From positions 868,001 through 932,000 of the forward strand of contig NZ_CWKH01000002.1 of the NCBI RefSeq assembly GCF_001245615.1: DNA of 64,000 bases, read 5' to 3'. The position numbers were made by a program, and so were the translations under genes. Below the pieces are notes generated by a model. It was not told the origin of the DNA, did not search any database, and was given only the letters and a program-made list of their open reading frames with translations. This document shows positions 1 to 64,000 of this stretch, piece by piece (the stretch's first letter is position 1; every line of letters starts with the position of its first letter). The DNA comes from Mycolicibacterium neworleansense. GTDB taxonomy: Bacteria; Actinomycetota; Actinomycetes; Mycobacteriales; Mycobacteriaceae.

Positions 1-993
1 CGGAGACATCTCGGTCTGCCCGAACGCGGCGAGGATCTGGCTACCCGGGAACGTCTCCGCCATGGCCCGGAGCAACGTGTCCGAGGCCGGCGCGGCACCC
101 CATGACAGGGACCGCAGGCAAAGATCGCGCGGATTGGCTTTCTGCTCAGCGCAAACCGCCTGCCACTGCGCAGGCACCAGGAAGATGGCGGTCACCTTCT
201 CGGCCGCCAGCACGTCGAGCAGCGCGCCCGGATCGAACGCCCCGAGCGGATAGATCACCGTCGGGAGGCCGAGCGTCATACCGGTGTTCACGTTTCCGGC
301 GACACCGGCGATGTGGAACAGCGGGACGCCGATGAAGCCGACGTCGTTGTTGATGTCGACTCCGGTGGTGAACAGGTTGGTCATGCCCTGCCCGACCAGA
401 TTGTTGTGGGTCAGGACCGCGCCCTTGGGCCGGCCGGTGGTGCCCGAGGTGTACATGATCAGCGCGGGGGCGTCGCTGGGGATGTCAACCGGCGGCGCGG
501 GCTCGCCGTCCTCGGCGATCAGGTCCTCGTAGCCCAGTACACCGTCTTCGGTCGGGGCATCGGCCACGATGACCGTCGACAGCGTGGCGTCGAGATCGCG
601 TACCGCCGTGGCGACTCCGGCGAGCACCGGCTCGGTGACAATGACGCGGGCTTCGCAGTCGCTGACGAGGAAGGCGACCTCGGGCGGGGTCATCCGGAAG
701 TTCACCGGGACCGCGATGGCACCGAGCTTGTTGGCCGCCAGCATCGCCTCGATGAACTCGGGGCGGTTCAGCATCAGGATCAGCACCCGGTCGCCGAAGC
801 CGATTCCACGCCGGCTCAGCGCACCGGCCAGCTTGGTCACCCGGCGGTCGAGTTCGCGCCACGTGGTGGTGTGGCCCAGGAACCGCAGGGCGGTCTTTTC
901 GGGCTGCATCATGGCGTGCCGGGTCAGTTGGTTGGCCCAGTTCTGACGACGGGCCAGGTATGGCTGCTCAGTGGGGAACGGCTCGGCAGTCAA
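1..993 (-). CDS. fadD5: Fatty-acid--CoA ligase FadD5 (N-terminal part; runs off left edge)
   Basis: AMP-forming acyl-CoA synthetase that would activate fatty acids as acyl-AMP and then acyl-CoA. The 331 residues present carry the AMP-binding P-loop YTSGTTGRPKG at about residues 181-191 and the downstream FGQTEMSP motif at the very edge, so the C-terminal third lies outside the window. I chose the TTG start at 993 because a GGAG ribosome site lies 10 bases upstream; an ATG at 1009 is in another frame. It diverges from a GntR gene, the arrangement of fadD5 and mce1R in mycobacteria, where fadD5 heads the mce1 lipid-import operon. The specific name rests on that context; the family call is certain. 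Confidence 0.88.
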   Translation of the reverse strand, partial: MTAEPFPTEQPYLARRQNWANQLTRHAMMQPEKTALRFLGHTTTWRELDRRVTKLAGALSRRGIGFGDRVLILMLNRPEFIEAMLAANKLGAIAVPVNFRMTPPEVAFLVSDCEARVIVTEPVLAGVATAVRDLDATLSTVIVADAPTEDGVLGYEDLIAEDGEPAPPVDIPSDAPALIMYTSGTTGRPKGAVLTHNNLVGQGMTNLFTTGVDINNDVGFIGVPLFHIAGVAGNVNTGMTLGLPTVIYPLGAFDPGALLDVLAAEKVTAIFLVPAQWQAVCAEQKANPRDLCLRSLSWGAAPASDTLLRAMAETFPGSQILAAFGQTEMSP

Positions 994-1032
994 CGGATCT
1001 GTACTCCATCGGTATCGAGTTGCACGAATTTT

Positions 1033-1048
1033 ATATTTGATCAAACAT
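1033..1048. promoter_or_regulatory. Candidate Mce1R operator between fadD5 and mce1R
   Basis: A 16-base inverted repeat (ATATTTGA/TCAAACAT, one mismatch, with perfect core TTTGATCAAA at 1036-1045) lies in an unusually AT-rich gap between two divergent genes. FadR-type GntR proteins normally bind short palindromes in such gaps. Binding by Mce1R is inference. Confidence 0.4.
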
Positions 1049-1068
1049 GGGGTTGCCCCGGTCACACT

Positions 1069-1812
1069 ATGGCCTCGGCGCCTCGGCGACAAGCCCACCA
1101 GAAAGGCGACCGGATTCGCGTGAATGCACCTGCCAGAGTGGCCGTGCAACGCCGTCGCGGAGGACGGCGCGAGCAACTTTCCGACGAGGTCGCCGCACAG
1201 CTGCGCGCCGAGATCATGACCGGTGTTCTGAGGCCCGGGACATTCATCCGGCTCGACGAGACCGCCGCAGCACTCGGGGTGAGCATCACACCGGTGCGGG
1301 AGGCCCTGCGCACACTGCGCGGCGAAGGCATGGTGCAGTTGGAGCCGAATCGCGGACACGTCGTCGTGCCGCTGACCCGCGCCGACGTCGAAGACATCTT
1401 CTGGCTACAGGCCACCATCGCGCGTGAGCTGGCCGCCACGGCCACGACGCGCATCACCGGGGCCCAGATCGACGAGCTGGAGCAGCTCAACGCCGAACTC
1501 GCGGCCGCCGTGAAGGATCACGATCCGGTGGCCATCTCGTCCGCAGAATTCACGTTCCACCGGGCCTTCAACCACGCCAGCGGCCGGATCAAGCTGGCGT
1601 GGTTTCTGCTGCATGTCGCGCGTTACCTGCCCGCGCTGATCTATTCGACAGATCCGAAGTGGGGCACCGAAGCCGTCGAGAACCACCGGCTGCTGATCGA
1701 CGCGTTGCGCCGGCGGGATACGGCGGCCGCCGTCGAGCTCAACGCAAACCAGTTCACCGATGCCGCCCAACGGCTGATCGCGCGCCTCGACCAGATCGGG
1801 ATGTGGGACTGA
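1069..1812 (+). CDS. mce1R: GntR (FadR subfamily) regulator, Mce1R-like
   Basis: DNA-binding repressor of about 247 residues with an N-terminal winged helix (SDEVAAQLRAEIMTGVL, then SITPVREALRTLRGEG) and a C-terminal all-helical FCD ligand domain. In mycobacteria Mce1R represses the mce1 operon, which begins with the divergent fadD5. ATG 1069 is in frame. GTG 1120 is an alternative (230 residues) and has an AAAGG ribosome site about 13 bases upstream. The frame stays open far upstream, but that part is antisense to fadD5 and not protein-like. Confidence 0.85.
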   Translation: MASAPRRQAHQKGDRIRVNAPARVAVQRRRGGRREQLSDEVAAQLRAEIMTGVLRPGTFIRLDETAAALGVSITPVREALRTLRGEGMVQLEPNRGHVVVPLTRADVEDIFWLQATIARELAATATTRITGAQIDELEQLNAELAAAVKDHDPVAISSAEFTFHRAFNHASGRIKLAWFLLHVARYLPALIYSTDPKWGTEAVENHRLLIDALRRRDTAAAVELNANQFTDAAQRLIARLDQIGMWD

Positions 1813-1889
1813 GCTGACCCGGATACGGTGAGCCCACCACCTCGGCCACATCGCATGCCCCAGAAGTCACTTCAACACCGATCTCGCGG

Positions 1890-2205
1890 TGGGTGCCGAC
1901 GTGCCCGACTGTCAGCGACTATCGAGCGACAATCGCCTCATCGGCATCGTGCGCATCGCCGGTCACGTTGCTTGTTCATACTCAGGCAACTCTGGTCAAC
2001 AGCAGCCTCGTATGCACCAGATTTCGGCTTGCCCACCTATGAGCGACAGTGTCGCTCATAGGTGGGCAGTGGACTGACGAGGCTGACGGGGCCAGAGATG
2101 CCGGAGTGGGAGAACTGGCCAGCGACAATGGGATGGACGTGGCCTATGTGACCGTAGTGGCGGTTGTCGCTGACTTGTCGCTGGCAGCCGGGCACATCGG
2201 ACATG
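1890..2205. repeat. MITE-like imperfect inverted repeat with perfect 18-bp central hairpin
   Basis: The centre is a perfect palindrome: 18-base arms 2031-2048 and 2050-2067 around one base. Outside it, the left arm from about 1890 and the reverse complement of the right arm ending about 2205 remain alignable (GACGTGCCCGACTGTCAGCG against GATGTGCCCGGCTGCCAGCG at the tips; CTCTGGTC/CTCTGGCC and CAGCCTCGT inside). No transposase is encoded. It looks like a miniature mobile or REP-like element; the family is not identified. Confidence 0.6.
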
Positions 2206-2258
2206 CGTCCGGAATTCGTGACTGGCGTGACTGTCGGACCCCCTGGCACCGTGACGCC

Positions 2259-2511
2259 ATGGCGGACAAACTCCTGCTGCGGGGCACCAATCTCCGCTAC
2301 GTGCTCACGATGCAGCTGGTGCAGAACGGCGACCGCTGGGCGCCCATCGAAGGCGATCTCCGACGCCTTGCGGTGGGAGATGAACCACGGCCGGGTCTTG
2401 CGGGTCAGGCACGGCCGATATCGCCCAGCCGAGATGCCACGGGCCACCGAGTACCGCATCCGCAATCGCGTACTGGAGCTGCGGGCTGCCGCCGCCGACC
2501 GCGCGGCCTAG
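2259..2511 (+). pseudogene. Broken small conserved protein
   Basis: Two pieces of one apparent small protein lie in different frames. The first, from ATG 2259, reads NLRYVLTMQLVQNGDRW; the second, ending at TAG 2509-2511, reads GRPSKAISDALRWEMNHGR and ends at an arginine- and alanine-rich tail. I recall similar intact proteins with this order in mycobacteria, with some 20 residues between the pieces, so an internal deletion with a frame change is likely. It sits just after the inverted repeat. No function is known to me. Confidence 0.5.
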
Positions 2512-2948
2512 GCGGACAGCTGCTGCACCCTGCCGACGAGGGCGTTGGACAGGTGGTCCAGGGTGTCGCCGATGAGCTTCTTGACCATCATGGCCGGGAT
2601 CGGCAGCTTCACCTCGACCTCGAGGTCAACCTGAAGCAGCGTGCTGTTCGGGCCGAGTGGCACGACCGAGAAGCGCTGCTCCTGCTTGGTGAAGTGATCA
2701 CCCTGCTGCAGCACGGTGAAGATCTGGTTCTCCGCCGGGTAGTAGACCGCGTTGATGAAGACGCCGGACTGACCCTGGATCTCGACGTCGAGCCGCAACT
2801 GGCTGGGGCGGCCGTCGTCGTAGCGGGCCAGGATCCAGCAGCCCTTGATCTCGGGGTTCCACTGCGGATAGGCCTCGAAATCGGCGACGATCGCCATGAT
2901 CTGCTCGGCAGGGGCTTCAACCTCGACGGTCTTGCTCACGAGTGGCAT
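2508..2948 (-). CDS. SRPBCC (START-like) protein, Rv0164/TB18.5-like
   Basis: A 146-residue single-domain protein of the polyketide cyclase/START-like fold, which makes a hydrophobic ligand pocket. The start (VSKTVEVEAPAEQIMAIVAD) and middle (YPQWNPEIKG) are typical of the family. Its first 32 bases overlap the end of the upstream thioesterase gene, so the two are probably translationally coupled. The same pair is found beside mce1R in M. tuberculosis (Rv0163-Rv0164, from memory). The ligand is unknown. Confidence 0.82.
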   Translation of the reverse strand: MPLVSKTVEVEAPAEQIMAIVADFEAYPQWNPEIKGCWILARYDDGRPSQLRLDVEIQGQSGVFINAVYYPAENQIFTVLQQGDHFTKQEQRFSVVPLGPNSTLLQVDLEVEVKLPIPAMMVKKLIGDTLDHLSNALVGRVQQLSA

Positions 2949-3381
2949 CCGGCGAGCATATCGACTGCAGCAGGTCGCGGATCACGTCGGGAATCGGTAC
3001 CGGGCGGCGCGTGGACCGGTCGACGTACACGTGCACCCAGTGGCCGACGGCCGCGACCGGCCCGTCCGGTTCGAACAGTCCGAGCCGATAGGTCACGCTG
3101 CTGTTGCCCAGCCGGGTCACTGCCAGACCGACCACCAGTGGATCGGGAAACTTCAACTCGGCGTAGTAGCGGCACCCGGACTCGGCGACCACGCCGAGCC
3201 AGGGTGCGTTGACCGGATCGACGTCGCAGTTGGTGTTGATCCAGGCGTTGATCGCCGTGTCGAACAGCTCGTAGTACACCGCGTTGTTGAGGTGGCCGAA
3301 CATGTCGTTGTCGGTCCATCGGGTCAGTACTGGCCAGTGCAACGGAAAGTCTGCGCGGGTCAATTCAGCTCCGTCGGTCAT
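2917..3381 (-). CDS. Hot-dog acyl-CoA thioesterase (4HBT type), Rv0163-like
   Basis: A 154-residue single hot-dog domain. The N-terminal segment RWTDNDMFGHLNNAVYYELFD holds the 4HBT signature with acidic residues at about 24 and 26 and the GHLNN turn. It would hydrolyse an acyl-CoA thioester in the cytoplasm; the substrate is not evident. It starts 26 bases from the divergent adhE1 gene, so the two promoters must overlap, and it overlaps the downstream SRPBCC gene. Confidence 0.83.
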   Translation of the reverse strand: MTDGAELTRADFPLHWPVLTRWTDNDMFGHLNNAVYYELFDTAINAWINTNCDVDPVNAPWLGVVAESGCRYYAELKFPDPLVVGLAVTRLGNSSVTYRLGLFEPDGPVAAVGHWVHVYVDRSTRRPVPIPDVIRDLLQSICSPDATREQDRRG

Positions 3382-3407
3382 TCCGGAAGTCTGACAGGCT
3401 GGTCGAC

Positions 3408-4499
3408 ATGTTGATCCGCGGAGCCGTCCTCGAGCACATCGGCCTAGCCCGCCCGTACGCCGCGTCGCAGCCGATCCAGGTGAGCGACCTTGAGCTGGCC
3501 GGCCCTGGTCCGGGTGAACTGCTGGTGCGCATCGAGGCCGCCGGCCTGTGCCATTCCGATCTGTCGGTGGTGGATGGCAACCGGGTGCGGCCGGTCCCGA
3601 TGCTGCTGGGCCACGAGGCCGCCGGAATCATCCAGGCGGGTGACACCGATCTGCCGGTGGGACAACGGGTGGTCATGACGTTCCTGCCGCGGTGCGGACA
3701 CTGCTCCGCATGTGCCACCGACGGGCTGACGCCGTGCGGCCCAGGATCGGCCGCCAACGGAGCGGGCACCCTGATGAACGGCGACATCCGGCTGACCCGT
3801 GACGGCGAGCCGGTGTTCCATCACCTCGGGGTGTCCGGTTTCGCCACCCACGCCGTCGTCGACCGCCGGTCGGTGGTGCCCGTCCCCGGCGATGTGCCCG
3901 CGACGGTGGCCTCGCTGTTGGGTTGCGCGGTGCTCACCGGCGGCGGCGCCGTGCTCAATGTGGGCAAACCACATCCCGGCCAGACCGTGGCGGTCGTCGG
4001 CCTGGGTGGTGTCGGCATGGCGGCGGCCATGACCGCGCTGGCCCACGACGACGTCCGTGTCATCGGCGTGGACCAGTTGCCCGACAAACTCGACCGGGCC
4101 CGTGAACTCGGCGTCCACGAGACCTACACGCCCGAGCAGGCAGCCGACCTCAAGGCCGACGTGGTGATCGAGGCCGCCGGCCACCCCGCCGCGCTGGAAA
4201 CCGCGATCGCGCTCACCGGCCCCGGCGGCCGCACGATCACCGTGGGACTGCCCCGTCCGGACGCCCGGATCTCGGTGTCGCCGTTGGGTTTCGTGGCCGA
4301 AGGCCGGTCACTGATCGGCAGCTACCTGGGCTCGGCGGTGCCGTCACGCGACATCCCGCGGTTTGTCGAACTCTGGCGGGCCGGCCGGCTGCCCGTCGAG
4401 CAGCTGGTGTCCTCCACCATCACCCTCGACCAGATCAACACCGGCATGGACGAGCTGGCCGACGGACGGGCCGTACGCCAGATCATCGAGTTCGATTAG
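3408..4499 (+). CDS. adhE1: Zinc-dependent alcohol dehydrogenase, AdhE1-like
   Basis: Medium-chain NAD(P)-dependent alcohol dehydrogenase, 363 residues. Catalytic-zinc ligands are Cys48 (GLCHSD), His69-Glu70 (GHE) and Cys173. The structural-zinc cluster Cys96, Cys99, Cys102, Cys110 is complete. The Rossmann motif VVGLGGVG lies at 197-203. The stop overlaps by 4 bases the end of the convergent acyl-CoA dehydrogenase gene. The name follows the Rv0162c position beside Rv0163-Rv0166; the physiological alcohol or aldehyde is unknown. Confidence 0.83.
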   Translation: MLIRGAVLEHIGLARPYAASQPIQVSDLELAGPGPGELLVRIEAAGLCHSDLSVVDGNRVRPVPMLLGHEAAGIIQAGDTDLPVGQRVVMTFLPRCGHCSACATDGLTPCGPGSAANGAGTLMNGDIRLTRDGEPVFHHLGVSGFATHAVVDRRSVVPVPGDVPATVASLLGCAVLTGGGAVLNVGKPHPGQTVAVVGLGGVGMAAAMTALAHDDVRVIGVDQLPDKLDRARELGVHETYTPEQAADLKADVVIEAAGHPAALETAIALTGPGGRTITVGLPRPDARISVSPLGFVAEGRSLIGSYLGSAVPSRDIPRFVELWRAGRLPVEQLVSSTITLDQINTGMDELADGRAVRQIIEFD

Positions 4500-6214
4500 A
4501 ACCAGCTGTCCCGCATCTGCAGCGTGGTGCGGTCGAGGCTCTCCAGCAAGTCCAATTGTGGTGCGGTCTTGGGTAGTTCGTAGCGGAAGAAAAACCGGGC
4601 CGCCTGTCGCTTGCCGTCATAGAAATCCCCGGCCCGGCCTTCGGCGGCAAGCAACTGCTCCAGCCAGATCCAGGCCACCACGATGTGCCCGAACGCCTCC
4701 AGGTACACGGCGCTGTTCGCCATCGCGGCCTCGACGTCACCGGAGGTGAACATCGCGCCGGTGACCTCGACCAGCCGCCGCCAGGCGGCGTCGAGCTGAT
4801 CTGCCAATTCCGGGGCCGCCTCGCGGGCAGCCGTCACGGTGGCAGCGACGCGCTCCCCCAGCGCCGCCAAACTGGCCCCGCCGTTTTGGGTCACCTTGCG
4901 GCCCAACAGGTCCAGGCTCTGGATGCCGTGCGTGCCCTCGTGGATCGGGTTGAGCCGGTTGTCGCGGTAGTGCTGTTCAACGTCGTATTCGCGGGTGTAG
5001 CCGTAGCCGCCGTGCACCTGGATCGCCAGGCTGTTGGCTTCCACGCACCATTGCGACGGCCAGCTCTTGGCGACCGGGGTGAGAATGTCGAGCACCGCGG
5101 CGTCATCGGCGGACCCAATATCGACCAGCTTGGCGCAGTACAGTGCCAGCGCGAGCCCGCCCTCGACATATGCCTTCTGCGCCAAGAGCATTCGCTTGAC
5201 ATCGGCGTGCTCGATGATCGGCACCTGAGGCGTCGACGGATCCTTGACGCCCATGGGCCGGCCCTGCGGACGCTCCCGCGCATACTCCAGCGACTTGAGA
5301 TAACCCGTGTAACCCAGCGCCACGGCGCCCATCCCCACGCCGAGGCGGGCCTCGTTCATCATGTGGAACATGTAGACGATGCCGCGGTGCGGCTCCCCGA
5401 CCAGGTAACCGACCGCGCCGTCGAAGTTCAGCACGGTGTTGGTGATACCGCGTTGTCCCATCTTGTGATTGAGCCCCGAGATGGCCACCCCGTTGCGGGA
5501 GCCGTCGGCCAGGAACTTCGGCACGATGAACAGCGATATGCCCTTGGTGCCGGCCGGGCCGCCGGGGATCTTGGCCAGCACCAGGTTGACGATGTTCTCG
5601 GTCATTTCGTGTTCGGCGCCCGAGATCCACATCTTCGACCCGAACAGCCGGTAACTGCCGTCGGGCTGCGGTTCGGCACGCGTGGTGATGTCGGCCAGTG
5701 ATGATCCGGCCTGCGTCTCCGACAGCGCCATCGTCCCCGAGAAGCGGCCCGCCAGCATGGGTTTGACGAACTGTTCGATCTGCTCGGGCGAGCCGAAGCG
5801 GGCCAGCAGATTGGCATTGGCGATGGTCAGCATCAGATAGCCCGACGTCGACACGTTGGCCGCGGAGATCCACGCGAACGCGGCCTGCGCGACGGTGGCG
5901 GGCAGCTGCGCCCCACCGAGTTCGTCGTCGAAACCCATGGCCAGCAGGTCGGCCGCGGCGAAGGCATCCCACGCCTCTTTCACCTCAGGGATCAGCGTGA
6001 CGGCCTCCCCGTCGAACGTGGGCTCGTTGGCGTCGCTGAGCTTGTTGTGCGGCGCGAAGTAGCGGGTCGCGAGTTGCTCGCACAGATCGAGCACGCCGTC
6101 GAAGGTTTCGCGGGAGTGTTCGGTGAATCGGTCCAGCGTCGTGAGCTTTTCGACGTCCAGCCACTCGTAGAGCAGGAAATCCAGGTCTCGGCGGGAGAGG
6201 ATCGTCGACTTCAT
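4496..6214 (-). CDS. Acyl-CoA dehydrogenase, long DmdC-type
   Basis: FAD-dependent acyl-CoA dehydrogenase of 572 residues, about 190 longer than ordinary FadE proteins. The extra length is a C-terminal helical domain, as in the 3-methylmercaptopropionyl-CoA dehydrogenase (DmdC) group. Motifs: MALSETQAGSS in the FAD/substrate region and IHEGTHGIQSLD with the presumed catalytic base Glu426. Convergent with adhE1. The true substrate cannot be read from sequence; DmdC-like proteins also act on ordinary acyl-CoAs. Confidence 0.85.
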   Translation of the reverse strand: MKSTILSRRDLDFLLYEWLDVEKLTTLDRFTEHSRETFDGVLDLCEQLATRYFAPHNKLSDANEPTFDGEAVTLIPEVKEAWDAFAAADLLAMGFDDELGGAQLPATVAQAAFAWISAANVSTSGYLMLTIANANLLARFGSPEQIEQFVKPMLAGRFSGTMALSETQAGSSLADITTRAEPQPDGSYRLFGSKMWISGAEHEMTENIVNLVLAKIPGGPAGTKGISLFIVPKFLADGSRNGVAISGLNHKMGQRGITNTVLNFDGAVGYLVGEPHRGIVYMFHMMNEARLGVGMGAVALGYTGYLKSLEYARERPQGRPMGVKDPSTPQVPIIEHADVKRMLLAQKAYVEGGLALALYCAKLVDIGSADDAAVLDILTPVAKSWPSQWCVEANSLAIQVHGGYGYTREYDVEQHYRDNRLNPIHEGTHGIQSLDLLGRKVTQNGGASLAALGERVAATVTAAREAAPELADQLDAAWRRLVEVTGAMFTSGDVEAAMANSAVYLEAFGHIVVAWIWLEQLLAAEGRAGDFYDGKRQAARFFFRYELPKTAPQLDLLESLDRTTLQMRDSWF

Positions 6215-6223
6215 GCGGCCAGG

Positions 6224-7105
6224 TTAATCGGCAGCGGGCGGCTCGGGCAGGGACATCCGGGCCAGCCGTCGTGGATCGAGGATCGACACGATCCCGACCA
6301 GTCGGCCCCCGTCGACGACGCACGCCATCACGCTGAGCGGACGACCGCTCGGCCCCCACGCCAGGATCCCCGGCTCGCCGTTCACCGACACGCGCCGGGC
6401 CACGACGTGGGTCCCCTGGCCGCGCCGGACCGCGGCGATGACGGCGTCGGATCCGGTCCCGACGGTTACGCCGGCGGCGGTGTACCGCTGCCAGGTGACG
6501 TCGGGATCGAGCACGCGCAGCAGTGCGTCGAAGTCGCCGTCGCGGGCGGCGGCCAGGAAGGCGTCGACGACCGCACGTTGCTCCTGTTTCCGGCGGCGGC
6601 TGCCGGCGGGCGGCGGCACGTCCTGAACCTTGCGGCGCGCGCGGCTGGCCATCATCTTGACGGCGTCGCTGGACCTGTCGAGGATCTGCCCGATCTCGGC
6701 GAACGGCACAGCGAACATGTCGTGCAGGACGAACGCGAGGCGTTCGTCGGGGCGTAACGAGCCCAGCACGACGAGCATCGCCAGCCCGACCGAGTCCGCG
6801 AGCACCGCGGCATCCTCCGGGGTGTCGACGTCCTCGGTGACGACGAGTTCCGGAAAGTCGGCAGCCGGCGACACCTCGGCGCGGCTGCTGCGCGAACGCA
6901 GCGTGTCGATACAGATACGACCCACCACGGTCGTCAGCCAACCGGCGATGTTCTCGATCGAGTCCGTGTCCTGGCGGGACAGGCGTAGCCACGCTTCCTG
7001 GACGGCGTCCTCGGCGTCGGCCTGGGAGCCGAGGACGCGGTGGGCCACCGCAAGCAGCCGCGGGCGCTGTTCTTCGAATGTCTCGGCCAGTGATGCGTCG
7101 GACAT
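6224..7105 (-). CDS. ECF sigma factor with SnoaL-like C-terminal domain (SigJ/ECF41 type)
   Basis: RNA polymerase sigma factor of 293 residues. Region 2 (RPRLLAVAHRVLGSQADAED) and region 4 (SLRPDERLAFVLHDMF, then IGQILDRSSDAVKMMASRAR) are followed by a SnoaL-like domain from about residue 175 (AVVDAFLAAARDGDFDALL, DPDVTW). ECF41-type sigma factors use this domain in place of a separate anti-sigma factor. The divergent neighbour is a DoxX-like membrane protein, a plausible target. GGAGAGG upstream supports the start. Confidence 0.85.
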   Translation of the reverse strand: MSDASLAETFEEQRPRLLAVAHRVLGSQADAEDAVQEAWLRLSRQDTDSIENIAGWLTTVVGRICIDTLRSRSSRAEVSPAADFPELVVTEDVDTPEDAAVLADSVGLAMLVVLGSLRPDERLAFVLHDMFAVPFAEIGQILDRSSDAVKMMASRARRKVQDVPPPAGSRRRKQEQRAVVDAFLAAARDGDFDALLRVLDPDVTWQRYTAAGVTVGTGSDAVIAAVRRGQGTHVVARRVSVNGEPGILAWGPSGRPLSVMACVVDGGRLVGIVSILDPRRLARMSLPEPPAAD

Positions 7106-7188
7106 CGTCTGTTACCTCTCCTCGCGCGGATCCGTCATATAGGTGACGAGTCGGCAGGGCCCGACGTAACCACGAAACGGAGCGAGCA

Positions 7189-7569
7189 ATGCACACCACC
7201 CTCTGGATCATCACCATCGTCGCGGCAGTGGCCTACGTGATCGGTGGCGCCAGCCTGCTGTTCATGTCGCGGGAGAAGTACCGGTCGCTGGGCAGCAATC
7301 AGCATTGGGTCGACGACTTCGGTGACGGCCACCTGAAGGCGATCGCGCTCATCAAACTGACCGGCGGGATCGGCCTGGTACTCCCCGTTGCGACGGGTAT
7401 CGCACCGGTGCTGACCCCGGTGGCCGCCTGCGGCCTGGCGCTTTTCATGGCCGGTGCGGCGACGACCAGATTCCGCCGCAGCGAGTGGCCTTACATGGCC
7501 GGCGACATGGTCTTCATCGGCGTGTTCGCCTTCTTGGCCTGGGGCTGGTTCACCCTGCCCGTCACCTGA
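7189..7569 (+). CDS. DoxX-like small integral membrane protein
   Basis: A 126-residue protein with four predicted membrane segments (about 5-25, 50-72, 75-92 and 103-122), matching the size and layout of the DoxX family. ATG 7189 has GGAG nine bases upstream. It is divergent from the ECF sigma factor gene and its 3' end overlaps the convergent SDR gene by 8 bases. DoxX proteins are linked to thiol and oxidative stress in mycobacteria; for this copy that role is inference. Confidence 0.75.
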   Translation: MHTTLWIITIVAAVAYVIGGASLLFMSREKYRSLGSNQHWVDDFGDGHLKAIALIKLTGGIGLVLPVATGIAPVLTPVAACGLALFMAGAATTRFRRSEWPYMAGDMVFIGVFAFLAWGWFTLPVT

Positions 7570-8335
7570 TGGTGCTCACACCGCCGTCGACCGGGATGAC
7601 CGCGCCGGTGATGTAGGCGCTGGCCCGGCTGGCCAGGAACACCGAGATACCGGCGATGTCGTCGGGTTGCCCGATACGCCCGAGTGGCAGGGCCGACCCG
7701 ACGGCATCGGACCCGGCGCGCAACATCTCCTTGGTCATCCGCGATTCGAACAGGCCCGGCGCGATCGCGTTGACGAGGATCTTCGGGGCGAGCTCACCGG
7801 CGAGATGCTTGGTCAGCATGTGCACGGCGGCCTTGCTGGCGCTGTAGGAGAAGTTGTCGCGGCCCTTGCCCGGCGCGACGATGCCGTCGATGCTGCCGGT
7901 GTTGATCACGCGGGCCGGATCGTCCTCGGCGGCAGCGGCATTCAACAACGGCGTGAGCGCTCGCGTCAGCAGGAACACGCCTTTGACGTTGACGTCGTAG
8001 ACCTTGTCGAACCCGGACTCCGGGAACTCGTCGTACGGCGCGCCCCAGGCGGCGCCGGCGTTGTTGAACAGCGCGTGGATCTTGTCCTCGCGTCCGGTCA
8101 CCGCCGCGGTGAGTGCGGCGACGCCTTCTGCCGTTCCCAGGTCGGCCGGCACCGCGGAGACGCGGCCCAACGGGGACAACGCATCCACGGCGGCGGCCAG
8201 TTCGGCCTCCTTGCGGCTGGAGAGGTACACCGACGCCCCGGCCTGCAGCAGGCCACGGGCCATCATCAGGCCGATACCGCGGCCGCCGCCGGTGACGACG
8301 GCGACCTTGCCGTCCAGTCGGAACAGATCAGTCAT
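7562..8335 (-). CDS. Short-chain dehydrogenase/reductase (SDR)
   Basis: Classical SDR of 257 residues: cofactor motif TGGGRGIG at 15-22, NNAG at 91-94, catalytic Ser148, Tyr164 and Lys168 (YSASK), and the C-terminal PVDGG element. It would oxidise or reduce a hydroxyl/keto substrate with NAD(P). It lies 5 bases downstream of a TetR gene in the same direction, so the regulator and enzyme form an operon. The substrate is unknown. Confidence 0.87.
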   Translation of the reverse strand: MTDLFRLDGKVAVVTGGGRGIGLMMARGLLQAGASVYLSSRKEAELAAAVDALSPLGRVSAVPADLGTAEGVAALTAAVTGREDKIHALFNNAGAAWGAPYDEFPESGFDKVYDVNVKGVFLLTRALTPLLNAAAAEDDPARVINTGSIDGIVAPGKGRDNFSYSASKAAVHMLTKHLAGELAPKILVNAIAPGLFESRMTKEMLRAGSDAVGSALPLGRIGQPDDIAGISVFLASRASAYITGAVIPVDGGVSTIR

Positions 8336-8340
8336 GGGTT

Positions 8341-9018
8341 CTAGGCCTTTTCTTCGATCTCGACACCCAGCGGGGATTCGTTGCGGATCCCGTCATCGCG
8401 GATCAGTCCGCGCAGCAGCGCGGTGCTGAACTCCACGGCGATCTCCTTGGCGGTACGTCGGCCGTGCGGTCGCAACCAGCGGTAGGAGCCGAGCGTCATC
8501 CCGATGTAGCCGAGGGCAAGGACATGCGAATCGCAGTCGTAGAACTCGCCGCTGGCGATGCCGCGGTCGATCACGTCACGGACATGCTCGTAGACCTGAG
8601 TCTCGGCCCGCCGGATGTAGGCCACCTGCTCCTCGGTGAACCACTCGGTGATGTAGGGGCCCTCCTGGAAGTACACCGCGGCCTTCTCGAGGTCGTTGGC
8701 GATACCGGTGAGCAGCCGCCGGGTGAAGTGGTACAGGGTTTCGCGCGCCGATGCGGTCGGGTCGTCGTGCAGCGCCTCCACGGTGAAGTCCGCCGTGCTC
8801 TTGTACAGGTCGTAGAGGATCAACGACTTACTGGCGTAATAGTGGTAGACCGTGGCCTTGTTCAGCCCGACGGCCTCGGCGACGTCGTCCATCCGGGTGC
8901 CGTGGTACCCGCGGGCGGCGAACAGTTTGGCCGCAACGGTCAGCAGTTCATCGCGGCGGGATGTCCCGTTGGCAGCCGCGCCTCCGCGGCTCCGGCCGCC
9001 CTCTGCATCGGATGACAT
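8341..9018 (-). CDS. TetR-family regulator
   Basis: A 225-residue repressor. The N-terminal helix-turn-helix is typical (LFAARGYHGTRMDDVAEAVG, then KATVYHYYASKSLILYDL at about 55-72). The C-terminal ligand domain runs to the end. It is followed after 5 bases by the SDR gene it probably controls. A short palindrome at 9065-9080 upstream may be its operator. Confidence 0.87.
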   Translation of the reverse strand: MSSDAEGGRSRGGAAANGTSRRDELLTVAAKLFAARGYHGTRMDDVAEAVGLNKATVYHYYASKSLILYDLYKSTADFTVEALHDDPTASARETLYHFTRRLLTGIANDLEKAAVYFQEGPYITEWFTEEQVAYIRRAETQVYEHVRDVIDRGIASGEFYDCDSHVLALGYIGMTLGSYRWLRPHGRRTAKEIAVEFSTALLRGLIRDDGIRNESPLGVEIEEKA

Positions 9019-9064
9019 AGCACACTCACTATCAGCATCGCCCGGACCTTGCCCAGGAAATCAA

Positions 9065-9080
9065 TCAACTAGATGGTTGA
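9065..9080. promoter_or_regulatory. Candidate TetR operator
   Basis: TCAAC-6-GTTGA inverted repeat 47 bases upstream of the TetR gene and 65 bases before a small plus-strand ORF. Its size and place fit autoregulation; no other support. Confidence 0.3.
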
Positions 9081-9144
9081 AGAGTGTAGGCAATTCCCGT
9101 CGCGACCCTGTTCCGGCCTTGCCATATACGTCTAGACTCCGGGC

Positions 9145-9255
9145 ATGGATCCGAATCCTGACTACGACCTCAGCGACGAGAGCGACTTCTTCTTTCCGTG
9201 GCTGGCCTGGGGTCTGCGTGGCGTCTACCCGCCGCCGGCCTACCCCCCGGTGTGA
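9145..9255 (+). CDS. Possible 36-residue protein with acidic N-terminus and proline-rich tail
   Basis: ATG 9145 to TGA 9253-9255. It begins MDPNPDYDLSDESDFFFPW and ends in a Pro-Tyr-rich tail (YPPPAYPPV). It occupies the gap between the TetR gene and the convergent CGNR gene exactly, stopping one base before that gene's stop codon, with no overlap. A TATA-like stretch (CATATACG) lies just upstream. No recognised domain and no strong ribosome site; the acidic start, aromatic centre and proline tail look protein-like rather than random. Confidence 0.4.
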   Translation: MDPNPDYDLSDESDFFFPWLAWGLRGVYPPPAYPPV

Positions 9256-9783
9256 TCAGGGCAGTCCGTCAGTCTTCGCAGACTTCACGCGCTGGTGATG
9301 CCGGCGCGCCTTCATACGATTTCCGCAGGTAGCCATCGAGCACCAGCGAGCGGTGTTCGGCTTGCTGCGGTCGATCAGAAACAACCGGCAGTCCGGATTT
9401 CCGCACGCGCGTAACCGGCCCGGATTCGTCGCGCGCACAGCGTCCCAGGCCAGGATCGCCCGCACGGCGCCGCGCCTGCCGTGGTCGGCATCGATGTCCC
9501 ACCTCAAACCGTTCTCGGTCGCGTGTGCCCGCAATGCCGCCTCATCGAGAAACGACTCCACAGCGACCGCCGACCCGGTCCCGCGCACCACGGCCTGAAG
9601 CACGTTCCGGGCCGCGATCAACTCTGCCAGTTCGGCTTCGGCCATCCCGTGCTCGTCGAGCCAGGCCCGTGCCTGCGCCGGTTCGGCGAGCACGTCGCGC
9701 TGCCTTCCATCGACCACCGGCGTGGTGTTGAGCAGATCGAGCAGCAAGACCTCGTCGTGCAGGCCCACCTCCAGAAGCTCCAT
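9256..9783 (-). CDS. CGNR zinc-finger (ABATE) transcription regulator
   Basis: A 175-residue protein with an N-terminal ABATE-type domain and a C-terminal zinc finger: the C-x4-C pair of RACGNPDC, then WCSMATCGNRMKARRHH, giving the CGNR signature. Such proteins act as DNA-binding regulators. I chose ATG 9783 because GGAGG lies six bases upstream; an in-frame ATG at 9837 would add 18 unconvincing residues and run into the promoter region. It diverges from a dehalogenase-like hydrolase that it may control. Confidence 0.82.
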   Translation of the reverse strand: MELLEVGLHDEVLLLDLLNTTPVVDGRQRDVLAEPAQARAWLDEHGMAEAELAELIAARNVLQAVVRGTGSAVAVESFLDEAALRAHATENGLRWDIDADHGRRGAVRAILAWDAVRATNPGRLRACGNPDCRLFLIDRSKPNTARWCSMATCGNRMKARRHHQRVKSAKTDGLP

Positions 9784-9825
9784 ATCTAACCTCCAAATGA
9801 CTATTGACAGGTTATGCCGTCCGGC

Positions 9826-9855
9826 GTTAGATGTCACTAACCACTAAAACTAGTT
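9826..9855. promoter_or_regulatory. Candidate operators between CGNR regulator and hydrolase
   Basis: Two palindromes sit in the 85-base divergent gap: GTTAG-6-CTAAC at 9826-9841 and AACTAGTT at 9848-9855. GTTAG/TTAG cores recur near both start codons. Control by the adjacent CGNR protein is inference. Confidence 0.35.
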
Positions 9856-9868
9856 AAAGGAGTTAGAC

Positions 9869-10729
9869 ATGACCGTCCACCATCGCTACACCACCGTCGA
9901 CGGGCAGCGGCTGTTCTACCGCGAGGCCGGCGCCCCGGATGCCCCGGTGATCGTGCTGCTGCACGGCTTCCCGACGAGCTCGTACATGTTCCGCGACCTC
10001 ATCCCGCGACTGGCCGAGCGCTACCACGTCATCGCCCCCGACCACCTGGGCTACGGGCACTCCGACGCCCCGGCGGCCACCGAGTTCGACTACACCTTCG
10101 ACGCACTGGCCGACCTCACCGAAGGCCTGCTCGGCCAGCTCGGGGTGTCCCGCTATGCGATCTACGTCCAGGACTACGGCGCGCCGATCGGCTGGCGCCT
10201 GGCCCTGCGGCATCCGGAGGCCATCACCGCGATCGTCAGCCAGAACGGCAACGGCTACGACGAAGGTTTCGTCGAGAGCTTCTGGAACGGCGTGTGGGCC
10301 TACCAGCGTGAGCAGACCCCCGAGACCGAGGCCGGAGTGCGGACCGCGCTGAGCGTCGACGGCATCAAATGGCAGTACCTGACCGGCGTCGCCGACGAGA
10401 CCCTGGTCAGCCCGGACACCTGGGTGCACGACGCGGCGATGGTCTCCCGCCCGGGCAATGATCTGGTGCAGCTCAAGCTGTTCCGCGACTACGCGACCAA
10501 CGCGCCGCTGTACCCCACGCTGCACGAATACCTGCGCAGCAGCGGCGTTCCCGTGCTCGCGGTGTGGGGTGAGGGCGATCCGATCTTCGGCCCCGACGGG
10601 GCGCGGGCCTTCGCCAAGGACGCCGTCGACGCGGAGATCCACCTGCTCGACGGCGGGCACTTCCTGCTGGAGACGCACGGTGAGCAGGTCGCCGCATTGA
10701 TCGACGAGTTCCTGCAGCGACGCGCCTGA
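9869..10729 (+). CDS. Alpha/beta hydrolase, haloalkane dehalogenase/epoxide hydrolase type
   Basis: A 286-residue hydrolase. HGFPTSS (32-38) holds the oxyanion residues. The nucleophile elbow is VQDYGAP with Asp102 in place of serine, which points to a haloalkane dehalogenase or epoxide hydrolase rather than an esterase. The acid loop is GEGDPIFG and the histidine is in GGHFLLE near the C-terminus. AAAGGAG precedes the start. The substrate is unknown; the divergent CGNR gene suggests induced expression. Confidence 0.85.
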   Translation: MTVHHRYTTVDGQRLFYREAGAPDAPVIVLLHGFPTSSYMFRDLIPRLAERYHVIAPDHLGYGHSDAPAATEFDYTFDALADLTEGLLGQLGVSRYAIYVQDYGAPIGWRLALRHPEAITAIVSQNGNGYDEGFVESFWNGVWAYQREQTPETEAGVRTALSVDGIKWQYLTGVADETLVSPDTWVHDAAMVSRPGNDLVQLKLFRDYATNAPLYPTLHEYLRSSGVPVLAVWGEGDPIFGPDGARAFAKDAVDAEIHLLDGGHFLLETHGEQVAALIDEFLQRRA

Positions 10730-10735
10730 CGCGAG

Positions 10736-10783
10736 AGTGACGCCAGGGTCGTTACCCGTGAGGTTTACGACCATGGCGTCACT
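10736..10783. terminator. Bidirectional terminator-like hairpin
   Basis: 16-base arms at 10736-10751 and 10768-10783 pair with one mismatch (AGTGACGCCAGGGTCG with CGACCATGGCGTCACT); the inner GTTACC/GGTTTAC can extend the stem. It lies between the ends of two convergent genes. There is no clear T tract. Confidence 0.6.
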
Positions 10784-10797
10784 TTCGGCATCAATAC

Positions 10798-11586
10798 CTA
10801 TGCGGCGGCCAGCTTGACCGCCTCACTGACATCGGTCCGCAACTTGAGGTACTCCGGCGAGCGGCGCAGTTCATGCGCGTCGACGCCGGTGCGCGGCAGT
10901 TCCACCGGCAGGTCCAGCGCGATCTTGCCCGGCCGCCGCGTCAACACCACGATCCGGGAGCCTAGGAACGCGGCCTCGTCGGCGCTGTGCGTCACGAAAA
11001 CCGTTGTGCGACCGGACTCAGCGCTCACCTGTCGCACATCCTCCTGCAACCGCTCGCGGGTCAGCGCATCCAGAGCCGCGAACGGCTCGTCCAGCAGGAA
11101 CAGCGGGGTCTCGGCGGCCAGCGCCCGCGCGATCGCCACACGCTGCTGTTGGCCGCCACTGATCTCCCAGATCTTGCGTTTGGCGGTGCCCTCCAGCCCG
11201 ACACGTTCCAGCAGTTCCTCACGCCGCTCGGCCCGCCGCTCACGCGGTACCTTGGCGTACTTGAGCGCCAGGTCGACATTGCCGCCGACGGTGCGCCACG
11301 GGAACAGCCGGGGCTGCTGGAACACCACGCCCGAGGTCACCCCGGGCGTCGGCGGTGTACCCGCCACGTGAACCTCACCCTCGGAAGGGGTTTCGAACCC
11401 GGCGATCAGACGCAGCAGGGTGCTCTTGCCACAGCCCGACGCCCCCACCAGGACCAGGAACGAGCCCGGCTCGACGTGCAGATCCAGCGGACCGAGCGCG
11501 GTCACCTCATCCGCGCCACGGCCGTAGCGATGTGCGACATTGCTGATCTTCAGGCCGCCGGGGGCGTCACTGCGCGGCGATGACAT
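10798..11586 (-). CDS. ABC transporter ATPase, TauB/SsuB type
   Basis: A 262-residue importer ATPase with Walker A GASGCGKST, Q-loop VVFQQPRLFPW, signature SGGQQQR, Walker B LFLLDEP and the switch His in VTHSADEA. It powers uptake with the permease and binding protein upstream; its first 20 bases overlap the binding-protein gene. The set matches sulfonate/taurine (or related nitrate) importers; the actual solute is uncertain. Confidence 0.88.
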   Translation of the reverse strand: MSSPRSDAPGGLKISNVAHRYGRGADEVTALGPLDLHVEPGSFLVLVGASGCGKSTLLRLIAGFETPSEGEVHVAGTPPTPGVTSGVVFQQPRLFPWRTVGGNVDLALKYAKVPRERRAERREELLERVGLEGTAKRKIWEISGGQQQRVAIARALAAETPLFLLDEPFAALDALTRERLQEDVRQVSAESGRTTVFVTHSADEAAFLGSRIVVLTRRPGKIALDLPVELPRTGVDAHELRRSPEYLKLRTDVSEAVKLAAA

Positions 11587-12607
11587 CCGGCAGCCCCTTG
11601 GTGTATATGGCGTCCTTGAACGTCTGCAGCGGCGCGGCCGCCGGGATCTGCTTCTGATCCGCCAGGAACTGCGATGCGCTCTGCAGGTTGGCCGCGAGGT
11701 TGCCCGGTGCGCCGTCGGTTCCCAGCCACTCGGGTGAGGCCACCTCGGCGGGCGTCAGGTAGACGCCCTGCTTGAGCTGTCCCGCAACGTCTTCCGGGCT
11801 GAGCCCGACCTCAGCCGCGATTGCCTTGGCCGCGGCCTGCGGGTCGTTCTTGATCACGTTCAGCGCGCGGGCCTGCTGCTGGCGCCAGATGTCGACGACC
11901 TCGGGATGGGCGGAGGAGAACTCGTCGGAGACGGCGGCCAGATCGAGCGTGGGCTTGCCGTCCTTGGCCAGCTGCCGGCTGGTGATCAGGTCCTTGCCGG
12001 TCTTGCGCAGCTGGTCCAGCGTCGGAAGCCAGCTGTACGCCGCGGCGATGTCTCCCCGCTCCCAGGCCGCCAGGATGGCCTGCGGCTGGAGGTCGATCAG
12101 CTGAACATCACTGGGCGACAAGCCGTTCTGCGCCAGGGCCGCCAGCAGACTGTAATGCGCGGTGGACGCGAACGGGGTGGCGACGCGCTTGCCGCGCAAG
12201 TCGGCGATCGAGTTGACGCCGGCGCCGTCACGGGCCACCAGGGCCTCGTTGTCACCGGCGACGTCCAGCACGAAGGCCACCTGGTACGGAATGTTCAGCG
12301 GGGCCGACAATCCGCGGGCCACCGGGCTGGAGCCCAGGGCACCGAAGTCCAGCTCCTTGGCGATGAACGCGGTGTTCACGTCGGCCCCGGAGTCGAACTT
12401 GGTCCACTTGATGTTGTAGTCCGGCAGTGCCTCTTCGAGCCACTTGTTGTTCTTGACGATCAGATCCCCACTCGGAAAGGATTGGTAGCCAAGGCGAATG
12501 GTGGGCTTGGCAGGATCGTTGCCGTTCCCCCCGTCCTGGCCCACCGCGCAGCCGGCCAGGGCCAGCGTTGCGGCAGCCAGCACTGTGAGCAGCTTCGTCA
12601 GTCTCAT
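11567..12607 (-). CDS. ABC substrate-binding lipoprotein, TauA/SsuA type
   Basis: A 346-residue solute-binding protein. The N-terminus is a lipoprotein signal ending in the lipobox LALAGC, so it should be anchored outside the membrane. The body (IRLGYQSFPSGDLIVKNN; NTAFIAKELDFGALGSSP) is the periplasmic-binding fold of the nitrate/sulfonate/taurine group. ATG 12607 has GAGAGGGAAG upstream and overlaps the permease stop by 4 bases; the frame is open further upstream but only antisense to the permease. Confidence 0.87.
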   Translation of the reverse strand: MRLTKLLTVLAAATLALAGCAVGQDGGNGNDPAKPTIRLGYQSFPSGDLIVKNNKWLEEALPDYNIKWTKFDSGADVNTAFIAKELDFGALGSSPVARGLSAPLNIPYQVAFVLDVAGDNEALVARDGAGVNSIADLRGKRVATPFASTAHYSLLAALAQNGLSPSDVQLIDLQPQAILAAWERGDIAAAYSWLPTLDQLRKTGKDLITSRQLAKDGKPTLDLAAVSDEFSSAHPEVVDIWRQQQARALNVIKNDPQAAAKAIAAEVGLSPEDVAGQLKQGVYLTPAEVASPEWLGTDGAPGNLAANLQSASQFLADQKQIPAAAPLQTFKDAIYTKGLPDVIAAQ

Positions 12608-13467
12608 ATCTTCCCTCTCCATGGGACGGCCCGTCGCTCGACAGCCCGCAAACCTCCGTCGATGACCAGTCCCGAGATCCCGATGGCGAAGATCCCGACC
12701 AGCACGACCGGCGTGTTGTTGTAATTGCTTGCGTCCTTGACCAATCCGCCGATGCCGGGGATGCCGTTGAACAGTTCGGCAGCCACCACCGACGAGTACG
12801 CCATCCCGACGGCCAGCCGGATTCCGGTGAAGGTTTCCGGCAGCGCCGATGGCACCACGACGTCGCGGATGACCTGTGCCCGTGACGCTCCCAATGCCCG
12901 GGCCGCCTCCTGCAGCCCGATGGGAGCGGCGACCACAGCGGCCGTCGTGGCCACCGCGGCCGGCGGCAGGGCGGCCAGCGCGAGCAGCGTGATCTTGGGT
13001 GCCTCGTCGATGCCGAGCCAGATCACCAGCAGAAAGAAGTAGGCCAGCGGGGGCAGGGCGCGCAGGAATGTCAGCCATGGTTCGAGCACGCTGCGCAGCC
13101 AAGCGACCGAACCCATCAACAGGCCCAGCAGAACTCCGACCACCACGCCGATGACGACACCGGCCAGCACTCGGCGCAGCGTCATATAGAGGTGCTCGTA
13201 GAGGAGGTATCCGGCGTACCCGCGGGCGCCGTCATGGGTGGTCGAGACGTCGACGAAGGCGCGCCAGACCGCGGACGGATACGGCACGAATGTCTGGTTC
13301 CAGATGCCGGCCAAGGCGACCAGCTGCCACACCACGAAGAACACCACGACCGACAGCAGCGGCAAGGCGGATCGGGTCAGCCGGGCGCGCCAGGGGTTGG
13401 TGGACGGTGCGGGACGTGGCGGACCGGTTTCGGTCTCACCCGGGACGATGTCGACGAACACAGACAC
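12604..13467 (-). CDS. ABC transporter permease, TauC/SsuC type
   Basis: A 287-residue membrane protein with about six helices. It carries the permease EAA loop (LQEAARALGASRAQVIRDVVVPSALP, residues about 190-215), which contacts the ATPase. It is first in the operon permease-binding protein-ATPase, each gene overlapping the next. The 145 bases upstream (13468-13612) hold no clear operator, only a weak interrupted repeat GTTGCTGAAG/CTTCAGCGACAAC. Confidence 0.87.
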   Translation of the reverse strand: MSVFVDIVPGETETGPPRPAPSTNPWRARLTRSALPLLSVVVFFVVWQLVALAGIWNQTFVPYPSAVWRAFVDVSTTHDGARGYAGYLLYEHLYMTLRRVLAGVVIGVVVGVLLGLLMGSVAWLRSVLEPWLTFLRALPPLAYFFLLVIWLGIDEAPKITLLALAALPPAAVATTAAVVAAPIGLQEAARALGASRAQVIRDVVVPSALPETFTGIRLAVGMAYSSVVAAELFNGIPGIGGLVKDASNYNNTPVVLVGIFAIGISGLVIDGGLRAVERRAVPWRGKI

Positions 13468-13615
13468 TGTGGGCAGCTTTCTGTTGCTGAAGGCAGGGGG
13501 TGGCGATTGGCTTCAGCGACAACAGCAACCGGGCAGCGTTGGGTTCACCCGGGTATTGGTACCGACATCAGCCCGGTGCGAGAAGGGCTGAAATCGCGGT
13601 GAGTTTATTGGCCGG

Positions 13616-14230
13616 TCAGGTCACCGAGCGAGGCAGTGCCCGGATGGCGTACCGGGCACTGAGCAGGACCAGCGTGGTGGTGACGACGAAAAGCGGCCAG
13701 CCCATCGCCAGCCGCGCCACCGCGAGCAGCCCGTCCTGCCCCGTGTCGTAAAGGTAGTTCTGCACCAGGAACCGCGACCAGGACACCGTCGCCAAGACCG
13801 CGGTGACGATGTTGAAGACCAGGCGCACCCCGGGAACCTGGCGCCAGGTGCTGTCGCGACCGGTGGCCCAGGCCCAGATGACGCCGACCAGCGGACGCCG
13901 GACCAGGATCGAGCCGGTCATGACGATGGCGGAGGCCAGCGACATCCAGATGCCCGGTAGGTAGAAGTCCTTGGCCTGACCGGTGACCAGCGCCAGCAGC
14001 GCGCAGGCCGCCACCCCGACGAACCCCCACAGCGCGGGCCGGACCGATTCACGGCGCAGCAGCTGCCAGCCGAACACGGCGGCCGCTGTCACCAGGGCGG
14101 CGACGATCGCGGGCACCCGCCCGGAGAGGGCCGAGACCGTCGCGTACACGGTCACCGGTAGCGCCGAATAAACCATGCCGCTGACACCGCCGACACGCGC
14201 CATTAGTCCGTCGAGTGGGGAATCCGTCAT
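13616..14230 (-). CDS. DUF3159 membrane protein
   Basis: A 204-residue polytopic membrane protein with about five to six hydrophobic segments. Motifs include the central WMSLASAIVMTGSILVRRPL stretch, typical of the actinobacterial DUF3159 family. Function is unknown. It ends near 13616, just beyond the ABC operon promoter, and reads in the same direction. Confidence 0.7.
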   Translation of the reverse strand: MTDSPLDGLMARVGGVSGMVYSALPVTVYATVSALSGRVPAIVAALVTAAAVFGWQLLRRESVRPALWGFVGVAACALLALVTGQAKDFYLPGIWMSLASAIVMTGSILVRRPLVGVIWAWATGRDSTWRQVPGVRLVFNIVTAVLATVSWSRFLVQNYLYDTGQDGLLAVARLAMGWPLFVVTTTLVLLSARYAIRALPRSVT

Positions 14231-14285
14231 GGGGGTGTGGGCCTCGCGTTCAAGATCTGGCAGGTCCCCACCGAGAGTACCCAGC

Positions 14286-15599
14286 TCAGCAGACCAGCCC
14301 GGCCGGCTCGGTGCGCCGGGTCCCCAGCAGGGCCGGCAGCTTCACATAGCCATGCAGGTTGACCAGCCCGCGCGGGCGCGGTGTCTCGGTCAGCCGCAGG
14401 TCGGGGTATGCCTCGAACAGTGCGCGCAGTGCGGTGGCGCCTTCGATCCGGGCCAGCGCCGCGCCCAGGCAGACATGGATGCCCGAGGCGAAGGCCAGGT
14501 GGTCACGGGCGTTGGGCCGGGTGACGTCGAAGCGCGTCGGGTCACTGAATACGCGCGGATCCCGGTTGGCGCCGCCCAACAGCACTGCGACCATGGCGCC
14601 CGCCGGCACCCGCTGCCCGGCGATCTCGACGTCGCATTGCGCTGTGCGCGCAGTCATCTGCACCGGGCTCTCGATACGCAGGATCTCTTCCACCGCCGCC
14701 GGCCACAAGTCCGGGTTATCGCGCAGCAGGGCGAGCTGATCGGGATGCTGCTGCAACAGCACGATCCCGTTGCCGATCAGGTTTACCGTGGTTTCGAAGC
14801 CGGCACCGATGAGAAGCGCTGCGTTGGCGGAGAGTTCGTGGTCGGTGAGGCTGTGGTCGGCGGCCATCTTCGTGAACGGGTTGTCGTCGGCGGCCCCGGC
14901 GCGAACCTGGTCGAAATGGTCGGCGAGGAAGCCGCCGAGTCCACGCATCCCGTCGATCCCGCGGCGGTAGGTCCGCCATGGGATCCCGATATCGAGCAGT
15001 GGCGCCCCGTCGTGCCCCCACTCCAGTAGTTGCGCATGGGATTCGCCCGACAGGCCGAGGATCTCGGCGATCATGGCGACCGGAAGAACAGCGGCGAAAT
15101 CCGCGATCAGGTCCGGTCGAGACGCGCCGGCGAGCCGGTCGATGAGGTCAGCGGTGACCTCGGCGACCCTGGCATCGAGTTTCTCGATCGCGCGCGGGGT
15201 GAAGCTTTGCGCCACCAGCTGCCGGTACTGCGTGTGCGCCGGCGGGTCGACGATGACCATCGCCGGCGGCTCGACCGGATTGGCCACTTTCGGATCGGTC
15301 CGGTCCAGCAGCAGCTGCACCGGCTTCGGCATTCCCATCCCGGTGGGTGGCGTGACGCCGAACCGTTTGTCCCGCAGGACGTCCCGAGCCACTTCGTGGT
15401 CGACGGTGACCCAGACGAACGGGGTCTTCACCAGTGGGCCGCGACGGCGGATCTGTTCCATCAGCGGATAGGGGTCGATGCCCTTGCCGTGACTGGAGAT
15501 CAGCGCGCCCATCGGATTGCGCATTCGGCCTTGAATCGACATGAACGCCTTCGGTACGGCGTGCAGCGCCAGCCAGCGGGTCTTCAATCCGATGCTCAT
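14286..15599 (-). CDS. Cytochrome P450, CYP140-like
   Basis: Haem monooxygenase of 437 residues. Cys377 in FASGIHVCLGAALAR is the haem ligand. The I-helix is LIGAGFETTVN and the ExxR motif is EEILR. The N-terminus (KTRWLALHAV) and the segments LDIGIPWRTYRRG and AGFETTVNLIGNGI recall M. tuberculosis CYP140, from memory. GGGAGGG precedes the start. A divergent TetR gene probably controls it. Substrate unknown. Confidence 0.87.
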   Translation of the reverse strand: MSIGLKTRWLALHAVPKAFMSIQGRMRNPMGALISSHGKGIDPYPLMEQIRRRGPLVKTPFVWVTVDHEVARDVLRDKRFGVTPPTGMGMPKPVQLLLDRTDPKVANPVEPPAMVIVDPPAHTQYRQLVAQSFTPRAIEKLDARVAEVTADLIDRLAGASRPDLIADFAAVLPVAMIAEILGLSGESHAQLLEWGHDGAPLLDIGIPWRTYRRGIDGMRGLGGFLADHFDQVRAGAADDNPFTKMAADHSLTDHELSANAALLIGAGFETTVNLIGNGIVLLQQHPDQLALLRDNPDLWPAAVEEILRIESPVQMTARTAQCDVEIAGQRVPAGAMVAVLLGGANRDPRVFSDPTRFDVTRPNARDHLAFASGIHVCLGAALARIEGATALRALFEAYPDLRLTETPRPRGLVNLHGYVKLPALLGTRRTEPAGLVC

Positions 15600-15631
15600 A
15601 ACGCCCTCCCTCGTCGGCCCGGACCACTATG

Positions 15632-15676
15632 GTGAGACAGTGAGACATAGATACATTAAACGTCTCGCTAGTCTCG
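15632..15676. promoter_or_regulatory. Repeated TetR operator-like boxes between P450 and TetR genes
   Basis: GTGAGACA is repeated in tandem at 15632-15647, and GTCTCG(C/A)T-type boxes occur at 15662-15676 in the opposite sense (GTCTC at 15662 and 15671). Together they make two inverted GAGAC/GTCTC pairs around an AT-rich centre that could hold a -10 element. The position between the divergent genes fits autoregulation by the TetR protein. Confidence 0.5.
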
Positions 15677-15722
15677 ATCGCTAGGCTACGGCCAACAGGA
15701 CGTGCGGGCAAGGAGGGAATTG

Positions 15723-16385
15723 GTGACTTCCACGCGAACAGCGGACTTCGTGCGGCGCCTGGCCGAACCGGATCCCGCGGTGCTGGCCCGTGTCCGCGAT
15801 CCCGACCCGATCAGCACCCGGATCTTGTCCGCCACCCTCGAGCAGGCGGAACTGGTCGGAATCCGGCGAACGACGATGGAGGACGTGGCCCGCCGCAGCG
15901 GCGTCGGGCGCGCCACGCTCTATCGGCGGTTTCCGACGAAGGACGCCCTCATCGATGCCCTCGTGCTCTCGGAGGCGCGCCGCTACCTCGAGGGCAGCGC
16001 GGCGGCGCGGGCCCACGCCGAAAACCTGGAAGACCGCCTCGTCTATGGCACCGTCTTCACGGTGACCTTCCTGCGGGACCACGCGCTGCTGAAGAAGCTG
16101 CTGCGCACCGAACCTGAGACGATCCTGCCGAGCCTGACCGTCGACGCCGGAGCCATCATCGATTTCGCCACCGACTACTCGGCCGGACAATTACGCACCG
16201 ACCTGTACGGGGACAACGAGACCACCCCGGCGCAGGAACGCCACATCCGCACCGTGGCTGAGTTGCACACCCGACTTACGTTGTCGTTCATCGTGACTCC
16301 GCACACCGGCATCAAACTCGCCAGCCTGGAGGACACCCGCGACTATGTCCGCTCCTACCTGCTGCCGATGGTGACCGGCTCGTGA
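15723..16385 (+). CDS. TetR-family regulator
   Basis: A 220-residue repressor with a helix-turn-helix at about residues 45-75 (TTMEDVARRSGVGRATLYRR, then FPTKDALIDAL). GTG 15723 is preceded at optimal distance by AGGAGGG (15711-15717), which decides the start over an in-frame GTG at 15702. It diverges from the P450 gene, and its stop overlaps the CorA-family gene start, so it may control both. Confidence 0.85.
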   Translation: MTSTRTADFVRRLAEPDPAVLARVRDPDPISTRILSATLEQAELVGIRRTTMEDVARRSGVGRATLYRRFPTKDALIDALVLSEARRYLEGSAAARAHAENLEDRLVYGTVFTVTFLRDHALLKKLLRTEPETILPSLTVDAGAIIDFATDYSAGQLRTDLYGDNETTPAQERHIRTVAELHTRLTLSFIVTPHTGIKLASLEDTRDYVRSYLLPMVTGS

Positions 16386-17398
16386 AACAGGTGCGGGGCC
16401 GCGTATGGCGATCCGGACAGCCGGTCGACGACGGTTTCACGTTCTCGGCCATCTCCGACTGCCTGGCCGATGAGGACACCTTGGTGTGGGCCGACATCTA
16501 CGACCCGGACCACGATGCACTTCGCGACCTGGCCAAGGAGCTCGGGCTCAACATCTGGGCCGTCGAGGACGCGGTCGCCCCCAAGGAACGCACGAAAGTC
16601 TCGGTCTACCACACACATACGTTCTTCACGGTGTACGCCGTGGACACCCGCGAGCCCCATCAGGGCGCGGCACCCAACACGTCCCTGTTGGTGAAGCACC
16701 GGATCTCGGCATTCGTCCTGCCGCGCGGCCTGATCACCGTCCGGCTGCCCAGCGTCAACGGCGATGCCACCGAATTCGATATGAACCAGGTGTCCCAACG
16801 CTTCGATGATCTCGGCGGCCAGCGATACGGCGTCGGTTCGTTGGTGCACGGCCTGCTCGACGTCGTGGTGGACGGGCACTTCGAGGCCGTCGAGGCGCTC
16901 GACGAGGCGATCGAAGGACTCGAGGACGAACTGTTCGACGACGGTGGTCCGCGGCGCGGCCTGCAACGTCGGACCTTCCAGCTGCGCAAGGATCTGGTCG
17001 AGCTGCGCCGGGTGGTGCTGCCGATGCGCGAGGTGGTCAGCACCATCCAGCATCGCCGGCTCGATTCGCCCACCTCGCCCGAACTCGACCCGCTCTACGC
17101 CGACCTGTACGACCACGTACTGCGTGCCTCGGAGTGGACCGAATCGCTGCGCGACATGGTCACCACCGTGTTCGAGACCAACTTGTCGCTGCAGGACGCG
17201 CGGCTCAACACCGTGATGAAGAAACTCACCGGCTGGGCCGCGATCATCGCGGTGCCGACCGCCATCACGGGCTTCTACGGCCAGAACGTCATGTATCCGG
17301 GGATCAACACCGTCGTCGGCTTCATCGCGAGCACCGCGCTGATCGTCGTGCTGGTGATTTTGCTGTACGTGATGTTCAAACGCCGAGACTGGCTGTGA
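16382..17398 (+). CDS. CorA-family divalent cation transporter (GQN variant)
   Basis: A 338-residue protein with a long cytoplasmic N-domain, a charged stalk helix and two C-terminal membrane helices (about 280-298 and 312-332), ending in a basic tail. These are CorA features. The pore signature GMN is GQN here (Gly300-Gln301-Asn302 in FYGQN). The start overlaps the upstream TetR gene by 4 bases. It could be a Mg2+/Co2+ channel, or an exporter-like CorA relative. Confidence 0.82.
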   Translation: MKQVRGRVWRSGQPVDDGFTFSAISDCLADEDTLVWADIYDPDHDALRDLAKELGLNIWAVEDAVAPKERTKVSVYHTHTFFTVYAVDTREPHQGAAPNTSLLVKHRISAFVLPRGLITVRLPSVNGDATEFDMNQVSQRFDDLGGQRYGVGSLVHGLLDVVVDGHFEAVEALDEAIEGLEDELFDDGGPRRGLQRRTFQLRKDLVELRRVVLPMREVVSTIQHRRLDSPTSPELDPLYADLYDHVLRASEWTESLRDMVTTVFETNLSLQDARLNTVMKKLTGWAAIIAVPTAITGFYGQNVMYPGINTVVGFIASTALIVVLVILLYVMFKRRDWL

Positions 17399-17578
17399 CG
17401 GACTGACCGGATATCCCCCATTTGTGTGATCTTCTCGGCCGGCTCGAACCCATCTGAGCAGGTCAGACGCTATGCCACACCATGAGCACACCGCTTATCG
17501 ACATGGGGGGTCCTCAGGGATTCCACATGCAATGCGACACTCTTCCATGCCCAACCAACTAGATCGGACCGGAAATCG

Positions 17579-19105
17579 ATGATCATCGGGATACCGCGCG
17601 AGTCCCTGACTGGTGAAACGCGCGTCGCCGCCACGCCGCAGACTGTCGGACAGATTATCAAGCTCGGCTATGAGGTAGTCGTAGAAAACGGCGCCGGTGC
17701 TGCCTCGAGCTTCTCCGACGCCGCCTATGTAGAGGCCGGTGCCGAGATCGGCACGCCGTGGGACGCCGACGTCGTGCTGAAGGTCAACGCGCCTGATGAT
17801 GCCGAGGTCGGCAAGCTGCGCGACGGAGCGACGCTGGTGAGCTTGATCTCACCCGCGCTCAAGCCCGAGCTTGTCGAGAAGCTGTCCACCCGGCCCATCA
17901 CGGTGCTGGCGATGGACGCGGTGCCGCGTATCTCCCGCGCCCAGTCCCTGGACGTGCTGTCCTCGATGGCCAATATCGCCGGCTACCGCGCCGTGGTCGA
18001 GGCCGCGCACGCGTTCGGCCGGTTCTTCACCGGCCAGGTCACCGCCGCGGGCAAGGTGCCCCCGGCCAAGGTGCTCGTGGTCGGCGCGGGTGTGGCCGGT
18101 CTGGCCGCCATCGGCGCGGCAGGCAGCCTGGGTGCCATCGTGCGGGCCACCGACCCGCGGCCCGAGGTCGCCGATCAGGTCGCCTCGCTCGGCGGCGAAT
18201 ACCTGTCCGTGGCGAACGAGAACGCCGAAGTCTCGGCCACCGGCTACGCCAAGGAGATGGACGACGACTACAAGGCCCGCGAGGCCGCGTTGTACGCCGA
18301 GCAGTGCAAGGACGTCGACATCATCGTCACGACCGCACTGATCCCCGGCAAGCCCGCGCCGCGCATCATCACCGCCGAGATGGTCGCCTCGATGAAGGCC
18401 GGCAGCGTCATCGTCGACATGGCCGCGGCCAACGGCGGCAACGTCGAGGGCACCGTCAAGGACCAGGCGATCGTCACCGACAACGGTGTGACGATCATCG
18501 GCTACACCGACCTGGCCGGCCGCCTGCCTGCGCAGGCCTCACAGCTCTACGGCACCAACCTGGTGAACCTGCTCAAGCTGCTGACCCCGGAGAAGGACGG
18601 CAAGGTCGTCCTCGACTGGGACGACGTGGTGCAGCGCTCGATGACCGTGGTGCGCGACGGCGAGACCACCTGGCCCCCGCCGCCGGTGCAGGTCTCGGCC
18701 GCCCCGGCCGCACAGCCCGCCGCGGCGGCCCCGGTGGTAAAGGAAGAGAAGCAGCCGATGTCGACGGGACGCCGGTTGGCCGTCACGTTCGCCGCGGCGG
18801 CCGCGATCTTCGCCCTGATCGCGATCTCCCCGGCCGCATTGCAGGTCCACCTGACCGTGTTCGCGCTGGCGATCGTGATCGGCTACTACGTGATCGGCAA
18901 CGTGCACCACGCGCTGCACACCCCGCTGATGTCGGTGACCAACGCGATCTCCGGAATCATCGTGGTGGGTGCCCTGCTTCAGGTCGGCCACGGCAACGCG
19001 CTGGTAACCGCGATCGCGACCTGCGCGATCCTGCTGGCCAGCATCAACGTATTCGGCGGCTTCGCGGTGACGCGTCGCATGCTCGCGATGTTCTCCCGCA
19101 GCTAG
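17579..19105 (+). CDS. pntA: NAD(P) transhydrogenase subunit alpha (fused domain I + IIa)
   Basis: Alpha subunit of the membrane proton-translocating transhydrogenase, which makes NADPH from NADH using proton motive force. Residues about 1-370 are the soluble NAD(H)-binding domain ([20 protein letters not shown]). A Pro/Ala-rich linker follows, then from about residue 395 the membrane part with [17 protein letters not shown]. In M. tuberculosis, from memory, these are two proteins (PntAa and PntAb); here they are one 508-residue chain. An ATG at 18760 marks the start of the membrane part. pntB follows after 36 bases. Confidence 0.92.
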
Positions 19106-19141
19106 AACCTGCGTGCCCACAAAGACTTTGGAATGGATTCC

Positions 19142-20581
19142 ATGTTCACCCTAGAAAACGTTGCCACGGCCGCCTACGTCGTCGCGGCCCTGCTGTTCAT
19201 CCTGGCGCTGGCCGGGCTCTCCAAGCACGAGACCTCCCGAGCCGGCAACACTTTCGGCATCGTCGGCATGGCGGTCGCGCTGGTCGCGACCATCGCGCTG
19301 GCTTTCGAGCACAAGATCGAACCGCTGGGCCTGGCCCTGCTGGTCGGCGCCATGATCGTCGGCGCCGCGATCGGTCTGTGGCGCGCCAAGGTCGTCGAGA
19401 TGACCGGCATGCCCGAACTGATCGCGCTCCTGCACAGCTTCGTCGGTCTGGCTGCCGTCCTGGTCGGCTGGAACGGCTACCTGCACGTGGAGGGCGACGC
19501 GGCCGGCGCCGAAGCCGCCGCGCTGGCCCGTGACGGCATGCTCGGCATCCACTCGGCTGAGGTGTTCATCGGCGTCTTCATCGGTGCGGTCACCTTCACC
19601 GGTTCGATCGTGGCCAACCTGAAGCTCTCGGCCCGCATGAAGTCCGCGCCGCTGATGCTGCCGGGCAAGAACTTCCTCAACATCGGCGCGCTCGTGGTGT
19701 TCGCCGCGCTGACCGTGTGGTTCGTCATCGAGCCGCACCTGTGGCTGCTCATCGTCGTGACCGTGCTCGCGCTGCTGCTGGGCTGGCACCTGGTGGCCTC
19801 CATCGGCGGCGGCGACATGCCCGTCGTGGTGTCGATGCTCAACAGCTACTCCGGTTGGGCCGCAGCCGCTTCCGGCTTCCTGCTCGGTAACGATCTGCTG
19901 ATCATCACCGGCGCCCTCGTCGGCTCCTCCGGTGCCTACCTGTCCTACATCATGTGCAAGGCCATGAACCGGTCGTTCATCTCGGTGATCGCCGGCGGCT
20001 TCGGCATCGAGGCCGGCCCGGCCGAGGACAAGGACTACGGCGAGCACCGCGAGATCAACGCCGAGGGTGCGGCCGAGCTGCTGGCCCACGCCGACTCGGT
20101 GATCATCACGCCGGGTTACGGCATGGCCGTGGCCCAGGCCCAGTACGGCGTGGCCGACCTGACCCGCAAGCTGCGTGAGCGCGGCGTCAACGTCCGCTTC
20201 GGTATCCACCCGGTCGCCGGCCGCCTGCCCGGGCACATGAACGTGCTGCTGGCCGAGGCCAAGGTGCCCTACGACATCGTGCTGGAGATGGACGAGATCA
20301 ACGACGACTTCGACGGCACCTCCGTCGTGCTCGTCATCGGCGCCAACGACACCGTCAACCCGGCCGCCGCCGAAGATCCTGGCAGCCCGATCGCCGGCAT
20401 GCCGGTGCTCACGGTGTGGAACGCCGACCACGTCATCGTGTTCAAGCGATCCATGGCCTCGGGCTACGCCGGTGTGCAGAATCCGCTGTTCTTCCGCGAG
20501 AACACCCAGATGCTGTTCGGCGACGCCCGGGACCGCGTCAACGACATCCTCGCGGCCCTGCCCGTGGCTGAGCACGTGTAA
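19142..20581 (+). CDS. pntB: NAD(P) transhydrogenase subunit beta
   Basis: Beta subunit, about 479 residues. The first 270 form about nine membrane helices ([34 protein letters not shown]). The last 180 are the NADP(H)-binding domain III ([46 protein letters not shown]). ATG 19142 has GGAA at a good distance; ATG 19133 would add three residues. It is co-transcribed with pntA and ended by a strong terminator. Confidence 0.93.
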
Positions 20582-20603
20582 CCCTCTCTGCCCAGCAGAC
20601 GTC

Positions 20604-20637
20604 AAAGCCCCCTATTTCTCCGGAAATAGGGGGCTTT
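20604..20637 (+). terminator. Rho-independent terminator after pntAB
   Basis: Perfect 15-base stem, AAAGCCCCCTATTTC paired with its complement at 20623-20637 around the loop TCCG, ending in TTT. It lies 23 bases after the pntB stop. Confidence 0.88.
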
Positions 20638-20640
20638 CGC

Positions 20641-21058
20641 GTCCGGTCCGCACCAGGACACCGCCTACATGCCCGCCGACGGCCCGCACCTGCTCAACAT
20701 CTGGATCCCACGCCGGAGTCCAGTACGACGGCACGACATACACCGATCCGGCCGACCCCACCAAGCCGCTGTGGCCCGATTCGGATTGGCCCCGGCTGCC
20801 GGACATCGAGGCGGACCGGGCCAAGGATCCGGCGTCCTGGGACGTCATCTCCCGGGACCTGAACCCGGCGGCGCCCCGGTGTCCCCCGACTGTCCCGACC
20901 GCCATACGCTGGTGCTCCGGTTCTTCGGCGATCAGCTGTTCTACCGGCCGGTGCCCGACGCGAGACCCGAGTTCGCCCACGACGTCAGCGCACTCAACGA
21001 TCCCTCGCAGACACCGGGCGAGCCCTACCATCCCGAGTACTTCGCGCAGCTGCGCTGA
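20641..21058 (+). pseudogene. Decayed phytanoyl-CoA dioxygenase (PhyH)-like gene
   Basis: Protein-like pieces lie in two frames. Starting right after the pntB terminator, one frame reads GPHQDTAYMPADGPHLLNIW, resembling the metal-binding HxD region of PhyH-type Fe(II)/2-oxoglutarate dioxygenases. A second frame from about 20715 reads AGVQYDGTTYTDPADPTKP and ASWDVISRDLNP. The first frame resumes with HTLVLRFFGDQLFYRPVPDA and ends at 21058. The 5' part and the second iron-histidine segment are gone, so it cannot be active. Family assignment is by motif reading only. Confidence 0.6.
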
Positions 21059-21072
21059 ACGAGGAGTCGCAG

Positions 21073-21456
21073 ATGAAAATAGTTGTCCCACAGTGGATGC
21101 AACCGATGTACTACGCCCACCACTTCGCACCCGCGGTGATCGACGGCGATCACCTGCGCTGCTCGGGGATGATCGGCATCCGCCCCGACATGAGCGTGGC
21201 CGAGGATCCACGGGCGCAGTTCACGCAGGCTTTCGAGAACCTGAGCGGCTTGCTCACCGAGGCGGGGCTGACGTTCGCCGACGTCACCGACATCACCAGC
21301 TACCACGTCGGCCTGCAACAACACGTGCAGGTGTTCGGCGAGGTCAAAGATGAGTTCGTGGCCGAACCGTACCCGGCATGGACCGCGGTCGGCGTGACCG
21401 AGCTGGCCGTGCCGGGTGCGCTGGTCGAGATCCAGATCATCGCCCGAATGCGCTGA
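21073..21456 (+). CDS. RidA/YjgF-family protein
   Basis: A 127-residue RidA-type protein that would deaminate reactive enamine/imine intermediates. The domain spans the whole length and ends ELAVPGALVEIQIIARM, where the conserved Glu/Ile of the family lie; the canonical arginine region is replaced by VPGALVEI, so activity is not certain. GAGGAG precedes ATG 21073. It follows the dioxygenase remnant. Confidence 0.8.
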   Translation: MKIVVPQWMQPMYYAHHFAPAVIDGDHLRCSGMIGIRPDMSVAEDPRAQFTQAFENLSGLLTEAGLTFADVTDITSYHVGLQQHVQVFGEVKDEFVAEPYPAWTAVGVTELAVPGALVEIQIIARMR

Positions 21457-21459
21457 ACG

Positions 21460-21509
21460 CCGACCGCTCCGACACCCTCGCCGTGAGGTGAGCGGGCCGG
21501 AGCGGTCGG
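21460..21509. terminator. Terminator hairpin between convergent genes
   Basis: 12-base arms, CCGACCGCTCCG at 21460-21471 and its exact complement at 21498-21509, around a 26-base loop, between the ridA-like gene and the convergent surface-protein gene. The T tract is weak. Confidence 0.6.
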
Positions 21510-21531
21510 TGTGTTCAGAGCTGTTCAGGGA

Positions 21532-24309
21532 CTACATGTTTGCCCGGTCCTCGTCGATCCTGTCCTGATCGTTGACGCTCTGCACGTCACCGTCCAGGTC
21601 GGAGGTGATGTGGCCGGTCATGGTCCGCTGAAGCTTGTTGATGGTGGCATCGGCGTCGAGGTAGCCGGTGTGCGTACCCGTGACGGTGATGTCGGCGACG
21701 TAGTGGATGCTGGACTGGCTGGCAGTCGTGTCCGTGGACTCGCTGCCGTTGAGGATCATTCCCTGCTCATTGACGTAATCGGTGTAGGTGACGGTGCGGA
21801 CGATGTGACCCGTCGTCGGGTCGCTGACCTCGGTGACCACCGCTGTGCCGCCACCGGCACCGGCGTAGGTTCCGGTGGGCGGCAGCGGTGCCGTGCTCGG
21901 CACGTAGGTCTTGAGTTCGGGAGCCCACGTCGGATCCGGGGTGGTGCGATCACCCTGCACCGGGCCGACACTGGTGGTGTAGTTCAGCTTGGCGATGACC
22001 AACCGGGTGTCTGTCTCATCAGCACCGCTGGCCTCCCAGAATGCCACCGCATCTCCGGTGTTGTTCCAGCTCGCCATGCTCCGGGCGGTGTATCCGTCGC
22101 CGTCGACGAACACCGGAATCCCGTTCTCGCCCTCGAGGTCATCCTCGATTGCGATGACCCACTCCTGGTTCGTGATATTGGTGGAATCCCCGGTTCCCCG
22201 GTACTTCTCGTACACCGCACCTTGGATGTCCGCCGGCAGGAATGCCGGCCGCACGATCCGCGACATCGGCGTCAGCGCGTCATACCCACGGGTGCTGCCT
22301 ACCGCGATCCATTGCCCGTTGGGGGACATGTCGATGTCCTCGTCGTAATCGAGGTTGCCGGTCAGCCGGGTGACCTCCCCGGTCTCCAGGTCGACCACGA
22401 TGTCATCGACATTGCCTGCCTCATAGCGGCCGCCGAGGATGATCACGCCCTTACCGTCGGGGGTCCACTGCTTGCCTTCACCGACGGGGTAAACCACACG
22501 GGCGTCTGCGATTTCATATCCGGCGTCCGTGCGCTCCAGCCGGCCCACCACCGGTACCGCCGTGATGAGACCCGTCGAGGTCATCTGGATCTGGCTGAAC
22601 AACACGTGCGTGCCGTCCGGCGAGATTCTCATCTCACGTTGCGGATCGATGGCACGTGCACCAGAAGGTGGCGTGATGACGGGTACCAGCTGTTTGCCGT
22701 CCGCTGTCTCTTCGTAGACGACGTAGGAGTTCGGACTCGTCGTCACCTGGATCATCAACCGGCCCGAACCATCCTGGAAGGGAACGACTCTCGACAGACC
22801 CGCGGTGACTTCCGGGGACACACCGCAGGTGATGCACTCGACATTTGAGCCATCGACGCTGATCCGGTAGATCTCCTGGCGACCGCCGTCGGCGGGTGTG
22901 GCCCCGAAGTAGATGGACTGACCGTCCTCCGAGAAGCGTGGCGTGTTCGGGTTCCTGATGCCGTCGGGGAGGTCAAGGATGACGCGCTCGACGGTGGGAT
23001 TGAGCACCGTGACGTCGATGTCGTTCTGAGCGGTGCGTGGCTTGAACAGGCTCAGCAGATTGATCCTGTTGCCGTCGGTGACCGATATCGTGAATGAATC
23101 CGTCTGCGCTGCTTCGTAGTTGATGTCGTCGGGCGTGTAGGTGAACTCACCTGTTTCCTGGTTGATCGTCAGGGTGCCGTGCTCGGGCGCTTTGGTGACC
23201 GTGTAGGTCAACGCGTCACCCTCGGCGTCGGTGACGCCGATGTTGCCGGTCACCGTCTGCCCGGTCTGCACCGTTGTGGTGGGGCTGCTGACCACTGGCG
23301 CCTGATTGAACGCGTTACGCCGGACCCAGGCCAGTGCGGCCCACATGATCGGCGTGAACGGCTCCGGCGATTCCGGCGCCGGCGCGAGGAACGGATTCAG
23401 CACCGTGGTGACGATGTTGTTCAACACCCCCAGAGCACCTTCGGCCGGGTTCTCGGCCCGGAGCGCGGGTGTGGGAACGGCCTCGGCCGTGGTACGGATA
23501 TCGCTCGCGGCAGCGATGGACGCAGAATCGGCCTTCGTCGTAGCCAAACCCGCGTTGCCGATCTTCTCGGAGACCTTTTCTGTCACCCGCTCGCCGATCG
23601 TGCCGGTCACCTGCTCGACCCGGTCGGTGACCTCCCTGGCTTTCGCCAGCGACCGCTCGAGGGTGTCACCGAGCTTGAGCGGCCCGACCGGAACGCCGGT
23701 TTTCGCATCGAGATCCGACACGACCTCCGGCGCGCGCGGCGACGCAACGTCCGGCAACGAGATTTCCGGAAGCGAGAGCGTCGGCAGTGACAGCACCGGC
23801 TTCTCCGGGCCGTCATTGCGAGTCAGCACACTCTCGCGCACCTGGTCCGGTATCGACGACAACGCCTTCAGGCGCGCCTCGACCGCTCCGGGGAGACCTT
23901 CAGGTTTGCCAGAGTCCTTCTGCGCCCCGCCACTGCTGCTGACCGTCACGCCCGGCGCCAACTCCTTGGTCGATGACGTCTTGCCCGACCGCTTCGGCTT
24001 GAGCGACTTCTTGGCCCAGCTCTTGCCGGGACCGTCCGACGGGGAGTTCGCGCCCGGAGCACCGCCGGCGGTTGGCCCAGCTGCGGTTTCACCACCCGTC
24101 GCATTCGCGGAGGTCGACGTGGACGAGTCCGGGGAGGATGTATCGGTGGGGTCCGCGGCGGCCACGCCGTATCCGGAAGCGAGTGCGGCGACCAGCCATC
24201 CCGTCACCACGATGCCGCTGTAGGCACCTACACGACCGGTAGCTTGAAGTGTCCGGCGAGATGGATGGGCGTCGAACTGCGGATTGATGAGCGGATTGAC
24301 AACAGTCAT
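21532..24309 (-). CDS. Large secreted protein: cadherin/VCBS-like domain plus TolB-like beta-propeller
   Basis: A 925-residue exported protein. A conserved leader (MTVVNPLINPQF) is followed by a hydrophobic signal segment at about 28-52 (VVTGWLVAALASGYGVAAA). Residues 55-330 are Ser/Thr/Pro-rich and low complexity. About 336-440 is a VCBS/cadherin-like domain (VTDAEGDALTYTVTKAPEHG). About 440-800 has TolB/PD40 propeller repeats (FSEDGQSIYFGATPADGGRQ; MSPNGQWIAVG). ATG 24309 has GGAG six bases upstream. It is likely an envelope or extracellular protein of unknown task; an AT-rich box upstream matches one beside the neighbouring ROK gene. Confidence 0.75.
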   Translation of the reverse strand: MTVVNPLINPQFDAHPSRRTLQATGRVGAYSGIVVTGWLVAALASGYGVAAADPTDTSSPDSSTSTSANATGGETAAGPTAGGAPGANSPSDGPGKSWAKKSLKPKRSGKTSSTKELAPGVTVSSSGGAQKDSGKPEGLPGAVEARLKALSSIPDQVRESVLTRNDGPEKPVLSLPTLSLPEISLPDVASPRAPEVVSDLDAKTGVPVGPLKLGDTLERSLAKAREVTDRVEQVTGTIGERVTEKVSEKIGNAGLATTKADSASIAAASDIRTTAEAVPTPALRAENPAEGALGVLNNIVTTVLNPFLAPAPESPEPFTPIMWAALAWVRRNAFNQAPVVSSPTTTVQTGQTVTGNIGVTDAEGDALTYTVTKAPEHGTLTINQETGEFTYTPDDINYEAAQTDSFTISVTDGNRINLLSLFKPRTAQNDIDVTVLNPTVERVILDLPDGIRNPNTPRFSEDGQSIYFGATPADGGRQEIYRISVDGSNVECITCGVSPEVTAGLSRVVPFQDGSGRLMIQVTTSPNSYVVYEETADGKQLVPVITPPSGARAIDPQREMRISPDGTHVLFSQIQMTSTGLITAVPVVGRLERTDAGYEIADARVVYPVGEGKQWTPDGKGVIILGGRYEAGNVDDIVVDLETGEVTRLTGNLDYDEDIDMSPNGQWIAVGSTRGYDALTPMSRIVRPAFLPADIQGAVYEKYRGTGDSTNITNQEWVIAIEDDLEGENGIPVFVDGDGYTARSMASWNNTGDAVAFWEASGADETDTRLVIAKLNYTTSVGPVQGDRTTPDPTWAPELKTYVPSTAPLPPTGTYAGAGGGTAVVTEVSDPTTGHIVRTVTYTDYVNEQGMILNGSESTDTTASQSSIHYVADITVTGTHTGYLDADATINKLQRTMTGHITSDLDGDVQSVNDQDRIDEDRANM

Positions 24310-24337
24310 GGGGAACTCCAGTTGCCTTGCGGGCAGG

Positions 24338-24362
24338 TTTAATTGGATTGACAAATTTAATA
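24338..24362. promoter_or_regulatory. Operator-like AT-rich box 1 (upstream of secreted protein)
   Basis: 25-mer of the form TTTAATTNNNNTGACRAAYTTAATA, 29 bases upstream of the secreted-protein start. A second copy is at 24698-24722. The ends form a rough inverted repeat, as ROK-family operators do. ROK control is inference. Confidence 0.5.
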
Positions 24363-24521
24363 AAGCACGTTTCGGCGCCGCCGTGGGCCGATTGGCAGAA
24401 TTGCGAGAATTTCAGAAGGACACCGGATCGATGACTCAAATCCGTTGCACGCCAACACCTCCCACCGGACCACGGGGGCGATCCGGTGAGAGGTGCGTTT
24501 CGAGGGCGTCAGCGTTGGCCG

Positions 24522-24671
24522 CTACACGTTCCGCCCGTCCGCCCCGGCATCAGAGTTGACGGAGCCGATGTAGGTCTGCCGGTAATGTCCGGTGAGATAC
24601 GGCCGGGCCACACGATTGCCCGAAGGAGTGGAGGGGAACTGCGGATGGATGAGCGGGTTGACAGCAGTCAT
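24522..24671 (-). pseudogene. Duplicated leader of the secreted protein (49 codons, probable remnant)
   Basis: ATG 24671 opens a 49-residue frame whose first 12 residues, MTAVNPLIHPQF, nearly repeat the leader of the downstream secreted protein; a GGAG ribosome site is seven bases upstream. After about 20 residues the likeness fades and it stops at TAG 24522. It is either the fossil 5' end of a second paralogue or a short leader peptide that is still translated. The remaining bases 24372-24521 show nothing else. Confidence 0.5.
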
Positions 24672-24697
24672 GGCGCGGCTCCGATGCCCTAGGCCGA

Positions 24698-24722
24698 TTT
24701 AATTTCTGTGACGAACTTAATA
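24698..24722. promoter_or_regulatory. Operator-like AT-rich box 2 (between leader remnant and ROK gene)
   Basis: Second copy of the 25-mer (19 of 25 positions identical to box 1), 27 bases from the leader ATG and 22 bases before the ROK ribosome site. The position suits autoregulation of the ROK gene. Confidence 0.5.
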
Positions 24723-24792
24723 GCAGCATATTGTTGAGACCGTCAAGGAGGTTCTGCTGAAACGGTCAGAATCGGCGCGGCAGGAAAAGCAG

Positions 24793-25953
24793 GTGTTGCA
24801 CCTGTTGCATCGCCAACGCGTCGTCCACCTGCTTCGGACCGAGGGTCCGCTGGCCCGGGCCGACTTGGCCGATCGGCTCGGACTGAGCCGTCCCTCGATC
24901 ACCGCAATAGTCGGCGAGTTGATCGATGACGGAACCCTGATCGAACTGGACGACCGGGTCGAAGGTCCGGGTTACCGTGGCCGTCCGCGCAAGCTGCTGG
25001 GCTGCAACCCGCAGGCACGACGGGTACTCGGCATCTGGATCGACGAGCGTCGGGCACGCATCGCCCTCGCCGACGCAACCGGCAACATCTCACGCGAGGA
25101 AGAGACCCCGACTGCCGGCCGCACCCCCGCTTCCGTGATCCGCTCGATCATCCGGATCGGCAAGCAGGTGATCGAGGAGGCCACGGACAGCTCAGTGGCC
25201 GCCGCCGGGATTTGTCTTCCTGGATTCGTCGACAGCACAAGAGGATTCGTCATCGAATCGAAAGCGCTCGGCTGGTCCGAGGTGGAACTGGGCAAGCCGG
25301 TCTCCGATGCGCTGGGTGTCCCGACCGCCGTCCAGGACACCACCCAGGCCATGACGCTGGCCGAGACGATCGCCGGCGAGGCCAGAGAGGTGCGTTCCGC
25401 CGTGCTACTCAATTGCGGCGGACACTTCAACGTCGGCCTGATCATCGGCGGACGTCCGTACCCGGGGGCGAGTGGCGTCGCCGGCGCGATCGGTCACATG
25501 CCTGTGGCCGGCAGCCAAGCCAAATGCGCATGCGGGCGCATCGGCTGCGTCAACGCCGGCATGTCGCTGCACGCCATGCAATCGGTCGCACCGCACACCG
25601 AGGGCATGCCGCTCAAGGAGATCGACCTCGACGCGGTGGCGCAGGAAACAGCCCGAAACCCGCACTCCCAGAAGATCATCGGCGACGTCATCGACCAGAT
25701 GGCCCGCACGGCGATCCTGATCGAAGCGGTGCTCGATCCGGAAATCCTCATCCTGTCCGGGCTCATCACCGAGTTCGAAGAACTCATCGTCGCCCTCGAA
25801 GCGCGCATCGAAGAAATCCGCCCACCCGAGCGGCGGGGACGCACCACCACCGTGCGCTCGCAGATCGGGCGTGACTACCGGGTCGCTGTCATCGTCGCGC
25901 TGCAACAACTCGATCCCGATATCGCCGGACTGCTGCACACCCCCAGCCCATGA
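24793..25953 (+). CDS. ROK-family transcriptional regulator
   Basis: A 386-residue repressor. The N-terminal winged helix (GPLARADLADRLGLSRPSI, about 22-40) is followed by the ROK sugar-kinase-like domain with the zinc cluster CACGRIGCVNAG and the segment PGASGVAGAIGH. GTG 24793 is the first canonical start. The frame extends back without stops to 24724, and AAGGAGG at 24745-24751 stands five bases before an in-frame CTG at 24757, so the real protein may be 12 residues longer. It lies beside the two AT-rich boxes and the secreted-protein gene. Confidence 0.83.
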   Translation: MLHLLHRQRVVHLLRTEGPLARADLADRLGLSRPSITAIVGELIDDGTLIELDDRVEGPGYRGRPRKLLGCNPQARRVLGIWIDERRARIALADATGNISREEETPTAGRTPASVIRSIIRIGKQVIEEATDSSVAAAGICLPGFVDSTRGFVIESKALGWSEVELGKPVSDALGVPTAVQDTTQAMTLAETIAGEAREVRSAVLLNCGGHFNVGLIIGGRPYPGASGVAGAIGHMPVAGSQAKCACGRIGCVNAGMSLHAMQSVAPHTEGMPLKEIDLDAVAQETARNPHSQKIIGDVIDQMARTAILIEAVLDPEILILSGLITEFEELIVALEARIEEIRPPERRGRTTTVRSQIGRDYRVAVIVALQQLDPDIAGLLHTPSP

Positions 25954-25983
25954 CCTGCCTCCGGAAAACTAGGATGTGCAAGT

Positions 25984-27123
25984 ATGCCTGTTGACCGCCT
26001 GCTCCCTTCCGATGAGGCGCGCGCGCTCATCGAGCTCACTCGCGACATCGCCGACAAGGTGCTCGACCCGATCGTCGACGAGCACGAGAAGGCCGAGACG
26101 TATCCCGAGGGCGTCTTCGCGCAGCTCGGCGCGGCCGGGTTGTTGAGCCTGCCCCAGCCCGAGGAGTGGGGTGGGGCAGGGCAGCCGTACGAGGTGTACC
26201 TGCAGGTCCTCGAAGAGATCGCGGCACGTTGGGCCGCCGTCGGGGTCGCGGTCAGCGTGCACAGCCTCTCATCGCACCCGCTGCTGGCCTACGGCACCGA
26301 GGAGCAGAAGCAGCGCTGGCTGCCGGGCATGCTCTCCGGTGAGCAGATCGGTGCCTACAGCCTGTCCGAGCCGCAGGCCGGCTCCGACGCCGCCGCACTG
26401 AGCTGCAAGGCCACCCGCGACGGCGACGCGTACGTACTCAATGGCTCCAAGGCCTGGATCACCCATGGCGGCAAGGCCGATTTCTACACCCTGTTCGCGC
26501 GCACCGGCGAGGGCAGCAAGGGCATCTCCTGTTTCCTGGTCCCCGCCGATCTCGACGGGCTGAGCTTCGGCAAGCCCGAGGAGAAGATGGGCCTGCACGC
26601 GGTGCCCACCACCTCGGCGTTCTACGATAATGCCCGCCTGGACGCCGACCGATTGATCGGCCAAGAGGGACAAGGCCTTTCGATCGCCTTCTCCGCACTG
26701 GACTCCGGCCGGCTCGGTATCGCCGCCGTGGCGGTCGGCATCGCCCAGGCGGCCCTGGACGAGGCTGTGCGCTACGCAGGTGAACGAACGACCTTCGGCC
26801 GCAAGATTCTCGACCACCAGGGCCTGGGTTTCCTGCTGGCCGACATGGCCGCCGCTGTGGTCAGCGCGCGGGCCACCTACCTGGACGCTGCCCGCCGGCG
26901 CGATCTCGGCTTGCCCTACTCGACACAGGCCAGCGTCGCCAAGCTGATCGCCACCGACGCCGCCATGAAGGTCACCACCGATGCCGTGCAGGTGTTCGGC
27001 GGCGTCGGCTATACCCGCGACTTCCGGGTGGAGCGTTACATGCGGGAAGCCAAGATCACCCAGATCTTCGAGGGCACCAACCAGATTCAGCGCCTGGTCA
27101 TCTCCCGGGGGCTGGGTTCTTGA
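25984..27123 (+). CDS. Acyl-CoA dehydrogenase (FadE, short/medium-chain type)
   Basis: FAD-dependent acyl-CoA dehydrogenase of 379 residues, the standard length. Signature motifs: YSLSEPQAGSDAA, the FGRKILDHQG segment, QVFGGVGYTRDF and IFEGTNQIQRLV with the catalytic Glu. It would oxidise an acyl-CoA in beta-oxidation or branched amino-acid breakdown. It starts 30 bases after the ROK gene; its 3' end overlaps the convergent hydrolase by 26 bases. Confidence 0.88.
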   Translation: MPVDRLLPSDEARALIELTRDIADKVLDPIVDEHEKAETYPEGVFAQLGAAGLLSLPQPEEWGGAGQPYEVYLQVLEEIAARWAAVGVAVSVHSLSSHPLLAYGTEEQKQRWLPGMLSGEQIGAYSLSEPQAGSDAAALSCKATRDGDAYVLNGSKAWITHGGKADFYTLFARTGEGSKGISCFLVPADLDGLSFGKPEEKMGLHAVPTTSAFYDNARLDADRLIGQEGQGLSIAFSALDSGRLGIAAVAVGIAQAALDEAVRYAGERTTFGRKILDHQGLGFLLADMAAAVVSARATYLDAARRRDLGLPYSTQASVAKLIATDAAMKVTTDAVQVFGGVGYTRDFRVERYMREAKITQIFEGTNQIQRLVISRGLGS

Positions 27124-28012
27124 CGAAGTCGGTCACCGCGGCCAGGAACTGCTCGGGCTGCTCGACCATCGGGGTATGGCCGGAACCTTTGATCACCACG
27201 GGCACCAGCCCGGCCGCGGTGTAACGCTCGACGTTGGGAGCCGTCGGGGTCAGCACATCCTGGTCTCCCCACAGCACCAACACCGGCTTGTGCAGTGCGG
27301 CAAGGGTTTCGACTACCGGATGTGGCCCCTCGGTGGAGTCACAGACCCCGGCATAGGTGAGGCGTTCCAACGAGCGGTGGGCGTAATCGGGCACCGGGTA
27401 GTCGGCGGCGAATCCGGTCTGCAGCGAACTCTCGGTAATGGCATCCACGGTGCGAAACCGGTCCAGCGCCGGCCCGATCACCGGCCAGCACACCATCTTT
27501 CCGAGCAACGGCATGCTGACCAGGTCATCGGCCGCCGGGGTATCGGACACCACGACCCGGTCCACCAGATCCGGATACTGCCGGGCCAGCTCCGCCGAGA
27601 CGGCTCCGCCCATCGAATGCCCGATCAGTACCGCGCGCCGCACACCGAGCCGCACCAGCGCATTGTGCACCGCCTTGGCCTGCTCGGCCGACTGATAGGG
27701 AGCAGCCTCGCCGGGCGCCTCCGAGCCGCCGTGGCCGACCAGATCGATCGCGATCACCCGCTGATCGCGGGCCAGCTGCGGGGCCACCTGCTCCCACCAT
27801 TCGATCGAGGCCGAATACCCGTGCAGCAACACCACGGCACGCTCCCCCGAAGGCCCGTACTCCCGCACGTTGAGATCGGGACCGTCCAGCTCCAGCACGT
27901 GCCCGCCGGCCAGCGGCTCGGCCTGGCGATGCGTCTTGGTCACCACAAGTTCGTTCAGCAGCAACGCCAGGACAGCCAGCACCAGCACGCCCACGGCGAT
28001 GCGCAATTTCAT
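27098..28012 (-). CDS. Membrane-anchored or exported alpha/beta hydrolase
   Basis: A 304-residue hydrolase. The N-terminus from MKLRIAVG has one hydrophobic segment (about 4-22), so it is anchored or exported. The core has the oxyanion loop LLHGYSAS, nucleophile serine in IGHSMGGAVS, acid loop WGDQDVLTP and histidine in KGSGHTPMV. It probably acts as esterase, lipase or peptidase-like hydrolase. ATG 28012 is chosen because the longer reading frame upstream is Arg/Pro-rich and overlaps the divergent LCP promoter. Confidence 0.8.
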   Translation of the reverse strand: MKLRIAVGVLVLAVLALLLNELVVTKTHRQAEPLAGGHVLELDGPDLNVREYGPSGERAVVLLHGYSASIEWWEQVAPQLARDQRVIAIDLVGHGGSEAPGEAAPYQSAEQAKAVHNALVRLGVRRAVLIGHSMGGAVSAELARQYPDLVDRVVVSDTPAADDLVSMPLLGKMVCWPVIGPALDRFRTVDAITESSLQTGFAADYPVPDYAHRSLERLTYAGVCDSTEGPHPVVETLAALHKPVLVLWGDQDVLTPTAPNVERYTAAGLVPVVIKGSGHTPMVEQPEQFLAAVTDFVKNPAPGR

Positions 28013-28092
28013 GCTGCGCACGCTAATGCCGAGACGTCGGTGTTGACCAGCCGTTTTCCCCGGTGGACGCGGCCTCAGCGAACGGCCCCATA

Positions 28093-29730
28093 ATGGCAGG
28101 TGCCATGAACGCACCCGCCCACACCGCCAGCGCGCCCCGGCACCGTATGCCGCGCCGCGGCGTGCGGGCTGCCCGTCGCGCGGCCATCGGCCTCGTGGCG
28201 GTAACGGTGCTGGCCGGAACCGGTACCGGCTGGGTGTCCTACCACGGCGCCCTCGACGGCATCACCACGTCGAATGCGCTGGAAGGCGGCCCGGTTTCCT
28301 CCGGGGACACCGAGAACATCCTCATCATGGGGCTGGACAGCCGGCTGGATCAGCACGGCAACCCGCTGCCGGAGGACGTCTACCAGGCGCTGCACGCAGG
28401 TGACGAGACCGTCGGCGGCTATAACGCCAACGTGCTGATCGTGGTGCACCTGCCCGGCAACGGCGGCCCGGCGACCGCGTTCTCCATCCCCCGCGACGAC
28501 TACGTCGAGCTGGCCGGCTGCGACGTGAACCCGTGCAAGGGCAAGGTCAAACAGGCCTACGGCTGGGCGTATCAGCGCGAGATGGAATCGCTGGAGTCTT
28601 CGTCCGAAGACACGTCGATGAACGAGCAGCAGGCCCGTGAGGCCGGACGCAGGGCCCAGATCGCCACGGTGCGCAACCTGCTCGGCATTCCGATCGACCA
28701 TTTCGTCGAGGTCACCCTCGGCGCGTTCTTCCAGATCGCCAAGGCTGTGGCGCCGATCACGGTATGCCTCAACGCCGACACCGCCGACCCGTACTCCGGT
28801 GCCGACTTCCACAAGGGCGTGCAGCAGATCGACGCCGCCCAGGCAATGGCCTTCGTGCGTCAGCGCCGCGACATCAACGACGAGAATTTCACCGACCTCG
28901 ACCGCACCCGCCGCCAGCAGGCGTTCATCGCCGCGCTGGTATCGGCGCTGGGCCAGAGCGGCGCGTTGTCCAGCCCCACCATGCTGCGCGATCTGCTCAA
29001 CGTCACCAAGCAGAACGTCGCGCTGGATTCCGGGTTCGACCTGGCCAGCTTCGCCAGCCGGGCCTCGGCACTGACCGGCTCACCACCGACCCTGTACACG
29101 TTGCCCATCAAGGAATTCGGCCAGAACTCCATGGGCGAGGACATCAACATCGTCGACATCCCCACCATCCGGGCCATCGTGCGTGACCTGGTGGCCGAAC
29201 CGGGCGCCACCACCAACGCCCCGGCGGCACCGGCGCACGTCCTCGAAGGTCATGGCGCCGTGCTCGACGTGGTCAATGCCTCCACCTACACCGGACTGGC
29301 CGCCCAGCTCGAAACCACCTTCTCCGCAAACGGATTCACTCCCGGGCAGATCGGCGACGCCGAGTCTCTGGCCGCCGTCACCACCATCGACTACGGCACC
29401 GGCGCCGAGGCGGCCGCCCAGTCACTGGCCGATGAACTGGGCGTGATCGCCACCCCGTCATCCGAGGTGCTGCCCGGCACGGTGCAGCTCACGCTCGGCA
29501 CCGACTTTCCCGGCGAGGACTACCTGACCGGGTCGAGCGAGTCCTCGTCGGCGGAGAGCTCGTCAGACTCCGCTTCGGATTCGACGTGGGATTCCTCCGG
29601 CGAGACCACGGAGGAAACCACGGCCAGTACTCCGGTGACCACCGTGGCCGCCACCGAGAGCGGCACCAAGTCCGCGGCACCCACCGACCTGAGCCAGATG
29701 AAGGTCTCCGGCGTACCCTGCGTGAAATAG
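28093..29730 (+). CDS. LytR-CpsA-Psr (LCP) cell-wall ligase
   Basis: A 545-residue type II membrane protein: basic N-terminus, one helix (about 28-48), the LCP domain from about 70 (NILIMGLDSR; IPRDDYVEL; DAAQAMAFVRQRRD; LDRTRRQQAFIAALV), a LytR_C domain from about 380, and a Ser/Thr/Glu-rich tail. LCP enzymes attach arabinogalactan-type polymers to peptidoglycan in mycobacteria. The start is ambiguous: ATG 28093, ATG 28105 (weak GGCAGG) or an upstream GTG at 28063. Confidence 0.87.
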   Translation: MAGAMNAPAHTASAPRHRMPRRGVRAARRAAIGLVAVTVLAGTGTGWVSYHGALDGITTSNALEGGPVSSGDTENILIMGLDSRLDQHGNPLPEDVYQALHAGDETVGGYNANVLIVVHLPGNGGPATAFSIPRDDYVELAGCDVNPCKGKVKQAYGWAYQREMESLESSSEDTSMNEQQAREAGRRAQIATVRNLLGIPIDHFVEVTLGAFFQIAKAVAPITVCLNADTADPYSGADFHKGVQQIDAAQAMAFVRQRRDINDENFTDLDRTRRQQAFIAALVSALGQSGALSSPTMLRDLLNVTKQNVALDSGFDLASFASRASALTGSPPTLYTLPIKEFGQNSMGEDINIVDIPTIRAIVRDLVAEPGATTNAPAAPAHVLEGHGAVLDVVNASTYTGLAAQLETTFSANGFTPGQIGDAESLAAVTTIDYGTGAEAAAQSLADELGVIATPSSEVLPGTVQLTLGTDFPGEDYLTGSSESSSAESSSDSASDSTWDSSGETTEETTASTPVTTVAATESGTKSAAPTDLSQMKVSGVPCVK

Positions 29731-29736
29731 TCGCGG

Positions 29737-30903
29737 CTACAGCGTGACCCGGACCTGGGTACCGAATCCGGGCTCCGAGCTGATGGCCATCGAGCCACCC
29801 ATGGCCTCGATGCGCACCTGGAGCGAAGCCAGGCCGATATGCCCCTCGGCGACGGACTGGGCCACCATCGACGGGTCGAAACCCTTGCCGTCGTCGGCGA
29901 CGGTGAGCACCACGCGGTCCCCCGCACGGAAGAGTCCGACCGAAATCGTGCTCGCCCCGGCGTGTTTGTTGATGTTGGCCAGCAGCTCGCGCGCGGCCCG
30001 GTACAACAGGGCCTGACCTTCGGGATGCCCGACGTCCTCCAGATCGGCCCGCACCGTGATATCTGGCCGGGTTTCATACTGGCGCAACAATTCCCGGACG
30101 GCTGGGGTGAGCCCCAGCTGGGCCAGCACCTGCGGATGCAGCGCGGTCACCGTGGAACGCAGCCCGGCCGCGGTCTCCTGCAGGGCCGCGTGCACCCGGT
30201 CCAGCCCGGGATCCGGGATGCGTTCCCGGATCTCGTCGAGGTCCAGACGTGCGGCCAGCAGGATCTGCAGCGGCCCGTCGTGGAGGTGTTCGGCCAGCTC
30301 GGCATTGCGCAGGTCGTCGGCCCGGGTGGACTCCGACACCAGCTGGCGCCGCACCTCCATCAGTGACCGCACCCGCGCCGAACGCCGCGCCAGCACAAAC
30401 GACAACGCGGCCGACGCGACCGCCAGCCAGGCCAGGAAACCCACGTGCATGTAGACGATGTCGGGCAATCCGACATTGTCATCGCGCTCCGAGTACAGGA
30501 TCCACACCGCCAGATAGCCCAGGGCGGTACTGCCGCCCAGCAGTGCCGTCAGCCACGGACGATCTTGGAACGCAACGGATATGGGCAACAGGAAGAACAC
30601 CGGCAACAGCGCCGCGGTGGCCCCGCCCGACACCGCGCACAGAGCGACCAGCACCAGCACATCGACTGCGGTGGAGGCCCACTCGGCCCACGGCGGCATG
30701 GGCCCGCGGAACACCACCACCAGCCACAGCACGGCCACGGCGGCATACACGCTCAGGATCACCGCGTACAGCATCGGTAACCAGTGGTCGACATCCCACA
30801 CCGAGACCAGCACCACGATCAGGCCGATCAGCGGCAGCCGCAGCAGCGCGGAGACCCGGACCGGTTGGGTGGTGAAGAATTCGACGACGCGCCCGCTGGC
30901 CAT
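29737..30903 (-). CDS. narS: Sensor histidine kinase, NarS-like
   Basis: A 388-residue kinase. Residues 1-175 have five to six membrane helices. HisKA_3 follows (AELAEHLHDGPLQILLAARL; His208 with Asp209 is the probable phosphorylated site), then an HATPase domain (ARELLANINKHAGA; DDGKGFDP; GLASLQVRIEAMGG). Its ATG follows the regulator stop by one base, so translation is coupled. The symbol follows the very NarL-like partner; the signal sensed is unproven. Confidence 0.8.
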   Translation of the reverse strand: MASGRVVEFFTTQPVRVSALLRLPLIGLIVVLVSVWDVDHWLPMLYAVILSVYAAVAVLWLVVVFRGPMPPWAEWASTAVDVLVLVALCAVSGGATAALLPVFFLLPISVAFQDRPWLTALLGGSTALGYLAVWILYSERDDNVGLPDIVYMHVGFLAWLAVASAALSFVLARRSARVRSLMEVRRQLVSESTRADDLRNAELAEHLHDGPLQILLAARLDLDEIRERIPDPGLDRVHAALQETAAGLRSTVTALHPQVLAQLGLTPAVRELLRQYETRPDITVRADLEDVGHPEGQALLYRAARELLANINKHAGASTISVGLFRAGDRVVLTVADDGKGFDPSMVAQSVAEGHIGLASLQVRIEAMGGSMAISSEPGFGTQVRVTL

Positions 30904-30904
30904 G

Positions 30905-31543
30905 TCAGTCCAGCAGCCGACGGCGCATCGCCTCCGCGACCGCCGCCCCCCGATCGCTCACGCCCAGCTTCTCGTACAAGCGTTGCACGTGGGTCTTCAC
31001 CGTCGAAGGGGCCAGGAACAGTTCCTTGGCCATCGCCGGGATGGAGTGGCCCTTGGCGATCAGGTCGAGCACCTCGCGTTCCCGTGGACTGAGCACCGGG
31101 ACATCGGGTTCGTTGCGACGACGGATCTCCCCGGCCAGGCCCGCCGCCAGGTTCGGGTCGAGCACGTCGCGGCCCTTGGCGCACGACAGCACGGCATTCA
31201 CCAGCTCGCTACGGGTGGATTCCTTGGACAGGAACCCGGCCGCGCCCTGCTGCAGCGCGGTATAGACGATCGCCGACTCGTCGTGTGCGGAAACCAGTAA
31301 CACGCGGGTGGGCAGCTCGTCGCGGCTCACCGCGGCCGCCACCTGGGCCCCGTCGAGCTGCGGCATGCGGTAATCCAGGAGGGCCACCTGCGGCTGGTGC
31401 GTCCGAATCAATTCCAGTGCGTCGGCGCCATTGTCGGCTTCGGCCACCACGTCGATCTCCCCGCTGGAGGTCAAGGCGCGCACCACGCCTTCGCGGAACA
31501 TCGGGTGGTCGTCGCCCACCACCACCCGAACCTTTTCGGCCAT
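30905..31543 (-). CDS. narL: LuxR-type response regulator, NarL-like
   Basis: A 212-residue regulator: receiver domain with Asp11-Asp12 and phospho-acceptor Asp57 (LLDYRMP), and a C-terminal LuxR helix-turn-helix (VLSPREREVLDLIAKGHSIP; STVKTHVQRLYEKLGVSDR). It resembles M. tuberculosis NarL (Rv0844c) closely as I recall it, nearly segment by segment. ATG 31543 begins the receiver properly; the open frame further upstream is antisense to the LysR gene. Confidence 0.83.
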   Translation of the reverse strand: MAEKVRVVVGDDHPMFREGVVRALTSSGEIDVVAEADNGADALELIRTHQPQVALLDYRMPQLDGAQVAAAVSRDELPTRVLLVSAHDESAIVYTALQQGAAGFLSKESTRSELVNAVLSCAKGRDVLDPNLAAGLAGEIRRRNEPDVPVLSPREREVLDLIAKGHSIPAMAKELFLAPSTVKTHVQRLYEKLGVSDRGAAVAEAMRRRLLD

Positions 31544-31598
31544 GCGCCACAGCATGGCACAGCGCGGGTAGGTGATCAGCGCGTTTAGAGTCGGCAGT

Positions 31599-32480
31599 AT
31601 GCATCTGGACGAGCTGCAGTGGTTCGTGGTGCTGGCCGAAACCGAGCATGTCACCGATGCCGCAGCCGAACTCGGCATCAGCCAGCCCACGTTGTCGCGC
31701 GCACTGGCCCGGATCGAGGAACAGGTCGGGGTGCCGCTGTTCGACCGGGTCAACCGGCGGCTGCGTCTCAACGCCTACGGACACATCCTGTTGGAGCACG
31801 CCCGCCGGAGTATCGCCGAAATGCGCTCGGCCACTGAACAGATCGCGGAGTTGCGCGACCCGGATACCGGCACCGTGCGGCTGGCGTTCCTACACTCGCA
31901 GGCCGGCTGGTTCGTACCGGATCTGTTGCGACGGTTTCGTGCCGAGGCGCCGTTGGTGCGCTTCGAGCTGTACCAGGGCCCTGCCCACCACATCGTCGAG
32001 CGGCTGGCCAACGGCGAAGCCGACCTCGCGATCACCTCGCCGCGTCCGGACGGCTTCCGCTGGCGCGGGCTGTACATGGAACGACTTTGCCTGGCGGTCC
32101 CGCGCGACCATCGTTTCGCCCGGCGGTCCCGGATCCGGCTGGCCGACGCCGGTAACGAGCCCTTCGTCGCGCTGGCACCCGATTTCGGATTGCGCCAACT
32201 CACCGACGAGCTGTGGGCCGAGGCCGGGATATCACCGCCGGTGGTGTTCGAGGCCATGGAGATCCCGACCATGGAAGGCCTGGTGGCTGCGGGTTTCGGG
32301 GTGGCCGTGGTGCCGGTACCGCGGCCCGAACGTGCCGAGCCGGGCGCCGCGTATGTGCCGCTGTCGGAGAGTTCTGCCAAGCGTCAGATCGGTCTGACCT
32401 GGCACGCCGACCGCCAGCTGCCGCCCGCCGCGGCACGCCTGGCACAGTTCGTCATGCGCAGTGTGCATGAACTTGAGTAA
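31599..32480 (+). CDS. LysR-family regulator
   Basis: A 293-residue regulator with the LysR winged helix at 1-60 (HVTDAAAELGISQPTLSRAL) and a periplasmic-binding-like effector domain. It reads towards an MFS exporter 46 bases downstream, and its start faces the narL start. The LysR-MFS pairing is common for drug or metabolite exporters of the YnfM group and suggests it controls that gene. Confidence 0.86.
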   Translation: MHLDELQWFVVLAETEHVTDAAAELGISQPTLSRALARIEEQVGVPLFDRVNRRLRLNAYGHILLEHARRSIAEMRSATEQIAELRDPDTGTVRLAFLHSQAGWFVPDLLRRFRAEAPLVRFELYQGPAHHIVERLANGEADLAITSPRPDGFRWRGLYMERLCLAVPRDHRFARRSRIRLADAGNEPFVALAPDFGLRQLTDELWAEAGISPPVVFEAMEIPTMEGLVAAGFGVAVVPVPRPERAEPGAAYVPLSESSAKRQIGLTWHADRQLPPAAARLAQFVMRSVHELE

Positions 32481-32526
32481 TTTGATGCATTGGACACATC
32501 TTTGCCGGCATCCTACCGTCGGTTGA

Positions 32527-33732
32527 GTGTCCGCCTCCCTGACCTCCGTTGACTGGCAGGGGCATACACGCGGCTCGAGCGAGTACCGGCGCCTGCTGGC
32601 CGCATTGTTCTGCGCCGGGGTCGCGACGTTCGCCCAGTTGTACTCACCCCAGGCCGTACTGCCGCTGATCGCCCGCGACCTGGGCACCGGCGCCGCCCAT
32701 GCCGCATTGACGATTTCGGCGGCCACGGTGGGCCTGGCATTGGGCGTGATCCCGTGGTCGGCCCTGGCCGACCGCATCGGCCGGGTCCAGGCCATGACGA
32801 TATCCATCACGGCGGCAACGGTTCTCGGACTGATCGTGCCGTTGGCCCCCAGTACGGAACTTCTGCTGTCGGGCCGGGTTGTCGAAGGTCTGATGCTGGG
32901 CGGAGTGCCCGCGGTGGCCATCGCCTACCTCACCGAGGAGATCGAAGCCGGACATGCCGCCCGCGCGGCAGGCACCTACGTCGCCGGCACCACGATCGGC
33001 GGGCTGGCCGGCCGACTGGTCACCGGGCCGATCGCTGAGTTCGCCGGATGGCGCGTCGGCGTGCTGGTGGTCGCGGTGCTGTGCGGGCTGTCGGCGTTCG
33101 CGTTCGTCAAACTCGCGCCGCCCGCGCGCGGCTTCACCCCGACCCGCAGCCGCAACCTGGGCCGGCGGTTGGCGCAGAACCTGCGCTCACTGCGTCAGCT
33201 GGTGCTCTACAGCCAGGGCTTCCTGCTGATGGGCGGGTTCGTGGCGATGTACAACTTCCTCGGCTTCCGGCTGATGGACGCCCCGTTCAGCCTGCCGCAG
33301 ACCGTGGTCAGCCTGGTGTTCCTGGCCTACCTGTCAGGCACGTGGGCCTCGGCGAGGGCCGGCGCGGAGGCCACCCGGTTCGGCCGCAAGACCGTGCTGC
33401 TCGGCTCGATCGCCACGATGGTTGCCGGCGTCGCGATCACCCTGGCCGGCAACGTCATCGTGGTGCTCATCGGACTGGTGATCGCCACCGCAGGATTCTT
33501 CGGCGCGCATGCGATCGCCTCGGGCTGGGTCGGCGCCGACGCCGGTGACGGCAAGGCGCAGGCGTCCTCGCTGTACAACCTCTTCTACTACGCGGGTTCC
33601 AGCGTCATCGGCTGGGCCGGTGGACTGGCGTTCGACCACGCCGGGTGGCCGGCCTTGGCCGGCACCGTAATGGGTCTGGCGGTGCTGGCCGGGGTGCTGG
33701 CCTGCACGCTCACCAACAGGCGGGACCGGTAG
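32527..33732 (+). CDS. MFS transporter, YnfM-type
   Basis: A 401-residue permease with about twelve membrane helices. The helix 2-3 loop has the MFS signature (WSALADRIGRVQAM), and helix 5 reads GTYVAGTTIGGLAGR. The YnfM-like segment LYSPQAVLPLIARDL is at about 38-52. The start is GTG 32527, with no strong ribosome site. It is probably an exporter controlled by the upstream LysR protein. Confidence 0.85.
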   Translation: MSASLTSVDWQGHTRGSSEYRRLLAALFCAGVATFAQLYSPQAVLPLIARDLGTGAAHAALTISAATVGLALGVIPWSALADRIGRVQAMTISITAATVLGLIVPLAPSTELLLSGRVVEGLMLGGVPAVAIAYLTEEIEAGHAARAAGTYVAGTTIGGLAGRLVTGPIAEFAGWRVGVLVVAVLCGLSAFAFVKLAPPARGFTPTRSRNLGRRLAQNLRSLRQLVLYSQGFLLMGGFVAMYNFLGFRLMDAPFSLPQTVVSLVFLAYLSGTWASARAGAEATRFGRKTVLLGSIATMVAGVAITLAGNVIVVLIGLVIATAGFFGAHAIASGWVGADAGDGKAQASSLYNLFYYAGSSVIGWAGGLAFDHAGWPALAGTVMGLAVLAGVLACTLTNRRDR

Positions 33733-33805
33733 GCGGGTCCCGACCGCGAGGCTTGCGGTCATGCCACCTGTCAACCTGTCTAACCATGTGGCTATCGTGG
33801 CTGGC

Positions 33806-35035
33806 ATGGACTTCGCGCTGTCGGCCAAGGCGGCTGATTACCACTCCCGGCTCACCGACTTCATGACCGGGCACGTGCTGCCGGCTGAGGCCTCCTACCA
33901 CGCGTATCGCGAGGAGAAGGGCCCGAAGGATCACACGGTTCCGCCGGTGGTCGAGGAACTCAAGGTCAAGGCCAAGGACGCGGGCCTGTGGAACCTGTTC
34001 CTGCCCTCGGAGTCCGGGCTGACCAACCTGGAGTACGCGCCGCTGGCCGAGCTGTCGGGCTGGAGCATGGAGATCGCCCCCGAGGCGCTCAACTGTGCGG
34101 CGCCGGACACCGGGAACATGGAGACCTTGCACCTGTTCGCCAACGAGGTCCAGCGCAAGCAGTGGCTGGAACCGCTGCTGGCCGGCGAGATCCGCAGCGC
34201 CTTCGCGATGACCGAGCCCGCCGTGGCGTCCTCGGATGCCCGCAACATCGAGACCACGATGCTGCGCGACGGGGCCGACTACGTGATCAACGGCCGCAAG
34301 TGGTGGATCACCGGGGCGGCCGATCCGCGCTGCAAGATCCTGATCGTGATGGGCCGCACCAATCCCGATGCCGCTTCGCATGCCCAGCAGTCGATGATCC
34401 TGGTGCCTGTCGATACCCCCGGGGTGGACATTCAGCGTTCACTGCCGGTGTTCGGCTGGCAGGACCAGCACGGGCACTGCGAGATCGTGTTCGACAACGT
34501 GCGGGTGCCCGCCGAGAACCTGCTGCACGAAGAGGGCAGCGGCTTCGCGATCGCCCAGGCCCGGCTGGGCCCGGGCCGGATCCACCACTGCATGCGAGCG
34601 CTCGGCGCCGCCGAGCGGGCCCTGGCCCTGATGGTCGACCGGGTGCAGAAGCGCGTCGCGTTCGGCAGGCCACTGGCCGAGCAGGGTGTGGTGCGCGAGT
34701 CGATCGCCAAGTCCCGCAATGAGATCGACCAGGCCCGCCTGCTGTGTGAGAAGGCCGCCTGGACGATCGACCAGGAAGGCAACAAGGCCGCCCACGTCCT
34801 GGTCTCCCAGATCAAGTCGGTGGCCCCGCAGATCGCCTGCAACGTCATCGACCGGGCCATCCAGGTGCACGGCGCGGCAGGTGTCAGCGACGACTTCCCG
34901 CTGGCCCGGCTGTACTCCTGGCACCGCGCGATGCGCCTGTTCGACGGACCCGACGAGGTCCACATGCGCACCATCGCCCGTGCGGAGCTGGGCCGGGAGA
35001 AATCGCCTCTCGCTGCGGCGGTGATCGCGCAGTGA
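33806..35035 (+). CDS. fadE2: Acyl-CoA dehydrogenase FadE2-like
   Basis: A 409-residue acyl-CoA dehydrogenase with FAMTEPAVASSDARN, the FAD-binding KRVAFGRPLAEQG region and IQVHGAAGVSDDFPLARLYS near the end. The carboxy-terminal base of classical FadE (EGTxQ) is replaced by DGPDEVHMR, as in the ACAD10/11-like group. It overlaps ptbB by 4 bases; fadE2-ptbB is also the M. tuberculosis arrangement (Rv0154c-Rv0153c, from memory). An ATG at 33761 with GAGG upstream would add 15 residues. Confidence 0.85.
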   Translation: MDFALSAKAADYHSRLTDFMTGHVLPAEASYHAYREEKGPKDHTVPPVVEELKVKAKDAGLWNLFLPSESGLTNLEYAPLAELSGWSMEIAPEALNCAAPDTGNMETLHLFANEVQRKQWLEPLLAGEIRSAFAMTEPAVASSDARNIETTMLRDGADYVINGRKWWITGAADPRCKILIVMGRTNPDAASHAQQSMILVPVDTPGVDIQRSLPVFGWQDQHGHCEIVFDNVRVPAENLLHEEGSGFAIAQARLGPGRIHHCMRALGAAERALALMVDRVQKRVAFGRPLAEQGVVRESIAKSRNEIDQARLLCEKAAWTIDQEGNKAAHVLVSQIKSVAPQIACNVIDRAIQVHGAAGVSDDFPLARLYSWHRAMRLFDGPDEVHMRTIARAELGREKSPLAAAVIAQ

Positions 35036-35829
35036 CCACCGGACTGGGAGAACTGTCGGGGGCGTGGAACTTTCGGGACGTCGCCGACATCGCCGGAATT
35101 CGGCCGGGCCTGCTCTACCGCTCCAGTCAGCTCAGCCAGCTCTCGGATGACGGCCGGGCGGTGTTCCGTCGGCTCCGTATCACCGACGTCGCCGACCTGC
35201 GGTCGCACCAGGAAGTGCAGCGGCAAGGCACCGGACAGGTGCCCGACGGAGTGGCGGTCCATCTGCTGCCGTTCCATCCCGACGACCCGTCGAATGACGC
35301 GCCGCACGAAAGCACCTTCCAGCGGGTGATGGCGGAGTCCGTCGAGGGCGAGGACCCCGCCATCGCGGCCCGCCGGTACATGACCGAGGTGTACGAGGAA
35401 TTCCCGACCCTGCCGGGTGCGCACAGCGCAGTACGCGAGGTGATTTCTCTTCTGGGACAGGAACGTCCGGTGCTCGCGCACTGCTTCGCCGGCAAGGACC
35501 GGACCGGTTTCACCGTGGCCACAGTGCTGGAGGCGGTCGGGGTCGACCGCGACCGCATCTTCGAGGATTTTCTGGCCAGCAACGGCGCGATCCCGTCCCT
35601 GCGGAACCGGATCATGGAATCGGTACGGGCGCGGGCGCAGGAAGCCCCGGAGATGATCACCTATGCCGAGGCGCGGTTGACCGACGAAGTGCTCGGTGTG
35701 CGCGAGGAGTATCTGGCTGCGGCCTGGACCAAGCTCGACGAGGCCTACGGCTCGGTCGGTGGCTTCCTCGACGCGGCCGGGGTGTCGGGCAACGACATCG
35801 CGGCGCTGCGGGCCAAGCTCGTCGGGTAG
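35032..35829 (+). CDS. ptbB: Protein tyrosine phosphatase PtbB-like
   Basis: A 265-residue phosphatase. The P-loop HCFAGKDRTG has catalytic Cys151 and the lysine/aspartate variant typical of PtpB, which accepts phosphotyrosine, phosphoserine and phosphoinositides. The start (GAWNFRDVADI, then RPGLLYRSSQLSQLSDDG) is characteristic. In pathogens the enzyme is secreted into host cells. Translation starts at GTG within the fadE2 stop. Confidence 0.88.
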   Translation: MTTGLGELSGAWNFRDVADIAGIRPGLLYRSSQLSQLSDDGRAVFRRLRITDVADLRSHQEVQRQGTGQVPDGVAVHLLPFHPDDPSNDAPHESTFQRVMAESVEGEDPAIAARRYMTEVYEEFPTLPGAHSAVREVISLLGQERPVLAHCFAGKDRTGFTVATVLEAVGVDRDRIFEDFLASNGAIPSLRNRIMESVRARAQEAPEMITYAEARLTDEVLGVREEYLAAAWTKLDEAYGSVGGFLDAAGVSGNDIAALRAKLVG

Positions 35830-35842
35830 CCCTCGGCGGGCG

Positions 35843-36115
35843 TCAGGCGTCCTCCAATGCCTCACCCACCTCTTGGATCACCCGGTTGTGCTCGTTCTGC
35901 ATCAGCAGGTGCCCGGCCCCGAGCAGCACCGCAACGGGCCAGTCGATGATCTCGACCGCCGCCAGGATGCCCAGCGCGCCGTAATAGGCCAGTTGCTCTG
36001 GGTGCGGCACCTTCACCCGTCCCACGACCGGCAGTGTCACGGCGAATCCGCGCGCGCTCCGCACGGCATGCACCGCATCGCGGTGGCCCTTGGCTTGTTT
36101 CGAGTTTTCGGCCAT
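35843..36115 (-). CDS. Small membrane-associated protein downstream of ctpI
   Basis: A 90-residue protein with a basic N-terminus (KQAKGHRDAVHAVRSARG), one hydrophobic stretch at about 43-65 and an acidic tail. I recognise no domain. It follows ctpI by 3 bases, as last gene of a three-gene minus-strand unit, which suggests a role with the ATPase, but that is inference. Confidence 0.7.
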   Translation of the reverse strand: MAENSKQAKGHRDAVHAVRSARGFAVTLPVVGRVKVPHPEQLAYYGALGILAAVEIIDWPVAVLLGAGHLLMQNEHNRVIQEVGEALEDA

Positions 36116-36118
36116 TGG

Positions 36119-39100
36119 TCACCTTTCCGTCACGTCGACTTCGATTTCTCGAGATCTCGGCTTCGCACCGTGAGACGCGTGAGAACTTTCGGTTCCGGCG
36201 CTCCTTCCGATCCGTTGACCGACGCCGTGTCCCGCGTGCTGGTTCTCCCGTTGCGGGAGCTGTACGCGGTGCTGTGGCGCTGCGGTGTGCTCGACATCGA
36301 CGACTGAGACGGCGACTGCACCGCCTGAACGATCCTCGGCACCAGTCGCGGCGCGACGGCGGCAACGCCGGTGGCCACACCGGCCGCGCATCGCCACGGT
36401 CCGCCACAGCTCGGCCTGGTCGGGTCCGTGACCGGCCCCCGCTGCCGAATGTGCGGTCGGACTCACCGCCAGCGCAGCTGCCGGAAGGGCATCGGTCATC
36501 ATGTTGACCAGCAGCAGCTGGCGGGTGTTGAGCGGTGACCGTCCGGTGAGTGCACTGCCCATGATGGAGAACGCCACTTCGCCCGCGTTGCCGCCGAGCA
36601 AGACCGCCACCGCGGCCTGCACGCGCCGCCACAACTGGTGTCCCTCGTCCAGCGCGTCGGTCAGGGCACCGATGCGCCCGTCCAGCAGCAGCACGTCGGC
36701 CGAACTTCGGGCCGGGTCGCTCCCGCGCGCGGCCACCCCGATCCCCACCGTGGCCGCCCGGATCGCGGCGGCATCGTTGGCGCCGTCGCCGACCATGGCG
36801 CACACCTGCCCGGTGCGTTCCAGGGTCTGCACGATCTGCACCTTGTGCTCAGGGGACATCCGCGCGAACACCAGCCGTTCGGCGACCGCCCGCTCCTGAC
36901 TGCGGCGTGGCATCGCCACCCATTCCTCGCCACTCATCACCTGCTCGGCGGTGACCGGCATACCTAACTCCGCGGCGATCGCCTTGGCGGTCACGGGATG
37001 ATCCCCGGTGATCAGGCGGACGCCGATCCCGTTGCGTCGCAAGCCGTCCAAAACGTGGGCGGACTCGGGGCGCGGGGTGTCGGACAGGCCCACGAGACCC
37101 ACGAACTTCAGCTTGTCCGTGCACATTTCGGCGAACTCGTCAGCGTCCGCACGGGCACGGCGGGCCTGCCCGCCGGTCACCGGCCTGCGGGCTACCGCGA
37201 GCACCCGCAAGCCGTTGCGGGCCATCTCGTCGACCGTGCGCCCGACCGCAGGCGCCAACTCGTCGCAGGCCGCCAACACCACCTCGGGCGCCCCCTTGAT
37301 GACCAGCTCGTCGTCGAGCAACGCGGCCGAGAACTTGCGGCCGGAGCGGAATGGCAGATAGACGCCGGCTCCCTCGAAGCTGTTGGCGCCGGCAGCCGCC
37401 TCGACCACGGCCGCATCGGTGGCGTGCTCATACTGCTCGCCGTTCTTGGGCGGGGTGGCGCGGGCGGCACATTCGAGCACCTCCCGCTCGGAAACCTCTC
37501 CGCCCACGGTCCGGACCTGCGACACCCGCAGGCGGTTCTCGCTGAGCGTGCCGGTCTTGTCGAAGCACACGACATCGACGCGGCCGAGCGCCTCCACCGA
37601 CCGCGGACTGCGCACCAACGCCCCGGAGCGGGTCAGCCGCCGCGCCGAGGCCTGCTGGGCCAACGTCGCCACCAACGGCAGCCCCTCGGGCACGGCTGCC
37701 ACCGCCACCGCGACCCCGCTGGCCACCGCACCGTGCAACGGCAACTTGCGGAGCAGGCCGAACCCGGTGACCAGGGCACCGCCGGCCAGGCTGTAGGGCA
37801 GGGCCCGGTTGGTGAGTTCGCGCAGCTGCGCCTGCAGACCGACCGCCGGGCCGGTGCTGTGGCCCAAGTCCGCGGCACGCCGAGCCTGCGTCGCCGCACC
37901 CACCTCGGTCACCACCGCGACGACTGTCCCGGCCACCAATGTGGTTGTGGCATAAAGCATGCAGTGCCGTTCGGCCAGAATGGCGCCGGGGGTGGCCGCA
38001 ACCTGTTTGGGCACCGGCAGTGATTCCCCGGTGAGCGACGCCTCGTCGGCTTCGGCATCGACCGCCTCAAGGATGCGCGCATCGGCCGGCACGACTTCCC
38101 CGGGGCGCACCTCGATGACGTCGCCGGGACGCAGCAGCTTGGCCGCCACCCTTTCGTACTTCCCGCGATCACGGTCCCGCCCGACCCGGCGGGCCGGCGG
38201 ATCCTGTACGGCCAGTAGCCGGCTCAGCAACCGTTCTGCCCGAACCTGTTGGGTGGCAGCCAGAATCGCGTTGCCGGTCAGTACCGATCCGACAAGTACC
38301 GCATCCACCGGGGAACCCAGCATCGCGCTGGCCGCCGATCCGACCGCCAGCACCGGGGTCAGCGGGTCGGACAACTGCGTCCGCAGGGCACTCACGAGTT
38401 CGCCGACCTGCCGGGGAAGAAGACCGCCACGTCCACCGTCGGGCTCCGGTGGACCGGCCCGTTGTTGGGCGCGAACTGTTTCGGCGATCCGCTCCTGTAC
38501 CTGTTCCGGTGTCATGGCGTGCCAGTCCTCGAAGGAGGCCGCCTTGGGCGCCGGATCGCTCAGAACACGGTGAGCCAGCCAGTATCCCGAAGCCAGGCCC
38601 GCAGCGGCGCCGGCGGTGACCGGGCCTGGGCCGCGGCCACGAACCCCGGGGACCATCAGCAAGGCGCCCAACAGCGTGCTGCCGGTCGCGAGTTCCACCC
38701 CGCGCTCGCTGGCCCGTCGCGCGGCGGGCACGGCGTGCAGCAGGCGCCAGACCGCGGCCAGGTCGTCGGTGAGGACGTCGGCATGCCAGGGGATCCCGGC
38801 ACCGGCATGCCCGTTGAGCACCCCGACCGCGAAGTCGGCGGCATCGATGGCCCGGACCGCATCCAGCGACAGCACCGCCACGGTGCGGCCATCACGCTGC
38901 AGGGCGTCGACCGCGGCCGCCAACGCCGCATCGACGTCGCTGCCGGCCTGATAGAGATCGTCGAAGGAGGACCGCAGATCGCCGAGGTCGTCGATGTCGA
39001 GAGACACCGCGTGTGCGTCGGCCCGGCGGATCTCGGTCAGCACGCTGTGGGCCAGCGGGTGATGGCTGTTGCGCACCAAGACCTTGCCGCGGCTCCTGCC

Positions 39101-40303
39101 GTTGCGCTCGGCCCCGGCGAAGGCCGGTGCCACGCGGTGCCAACCGGCACTGAGCGCACCGGCGTCGAGGCGGCCCTGGGCCCACTGCCACACCGCGGCG
39201 CGGTCGGATTCGACCACGTCGCGAAACTGCCCCACCCGCAACTCGTCGGTGACCAGTATCCGGGGATCCACCACCACCGCGTCCACCCGGTCGAGCAGGC
39301 GTAACGAGTTGGAGCGCAACGGAAGAACACCGTACCGATCAGCCACGCCCCGGCCCAGAGTGCTGGCGAACGCCTCGCGGGAGTTGCGGGCCGCCTTGGG
39401 CGCGGTGACGACGGCGGAGGTGGCTGCGGCACCGGCGCTGCCCGACAACAGCCCGACCGATGCGGCCGCCGCGGCCTGGGCCCGTCCGCAACGCTCGGCG
39501 TGCCGCTCCACGGGGCCGTGAGGCAGGGAGCACGGGCGCGGCGCCACCGCGGGGACGGCTTCGCATTCGGCTTGCGCCGCAAGCTTGGGTTCGTGGGCCT
39601 GCCAGGCATTGGCCGCTGCGGCGGTCTCGGCGAACTGGGACAGGTGGCGAAGGAATTCGACGGCGACGGTGGCGGGCGCCTGGGTGAGCGCGTAGACGGT
39701 GGCGGCGCAGACACCGAGCGCAGCGTCGGCCGCCTGCGGGCCGAGCCGAGCCTCCACCAGCGCCCGCACCTTCGGTTGGTAGTCGACGGCGCTGACGACG
39801 GCCATCAGACCCACCGGCAGCCGGGGCAGCATCATCGTCCGGCCCACTGCCGCGACACCGACCCCGACGCCGTTGGCCGCCGCCGCTACCCCCTTGAGGG
39901 CCAGCACGATTCCGTCTCCCGGCAGATCAATGGGCCGCGTCGCCGGCCCAGACCTCGGCTCCCCGGCTTCGGCCCGGGCCACCGCCTCGCACAGCCGGGG
40001 CAGATCGATCAGGGCGGGCTCACTGTCGTCGATTTCGACGATCACGCGGGACAGCGGGTAGTTCAGCTGTACCGTCCGCACCCCGGGTTGGTCTCGGATC
40101 TCCCGCAGGACCGCGGCACCGATCTTCCGGCCCCCGTCGGCCGACAAGCCGCGCACCTCGATCCAGCACCGGCCGTTACCGCGCCAACACCGGCGCGCGG
40201 GGGTGCCGCCGACCATCTCCACCGCTGCCGACAGCGCGGTCTGCACCGGCGCCGCAGCCACGGCGGCTGCGCCGTTGACGAGCCGGCCGAGCGCGCTGAT
40301 CAC
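36119..40303 (-). CDS. ctpI: P-type ATPase CtpI, C-terminally truncated or frameshifted
   Basis: Cation-transporting P-type ATPase, 1394 residues as read. A long N-terminal regulatory region (about 1-600) precedes the core: TGES in SLTGESLPVPKQV, phosphorylation site Asp915 in FDKTGTL, TGDHPVTAKAIA and hinge MVGDGANDAAA. Helices M5 and M6 follow. After ELWRTVAMRG (about 36390) the frame becomes Arg/His-rich and charged; helices M7-M10, expected from the family, are missing. Another frame gives a mildly hydrophobic GVATGVAAVAPRLVP for a short way, suggesting a frameshift or a join. The start is GTG 40303, overlapping the upstream gene by 4 bases. Confidence 0.8.
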   Translation of the reverse strand: MISALGRLVNGAAAVAAAPVQTALSAAVEMVGGTPARRCWRGNGRCWIEVRGLSADGGRKIGAAVLREIRDQPGVRTVQLNYPLSRVIVEIDDSEPALIDLPRLCEAVARAEAGEPRSGPATRPIDLPGDGIVLALKGVAAAANGVGVGVAAVGRTMMLPRLPVGLMAVVSAVDYQPKVRALVEARLGPQAADAALGVCAATVYALTQAPATVAVEFLRHLSQFAETAAAANAWQAHEPKLAAQAECEAVPAVAPRPCSLPHGPVERHAERCGRAQAAAAASVGLLSGSAGAAATSAVVTAPKAARNSREAFASTLGRGVADRYGVLPLRSNSLRLLDRVDAVVVDPRILVTDELRVGQFRDVVESDRAAVWQWAQGRLDAGALSAGWHRVAPAFAGAERNGRSRGKVLVRNSHHPLAHSVLTEIRRADAHAVSLDIDDLGDLRSSFDDLYQAGSDVDAALAAAVDALQRDGRTVAVLSLDAVRAIDAADFAVGVLNGHAGAGIPWHADVLTDDLAAVWRLLHAVPAARRASERGVELATGSTLLGALLMVPGVRGRGPGPVTAGAAAGLASGYWLAHRVLSDPAPKAASFEDWHAMTPEQVQERIAETVRAQQRAGPPEPDGGRGGLLPRQVGELVSALRTQLSDPLTPVLAVGSAASAMLGSPVDAVLVGSVLTGNAILAATQQVRAERLLSRLLAVQDPPARRVGRDRDRGKYERVAAKLLRPGDVIEVRPGEVVPADARILEAVDAEADEASLTGESLPVPKQVAATPGAILAERHCMLYATTTLVAGTVVAVVTEVGAATQARRAADLGHSTGPAVGLQAQLRELTNRALPYSLAGGALVTGFGLLRKLPLHGAVASGVAVAVAAVPEGLPLVATLAQQASARRLTRSGALVRSPRSVEALGRVDVVCFDKTGTLSENRLRVSQVRTVGGEVSEREVLECAARATPPKNGEQYEHATDAAVVEAAAGANSFEGAGVYLPFRSGRKFSAALLDDELVIKGAPEVVLAACDELAPAVGRTVDEMARNGLRVLAVARRPVTGGQARRARADADEFAEMCTDKLKFVGLVGLSDTPRPESAHVLDGLRRNGIGVRLITGDHPVTAKAIAAELGMPVTAEQVMSGEEWVAMPRRSQERAVAERLVFARMSPEHKVQIVQTLERTGQVCAMVGDGANDAAAIRAATVGIGVAARGSDPARSSADVLLLDGRIGALTDALDEGHQLWRRVQAAVAVLLGGNAGEVAFSIMGSALTGRSPLNTRQLLLVNMMTDALPAAALAVSPTAHSAAGAGHGPDQAELWRTVAMRGRCGHRRCRRRAATGAEDRSGGAVAVSVVDVEHTAAPQHRVQLPQRENQHAGHGVGQRIGRSAGTESSHASHGAKPRSREIEVDVTER

Positions 40304-40761
40304 TTAGCGCGAGAGGTCGCGCCGGTGCGTCGAGCTGTTGACCGGCGGCCCGACGCCTTGGCGGTACTGCTCTTCGAGGAGCGCGCCGGAGATCGCTTGG
40401 CCGGCGACGACCGCCGAGACGGCGCCGCGGCGGAAGGAGTCTCCGCGGCCTGGCCGTCGCCAGTGCGCTGATTCAGTTGGTGGACCACCAGCGCCGCGCC
40501 ACCGACAGTCAGCAACAGCGGCCACTCGACGAGGCCCGCTGCCCCCACCGCGGCGAGGGTGAGGGCGGCCGCGGCCGGCGATCTGCTGCCTTGGCTCACC
40601 CCGTCGCGGATCCCCGCGCCTACTCCTTTGATTCCTCCCACCACACCGTTGACGGCTGCGCCGCCGACCGCACCCGCGGCGGCTGTGGTGGCATCTGCGG
40701 TGCGGCTGACTGCCTGCACGGCACCTGAGACGATGTTCACGACCGGACTCCTCACGTTCAC
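40300..40761 (-). CDS. Small protein with hydrophobic centre and histone-H1-like basic tail
   Basis: A 153-residue protein. The first 55 residues are Ala/Gly/Val-rich (VSRTADATTAAAGAVGGAAV). Residues about 68-95 contain one or two membrane segments. The last 50 are rich in Ser, Lys, Arg and Ala, like histone-like tails. It overlaps the ctpI start by 4 bases and heads the operon. No known domain; a partner role for CtpI is inference. Confidence 0.72.
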   Translation of the reverse strand: MNVRSPVVNIVSGAVQAVSRTADATTAAAGAVGGAAVNGVVGGIKGVGAGIRDGVSQGSRSPAAAALTLAAVGAAGLVEWPLLLTVGGAALVVHQLNQRTGDGQAAETPSAAAPSRRSSPAKRSPARSSKSSTAKASGRRSTARRTGATSRAK

Positions 40762-40813
40762 CGAACAGCGGCTACCCCGTTACCCGGCGTTCTACACGCG
40801 ATGGAGCCACTCG

Positions 40814-41362
40814 CTAGTGGTCGTCCTTTTCCACGGTGGCCGCGAGCGTCACCCGTACCTCGTCTGCCACCTTCATCGCACCCATGAGCATCGAGTACTG
40901 CTTGATGCCGAAGTCGGTGTGCCGCACGCGCGCCTCGCCAGAGATGCGCCAGCAGTCACCGAGATCTTCAGCCCGTACCTGCACGGCCTGCGCCGCGGTG
41001 CGCCCGTTCAGGTCGAGCGTGCCGGAGACCCGCAGCGCGTCCTGATCCCGGTCGATCTCCTGCGACACGAAGTGGGCCTGGGGAAATCGCTTCGCCTGCA
41101 GCGTCTTCGACGCATTGGACCGGATCAGCGCCTTCTCGGCCCCCGACAAGGGGGTCATGCCGCCCTCACCGCGCAGCACGTCGAGGGAATCGAGATCGAC
41201 CGTCACCTCGACCGCCGACGGCTGGTCTCCGTCCCATTCCACGACCGCCTGCCATGAGGTGACGGCGATGGTCAACCGATGACCCATCCGTGACGCGCTG
41301 CCCGTCACACCGGTATGCAGCAACAGTTCGCCCGAGTCGGGAGCCAGCGCCCACTGCGTCAC
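40814..41362 (-). CDS. YceI-family lipid-binding protein
   Basis: A 182-residue protein of the YceI lipocalin-like fold, which binds isoprenoid-type lipids. Motifs: SASRMGHRLTIAV, the basic loop NASKTLQAKRFPQAHF and VRHTDFGIKQYSMLMG AMKVADEVR. No signal peptide is seen, unlike E. coli YceI. GTG 41362 overlaps the upstream stop by 4 bases; the frame is open upstream but only antisense to the DUF456 gene. Confidence 0.85.
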   Translation of the reverse strand: MTQWALAPDSGELLLHTGVTGSASRMGHRLTIAVTSWQAVVEWDGDQPSAVEVTVDLDSLDVLRGEGGMTPLSGAEKALIRSNASKTLQAKRFPQAHFVSQEIDRDQDALRVSGTLDLNGRTAAQAVQVRAEDLGDCWRISGEARVRHTDFGIKQYSMLMGAMKVADEVRVTLAATVEKDDH

Positions 41363-41847
41363 GACGCGATCACCAGACCCGCTACCCAGGTGATGGTCGC
41401 CAGTAGCGCCCCGGTCAGCTCGACGCCCACCGACAGCGCAACCCCCTTGAGCGCGTGCACAGTTGACACCCAGGCTCGCCGATAGTCGCGGCGTACGGCC
41501 AGCTCGGCCAGGTAGACACCCGCGACGAAACCGATGACGAGCCCGATCACCGGAATGACGAAGAACCCGATCAGGCCGAGGATTCCACCGGCCACCAGGC
41601 TCCAGATCCCCACCTCGGCGGCCCGCATCCGGCGTACCGGCCACACGTACTTGATCACCTCGGCAGTCACGAAGAACACGGCCGCGATACCGAACGTCAC
41701 CCACGACACCGCCGTCTGCTCGACGATGGCCCACACCGCGATCGCGGCGAAGACCAGAAACCCGCCGCCGGGCAGGACGGGCAGCACGATGCCCACGAGC
41801 CCGATGGCGATCACCAATGCGACGAGAACGACCCCGAGTGTGCTCAC
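41359..41847 (-). CDS. DUF456 membrane protein
   Basis: A 162-residue membrane protein with four to five helices. The segments VGIVLPVLPGGGFLVFAAIA and VVGFFVIPVIG-like glycine-rich stretches are typical of DUF456. GTG 41847 is chosen because it overlaps the methyltransferase stop as GTGA; an ATG at 41868 would enlarge the overlap to 25 bases. Function unknown. Confidence 0.78.
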   Translation of the reverse strand: MSTLGVVLVALVIAIGLVGIVLPVLPGGGFLVFAAIAVWAIVEQTAVSWVTFGIAAVFFVTAEVIKYVWPVRRMRAAEVGIWSLVAGGILGLIGFFVIPVIGLVIGFVAGVYLAELAVRRDYRRAWVSTVHALKGVALSVGVELTGALLATITWVAGLVIAS

Positions 41848-42554
41848 GGTTTCTGCCCACGCACCCACTGCATGGTGCCGACGCTCTTGGACCGCACCCG
41901 TTCCAGGCCGAGCCCCTCGAACCGGTCAGCGAGCTCGTCCTCGGAGAAGAAGCGGGCGCCGCCCTTCGACAGCAGCCGCGCCGGTCCCCGGCCGGCCACC
42001 GTCGGCACCATGATGGCCATGCGGCGGCCGGGGCGCAGCACCCGCACCATCTCCGCCAGCGCCGCCTCGGCGTCGGGAATCAACTGCAGCACCGCGATCG
42101 ATGTCACGGCGTCGAAGACCGCGTCGCGGAACGGGAGTTTCTGCGCGTCGGCGCGCAGGAAACCGACCTGGCGGCCCGCCTCGGCCTCGACCGCGCGGGC
42201 CAGCATGGGCTCGGAGATGTCGACGCCGAACGCAAATCCGTCCAGGCCCGCCGCCCGCGCCAGCGCGGCCGTCACGTTGCCTGGACCGCTGCCGACATCG
42301 AGGGCGATTCCGCCGGGTGGGATGTCGAGCCATTCGGTGGGCTCCTGCCACGCCGTCATCAGTTTGCGGCCGATTCCCTGGGCGTTGTCGTAGAGCATCG
42401 ACCCGAGCGGTGATGCCCACACCTTCTGGATGAACCCGGCATTCTTCGGTGCGTCACTGCCGTCGCCCAACAGATCGAGGTACCCCTTGCCGACGTCCGG
42501 CTCGGCCGGTGGATCGATCAGGAGATCCAGTGCCTTGCTGAGTGCGGTGTCCAC
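41844..42554 (-). CDS. Class I SAM-dependent methyltransferase (UbiE-like)
   Basis: A 236-residue methyltransferase. Motif I is IALDVGSGPGNVTAAL (about 82-97), followed by an acidic residue in FGVDISEPMLARA and LPFRDAVFDAVTSIAVL. The first 75 residues are a specific helical extension. The acceptor substrate is unknown. It is first of a coupled three-gene run with DUF456 and YceI. Confidence 0.85.
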   Translation of the reverse strand: MDTALSKALDLLIDPPAEPDVGKGYLDLLGDGSDAPKNAGFIQKVWASPLGSMLYDNAQGIGRKLMTAWQEPTEWLDIPPGGIALDVGSGPGNVTAALARAAGLDGFAFGVDISEPMLARAVEAEAGRQVGFLRADAQKLPFRDAVFDAVTSIAVLQLIPDAEAALAEMVRVLRPGRRMAIMVPTVAGRGPARLLSKGGARFFSEDELADRFEGLGLERVRSKSVGTMQWVRGQKP

Positions 42555-42563
42555 AGCTCTACG

Positions 42564-43259
42564 CTACGCACCGAGCTGGTCGGCGAGGTCGACAAAATCC
42601 GTCGCGGTGATGTCGAAATCGTCGGCCGCGACATCGTGCGGAGCCCGGCCGGGCCCATACTCCAAGGGCCGGGCCACATACGCGGTCCCGAGCCCGGCCG
42701 CCCGGGCCGCGCGCAGGTCGGAGGGATGAGCGGCGACCAGCGTCAGCTCCTCGGGCTCGACGTCGAGCAGCTCGGCACACCCCAGGTATGCCTGCGGGTC
42801 CGGTTTGTAATGCCGGAACAGTTCTGCCGAGATCACGCAATCCCAGGGCAGCCCGGCGTGTTTGGCCATGTTGGTGAGCAGGGAGACGTTGCCGTTCGAC
42901 AGCGTCGTGATGAGGTAGCGCTGCTTGAGCCGGGCCAGCCCGGCCACCGAGTCCGGCCACGGATCGAGCCGGTGCCAGGCGCGGTTGAGGTGGTCGATCT
43001 CGGCATCGGAAACCGGGATGTCCGCGGTGCCGAGCAGGTCGACCAGGATCGCCCGATGCAGATCGTCGATCCTGGTCCACGGCAGCTCACCGCGGCGCAC
43101 CCGGTCCATCGCCGGGGCATAACCGGCCCGCCAGCTGTCGGCGAATGCCGGCCAATCCCGTTGCAGCCCTCGGTGTTTGCCGAAGGCTTCCAGCTCAGCG
43201 ATGATGCTGGCCCGCCAGTCCACGACGGTCCCGAACACATCGAAGGCCAGCGCTCGCAT
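42564..43259 (-). CDS. HAD hydrolase, L-2-haloacid dehalogenase type
   Basis: A 231-residue HAD protein. The nucleophile motif is FDVFGTVVDWR (Asp7), with LITTLSNGNVSL as motif II, Lys in HYKPDPQAY and motif III near VAAHPSDLRAA. This is the type II haloacid dehalogenase layout. It overlaps the upstream quinone oxidoreductase by one base (TAATG), so translation is coupled. Confidence 0.86.
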   Translation of the reverse strand: MRALAFDVFGTVVDWRASIIAELEAFGKHRGLQRDWPAFADSWRAGYAPAMDRVRRGELPWTRIDDLHRAILVDLLGTADIPVSDAEIDHLNRAWHRLDPWPDSVAGLARLKQRYLITTLSNGNVSLLTNMAKHAGLPWDCVISAELFRHYKPDPQAYLGCAELLDVEPEELTLVAAHPSDLRAARAAGLGTAYVARPLEYGPGRAPHDVAADDFDITATDFVDLADQLGA

Positions 43260-44236
43260 TACGGCTCCAGGACTAGCTTCCCGCGCACCTGCCCACTGGC
43301 CAACGCCTCGAGGGCGGCCGCACCGTCGGACAACGCGAACCGCACCGGTGGCGGCGGACGCAATCCGGCATCCACAAGCTTCGTCAACTCAGCCCCGACC
43401 TGTGCCTGGGCTTCGGGGTGGCGGCGCACGAACTCGCCCCACCCAACACCGACCACGCTGACGTTGCGCAGCAACAACCGGTTGACCTTGACCGTGGGGA
43501 TTCCGCCGCCGGCAGCGAATCCGATGACCAGCAGCCGGCCTTCGGGCGCGAGCACCCGGATCGCGTCGTCGAACGCCGGGCCGCCGATCGGGTCGACGAC
43601 CAGGTCGACGCCCTGCCCGCCGGTCGCCTCCATCACGGCTTCGCGCCAGCCATCGGCCAGCGGCAACACCACGTCGGCGCCGAGTGACGATACGAACTCC
43701 TCGGCGCCGGACCGGTGCACCATCGCGATGACCTTGGCGCCCATGGCTTTGGCGAGTTGGATCGACGCCGCGCCGATTCCGCCCGCCGAGCCGAGAACCA
43801 GCACCGTCTCCCCAGCCACCAGTCCGCCGCGGCGGGCCAGGGCGAACTGCATCGTGTAGTAGTTGCCCAGCAGCGATGCCGCCTCGCCGTCGTCGAGCCC
43901 GTCGGCGGTGGGGATCACGTTGGCCGGTACGGCCGCCACCTGCTCGGCATACCCACCGATCATCGAGAACGCCGAAACCCGCTGCCCCGGCGTGAACCCC
44001 GAATCCTCGGGCGCCGAGCGCACGGTGCCGGCCACCTCCATGCCCGGCGTGAACGGCGGCTCCAGCCGCAGCTGGTACTCACCGCGCAGCAACAGCAGAT
44101 CGGGGAAGCAGACGCCGGCGGCGCCGACGTCGATGACCACCGCACCCGCGTACGCGGGATTTCCGGCCAGATCATCGACGTCGACGTACGCCAGCCCGGA
44201 CGTACCGGTAAGTGCCTGCGCTACAAGCGCTTTCAC
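43259..44236 (-). CDS. Zinc-less quinone oxidoreductase / enoyl reductase (MDR), Rv0149-like
   Basis: A 325-residue NADPH-dependent quinone oxidoreductase. The GroES-like domain has VCFPDLLLLRGEYQL and PFTPGMEVAGTV; the Rossmann motif is VLGSAGGIGAASI. There are no zinc-ligand cysteines. GTG 44236 begins six bases after the SDR stop. In M. tuberculosis the same two genes are adjacent (Rv0148-Rv0149, from memory), suggesting a joint fatty-acyl or ketone pathway. Confidence 0.85.
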   Translation of the reverse strand: MKALVAQALTGTSGLAYVDVDDLAGNPAYAGAVVIDVGAAGVCFPDLLLLRGEYQLRLEPPFTPGMEVAGTVRSAPEDSGFTPGQRVSAFSMIGGYAEQVAAVPANVIPTADGLDDGEAASLLGNYYTMQFALARRGGLVAGETVLVLGSAGGIGAASIQLAKAMGAKVIAMVHRSGAEEFVSSLGADVVLPLADGWREAVMEATGGQGVDLVVDPIGGPAFDDAIRVLAPEGRLLVIGFAAGGGIPTVKVNRLLLRNVSVVGVGWGEFVRRHPEAQAQVGAELTKLVDAGLRPPPPVRFALSDGAAALEALASGQVRGKLVLEP

Positions 44237-44241
44237 CCGTT

Positions 44242-45105
44242 CTAGCCCAGCTTGAAGCTGGCTTGCTGAGCGGCGGACAGATCGGTGATCTCGCCCCACT
44301 TGGCGGCGATGTCATCGACCGAAGGCACCTCGGTGAAGGTGATGCCGTCGTTCTGGAACAGCGCGGTGCGCTGCACCTTGCCGCCGCCGACGATGAACAC
44401 CGAGTCCGTGTCGGGCAGTTCCTCGGTCATCAGGTAGGCCACGACCGGGGCGACGTACTCGGGGGTGAGCTTCTCGAACACCTCGGGCGGCAGGATGTCC
44501 TGGGTCATGCGGGTGGCAGCGATGGGGGCGACCGCGTTGGTCTTGATGTTGTACTTGGCGCCTTCCTGGGCCAGCGTGTTGATCAGGCCGACCAGGCCGA
44601 GCTTGGCGGCACCGTAGTTGGCCTGACCGAAGTTGCCGAACAGGCCGCTGGTGGAGGTGGCGACGACGACGCGGCCGAAGCTCTGCTCGCGGAAGTGCGG
44701 CCAGGCGGCGCGGATGACGTTGTAGCCGCCGTAGAGGTGCACCTTCAGCACCGCGTCCCACTGCTCGAAGGTCATCTTGTGGAAGGTTCCGTCGCGCAGG
44801 ATGCCGGCGTTGGACACCACACCGTCGACCTTGCCGAACTCGTCGATGGCGGTCTTGATGATGTTCTCGGCGCCCTCGGGCTCGGCGACGGAGTCGTAGT
44901 TGGCTACCGCACGCCCGCCGGCGGCCTTGATCTCGTTGACGACCTCGTCGGCCATGTTGTGGCCGGCGCCGGTGCCGTCGCGCGCGCCACCCAGATCGTT
45001 GACGACGACGCTGGCGCCCTCACGGGCGAGCGTCAGGGCGTACTCGCGGCCCAGACCTCCACCGGCTCCGGTGACGACGACGACGCGGTCCTGCACTCCT
45101 GGCAT
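44242..45105 (-). CDS. SDR, 17-beta-HSD4/(3R)-hydroxyacyl-CoA dehydrogenase-like, Rv0148-like
   Basis: A 287-residue SDR. Cofactor motif TGAGGGLG is followed by the long VVNDLGGARDG loop that marks the multifunctional-enzyme-2 (HSD17B4) type. SNAG, STSGLFGNFGQANYGAAK with the catalytic Tyr-x3-Lys, and a C-terminal extension complete it. ATG 45105 has GAGGAGG upstream. It heads an operon with the quinone oxidoreductase and HAD genes. Confidence 0.87.
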   Translation of the reverse strand: MPGVQDRVVVVTGAGGGLGREYALTLAREGASVVVNDLGGARDGTGAGHNMADEVVNEIKAAGGRAVANYDSVAEPEGAENIIKTAIDEFGKVDGVVSNAGILRDGTFHKMTFEQWDAVLKVHLYGGYNVIRAAWPHFREQSFGRVVVATSTSGLFGNFGQANYGAAKLGLVGLINTLAQEGAKYNIKTNAVAPIAATRMTQDILPPEVFEKLTPEYVAPVVAYLMTEELPDTDSVFIVGGGKVQRTALFQNDGITFTEVPSVDDIAAKWGEITDLSAAQQASFKLG

Positions 45106-45176
45106 GGGGAATCCTCCTCGATAACGGGCCGCAAAACGGCTCAACTCCCCTCCTGTATACGGCGGGCGGATAACTG

Positions 45177-45188
45177 CCGGTTAACCGG
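45177..45188. promoter_or_regulatory. Perfect 12-base palindrome upstream of the SDR operon
   Basis: CCGGTTAACCGG lies 72 bases upstream of the SDR start and 136 bases before the divergent secreted-peptide gene. It may be a regulator site; the regulator is unknown. Confidence 0.3.
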
Positions 45189-45323
45189 GTCGGTCACGGC
45201 CCGGGCTGGCGCATTCCTGCCACCGAACGGTCAATTGCCGCCAACGTCGCCGATCAGGAATCAACGGCCGCTGCCTTTAGTTGAACCAATCAAGAAAGCA
45301 AGAGAAGGAAAGAGGCAGAGGAA

Positions 45324-45491
45324 ATGAAGAAGTTCGGATTTACCGCAATGATCGCAAGTGGTCTGGCCGCCGCCGTCCTGGGTCTCGCCGGCCCCGCCTC
45401 GGCCGACGTGTCCCACCACAGCTGGCTCGACCAGATCGGCCCGCACGTGACCGTGCCGCACGTCGACACCACCGTTCACCAGAGCCACTGA
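45324..45491 (+). CDS. Small secreted His-rich peptide
   Basis: ATG 45324 to TGA 45489-45491, 55 residues. A clear signal peptide (MKKFGFTAMIASGLAAAVLG, ending GPASA, cleavage before Asp28) leaves a mature peptide of 28 residues with six histidines and the pattern PHVTVPHVD. AGAGG precedes the start and a strong terminator follows, so it is its own transcription unit. Histidines could bind metal or respond to acid; no family is recognised. Confidence 0.8.
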   Translation: MKKFGFTAMIASGLAAAVLGLAGPASADVSHHSWLDQIGPHVTVPHVDTTVHQSH

Positions 45492-45503
45492 CCGGACGAC
45501 AGA

Positions 45504-45540
45504 AAACGGGGCGCTCCTGACGGGAGCGCCCCGTTTGTCT
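45504..45540 (+). terminator. Rho-independent terminator after the secreted peptide
   Basis: Perfect 14-base stem, AAACGGGGCGCTCC at 45504-45517 paired with 45523-45536, loop TGACG, followed by TTTGTCTTTG. It also lies just after the end of the convergent methyltransferase gene. Confidence 0.85.
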
Positions 45541-45547
45541 TTGTGGA

Positions 45548-47439
<1,892 letters not shown>

Positions 47440-47511
47440 TTGCCAAGCAATGCTACCGAATAACTTAGCCTAGCTATACGGTGATGTGGGGCACCTCACG
47501 GCCCCGATGCG

Positions 47512-48147
47512 TCAGTCGCGCAGGTGCCAGAGCTTGTTCGCCATCAACAGTTCAAACTTGTCGACGATGACCGCCACATCGTCGCGATGCCCCACGTAAC
47601 CGGCGTAAAAGCCCATACCCCACATCACCGCGACCAGCATCTCCACGATCGCCGGGATGTCGGTGTCGGTGCTCAGCTCGCCGCCCTGGATCGCCTCGTC
47701 GACCGCCCACTTGACGAACTCCCGGGAGCTACGCAATGCGTCGTGCTCCTCGGAGATCAGTTCGGGATGTCGCTGGGCCTCCAGCACCGACGTGACCAGG
47801 AACGCCGCCGCCGAGCGGTCGGTGGACTCCGCATCCATCGCCGCGGCGAAGAACGCCGAGATCCGGTTCAGCAGCGTGGAGGCTTCCCGCGCCTTGGCAA
47901 TGCCCGCGGCGATCACCTTGGCGTTGGTCTGCTCGACTACATCGCGGTACAGGACCCGTTTGCTGCTGAAGTAATGGTTGATTGCTGGGCGGGTGAGATC
48001 AGCACGGATCGCGATCGCCTGGAATGTAGCTGCGTCGTAGCCAAGTTCGCTGAAAACTTCACGGGCAGCACGCACGATGCGTTCTCGGGTCTCCGCCGCC
48101 TTTGCTGCGGGAGGACGTCCCGGTCCTCGGCTCGCTGTGTGGGCCAC
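47512..48147 (-). CDS. TetR-family regulator, Rv0144-like
   Basis: A 211-residue repressor with the helix-turn-helix AATFQAIAIRADLTRPAINH followed by YFSSKRVLYRDVV, and a C-terminal ligand domain. It is followed by the two methyltransferase genes it may control. GTG 48147 begins just before a GRPPAAK basic arm; ATG 48192 (15 residues longer) is possible. An inverted repeat overlaps the start. Confidence 0.83.
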   Translation of the reverse strand: MAHTASRGPGRPPAAKAAETRERIVRAAREVFSELGYDAATFQAIAIRADLTRPAINHYFSSKRVLYRDVVEQTNAKVIAAGIAKAREASTLLNRISAFFAAAMDAESTDRSAAAFLVTSVLEAQRHPELISEEHDALRSSREFVKWAVDEAIQGGELSTDTDIPAIVEMLVAVMWGMGFYAGYVGHRDDVAVIVDKFELLMANKLWHLRD

Positions 48148-48165
48148 GTTCAAATTGTGCCACAC
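48137..48165. promoter_or_regulatory. Candidate TetR operator
   Basis: GTGTGG-17-CCACAC inverted repeat overlapping the GTG start of one TetR gene and lying in the gap to a second, divergent TetR gene. Long spacers are common for TetR sites. Weak evidence. Confidence 0.3.
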
Positions 48166-48270
48166 GTCACCTAGGAGTCCCCATGCCGTCATGTTCGTGT
48201 GCGTTAAATGCGGCTGACCAGCAAAGCCCCGCCGCGCCCGGGAACCGGCCACGAACTAGCGTGGTGCCTC

Positions 48271-48846
48271 ATGGCGGGGGTTGTTTCACGGGAGTCGTAC
48301 TTCGAAACCGGTCTGGATGTGTTGTCCGACCTGGGGTACGGGGGCCTCAAACTCGCCGAGGTGTGCAACCGGTTGGGCGTCACGACCGGATCCTTCTACC
48401 ACTACTTTCCGAATTGGGCCGCCTACACCCGGGAACTGATCGCCCACTGGCGCGAGGCCCGCACCTTGCGCGTGGTCGAGGCGATTCGCGCCGACCAGGA
48501 TCCGCATCACCGCATCGAGTCCCTGATCGGCGAGGCACTCGCGCTGCCGCACGGCGCCGAAGCCGCCATCCGAGTGTGGAGCTCGTTGGATCCCTACGTC
48601 TACGACGTGCAGGCGGTGGTGGACCGGCTGCGTTTCGACATCATTTTCGAATCCGCCTACGAGATCATCGGTGACGAACGCAACGCCCGGTATTTCGCGG
48701 CGTGGAGTTTGTACCTGGTCGTCGGTTATGAGCAGACGACCCTGCCCCGCGAACCCGACACTCTGGAGTGGATCACCGGCCAGATGCGCGACGCGCTGGA
48801 ATCGGGCCGGTTCACTCCGCCGCCGAGACCGGACCAACCGGTCTAA
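48271..48846 (+). CDS. TetR-family regulator
   Basis: A 191-residue repressor with the helix-turn-helix LKLAEVCNRLGVTTGSFYHY then FPNWAAYTREL. ATG 48271 gives the usual short N-terminal arm. It is 11 bases upstream of an FUSC-type transporter gene in the same direction, which it probably regulates, and diverges from another TetR gene. Confidence 0.84.
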   Translation: MAGVVSRESYFETGLDVLSDLGYGGLKLAEVCNRLGVTTGSFYHYFPNWAAYTRELIAHWREARTLRVVEAIRADQDPHHRIESLIGEALALPHGAEAAIRVWSSLDPYVYDVQAVVDRLRFDIIFESAYEIIGDERNARYFAAWSLYLVVGYEQTTLPREPDTLEWITGQMRDALESGRFTPPPRPDQPV

Positions 48847-48857
48847 CATCGGCGATC

Positions 48858-51014
48858 ATGCTGACCCCGGCCGAGATCTGGCACCGGGCAGCTGATCGCC
48901 TGCGTAATTCACTACGCGCCAGAGATCCCGAGTACGACGCCCTGCGCCGCGCCCTGCGGGCCGCCATCGTCCTGCCCATCGCCGCTGCGGTGGGCTTCGC
49001 CGTCGGTGGTGACTCCCAGACCCCGCTGTTCGCCATCTTCGGCGCGGTCTCGCTGCTCATCACCGCCGACTTCCCCGGCAACCGGCCCGCGCGCGCGGTG
49101 GCCTACGGCGGCCTGGCCGTCAACGGCGCCATGCTGATCGTGCTGGGCACCGTACTGGCGCCCTATCCATGGCTGAGCGTTGCGGCGATGTTCGTCGTCG
49201 GCGTGGTGGTGTCCTTCTCCGGGGTGCTCAGCGAGATCGTCGCAGCCGGGCAGCGCGCCACACTGCTGCTGTTCGTCCTGCCGCTGTGCACGCCCGTCGG
49301 ACCGATACCCGACCGGCTGCTCGGCTGGCTGATCGCCCTCGTGATCTGCGTGCCCGCCGCGCTGTTCCTGTTCCGGCCAAAGCATCACGACGAGCTGCGC
49401 CGCTACTCGGCGCGGGTGTGCCGCCTGCTGGCCGACCGGCTCGAAGGCCAAGCCTCGGCCCGCGACGTCACCCGCGCGATGAACAAGCTCTACGAGAGCT
49501 TCCTCGGCGCCGACTACCGACCCGTCGCGCTCAGCGCAGGCAGCCGGGCGCTGGTCCGCGTCGTCGACGACCTCGGCTGGATCTGCGACCAGGTCACCGA
49601 TGACACCGGTGAACTGCTCGGCGCCATGCGTGACCCCGCGGTGCGGGTCCTGCGCGACAGCGCCGCGCTGCTGCGGATCCACGATCGCGCCGAACGTGCC
49701 GCGCGCGGAATCGATCTGCGGGCGGCACTGGCCGAACAGCGCACCGTGGCACAGAGCAGCTACCGCGACGACATCACCCGGATCCTGGATACCGCCGACG
49801 ACGCGGCCGCCGTCGAACTCGGACGGGGCCTGCTGATCCGACGCACCATCTCAGCCACCATCGCGGTCACCGGAAGGGTTATCGGCAATGCGGCGCTGGC
49901 CGACGCGCGCCCGGTCTGGGCTCGGGTGTTGGGCCGGCGCCTGCCCGAAACCGGCGCTGCCGACTGGGTGATGCCCGAGGCCGTCGCTGTCGCGGCCATC
50001 GCCAAGGGCCTGGTGGCCACCCGGGCCGTCGTGCTGCGCAACAGCCTGCGTACCGGACTCGGATTGGCCGTGGCCGTCGCCGTCACTCACGTGTTCCCGG
50101 TGCAGCACGGCTTCTGGGTGGTTCTTGGCGCGATGTCGGTGCTGCGCAGCAGCGCGCTGACCACCGGGACCCGCGTGCTGCGGGCCGTGGCCGGCACCGC
50201 CATCGGCTTCGTGCTCGGCGCGGTGCTCATCGAGTTCGTCGGCGTCGACCCCGTGGTGCTGTGGATCCTCTTGCCGCTGGTGGCATTCGGGTCCGCCTAT
50301 GTACCCGAAGTCGGGTCGTTCATCGCCGGACAGGCCGCGTTCACGATGATGGTGCTGATCAACTTCAACCTGATAGTCCCGACGGGCTGGCGGGTGGGCC
50401 TGGTCCGCGTCGAGGACGTCGTGGTCGGCGCACTGGTCGGCATCGTGGTGTCACTGCTGTTGTGGCCGCGAGGCGCGACAGCGTCGGTGTCGAAGGCCAT
50501 CGACCAGGCCCGCGCCGTGGGTGCACAGTTCCTCAAGTTCGCCGTCCTGCGCGTCACCCGAGGTGCATCCGAGCAGGCCACCGACCGCGTCGTCGCGCTG
50601 GGCCACGACGCGCTGTCAGCATCCCGCACCCTCGATGACGCTGTCCGCCAATATCTTTCGGAGAACGGCGGGCCCAGCGACCAGCGCGCACCGGTGGTGC
50701 GAGCAGCAAACCGGGCCAACCGGGTTCGCGCCGCAGCCGAGCTGATCGCCGATGTCGTGCCTCCGCCGCTGGGCGTCTACGACCAGACCCGCTCGGTGAT
50801 CGAGGAACATGCCGCAGCCATCTGCGCCCGGCTCACCGGCGACCACGCCACCTCGGTACTGGTGCCGATCGGAGAGAGCTTCGTCGTGTCGTTGCGCGCC
50901 GAGGCCGCTGGGACGGATCTCGCCGTTTCGGCGGCCCTGCCACTGGTGACGGCGGCCGCGCATCTCGGTGAGCTGGAGTTGTTGTACCCGCAGCCCGCCG
51001 AGTCGGTGGGTTAG
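48858..51014 (+). CDS. FUSC-family (YccS-like) aromatic-acid/efflux transporter
   Basis: A 718-residue inner-membrane protein with two blocks of about six helices (about 35-175 and 390-535), each followed by a cytoplasmic helical domain. This duplicated layout, with motifs VLPIAAAVGFAVGG and FWVVLGAMSVLRSS, is that of fusaric-acid-resistance/YccS proteins. It likely exports aromatic or toxic acids. Its stop overlaps by 4 bases the end of the convergent nSTAND gene. Confidence 0.83.
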   Translation: MLTPAEIWHRAADRLRNSLRARDPEYDALRRALRAAIVLPIAAAVGFAVGGDSQTPLFAIFGAVSLLITADFPGNRPARAVAYGGLAVNGAMLIVLGTVLAPYPWLSVAAMFVVGVVVSFSGVLSEIVAAGQRATLLLFVLPLCTPVGPIPDRLLGWLIALVICVPAALFLFRPKHHDELRRYSARVCRLLADRLEGQASARDVTRAMNKLYESFLGADYRPVALSAGSRALVRVVDDLGWICDQVTDDTGELLGAMRDPAVRVLRDSAALLRIHDRAERAARGIDLRAALAEQRTVAQSSYRDDITRILDTADDAAAVELGRGLLIRRTISATIAVTGRVIGNAALADARPVWARVLGRRLPETGAADWVMPEAVAVAAIAKGLVATRAVVLRNSLRTGLGLAVAVAVTHVFPVQHGFWVVLGAMSVLRSSALTTGTRVLRAVAGTAIGFVLGAVLIEFVGVDPVVLWILLPLVAFGSAYVPEVGSFIAGQAAFTMMVLINFNLIVPTGWRVGLVRVEDVVVGALVGIVVSLLLWPRGATASVSKAIDQARAVGAQFLKFAVLRVTRGASEQATDRVVALGHDALSASRTLDDAVRQYLSENGGPSDQRAPVVRAANRANRVRAAAELIADVVPPPLGVYDQTRSVIEEHAAAICARLTGDHATSVLVPIGESFVVSLRAEAAGTDLAVSAALPLVTAAAHLGELELLYPQPAESVG

Positions 51015-54000
51015 CGCTGTCCGGCGTACTCGGATGCAGTCAGCTGAGTGCAGGGCGAGTCGTAGTCGATCCCGCGGGCGGTCTCACTCTCCCGTTCGGG
51101 CGTCAGATTGTGGGTGAGCTTGGCGCACAACAGGTTCGGATCGGGCTCGAGAACCGGCCAGACACGCAGCGTGCCGTCCCCACTGGACGACAGCAGTTTC
51201 TTTCCATCCGAACTGAAATGGAGACTCGTCACTGACGCCGAATGACCCGTGAGCGGCGCGCCGAGCTGCTTTTGGCCGTCTACATCCCAGAGCTGAATAT
51301 TGCCGTCATCGCCACCCGATGCGATCGTGCGATTGTCGGGGCTCAGCGCCACGACAGCTGGGAGGGTGACCTGTGGCATGTCTTCGCCTTTGGGCTCGAA
51401 GGTGCCGGTATCCCACAACCGGAGTCGGTAATTGGCATACCCAACCGCCATCAAACTGCCGTCGTTGCTGAACACGATGCTCGCCACCCAGCTGTCACCC
51501 TTCATCGGCCGACCGATCCGCTCGCCGGTGTCCGAGTCCCACAGCTCAACCGTTCCTTGGACGCTGCCAGTGGCAACGATCTCACCGTCGTGGCTGAAGT
51601 TGAAGGTCGCGACCTCTTCCGTCGGCCGGATCAATGCTCCGACCGGCCGCATGGTGTCGGACTTGTATACCTGCAAAACGCTGGGTTCCAGCTTGACAGC
51701 GATTCGGGGGTTGGTTGTGTCATCGGCAACAACCTCCCGGTTGGGGCCAGGCGGGAGACTCAGCGCTTCGCCGATCGGTTTTCCGCTTCGCGCATCCCAT
51801 AGCTGCGCGACGGTATTGGCCGTGTCGTGTGACAACGACAGGAGGCGGTTCTGGTCGACCGGGAACAGGTAACCCACGTCGGGGCCGTCCACGCGCAACG
51901 GCTCTCCGATCGGCTGCCCCGTCTCCGCGTCCCACCAGCGCACTGTCTTGTCGTCCCCGCCGCTGCCCGAACCGATACGGCGACCACCATCGAAGTATCC
52001 GGCCCAAGCCGCGTCTGAATGGCCCCGCATGGGTTGCCAACTGGTGGCATCCCACAGCCGGATACTCCCATCGTCACCGCCTGCTGAAACCAGCTCGCGG
52101 CTGTCTGGGCTGAACGCCAAGGTCCACACCGGAGATTCATGTCCGAGCAGGACGCTGGGCTCACTGCCGCCGGCCGCAACATCCCAAAGTTGAATCGCGT
52201 TGTCGTAGCTGGCCGAGGCGATGCGGGCCCCATCTGGGCTGAACGCCACACTCATCACAGCGGCATCGTGGCGCATCGGCTGGCCGACGGCCCGCCCGCT
52301 GACCGCATCCCACATCTGCACGGTCTTATCGGCGCTGCCGGAGGCGATGTGGGCACCGTCCGGACCGAACGCCACACTCATCACCCGGTCGCCGTGTGTC
52401 ATCGGCGCCCCCACCGGCCTCCCGCTGACCGCATCCCACACCCGCACCGTCTTGTCGTAACCGCCCGAGACGATGTGTGAACCATCCGGGCTGAACGCCA
52501 CACTCGCCACTGTGTCGCTGTGTCGCATCGGCGCCCCGACAGGCTTTCCACTCGCGGTGTCCCACACCCGCACCGTCTTATCCGCACCACCGGACACGAT
52601 GCGAGAACCAGCCGGGCTGAACGCCACACTCATCACAGCGGCGTCGTGACGCATCGGCTCTCCCGCAGATTGCCCAGTGACGGCATCCCACACCCGCACA
52701 CTGTTGTCTGCGCTACCCGACACGATGCGAGAACCATCCGGGCTGAACGCCACACTCGTGACCCGGTCGCCGTGTCTCATCGGCGTCCCGACCGGCTGCC
52801 CACTGACGGCATCCCATACCTGCACAACGCTGTCGGCGCTGCCGGACACGATGCGAGAACCATCCGGGCTGAACGCCACACTCCTGACGACGAACGGAAG
52901 GTCGATGACCTTGAGAAGGTTGCGCTCTTCGTTGAGCACCGTCAACAGATCGTAGTTGCGGCCGGCCTCTGTCGACGGTATGGCATACGCGGCCAGCAGC
53001 ATCTGCATTGCATCAAAATCGTTGCTGCCCAGCGGCGATCGTCCCGCCAGCATCAGCAGCGACTCCCCGTACAACCGCTCCGCGGTCGCAGCCCGAAAGT
53101 GCTCCTGCGCCTCATTGCGTTGGCGAATGGCCCACACCCATAAGCTGGCGGCAACTACCGCGACGACCACGGCAGCAGCCAGCACCGCACGGAGCTGCCG
53201 CGTGCGCTTGAGAAGCGCCTGGGTCTGGCGCTGGGCCTCGATCTTGGCGCGTTCCTCCACCGCCAGTTGGGCCTGGGCAGCGCGCTCACGTTCGCGAGCA
53301 CGCTCCGCGGCCTCCGCGAGCGCAGCCTTCTCCTTCTCTTTCTCCTCTTCCGCGAGCCGTCGGGACCTTTCCGCGTTCCGCTGATCGCGGTGGGACCGTA
53401 CGGTGCCCGTGAGCACATCATGAATCAGCTCAATCCGTTGCGTGCCGTGGTATTCCGCGAGGCGGACCAGCCGTGAGTCGATCAGCTGATCGAGTTCCTC
53501 GCGCGTGAGGTGCGACGGAACCGCGTCCTCGACAGCCTCGAAGTCACGAAACCCGGTGGTCGTAATCAATTGGTTCTCAATGAATTCGGCCACCTCCGGC
53601 CGCATGCCACTCACGCACGAGGTGTAATAGTTCGGAATCGTCGAGCGACCATGCTCCTCGACGAGTTGCTCGTCGAATGCGGCTTTCCCGAGGCGCTTAC
53701 GTTCCTCGTTGAGCTCGCGGCAGACCAAGCTGAGCAAGGTGGGTTCGACGTCGGTCGCGCCACGACGGTTGACACGAACATCGACATCGTGCGGTAAGAC
53801 ACCGGCACCGGTATGCAGACCCGCTCCGGCGATGATGTCCACCACCTGATGCGCGAGTTCGGGTGTCATCAGATGTTCGGCCGGTTTGTACACCGCCTCG
53901 AATGCCTCGTCAATACCCAAGGGAAGCAGCCGCATTCGCGAGCGGCCCAGCGCGGGACTGAAGCGGCACCAGTCCTCAAGGTGGGCAAGAAAATCTTCGC

Positions 54001-54628
54001 GCAGACTGATCAGCAGCTTGCAGTTGTGCGACCGCAAGTTGAAGCGCCGCGCCTCCGCCGGATCATCTTTGATTCGGGTGGCCAGGTCCGCGGGTATCCG
54101 GTTCTCGGCGAGGTCGGCAAGGTCGTACTTGAATGCCTCCACCTGATCGGGTACGCCCTCACCGAGCGTGAACAGCTCTTCGAACTGGTCGAGGACGAGC
54201 ACCGGTGTCAGTAGGTAGTTCCGCGTACTCCACAGCTCGAGGTCCGCCCGATGCAGGTATTCCCAGAGTGATTCGTCGTCCCGGGGAAGCGTCGCATCGG
54301 GCGCTTCCGCTTGTAAGGCATGGCGGACCGCGTCGTGGAGCTGACAGCTGAGTGAGGCCGCGCCCGGCTTGAGGTCGAACCTGACATAGATCGGCAGATA
54401 GTTTTCGTTGCGCAACAACGGGAACAGGCCCGCGTGCAGCAATGATGTCTTACCCAGCCCTGAGCGTCCGAACAACACCGTGACGGGAGCGTCGAGAACC
54501 CTTTTGAGAAGCTTTTCGCATTCACGGACACGGCCGTAGAAAAAGCCTTGCGCGTCTTCGCAATACGACTCCAGCCCGGGCCACGGATTATCGGCGTCCA
54601 GTCTCGTCGTGATCGTTGCGTGCGTCAT
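51011..54628 (-). CDS. nSTAND NTPase with membrane helix and WD40 beta-propeller
   Basis: A 1205-residue signalling protein. NTPase: Walker A GRSGLGKTS (54-62) and Walker B VLVLDQFEE with Asp147, the nSTAND1 arrangement. A winged-helix part follows to about 400. A charged coiled coil (about 415-475, rich in Glu/Arg/Ala) leads to one membrane helix (about 478-500). From about 580 to 1150 are some fourteen WD40 blades; six in a row are nearly identical. STAND proteins are ligand-triggered switches; the propeller would sense or bind, the NTPase oligomerise. It is the last gene of the minus-strand unit, overlapping the SIR2-TIR gene by 4 bases. Confidence 0.86.
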   Translation of the reverse strand: MTHATITTRLDADNPWPGLESYCEDAQGFFYGRVRECEKLLKRVLDAPVTVLFGRSGLGKTSLLHAGLFPLLRNENYLPIYVRFDLKPGAASLSCQLHDAVRHALQAEAPDATLPRDDESLWEYLHRADLELWSTRNYLLTPVLVLDQFEELFTLGEGVPDQVEAFKYDLADLAENRIPADLATRIKDDPAEARRFNLRSHNCKLLISLREDFLAHLEDWCRFSPALGRSRMRLLPLGIDEAFEAVYKPAEHLMTPELAHQVVDIIAGAGLHTGAGVLPHDVDVRVNRRGATDVEPTLLSLVCRELNEERKRLGKAAFDEQLVEEHGRSTIPNYYTSCVSGMRPEVAEFIENQLITTTGFRDFEAVEDAVPSHLTREELDQLIDSRLVRLAEYHGTQRIELIHDVLTGTVRSHRDQRNAERSRRLAEEEKEKEKAALAEAAERARERERAAQAQLAVEERAKIEAQRQTQALLKRTRQLRAVLAAAVVVAVVAASLWVWAIRQRNEAQEHFRAATAERLYGESLLMLAGRSPLGSNDFDAMQMLLAAYAIPSTEAGRNYDLLTVLNEERNLLKVIDLPFVVRSVAFSPDGSRIVSGSADSVVQVWDAVSGQPVGTPMRHGDRVTSVAFSPDGSRIVSGSADNSVRVWDAVTGQSAGEPMRHDAAVMSVAFSPAGSRIVSGGADKTVRVWDTASGKPVGAPMRHSDTVASVAFSPDGSHIVSGGYDKTVRVWDAVSGRPVGAPMTHGDRVMSVAFGPDGAHIASGSADKTVQMWDAVSGRAVGQPMRHDAAVMSVAFSPDGARIASASYDNAIQLWDVAAGGSEPSVLLGHESPVWTLAFSPDSRELVSAGGDDGSIRLWDATSWQPMRGHSDAAWAGYFDGGRRIGSGSGGDDKTVRWWDAETGQPIGEPLRVDGPDVGYLFPVDQNRLLSLSHDTANTVAQLWDARSGKPIGEALSLPPGPNREVVADDTTNPRIAVKLEPSVLQVYKSDTMRPVGALIRPTEEVATFNFSHDGEIVATGSVQGTVELWDSDTGERIGRPMKGDSWVASIVFSNDGSLMAVGYANYRLRLWDTGTFEPKGEDMPQVTLPAVVALSPDNRTIASGGDDGNIQLWDVDGQKQLGAPLTGHSASVTSLHFSSDGKKLLSSSGDGTLRVWPVLEPDPNLLCAKLTHNLTPERESETARGIDYDSPCTQLTASEYAGQR
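52133..52888 (-). repeat. Six tandem near-identical 126-bp WD40 blade repeats
   Basis: The 42-residue unit with core SVAFSPDGSRIVSG and VRVWDAVSG recurs six times. The DNA is also nearly the same: the run CATCCGGGCTGAACGCCACA occurs with matching surroundings at 52735 and 52861, exactly 126 bases apart, with close variants in the other units. Blades outside this block are much more diverged. Confidence 0.88.
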
Positions 54629-56007
54629 GCTGCATCATTACGTCGAATTTCCCGGATCGCGGAGATCAAATCCCTGGTCAGGTCCGCGTCGGGCTCGCCC
54701 CCTGGCGCGTGACCGAACTGGAAGTTCTTGAACTCCCGCGGTACTTGCTTGAACCGAGTCGCGTCACCGTCATAGTCATCGTCGATGACCACCGGCATGA
54801 TGAAGCGCTGCCCGAGGATGCCGCGCGTTCGGTCGACGGCCTCGTTCCATTCCTTGAAGACGTAGCTTTCTTTCTTCCGCTCGGTGTTGGCGGAGATCAC
54901 CGGGACGAACAGGCGGACGGTTTGACGAATGCAGCTGAGAATCTCCTCCTCCCAGGCGTCACCGGTGCGCAGTTCCCGCTCGTCGAGCCAGGCCACCCCG
55001 CCGAGTGCGGTGATCGCGTCATACAGTCGCCGTGCCGCTGCCACATCCTCGTGCTTGTAGCTGATGAAGATTTCCGCGTTGTCCAGCGACGGCGGTTCGA
55101 TGTCTTGAGCTCCACCCCGAATTGGGCCGGGTGCGGCGGATGCGCGAGATTTCGGTTGCTTCGCCTCCCACCGTGTACGCAACTCCGCTACGAACTCGGT
55201 CGGCTCCATGTCCAACTGCTTGACCATCGTTCGCCGGCAGTATGTCGAGAAGAAGCTCGACAGCGACGGCTCACGGGAGTTTGCGGCGAAGAAGAACGGT
55301 TTACCGCCGAGTGCCAGTCGTTTGTCGCTGGACAGCCGAACGAGAAACCGCCCGAACCAGTCGGGGATCTGGCATCCGATGAACAACATCGGCTGATGCT
55401 TCAGCGGATAGTCGAGCCAGTCGGGGAGGCTGGCCTTCTCGGTCAGCAATGCATGGATCCACTCCAGGCGGTCCTCCTCGTGGATCGCGTACTCCGGCAT
55501 CGCCGCGGTTTGACCGAACAGGCTGAGAACAACCGTGTCGGCCGGCGAAGGCTCCTTGGCATTGCGCTCTTGGTCGGGGGTGGACTTGTTCGGGGCGAAC
55601 GAAATCTCACGTACGGGCCGGCCGCGAACAGTGCTCAACGCTTTTGCCAGCAATCGGTCAGGCGTTGTCGTCACGAACAACCGCAGATCGTCGATGGCCG
55701 CGAGGTCACTCAGCGCATCACCGGGCTCCGGATCGAGCTCCATCGTGATTTCGTCGATCACGCCATACAGGTCATCGACCTCGTCTCGACCACGCTCACG
55801 CAGAAACGCCGCCACAGCCTGATCGGTGGTCATGGTCCGGGGCGGAACGTTGAGGTCGAACCGCTCGGTCAGACGTTGACCCACCAGCGTGGTCAGGCTG
55901 TGCTCCGAGCCGTCGACCTTGACCATAGTTACGTCGGGCCCCACAACCGGTATCAGCAACCGGTGTCGGATATGCGAGAGAAGACTGCCCCAGAATTCCT
56001 CGTTCAT
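54625..56007 (-). CDS. SIR2-like-TIR domain fusion protein
   Basis: A 460-residue protein. Residues about 10-245 resemble the SIR2-like domains of bacterial defence genes (LLIPVVGPDVTMV; LRLFVTTTPDRLLAKAL; YAIHEEDRLEWIHALL; PMLFIGCQIPDWFGRFLV). Residues about 308-440 are a TIR domain (AEIFISYKHEDVAAARRLYD; AWLDERELRTGDAWEEEI, with a likely catalytic Glu before Leu; LFVPVISAN). Both domain types can consume NAD+ in immune systems. It overlaps the nSTAND gene by 4 bases and follows the SLOG gene by 169 bases. Confidence 0.83.
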   Translation of the reverse strand: MNEEFWGSLLSHIRHRLLIPVVGPDVTMVKVDGSEHSLTTLVGQRLTERFDLNVPPRTMTTDQAVAAFLRERGRDEVDDLYGVIDEITMELDPEPGDALSDLAAIDDLRLFVTTTPDRLLAKALSTVRGRPVREISFAPNKSTPDQERNAKEPSPADTVVLSLFGQTAAMPEYAIHEEDRLEWIHALLTEKASLPDWLDYPLKHQPMLFIGCQIPDWFGRFLVRLSSDKRLALGGKPFFFAANSREPSLSSFFSTYCRRTMVKQLDMEPTEFVAELRTRWEAKQPKSRASAAPGPIRGGAQDIEPPSLDNAEIFISYKHEDVAAARRLYDAITALGGVAWLDERELRTGDAWEEEILSCIRQTVRLFVPVISANTERKKESYVFKEWNEAVDRTRGILGQRFIMPVVIDDDYDGDATRFKQVPREFKNFQFGHAPGGEPDADLTRDLISAIREIRRNDAA

Positions 56008-56176
56008 GTCGAATAGCTCGATTCACATTGCGCCAGACAGCTGCCGGCGTCGCTGGGGGTGGCGCAGCACCAGCGCGGGTGTCCAGGGAACGCTCCAGGC
56101 ACAGACCAATCGTCCTAGTCCGTGCGACGGCCGCGTAGCGTAGTCAACTACTCGAATTTGGCGGGACCGGGCGCGG

Positions 56177-56998
56177 TCAACTCACGTTGCGGCCGTCACC
56201 CAAAACAGTCTCGAGCAATTCAACGAGCCTTTCCGGAGCGTCCGCCGGAATCGAACGGATCAGCCCGGATCGGACCAGCGCCGCAGTCCGTTCATCTGTC
56301 GGCTGACCCGCCAACGCGCGCGCGAACGTGTCGGCTGTTCGCCCCGACCCGGCAATCGCCACCACGGGCCGTCCGGCTCGCACGCTCAGCTCAGCGTCGG
56401 AGTAGGCGATGTCGCCGCCGTTGATCAACACCGTGATCGACGGCGCGCTGTCGGCGAGAATCGTTGTGACCTCGGCGATCCAGGGAGTTTCGGCGCCCCA
56501 GTGGTCACCGGGCACGATCAGGAAGTGGGTGTGCCGCGGCTCCAGCTCGTAGCCCTGCGCATGGTCGGGCGCGGAGGCGTCGGGCAACTTCACCGTGCCG
56601 GCGGCAGCCACACCCAGGAGCGGAAACGCCGCTGCCGCGCGGGCCTCGCCGAACAGTTGCATGACCCCGGCCAGCGTTCCGCCGTCCACGCCGACTGCCC
56701 CGTACTTCTGCATCACGGGCGCTATGCCGGAATCGAACAGTGGACGGAGCCGGTCCATGCCGGTGGCGTCGAAGCCGCCGGCCCCACCCACCACCACTAC
56801 GGTGGGCCGGGGCGGGATAAGCCCCAAAGCCGAGAGCGCCGATGGTAATTCCGTAGTTTCGGTGACCCGCACCGCAGCTGCTTCGCCCGCATTCGGAAAC
56901 TGCAGCCGGAACGGTGACGTCACGAGCGGGCCGTCCTCTCCTCGCCGCTGCACACCGCGCGAAAGTAATCGTGCAAATTCGAGTACCCGACTACTCAC
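56177..56998 (-). CDS. Stand-alone SLOG-superfamily (LSDAT-type) sensor protein
   Basis: A 273-residue protein. Nucleotide-binding features of SLOG/LSDAT domains are VVVVGGAGGFD (67-77), AVGVDGGTLAGVMQLFG (101-117), LEPRHTHFLIVPGDHWGAE (152-170), LINGGDIAYSDAELS (191-205) and PVVAIAGSGRTAD (211-223). SLOG domains bind nucleotide-derived ligands, e.g. ADP-ribose-type signals in TRPM channels and Thoeris ThsA. No effector is fused. It is first in the minus-strand unit, divergent from the caspase gene. Bases 56008-56176 between it and the SIR2-TIR gene show no ORF. Confidence 0.75.
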   Translation of the reverse strand: MSSRVLEFARLLSRGVQRRGEDGPLVTSPFRLQFPNAGEAAAVRVTETTELPSALSALGLIPPRPTVVVVGGAGGFDATGMDRLRPLFDSGIAPVMQKYGAVGVDGGTLAGVMQLFGEARAAAAFPLLGVAAAGTVKLPDASAPDHAQGYELEPRHTHFLIVPGDHWGAETPWIAEVTTILADSAPSITVLINGGDIAYSDAELSVRAGRPVVAIAGSGRTADTFARALAGQPTDERTAALVRSGLIRSIPADAPERLVELLETVLGDGRNVS

Positions 56999-57150
56999 GA
57001 CCCCTCCGCGTCACGTGCACATACTGCAATTGCCCACCTGACGTGTCGTCGGTCTCAGGAGAGGATACTGCGATGCCCCACCAGGCCTGCTGCTTCTCCG
57101 GACCGGAATTTCATCAATCCTGACCGAGGCCTAATGCAAAGGAGAGCACC
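56999..57150. promoter_or_regulatory. Divergent promoter region of the conflict island
   Basis: 152 bases separate the SLOG gene from the caspase gene and are less GC-rich than the flanking genes. AAAGGAG lies just before the caspase ATG. I see no strong palindrome. All five island genes can be transcribed from here. Confidence 0.5.
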
Positions 57151-57981
57151 ATGGCCAAGAAAGCGGTGCTCATCGGAGTCAATCGTTACCGAGTCCCGGG
57201 AAATGACCTACGCGGTTGCGTTCCCGATGTGAAGAACATGGCCAAACTGCTTCAGCGACAGTATGAATTCGAGTCCGACGATATTTCCTTGATCACGGAC
57301 TTCAAGGCCACCAAGGAAGCGATCGAGGAAGCCATCACGGGGCTGATCCGCGGGGCCCGGCGCGGCGACGTACTGCTCGTGCACTACTCCGGTCACGGCT
57401 CCAATGTGCCCGACGACAACGGGGATGAGTCCGACAAGCGCGACGAGATCCTGTGCCCGACCGACCTCGACTGGGACGACCCACTGCGCGACGACTGGCT
57501 GCGCAGTGTCTTCGACGGACTGGCTGCCGGGGTGAGCCTCACGGTGATCACCGACTCGTGCCATTCCGGCACCGTCACGCGCGCCCTCGAACCGCCCGAC
57601 GCCCCGGTCATCGAGCGATACCTGCCGAGCCCGTGGGACCTGGCGGCGGTGGAGTCAGGCCGCGCCCTGACCGGGACGACGCGGGGACTACGCCGTCACA
57701 AGCCGGGGGCCGACGTCGTCCACGTCGACATCCCCGAGGTACTCATCTCGGGCTGCCGCGCCGACCAGACCTCGGCCGACGCCGCCCTCGGCGGCGGCTA
57801 CGCCGGAGCCTTGACCTACCACCTGGTCGAGGCCGTGACCGAATCCCGGACACCGCTGTCGTATCGGGAACTACACGACCAGACCTGTACGAAACTGAAA
57901 CGCGGCCGCTACGAGCAGGTTCCGCAACTCGAAGGCAACGAAGCCCGCCTCGAGCAACCCTTCCTGTCGCCCCTCGACTAG
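57151..57981 (+). CDS. Caspase-like cysteine protease (peptidase C14)
   Basis: A 276-residue single-domain metacaspase-like protease. The start AKKAVLIGVNRY and VPDVKNMAKLL are typical p20 elements. The catalytic pair is His82 in YSGHGS and Cys137 in TDSCHSGT. There is no signal peptide, so it acts in the cytoplasm. Bacterial caspases are cell-death proteases activated by regulatory partners. The start has AAAGGAG. The giant CHAT/hydrolase gene follows after 13 bases and is a likely substrate or partner. Confidence 0.9.
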   Translation: MAKKAVLIGVNRYRVPGNDLRGCVPDVKNMAKLLQRQYEFESDDISLITDFKATKEAIEEAITGLIRGARRGDVLLVHYSGHGSNVPDDNGDESDKRDEILCPTDLDWDDPLRDDWLRSVFDGLAAGVSLTVITDSCHSGTVTRALEPPDAPVIERYLPSPWDLAAVESGRALTGTTRGLRRHKPGADVVHVDIPEVLISGCRADQTSADAALGGGYAGALTYHLVEAVTESRTPLSYRELHDQTCTKLKRGRYEQVPQLEGNEARLEQPFLSPLD

Positions 57982-57994
57982 CACCGTCGAAACG

Positions 57995-60900
57995 ATGACC
58001 GTCAAGCTGCAGCTCTCCGGCCTCCAGGACAAGACTGACATCCACTCGACACGCGGAGGCATGCCCGGCGTCGACGCCGACACTCCCGGCACCGGCCTGC
58101 TCGACGCGGTCGAGGTGGTCGGCTCCTACAACCTGTCCCCATCGGCACGCGAGCAGAGCCCGAAGCCGCGTGCCATCAAGGTCGCCGACGACGCCATCCT
58201 CGAAATCGAGATCGAAGGCGGGTTCACCACCTGGGTTTCGGCCAAGCGGTACTACGAGGAAGCGCCGCTGCTCAAACCCGAAGCGATGGTCGGCGACGCC
58301 GTCAGCGTCGACACGCTCCCGCGCGCCTCGGAACGAGGTGTCAAGGAGTGGCTGACCACTCGGCTACGGGTGCTGCGACTGGATTCCGACGCCATCACCG
58401 ACAAGGTCACCGATCCCGCACAGTGGCCGATCGACCTCATCGACGAGGCCAAGGACCTCGGAATCAACCTGCTGGCGAAGGTCCCCGCCTGGTTCGCCAC
58501 CAAAGCGTTGATCCGGATGATCGAGAACAATCTCAGACCCGGCCCCGGCCTGTACAAGTGGGAGGACGCCACCCGCGAGGCCGTGACGCCGGCGCCCGCC
58601 CCCGTCGATTTCACGGGATTCGACGTCGACAAGCCTCTGCTGGTGTTCATCCACGGCACCGCTTCGTCCACCCGCGGCAGCTTCGGTTCCTTCCTGAACA
58701 ACGAAGCGCAACCACAATGGCAAGAGTTGCAGCGGCTGTTCGGCGGCAACATCTACGCCTTCGAGCACCGCACTTTGAGCGAGAGCCCGATCGACAACGC
58801 CATCGAGCTGCTCACCGCGCTGCCCCGCAATGCCCGGGTCAGCATCGTGTCGCATTCCCGCGGCGGGCTCGTCGGCGATCTGGTCACGCTGACGTCGATC
58901 AACACCGAGCTCGTGGCGAACTTCAAACGTGGCAATTCCGATCTGGACCTGGCAGACCTGCATGACCGTAGGCAACTCGGCCGCCTCGCCGAACTCGTTG
59001 CGCACAAACAACTTCGAGTCGAACGGTTCGTGCGTTGCGCTTCGCCGTCGCGCGGCACCCTGCTGGCGGGCGAGAACATCGACGTCTTCCTGTCGGTGCT
59101 GACCAACCTCATCGGTTTCATTCCGGGTGTCGGCGGAACACCGCTTTACGAGGTGATCAAGCGGATCGCCCTCGAAATCGTCAAGAACCGGACCCTGCCG
59201 TCACTGGTGCCCGGGCTCGAAGCAATGATGCCGCAGTCACCGCTGGTCGCCCTGCTCAACAATCTGACCGATCCGGCGCTCGGCGCGATGGGCGTCATCG
59301 CCGGCGATATCCAGGCAGGCAACTGGCTCAAGAAGATAGGGGTGTTCGCCAGCGATCACGTCATCTACGAAGGCCGGGACAACGACCTCGTCGTCAACAC
59401 CGACGCCATGTTCCACGGGGCCCGGCGGACCGCCGCCCGCTACGTATTCGACCAGGGCGCCGACGTCAGCCACTTCAACTACTTCGCCAATCCGAGCACG
59501 CGCGGGGCGCTTGTCGAGTGGCTCGCAGCACCCGCCGACAAGCCTCCAGCCATCTTCCGAGACATCGTGGCGAGCGAGCTCGATCCGGTGCCGATGCTGC
59601 GGTCGCTGCAGACCCGCGCCAACGCGGACCAGCCGATTGTCTTTGTCCTACCGGGCATCATGGGGTCGCACCTCAATATCGGCGAGCGCGAGGTCTGGAT
59701 GCGCTACCTCGCCCTGCTGCGCGGCGGGCTCGGCGATCTCGCCGACGTCGCCGCGGCGAATGTACGTCCCGTCGCCCTGGTCGGCGACGGCTATCGCGAG
59801 CTGTGCGAGTTCCTACAGAACACTCACGAAGTCGTCCCGTTCGCCTACGACTGGCGCCGGTCGGTGACCGAGGCGGCCCGGCTGCTGATCGTCGAGCTCG
59901 AGAATGCCCTACGGCGAACGAAGCAGCCGGTTCGGATCATCGCTCACAGCATGGGCGGGTTGGTGGTCCGCGCGATGATTGCGCAAGCGCCCGACCTGTG
60001 GGACCGCATCTGTGACCGCGACGGCGGGCGCCTGGTCATGCTCGGCACGCCGAACCGCGGCTCGCACGACATCGTCGAATCATTGCTCGGCAGTGCTGCG
60101 ACCGTCCAGAAACTCGCGCTGCTGGACCTGACGCACGACATGGCGGAGGTCGTCGACATCATCGGGAAGTTCCCGGGTGTGCTCGAGCTGCTGCCCGATG
60201 ACGAGCGTTATTTCACGGTGTCGCACTGGCGTGATTGCCGGACCCAACGCGGCGGGGCGGCCGTCCCGGGCGAAGCCCTGCTGGATGGCGCACGAGAGAC
60301 GCACGACGCCATCAAGGGCCACCTGTCGGGTCTGCCCCACCCGGATCGGGTGCACTACGTGGCGGGAACCTCGCCCCGCACGGTGAAGGGCGTCGACATC
60401 ATCGACGGGCGGGTCGTCCTGGACTGCACGACGGAAGGCGACGGTCGGGTCACGTATCTCTCGGGCCGCCTGCCCGGCGTCCGGACCTGGTACATGGACG
60501 CGGTGCACGGCGACCTGGCCTCTCACGCACCGAGCTTCCCCGCGCTACAGGATCTGCTCGATTCGGGTACCACCTCACGGCTCTCGGACAGCCCACTCAG
60601 CGCGGCACGCGGCGGCGCGCACGAATTCCGGGCGCTGCCCGAACCGGTGCTCTATCCGACCGAGACCTCGCTGGCCGCCGACCTCCTGGGAAAGTCCGCG
60701 CGCAAGCCGTATCAAGAAGGCGCGCAGCCCAGCTTCCGGGTGTCAGTGGTGCACGACGACCTGCGCTACGCGCGGTACCCCATCGTGGTCGGGCATTACG
60801 AGGGCGACACCATCATCGGCGCCGAAGCCCAACTGGACGGGCTGCTGCGGGGTGCGCTGACGGAGCGCTATGCGCTGGGGCTCTACCCCGGCGAATTCGG

Positions 60901-63700
60901 ATCCGTGGCGGTGGTCTTGCGTAAGCCGACAGCGGTGGAGAAGGCGCTGGCCCTGCCGACCGGCGCGATCGTCGTCGGCCTGGGGAAGTGGGGCGAGCTC
61001 AGCGCTGGCCAACTGAGCGATCTGCTTCGCCGCGCCGCCCTCCAGTACGTTCTCGAACGCCGCGACGGCCTGTCCGCATCACCGGAGGACGACCCCGCCG
61101 CGGAAAAGCTCGGGTTGTCGGTGCTTCTGGTCGGCGGCAACTCGACCGCGAACATCGCGGTGGGCGATTCGGTGGGGGCCATTCTGCGCGCGATCGGCCA
61201 GGCCAACCGCGAACTCGCCGACGGCAACAACAACGCACTCACCATCCAGGAAGTCGAGATCGTCGAGCTCTACGCCGACACGGCGATCGAGGCGGCCCAT
61301 GCGGTCAAGCGTCTGGCTCCGCTGATCGGCAAGGAGCTCGACACCGAGATCGAGGCGACTCAGCTTCTCCGGCGCGGCCGGGAGGGCCGGCGGCGCCTGA
61401 CGGCCTCGGCGGGCCGTCAGCATGCGTGGCGCCGGTGGGAGGTCAGCGTGGTGGTGCCACCGCGCAAGCCCGAGCCGCCCTGCCTGCCCAAGCCGCTGGC
61501 CGACCGGCTCAAGCGCGCCGTGCTCGAATCCGGCAACGCTGAGCCGGAACTCCTTGCCGCGCTGGCGGAATTGGCGATCAGCGCACCCGGCCAGGTTGAA
61601 GCCCACCGCCAGATCAAGTTCCTCACCCTGTCCGACCGCGCCCGCGCCGAGGCGACCTCACAGCAGCGGCAGCCCGAGCTGGTGGACCGGCTGATCAAGG
61701 ACTCGATCTCCCAAACCCGGTTCCGGCCAGAGGAATCGCGAGTGCTGTTCGAGCTCACCGTTCCCAACGAGCTCAAGTCCGGGCTCGCACAGGTCGACAA
61801 CCTGGTGCTCGTCCTGGATGCCGAAACCGCCGCCTATCCATGGGAGCTGATGAGCGCCGGTGACAAGGCTCTGTGTCTCGACAAGGCTCTGGTGCGGCAG
61901 TTGCAGACAACGAACTACCGTCCACAGATCGGCGCGCGGGCAGGCACGGCGGCCTACGTTGTCGGCGATCCGCTGGTAAGCCCGCCGTTCAATCAATTGC
62001 CCGGAGCGATGGCCGAAGCCGGCGCGGTGTACGACCTACTGCGCGGACGCTTCGACGTCGACAAGCCCGTCACCAAACCGACGGCGCTCGAGGTGCTCGC
62101 CGGACTGTACCGAAAGCCCTACCGCATAGTGCATCTCGCCGGTCACGGCTACTACGAACCCCCGGCCACCGCCGACGGCAAGGCCCGCAGCGGGATGGTG
62201 CTCGACAATGGCGTCTTCCTCACCGCCGTCGAGGTCGGCCAGATGCAGCAGGTACCCGAACTGGTTTTCCTCAACTGCTGCCACATCGGCCAGACCGGGC
62301 CCGAGGCCCCGGCGCGCACCCCTGCCGTCGAGTTCAATCGCCTGGCCGCCAGCGTTTCCCGCGAATTGATCGAGATGGGCGTACGCGCGGTGGTGGCCGC
62401 CGGCTGGGCCGTCAAAGATGACGCAGCCAAGGAATTCGCCCAGAAATTCTACGAATGCATGCTCGGCGGAGAGACTTTCGGGTACGCCCTCAAGGCCGCT
62501 CGCGGCCACACTCACGACCAGTTCCCCGACAGCAACACCTGGGGCGCGTACCAAGCGTACGGTGATCCGGACTACCGGCTCGATCCCACTGCCACCGGCA
62601 CCACGGCGGCCGGGCCGGGACGGGTGGATGTCGCCGAGTTCATCGAGGCGGTGAACTACGTCGGCCGCAAGCCGGAAGTCGGTTCGACGAACCTGATTTC
62701 GCCCAGCCTGGCCACCCAGCAGCTCAACGCGCTGGTGCAGGAATGTCCTGCCGACTGGCTGGAGCAGACCGATGTTCAGATGGCGATCGGCTACGCGTAC
62801 GGCAATCTGCGGCGATTCGAGGATGCCCGCCGATACCTGATCGCCGCGCTAGCCGGGGAGGGTGAAACGTCGACGACGACCATGCGGGCCGTCGAGCAAC
62901 TCGCCAACTTCGAGGCACGCATGGCCAACGATCTCGCCGACAGCGACCCCGAGCACGCCCAGGAGCTGTATGGAAAGGCCATCGAGCGCCTCGAGCGGCT
63001 CCTCGAGGTGTCCAAGACTGCCGAGCGGTACAACCTGCTGGGTAGCGCCTACAAGCGTCGGGCCGCTGCCGAACCGACCGCCGGGACCGCCAGGAAGATG
63101 CTGTGTCGAGCGTCCGACCTCTACCGTCAGGCGCATCTGCTCACCATGCAGCGTCAATGCCTCGACCCGTACGCAGTGCTGAACTGGCTGACCCTGGCGG
63201 CGATCCTGGACAAACCGGTGCCCGACGCTGATGCGCTGATCGATCGTTGCGAGGTCACCGCGCGCGAGCGGTTCTCGATTGACCGCACGTTCTACACGGC
63301 GGTCTCGATCGCCGACGCGGCCCTGGTGCGGGCGCTCAGATCAGGCCGGCTTGGGCAGAATGGCCAGGCCGGGGACCAGGAAGTTGCCCAGCTGCTGACC
63401 CGTTTCGAAGAAGTGGTCCGGCTGGCGGTGCCAACCCCGGGCAACCTCGATTCGGTCTGCACGCACCTGACCGTCACCGGCAAGCTGCTGATCAAGATTC
63501 AGCCCAACCGCGCCAGCAGCCGGATCACCGTGGCTCATCTCGCTGAAATGTGCCGGCGCATCGCCGGCGATCAACGCAACGGGCAGAGCGCCGAACCCAC
63601 TGCCGCCACGATTCCGACCAACGGGTCCGCCCCGAAAGCTGGTGCCGTGCAACCCAAGCCGCCCAAGCGCAGGCCGGGCGGCGTCGGGATATCGGCGTAG
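57995..63700 (+). CDS. Giant protein: two alpha/beta-hydrolase domains, CHAT protease and helical repeats
   Basis: A 1901-residue cytoplasmic protein. Residues 1-200 are unassigned. About 210-520 is a first hydrolase (LLVFIHGTASS; Ser288 in SHSRGG). About 545-860 is a second, LCAT/phospholipase-like hydrolase (FVLPGIMGSHL; Ser652 in AHSMGG). About 925-1150 is a region with VVGHYEGDTIIGAEAQLDG and GAIVVGLGKWGELS, reminiscent of the leucine-aminopeptidase N-domain. About 1290-1530 is a CHAT caspase-like protease with His1384 (LAGHGYY) and Cys1429 (LNCCHIG). About 1540-1850 is helical/TPR-like, with a basic Pro-rich tail. It is probably an effector whose hydrolases are controlled by proteolysis. 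Confidence 0.85.
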   Translation: MTVKLQLSGLQDKTDIHSTRGGMPGVDADTPGTGLLDAVEVVGSYNLSPSAREQSPKPRAIKVADDAILEIEIEGGFTTWVSAKRYYEEAPLLKPEAMVGDAVSVDTLPRASERGVKEWLTTRLRVLRLDSDAITDKVTDPAQWPIDLIDEAKDLGINLLAKVPAWFATKALIRMIENNLRPGPGLYKWEDATREAVTPAPAPVDFTGFDVDKPLLVFIHGTASSTRGSFGSFLNNEAQPQWQELQRLFGGNIYAFEHRTLSESPIDNAIELLTALPRNARVSIVSHSRGGLVGDLVTLTSINTELVANFKRGNSDLDLADLHDRRQLGRLAELVAHKQLRVERFVRCASPSRGTLLAGENIDVFLSVLTNLIGFIPGVGGTPLYEVIKRIALEIVKNRTLPSLVPGLEAMMPQSPLVALLNNLTDPALGAMGVIAGDIQAGNWLKKIGVFASDHVIYEGRDNDLVVNTDAMFHGARRTAARYVFDQGADVSHFNYFANPSTRGALVEWLAAPADKPPAIFRDIVASELDPVPMLRSLQTRANADQPIVFVLPGIMGSHLNIGEREVWMRYLALLRGGLGDLADVAAANVRPVALVGDGYRELCEFLQNTHEVVPFAYDWRRSVTEAARLLIVELENALRRTKQPVRIIAHSMGGLVVRAMIAQAPDLWDRICDRDGGRLVMLGTPNRGSHDIVESLLGSAATVQKLALLDLTHDMAEVVDIIGKFPGVLELLPDDERYFTVSHWRDCRTQRGGAAVPGEALLDGARETHDAIKGHLSGLPHPDRVHYVAGTSPRTVKGVDIIDGRVVLDCTTEGDGRVTYLSGRLPGVRTWYMDAVHGDLASHAPSFPALQDLLDSGTTSRLSDSPLSAARGGAHEFRALPEPVLYPTETSLAADLLGKSARKPYQEGAQPSFRVSVVHDDLRYARYPIVVGHYEGDTIIGAEAQLDGLLRGALTERYALGLYPGEFGSVAVVLRKPTAVEKALALPTGAIVVGLGKWGELSAGQLSDLLRRAALQYVLERRDGLSASPEDDPAAEKLGLSVLLVGGNSTANIAVGDSVGAILRAIGQANRELADGNNNALTIQEVEIVELYADTAIEAAHAVKRLAPLIGKELDTEIEATQLLRRGREGRRRLTASAGRQHAWRRWEVSVVVPPRKPEPPCLPKPLADRLKRAVLESGNAEPELLAALAELAISAPGQVEAHRQIKFLTLSDRARAEATSQQRQPELVDRLIKDSISQTRFRPEESRVLFELTVPNELKSGLAQVDNLVLVLDAETAAYPWELMSAGDKALCLDKALVRQLQTTNYRPQIGARAGTAAYVVGDPLVSPPFNQLPGAMAEAGAVYDLLRGRFDVDKPVTKPTALEVLAGLYRKPYRIVHLAGHGYYEPPATADGKARSGMVLDNGVFLTAVEVGQMQQVPELVFLNCCHIGQTGPEAPARTPAVEFNRLAASVSRELIEMGVRAVVAAGWAVKDDAAKEFAQKFYECMLGGETFGYALKAARGHTHDQFPDSNTWGAYQAYGDPDYRLDPTATGTTAAGPGRVDVAEFIEAVNYVGRKPEVGSTNLISPSLATQQLNALVQECPADWLEQTDVQMAIGYAYGNLRRFEDARRYLIAALAGEGETSTTTMRAVEQLANFEARMANDLADSDPEHAQELYGKAIERLERLLEVSKTAERYNLLGSAYKRRAAAEPTAGTARKMLCRASDLYRQAHLLTMQRQCLDPYAVLNWLTLAAILDKPVPDADALIDRCEVTARERFSIDRTFYTAVSIADAALVRALRSGRLGQNGQAGDQEVAQLLTRFEEVVRLAVPTPGNLDSVCTHLTVTGKLLIKIQPNRASSRITVAHLAEMCRRIAGDQRNGQSAEPTAATIPTNGSAPKAGAVQPKPPKRRPGGVGISA

Positions 63701-63707
63701 TTGACCG

Positions 63708-64000
63708 TCAGCTCAGAGGCCGGTGCGGCATCAGCGCGTTCGGCGGGATCTGGCCGAACTTGCCCGCCTGGTAGTCCTCCAGTGCCTGGATGAGCTCGGA
63801 TTTCGAGTTCATCACGAACGGGCCGTAGTGGAAGACGGGTTCACGAATCGGCTTGCCGCCCAGCAGCAGAACCTCCATCGCGGGACGGTTCGAGTCCTGG
63901 TTTGCCTCGGCCGAGACCGTGATGCGGTCGCCGGGGCCCAGCACTGCGAGCTGGCCCTGCTGGATGGGATGTGCCACCGGGCCGACGCTGCCGCGTCCGC
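63708..64000 (-). CDS. Pirin-family protein (C-terminal part; runs off right edge)
   Basis: The last 97 or so residues of a pirin-like cupin. The C-terminal segment REPVFHYGPFVMNSKSELIQ, with GKFGQIPP near the end, is the characteristic pirin C-domain; the iron-binding N-domain lies outside the window. The frame is open to the edge, and GTG 63977 is internal, not the start. Convergent with the giant CHAT gene, eight bases away; it belongs to the core genome rather than the island. Confidence 0.8.
   Translation of the reverse strand, partial: GRGSVGPVAHPIQQGQLAVLGPGDRITVSAEANQDSNRPAMEVLLLGGKPIREPVFHYGPFVMNSKSELIQALEDYQAGKFGQIPPNALMPHRPLS

Follow-up and report, generated by a model that had tools for sequence, protein, structure and literature searches.

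Several described systems join domains of the kinds considered here. Thoeris types I, II and IV encode a TIR enzyme and an effector with an ADP-ribose-type sensor at one locus, the effectors being SIR2 (ThsA), TM-macro or caspase-like protease proteins; in type II, the TIR signal His-ADPR opens the TM-macro effector, and in type IV, the TIR signal N7-cADPR opens the caspase-like protease (excerpts of PMC12847820). In VMAP systems, according to the sections of Kaur et al. (2020; PMC7159879) at hand, a caspase-superfamily domain always has an adjoining alpha/beta-hydrolase gene, and the ternary VMAP/EACC1 systems exchange their sensor and effector parts. TIR, SLOG, macro, STAND, and CHAT domains are discussed as parts of conflict systems in extracts from PMC9503650, PMC8195603, and PMC10907252. 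The APAF-1 apoptosome combines a STAND ATPase carrying C-terminal WD40 repeats with a caspase (excerpts of PMC13174449 and PMC7159879).

The locus described here lies in a window of 64,000 nucleotides from Mycolicibacterium neworleansense (source assembly, 6.29 Mb), the window being the whole stretch of DNA that was analysed. It comprises five genes, designated A (nSTAND-WD40), B (pseudo-SIR2 and TIR), C (LSDAT/TRPM-type SLOG), D (metacaspase-like), and E (a multidomain effector). A TIR NADase, which B is likely to contain, also belongs to SARM1-type death pathways. TPR-S domains were reportedly proposed by Burroughs and Aravind in 2020 as sensors of NAD-derived signals, and the conflict systems that they are said to have described place TPR-S beside TIR- or SLOG-type enzymes and effectors; in line with that definition, E carries a TPR-S, and a TIR (B) and a SLOG protein (C) are found in its neighbourhood.

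The island shares the domain vocabulary of the Thoeris effectors (excerpts of PMC12847820). Unlike Thoeris, it has a STAND-WD40 sensor, a TIR fused to a SIR2 that is dead by motif, a separate TRPM-type SLOG, and an effector in which macro, CHAT, TPR-S, and hydrolase parts are united. B was considered as the ThsB-type TIR gene of a Thoeris system and set aside, its TIR matching the PADLOC ThsB1/ThsB models weakly (0.0058) and the NCBIfam model ThcB4 at 15.8 of 220 bits. With the VMAP/EACC1 systems it has in common the pairing of a caspase with an alpha/beta-hydrolase and the exchangeability of sensor and effector parts; D was rejected as an EACC1-type caspase (51.4 bits against a cut-off of 140), and neither MoxR nor vWA was among the Pfam matches listed for the five proteins (for A, the best 25 of 59). 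The island differs from APAF-1 and SARM1 in its TM-like helix, TIR-SIR2 protein, CHAT, and hydrolases, and CARD was not among the Pfam matches listed (for A, again the best 25 of 59). C belongs to the same family as the MHR1/2 SLOG domain of TRPM2 and is a stand-alone bacterial protein. PADLOC gave domain-level matches only, namely HEAT-ARM_XIII on A, TIR models on B, a caspase on D, and SAVED_CHAT on E (0.0028), with none for C. The literature surveyed, outside which Burroughs and Aravind 2020 lay, held no recognised description of the five-gene set, and what it returned on LSDAT together with SLOG concerned TRP channels only.

The five open reading frames were found exactly at the places and on the strands of the first-pass annotation, with its spacings of 4, 13, and 169 bases. 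On the left, a FUSC-like gene (Pfam FUSC_2) ends at 51014, and on the right, a convergent pirin gene (Pfam Pirin) has its stop at 63711. Among 41 genomes, both genes lay on one contig in 12 same-genus genomes including that of the window, and in 10 of the 11 other members, they were 3–91 bases apart as measured between match ends, with G012 as the exception (1.8 kb); the junction sequence was read in six genus members. Since the flanks adjoin elsewhere in the genus, the insert can be placed at about 51015–63710 (12.7 kb), comprising only the five genes, with no other gene seen. The earlier observation of the island was confirmed.

The same chromosomal site exists in related species in full, C-D-E, E-only, and empty states, which offer natural controls. 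G298 (locus L109) has all five genes in identical order, M. senegalense (L010) has C, D, and E without A-B, and G077 (L118) has E alone, with 1860 aa and no internal stop, the TGA being its end. Beside this E (L118:9674-9902), fragments of the spacer between C and D survive, as do the start and the end of D; the E-only state is therefore a product of loss, in which the genes A to C and the greater part of D disappeared. The same families recur in G298 and, rearranged, in G210, and the five-gene arrangement is not a chance one. In L109, the left junction (4376-4400) and the end of the downstream gene (17133-17157) are identical at 22 of 25 bases, a possible relic of integration; a repeat of this type was not seen at the left junction of the window.

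Gene A (51011..54628, minus strand) encodes 1205 aa with an nSTAND1 ATPase, a predicted TM helix, and WD40 repeats. Pfam nSTAND1 was matched at 9.3e-31 over residues 15-426 (54586-53351), with the Walker A motif GRSGLGKT at residue 54; WD40 was also matched, and its region (about residues 581-1160) contains a 126-bp tandem repeat array of 5.4 copies with 77% matches (52200..52883, minus strand). Hydropathy placed the TM helix at about residues 481-501, and a TM-like hydrophobic segment stood between the ATPase and the WD40 part in all three copies of A that were read (window, L109, and L116). When A of the window was compared with that of L109, the ATPase part (residues 1-420), taken as seven blocks of 60 residues, had 90–93% identity in all blocks but one, which had 72%, and from residue 421 on, the identity dropped to 19–38% per block, both proteins keeping the TM-like segment and the WD40 matches despite this divergence. 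The corresponding identities were 88.5% for B, 79.0% for C, 86.5% for D, and 88.1% for E. The sharp change confined to the sensor half of A would fit a recognition module under diversifying exchange.

Gene B (54625..56007, minus strand), which overlaps A by 4 bases, encodes 460 aa with a pseudo-SIR2 fold (residues 1-283) followed by a TIR domain (residues 309-459). Pfam TIR_2 was matched at 3.9e-15, and the SIR2_2 match was marginal (4.8e-5, 23.9 bits against a cut-off of 24.5). In the AF2 model (mean pLDDT 75), residues 1-287 matched the SIR2 domains of ThsA, DSR2, and SPARSA, and residues 309-459 matched TIR domains, so that the predicted structure supports a SIR2 fold. The catalytic positions were examined in 126 rows, made up of 23 from alignment A3, five from loci (including Paraburkholderia), and 98 other matches listed, with the B of the window counted twice. 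Site 115, which by motif rather than by residue-level structural superposition we take to be the place of the catalytic Asn, was Thr in all 126 rows, and site 164, presumably the place of the catalytic His, was Phe in 108 rows and Tyr in 18. Glu386 of the TIR, assigned as catalytic on the same motif assumption, was Glu in 126 of 126.

In eight genomes searched with SIR2_2, the three matches all fell in B or in proteins related to it, and intact SIR2 motifs, sought by regular expression, were absent from the loci examined (0 matches); because no intact SIR2 was found for alignment, the mapping is based on motif and fold. When the A3 profile was compared with the PDB by sequence, there was no recognisable SIR2 chain among the matches listed, which were mainly TIR chains. 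An active SIR2 NADase or effector was rejected for B by motif, both Asn and His being replaced. The earlier proposal of a SIR2-like domain therefore stands as a fold, and the SIR2 half is probably no active NADase. The TIR is the likely enzyme of B, since the SIR2 part lacks Asn and His whereas every row retains the Glu of the TIR.

The longest open reading frame of gene C (56177-56998, minus strand) has 273 aa. The true start is most likely the GTG at 56923, because most aligned relatives start there, a ribosome-site-like AGGAGAGGA stretch stands before it, and a conserved inverted repeat then falls upstream; C would accordingly be a protein of 248 aa (56177..56923, minus strand), 169 bases from B and 227 bases from D. 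Pfam LSDAT_prok (PF18171) was matched at 7.1e-62 (208.6 bits, cut-off 25.4), and the family profile matched TRPM2 at 4.2e-14. In C, no residue could be identified as catalytic.

The inverted repeat, GAGTA-N6-TACTC (56981..56996), in the divergent C/D intergenic region, is a candidate operator or promoter element. It is present as a single copy in the 64 kb, with 0.01 expected, and is kept in L109, L010, and the decayed L118 of G077; the pattern was also observed in two unrelated loci, twice in L112 and once in L119. Positions 55950-57250 gave no match to a sigma-70-type promoter or terminator, and Rfam returned 0 RNA-element matches at the gathering score. LSDAT is rare, being found in 4 of 396 Actinomycetota genomes at 1e-10, with strong matches in 10 of 396 genus genomes; nine weak genus rows (E 1.4e-4 to 8.8e-4) were dropped as noise, and the LSDAT of G277, a 103-aa fragment, was retained in the denominators.

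Gene D (57151..57981, plus strand) encodes a metacaspase-like caspase of 276 aa with Peptidase_C14 matched by Pfam at 1.9e-30. By sequence it matched the Metacaspase-4 chain 6w8s (3.7e-32), and the dyad His82/Cys137 was kept in 38 of 38 relatives. After a gap of 13 bases follows gene E (57995..63700, plus strand), whose 1901 aa are resolved by Pfam and predicted structure into two hydrolases, a macro fold, a CHAT protease, and a TPR-S domain. Hydrolase 1 (DUF7379, Pfam 5.3e-36) covers residues 216-294 (58640..58876, plus strand), with Ser288 kept in 70 of 74 relatives. Hydrolase 2 (LCAT, Pfam 3.2e-9) covers residues 612-699 (59828..60091, plus strand), and its Ser652 was Ser in 63 of 74 relatives and Gly in nine. 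The region at about residues 911-1115 (60725..61339, plus strand) has no Pfam match and adopts a macro fold in the predicted structure, which may bind ADP-ribose. The CHAT protease (Pfam 5.2e-29) spans residues 1248-1524 (61736..62566, plus strand), with the dyad His1384/Cys1429 kept in all 74 relatives, and TPR-S (PF20308, 2.1e-11, 44.7 bits, cut-off 27.6) spans residues 1608-1735 (62816..63199, plus strand). Catalytic residues are kept in the TIR, the CHAT, the caspase, and most hydrolases of the set, and the SIR2 site is dead by motif. The domain calls made earlier all found support in Pfam, or, for SIR2 just under its cut-off, in the predicted structure, and the earlier inventory had missed the TM helix in A as well as the macro fold and TPR-S in E, the latter two being the main clue.

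These families also keep company elsewhere. TPR-S was found in 8 of the 12 LSDAT genomes, one copy each, and in seven of the eight (G000, G298, G323, G202, G260, G210, and G359, the exception being G699), it lay within 15 kb of LSDAT on the same contig; under uniform placement and ignoring relatedness, the chance of such closeness is 1.5e-15, or 2.7e-13 with the window's own genome left out. TIR_2 lay within 15 kb of LSDAT in 10 of the 12, the misses being the G277 fragment and the 3.4-kb contig of G359, and most LSDAT loci without B had another TIR nearby. A patatin gene adjoined LSDAT in five (G323, G058, G202, G260, and G210), four of them Pfam-confirmed. B occurred in 6 of 396 genus genomes, five of which were among the 10 with strong LSDAT matches (hypergeometric 1.9e-8; 6e-7 with the own genome left out; relatedness ignored). 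It adjoined A in five of the six, and in the sixth (G041), which has no LSDAT, the contig ends just past B. In G323, B-A is about 40 kb from LSDAT-patatin-TPR-S on one contig. In G260, the TPR-S about 12 kb from LSDAT is fused to a cyclase.

All five families come together in three loci, namely the window, L109 of G298, and L116 of G210, the last probably being the same contig as L018, which has equal length and gene spacing. In G210, of the same genus as the window, the order is B, A, an unassigned gene, patatin, C, D, E′, and TIR; E′ has the macro, CHAT, and TPR-S regions without the hydrolases, and the patatin abutting C may replace them. An 874-aa protein without a Pfam match (L116:5733-8354) was observed inside this rearranged locus. 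A plasmid of Paraburkholderia caribensis (L143) carries CHAT, TPR-S/ASK1-type, pseudo-SIR2-TIR, and nSTAND1 genes on one strand within 10 kb. There (L143:3425-13356), the order is CHAT, two unassigned reading frames, a GDSL-lipase match below cut-off, MAP3K-TRAF-binding/TPR-S, pseudo-SIR2-TIR, and nSTAND1, in a stretch for which the gene table of the sequence collection holds no features. Close relatives of E in Nitrospira have a TIR-receiver gene directly downstream (L013) or an ASK1-type TPR-S as the second gene downstream (L014). Mobility of the system on plasmids or viral contigs was considered and rejected after searches with D, E, and LSDAT: D had no plasmid match at 1e-20, residues 900-1859 of E gave partial plasmid matches in eight records, none covering 80%, and LSDAT had no confirmed relative in viral contigs and two distant matches in plasmids.

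A strict, obligate five-gene unit was rejected. Of 80 E loci, two had C (L010 and L018), the other 78 having D-E or E alone without it; where E was flanked by 6 kb or more on each side (50 loci), C was present in two and absent from 48. Of the 71 loci in which 900 nt or more precede E, 30 had a caspase immediately before it (<400 nt away on the same strand), and five more had one elsewhere nearby; nine loci were too short for this count. L045, among the five, is an undercount, its first CHAT reading frame having been taken as E. Operon-like neighbours numbered 169 in 60 E loci, of which 20, picked by eye, were annotated. They were TIR or TPR-S proteins in L013, L014, L016, L029, L050, and L070, and ordinary metabolic or signalling (housekeeping) genes in L020, L029, L043, and L052; five had no match. 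The genome of M. senegalense has only a TIR-level match and no SIR2-TIR of the kind of B. Because D-E mostly occurs without A-C, the neighbours of E are varied, and M. senegalense lacks B, D-E looks like an effector cassette usable by different triggers, and A-B like a trigger cassette.

Its context marks the insert as a genuine conflict system, modular and cleanly inserted, to judge by the insertion site, the swapped sensor, and the repeated association of its families. The first-pass annotation had proposed a single immune or suicide island, and this holds in so far as insertion site, co-occurrence, and sensor swap go, and needs amending in that D-E is mostly found without A-B-C; the separation of the two arms, which it had named as telling against its proposal, was found in part, with C in 2 of 80 E loci and M. 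senegalense having C-D-E only.

On balance, we favour a conflict system in which a sensor provides the trigger and the signal is derived from NAD. In this model, whose activities, ligands, order of steps, membrane anchoring, and phage trigger we infer, A would be a membrane-anchored STAND ATPase that senses an invader or an envelope insult through its exchangeable WD40 sensor and oligomerises. It would then recruit B via the catalytically dead SIR2 fold, switching on the TIR, which would make an ADP-ribose-type signal from NAD+. This signal would be bound or processed by C and by the macro and TPR-S parts of E, and its binding would unleash CHAT, the two lipase-like domains, and metacaspase D, with proteolysis and membrane damage leading to cell death or arrest. 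That the TIR product would activate a co-encoded effector is suggested by analogy with Thoeris. The closeness of TPR-S and TIR_2 to LSDAT, the concentration of B in LSDAT genomes and its pairing with A, the G210 and Paraburkholderia loci, the sensor swap, the kept catalytic residues, and the Thoeris and VMAP precedents count for the model. The receiver would be one of a candidate set of three, namely C, the macro fold, and TPR-S; M17-type macro folds need not bind ADP-ribose. The C-D-E state of M. senegalense, the 78 of 80 E loci without C, the housekeeping neighbours, the 4 of 12 LSDAT genomes in which no TPR-S was found, and the cyclase-fused TPR-S of G260 all count against the NAD-signal model. 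With neither A-B nor B elsewhere, M. senegalense must have another trigger or a copy that is decaying.

More tentatively, and at less than even confidence, the set can be pictured as a bacterial "apoptosome with a second messenger," in which an exchangeable membrane WD40-STAND sensor would switch on a TIR synthase by way of a dead SIR2 scaffold, and the ADP-ribose-type product would act through macro, TPR-S, and LSDAT receivers to release two caspase-clade proteases and two lipases. To our knowledge, this product would be novel, as would a CHAT protease gated by macro/TPR-S.

The same separations lend themselves to another reading, rather unlikely in our judgement, in which the insertion site is home to two systems that work independently: A-B would be a self-sufficient sensor with an NAD+-starving TIR NADase, and C-D-E an LSDAT-regulated protease/lipase. 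M. senegalense with C-D-E alone, the D-E of most E loci without A-C, the 40 kb between B-A and LSDAT-patatin-TPR-S in G323, and G041 with B and no LSDAT all speak for it. Against it stand the concentration of B in LSDAT genomes (five of six), the recurrence of the five families in rearranged form in G210, the Paraburkholderia B-A beside TPR-S and CHAT, and the presence of another TIR near most LSDAT loci lacking B.

C, which is divergent from and adjoins D-E and was kept when A-B was lost, could instead be an off-switch, with LSDAT, and perhaps the macro fold, binding or degrading the TIR product to hold E inactive until loss of NAD+ or of the signal frees it; macro domains in TIR systems are indeed predicted to act on cADPR in extracts from PMC9503650. 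However, no catalytic residues can be assigned in C, and the E of G077 (1860 aa) persists without C, so that this E can be tolerated in the absence of C; we regard the off-switch role as improbable. Least probable of all, and in our view very unlikely, is a trigger by envelope or developmental stress rather than phage, with the WD40 propeller outside the membrane. The TM-like segment between ATPase and WD40 in three copies of A would suit it, but the abrupt change of the sensor half better fits changing non-self targets, and the WD40 topology is deduced from hydropathy only.

One small natural insert joins the STAND-WD40 and caspase parts of an apoptosome, a TIR, a TRPM-type SLOG, and an ASK1-type TPR-S. 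To judge from its sequences, the island resembles the cell-suicide machinery of animals and may be its bacterial counterpart; the bacterial-to-animal relationship of such parts is debated. It also provides a concrete set for asking what bacterial LSDAT and TPR-S bind.

Other domain combinations were observed among the related loci. One protein (L142:888-2867) unites TPR-S with an adenylate/guanylate cyclase domain. The mycobacterial LSDAT loci L112-L115 have patatin beside LSDAT as well as TIR or TIR-nSTAND-WD40 genes, and are a sister system with another lipase; L112 and L114 also carry a TPR-S gene. In L112, a single reading frame (14567-16777) encodes both a TIR and a mycobacterial lipoprotein domain of the LpqN type.
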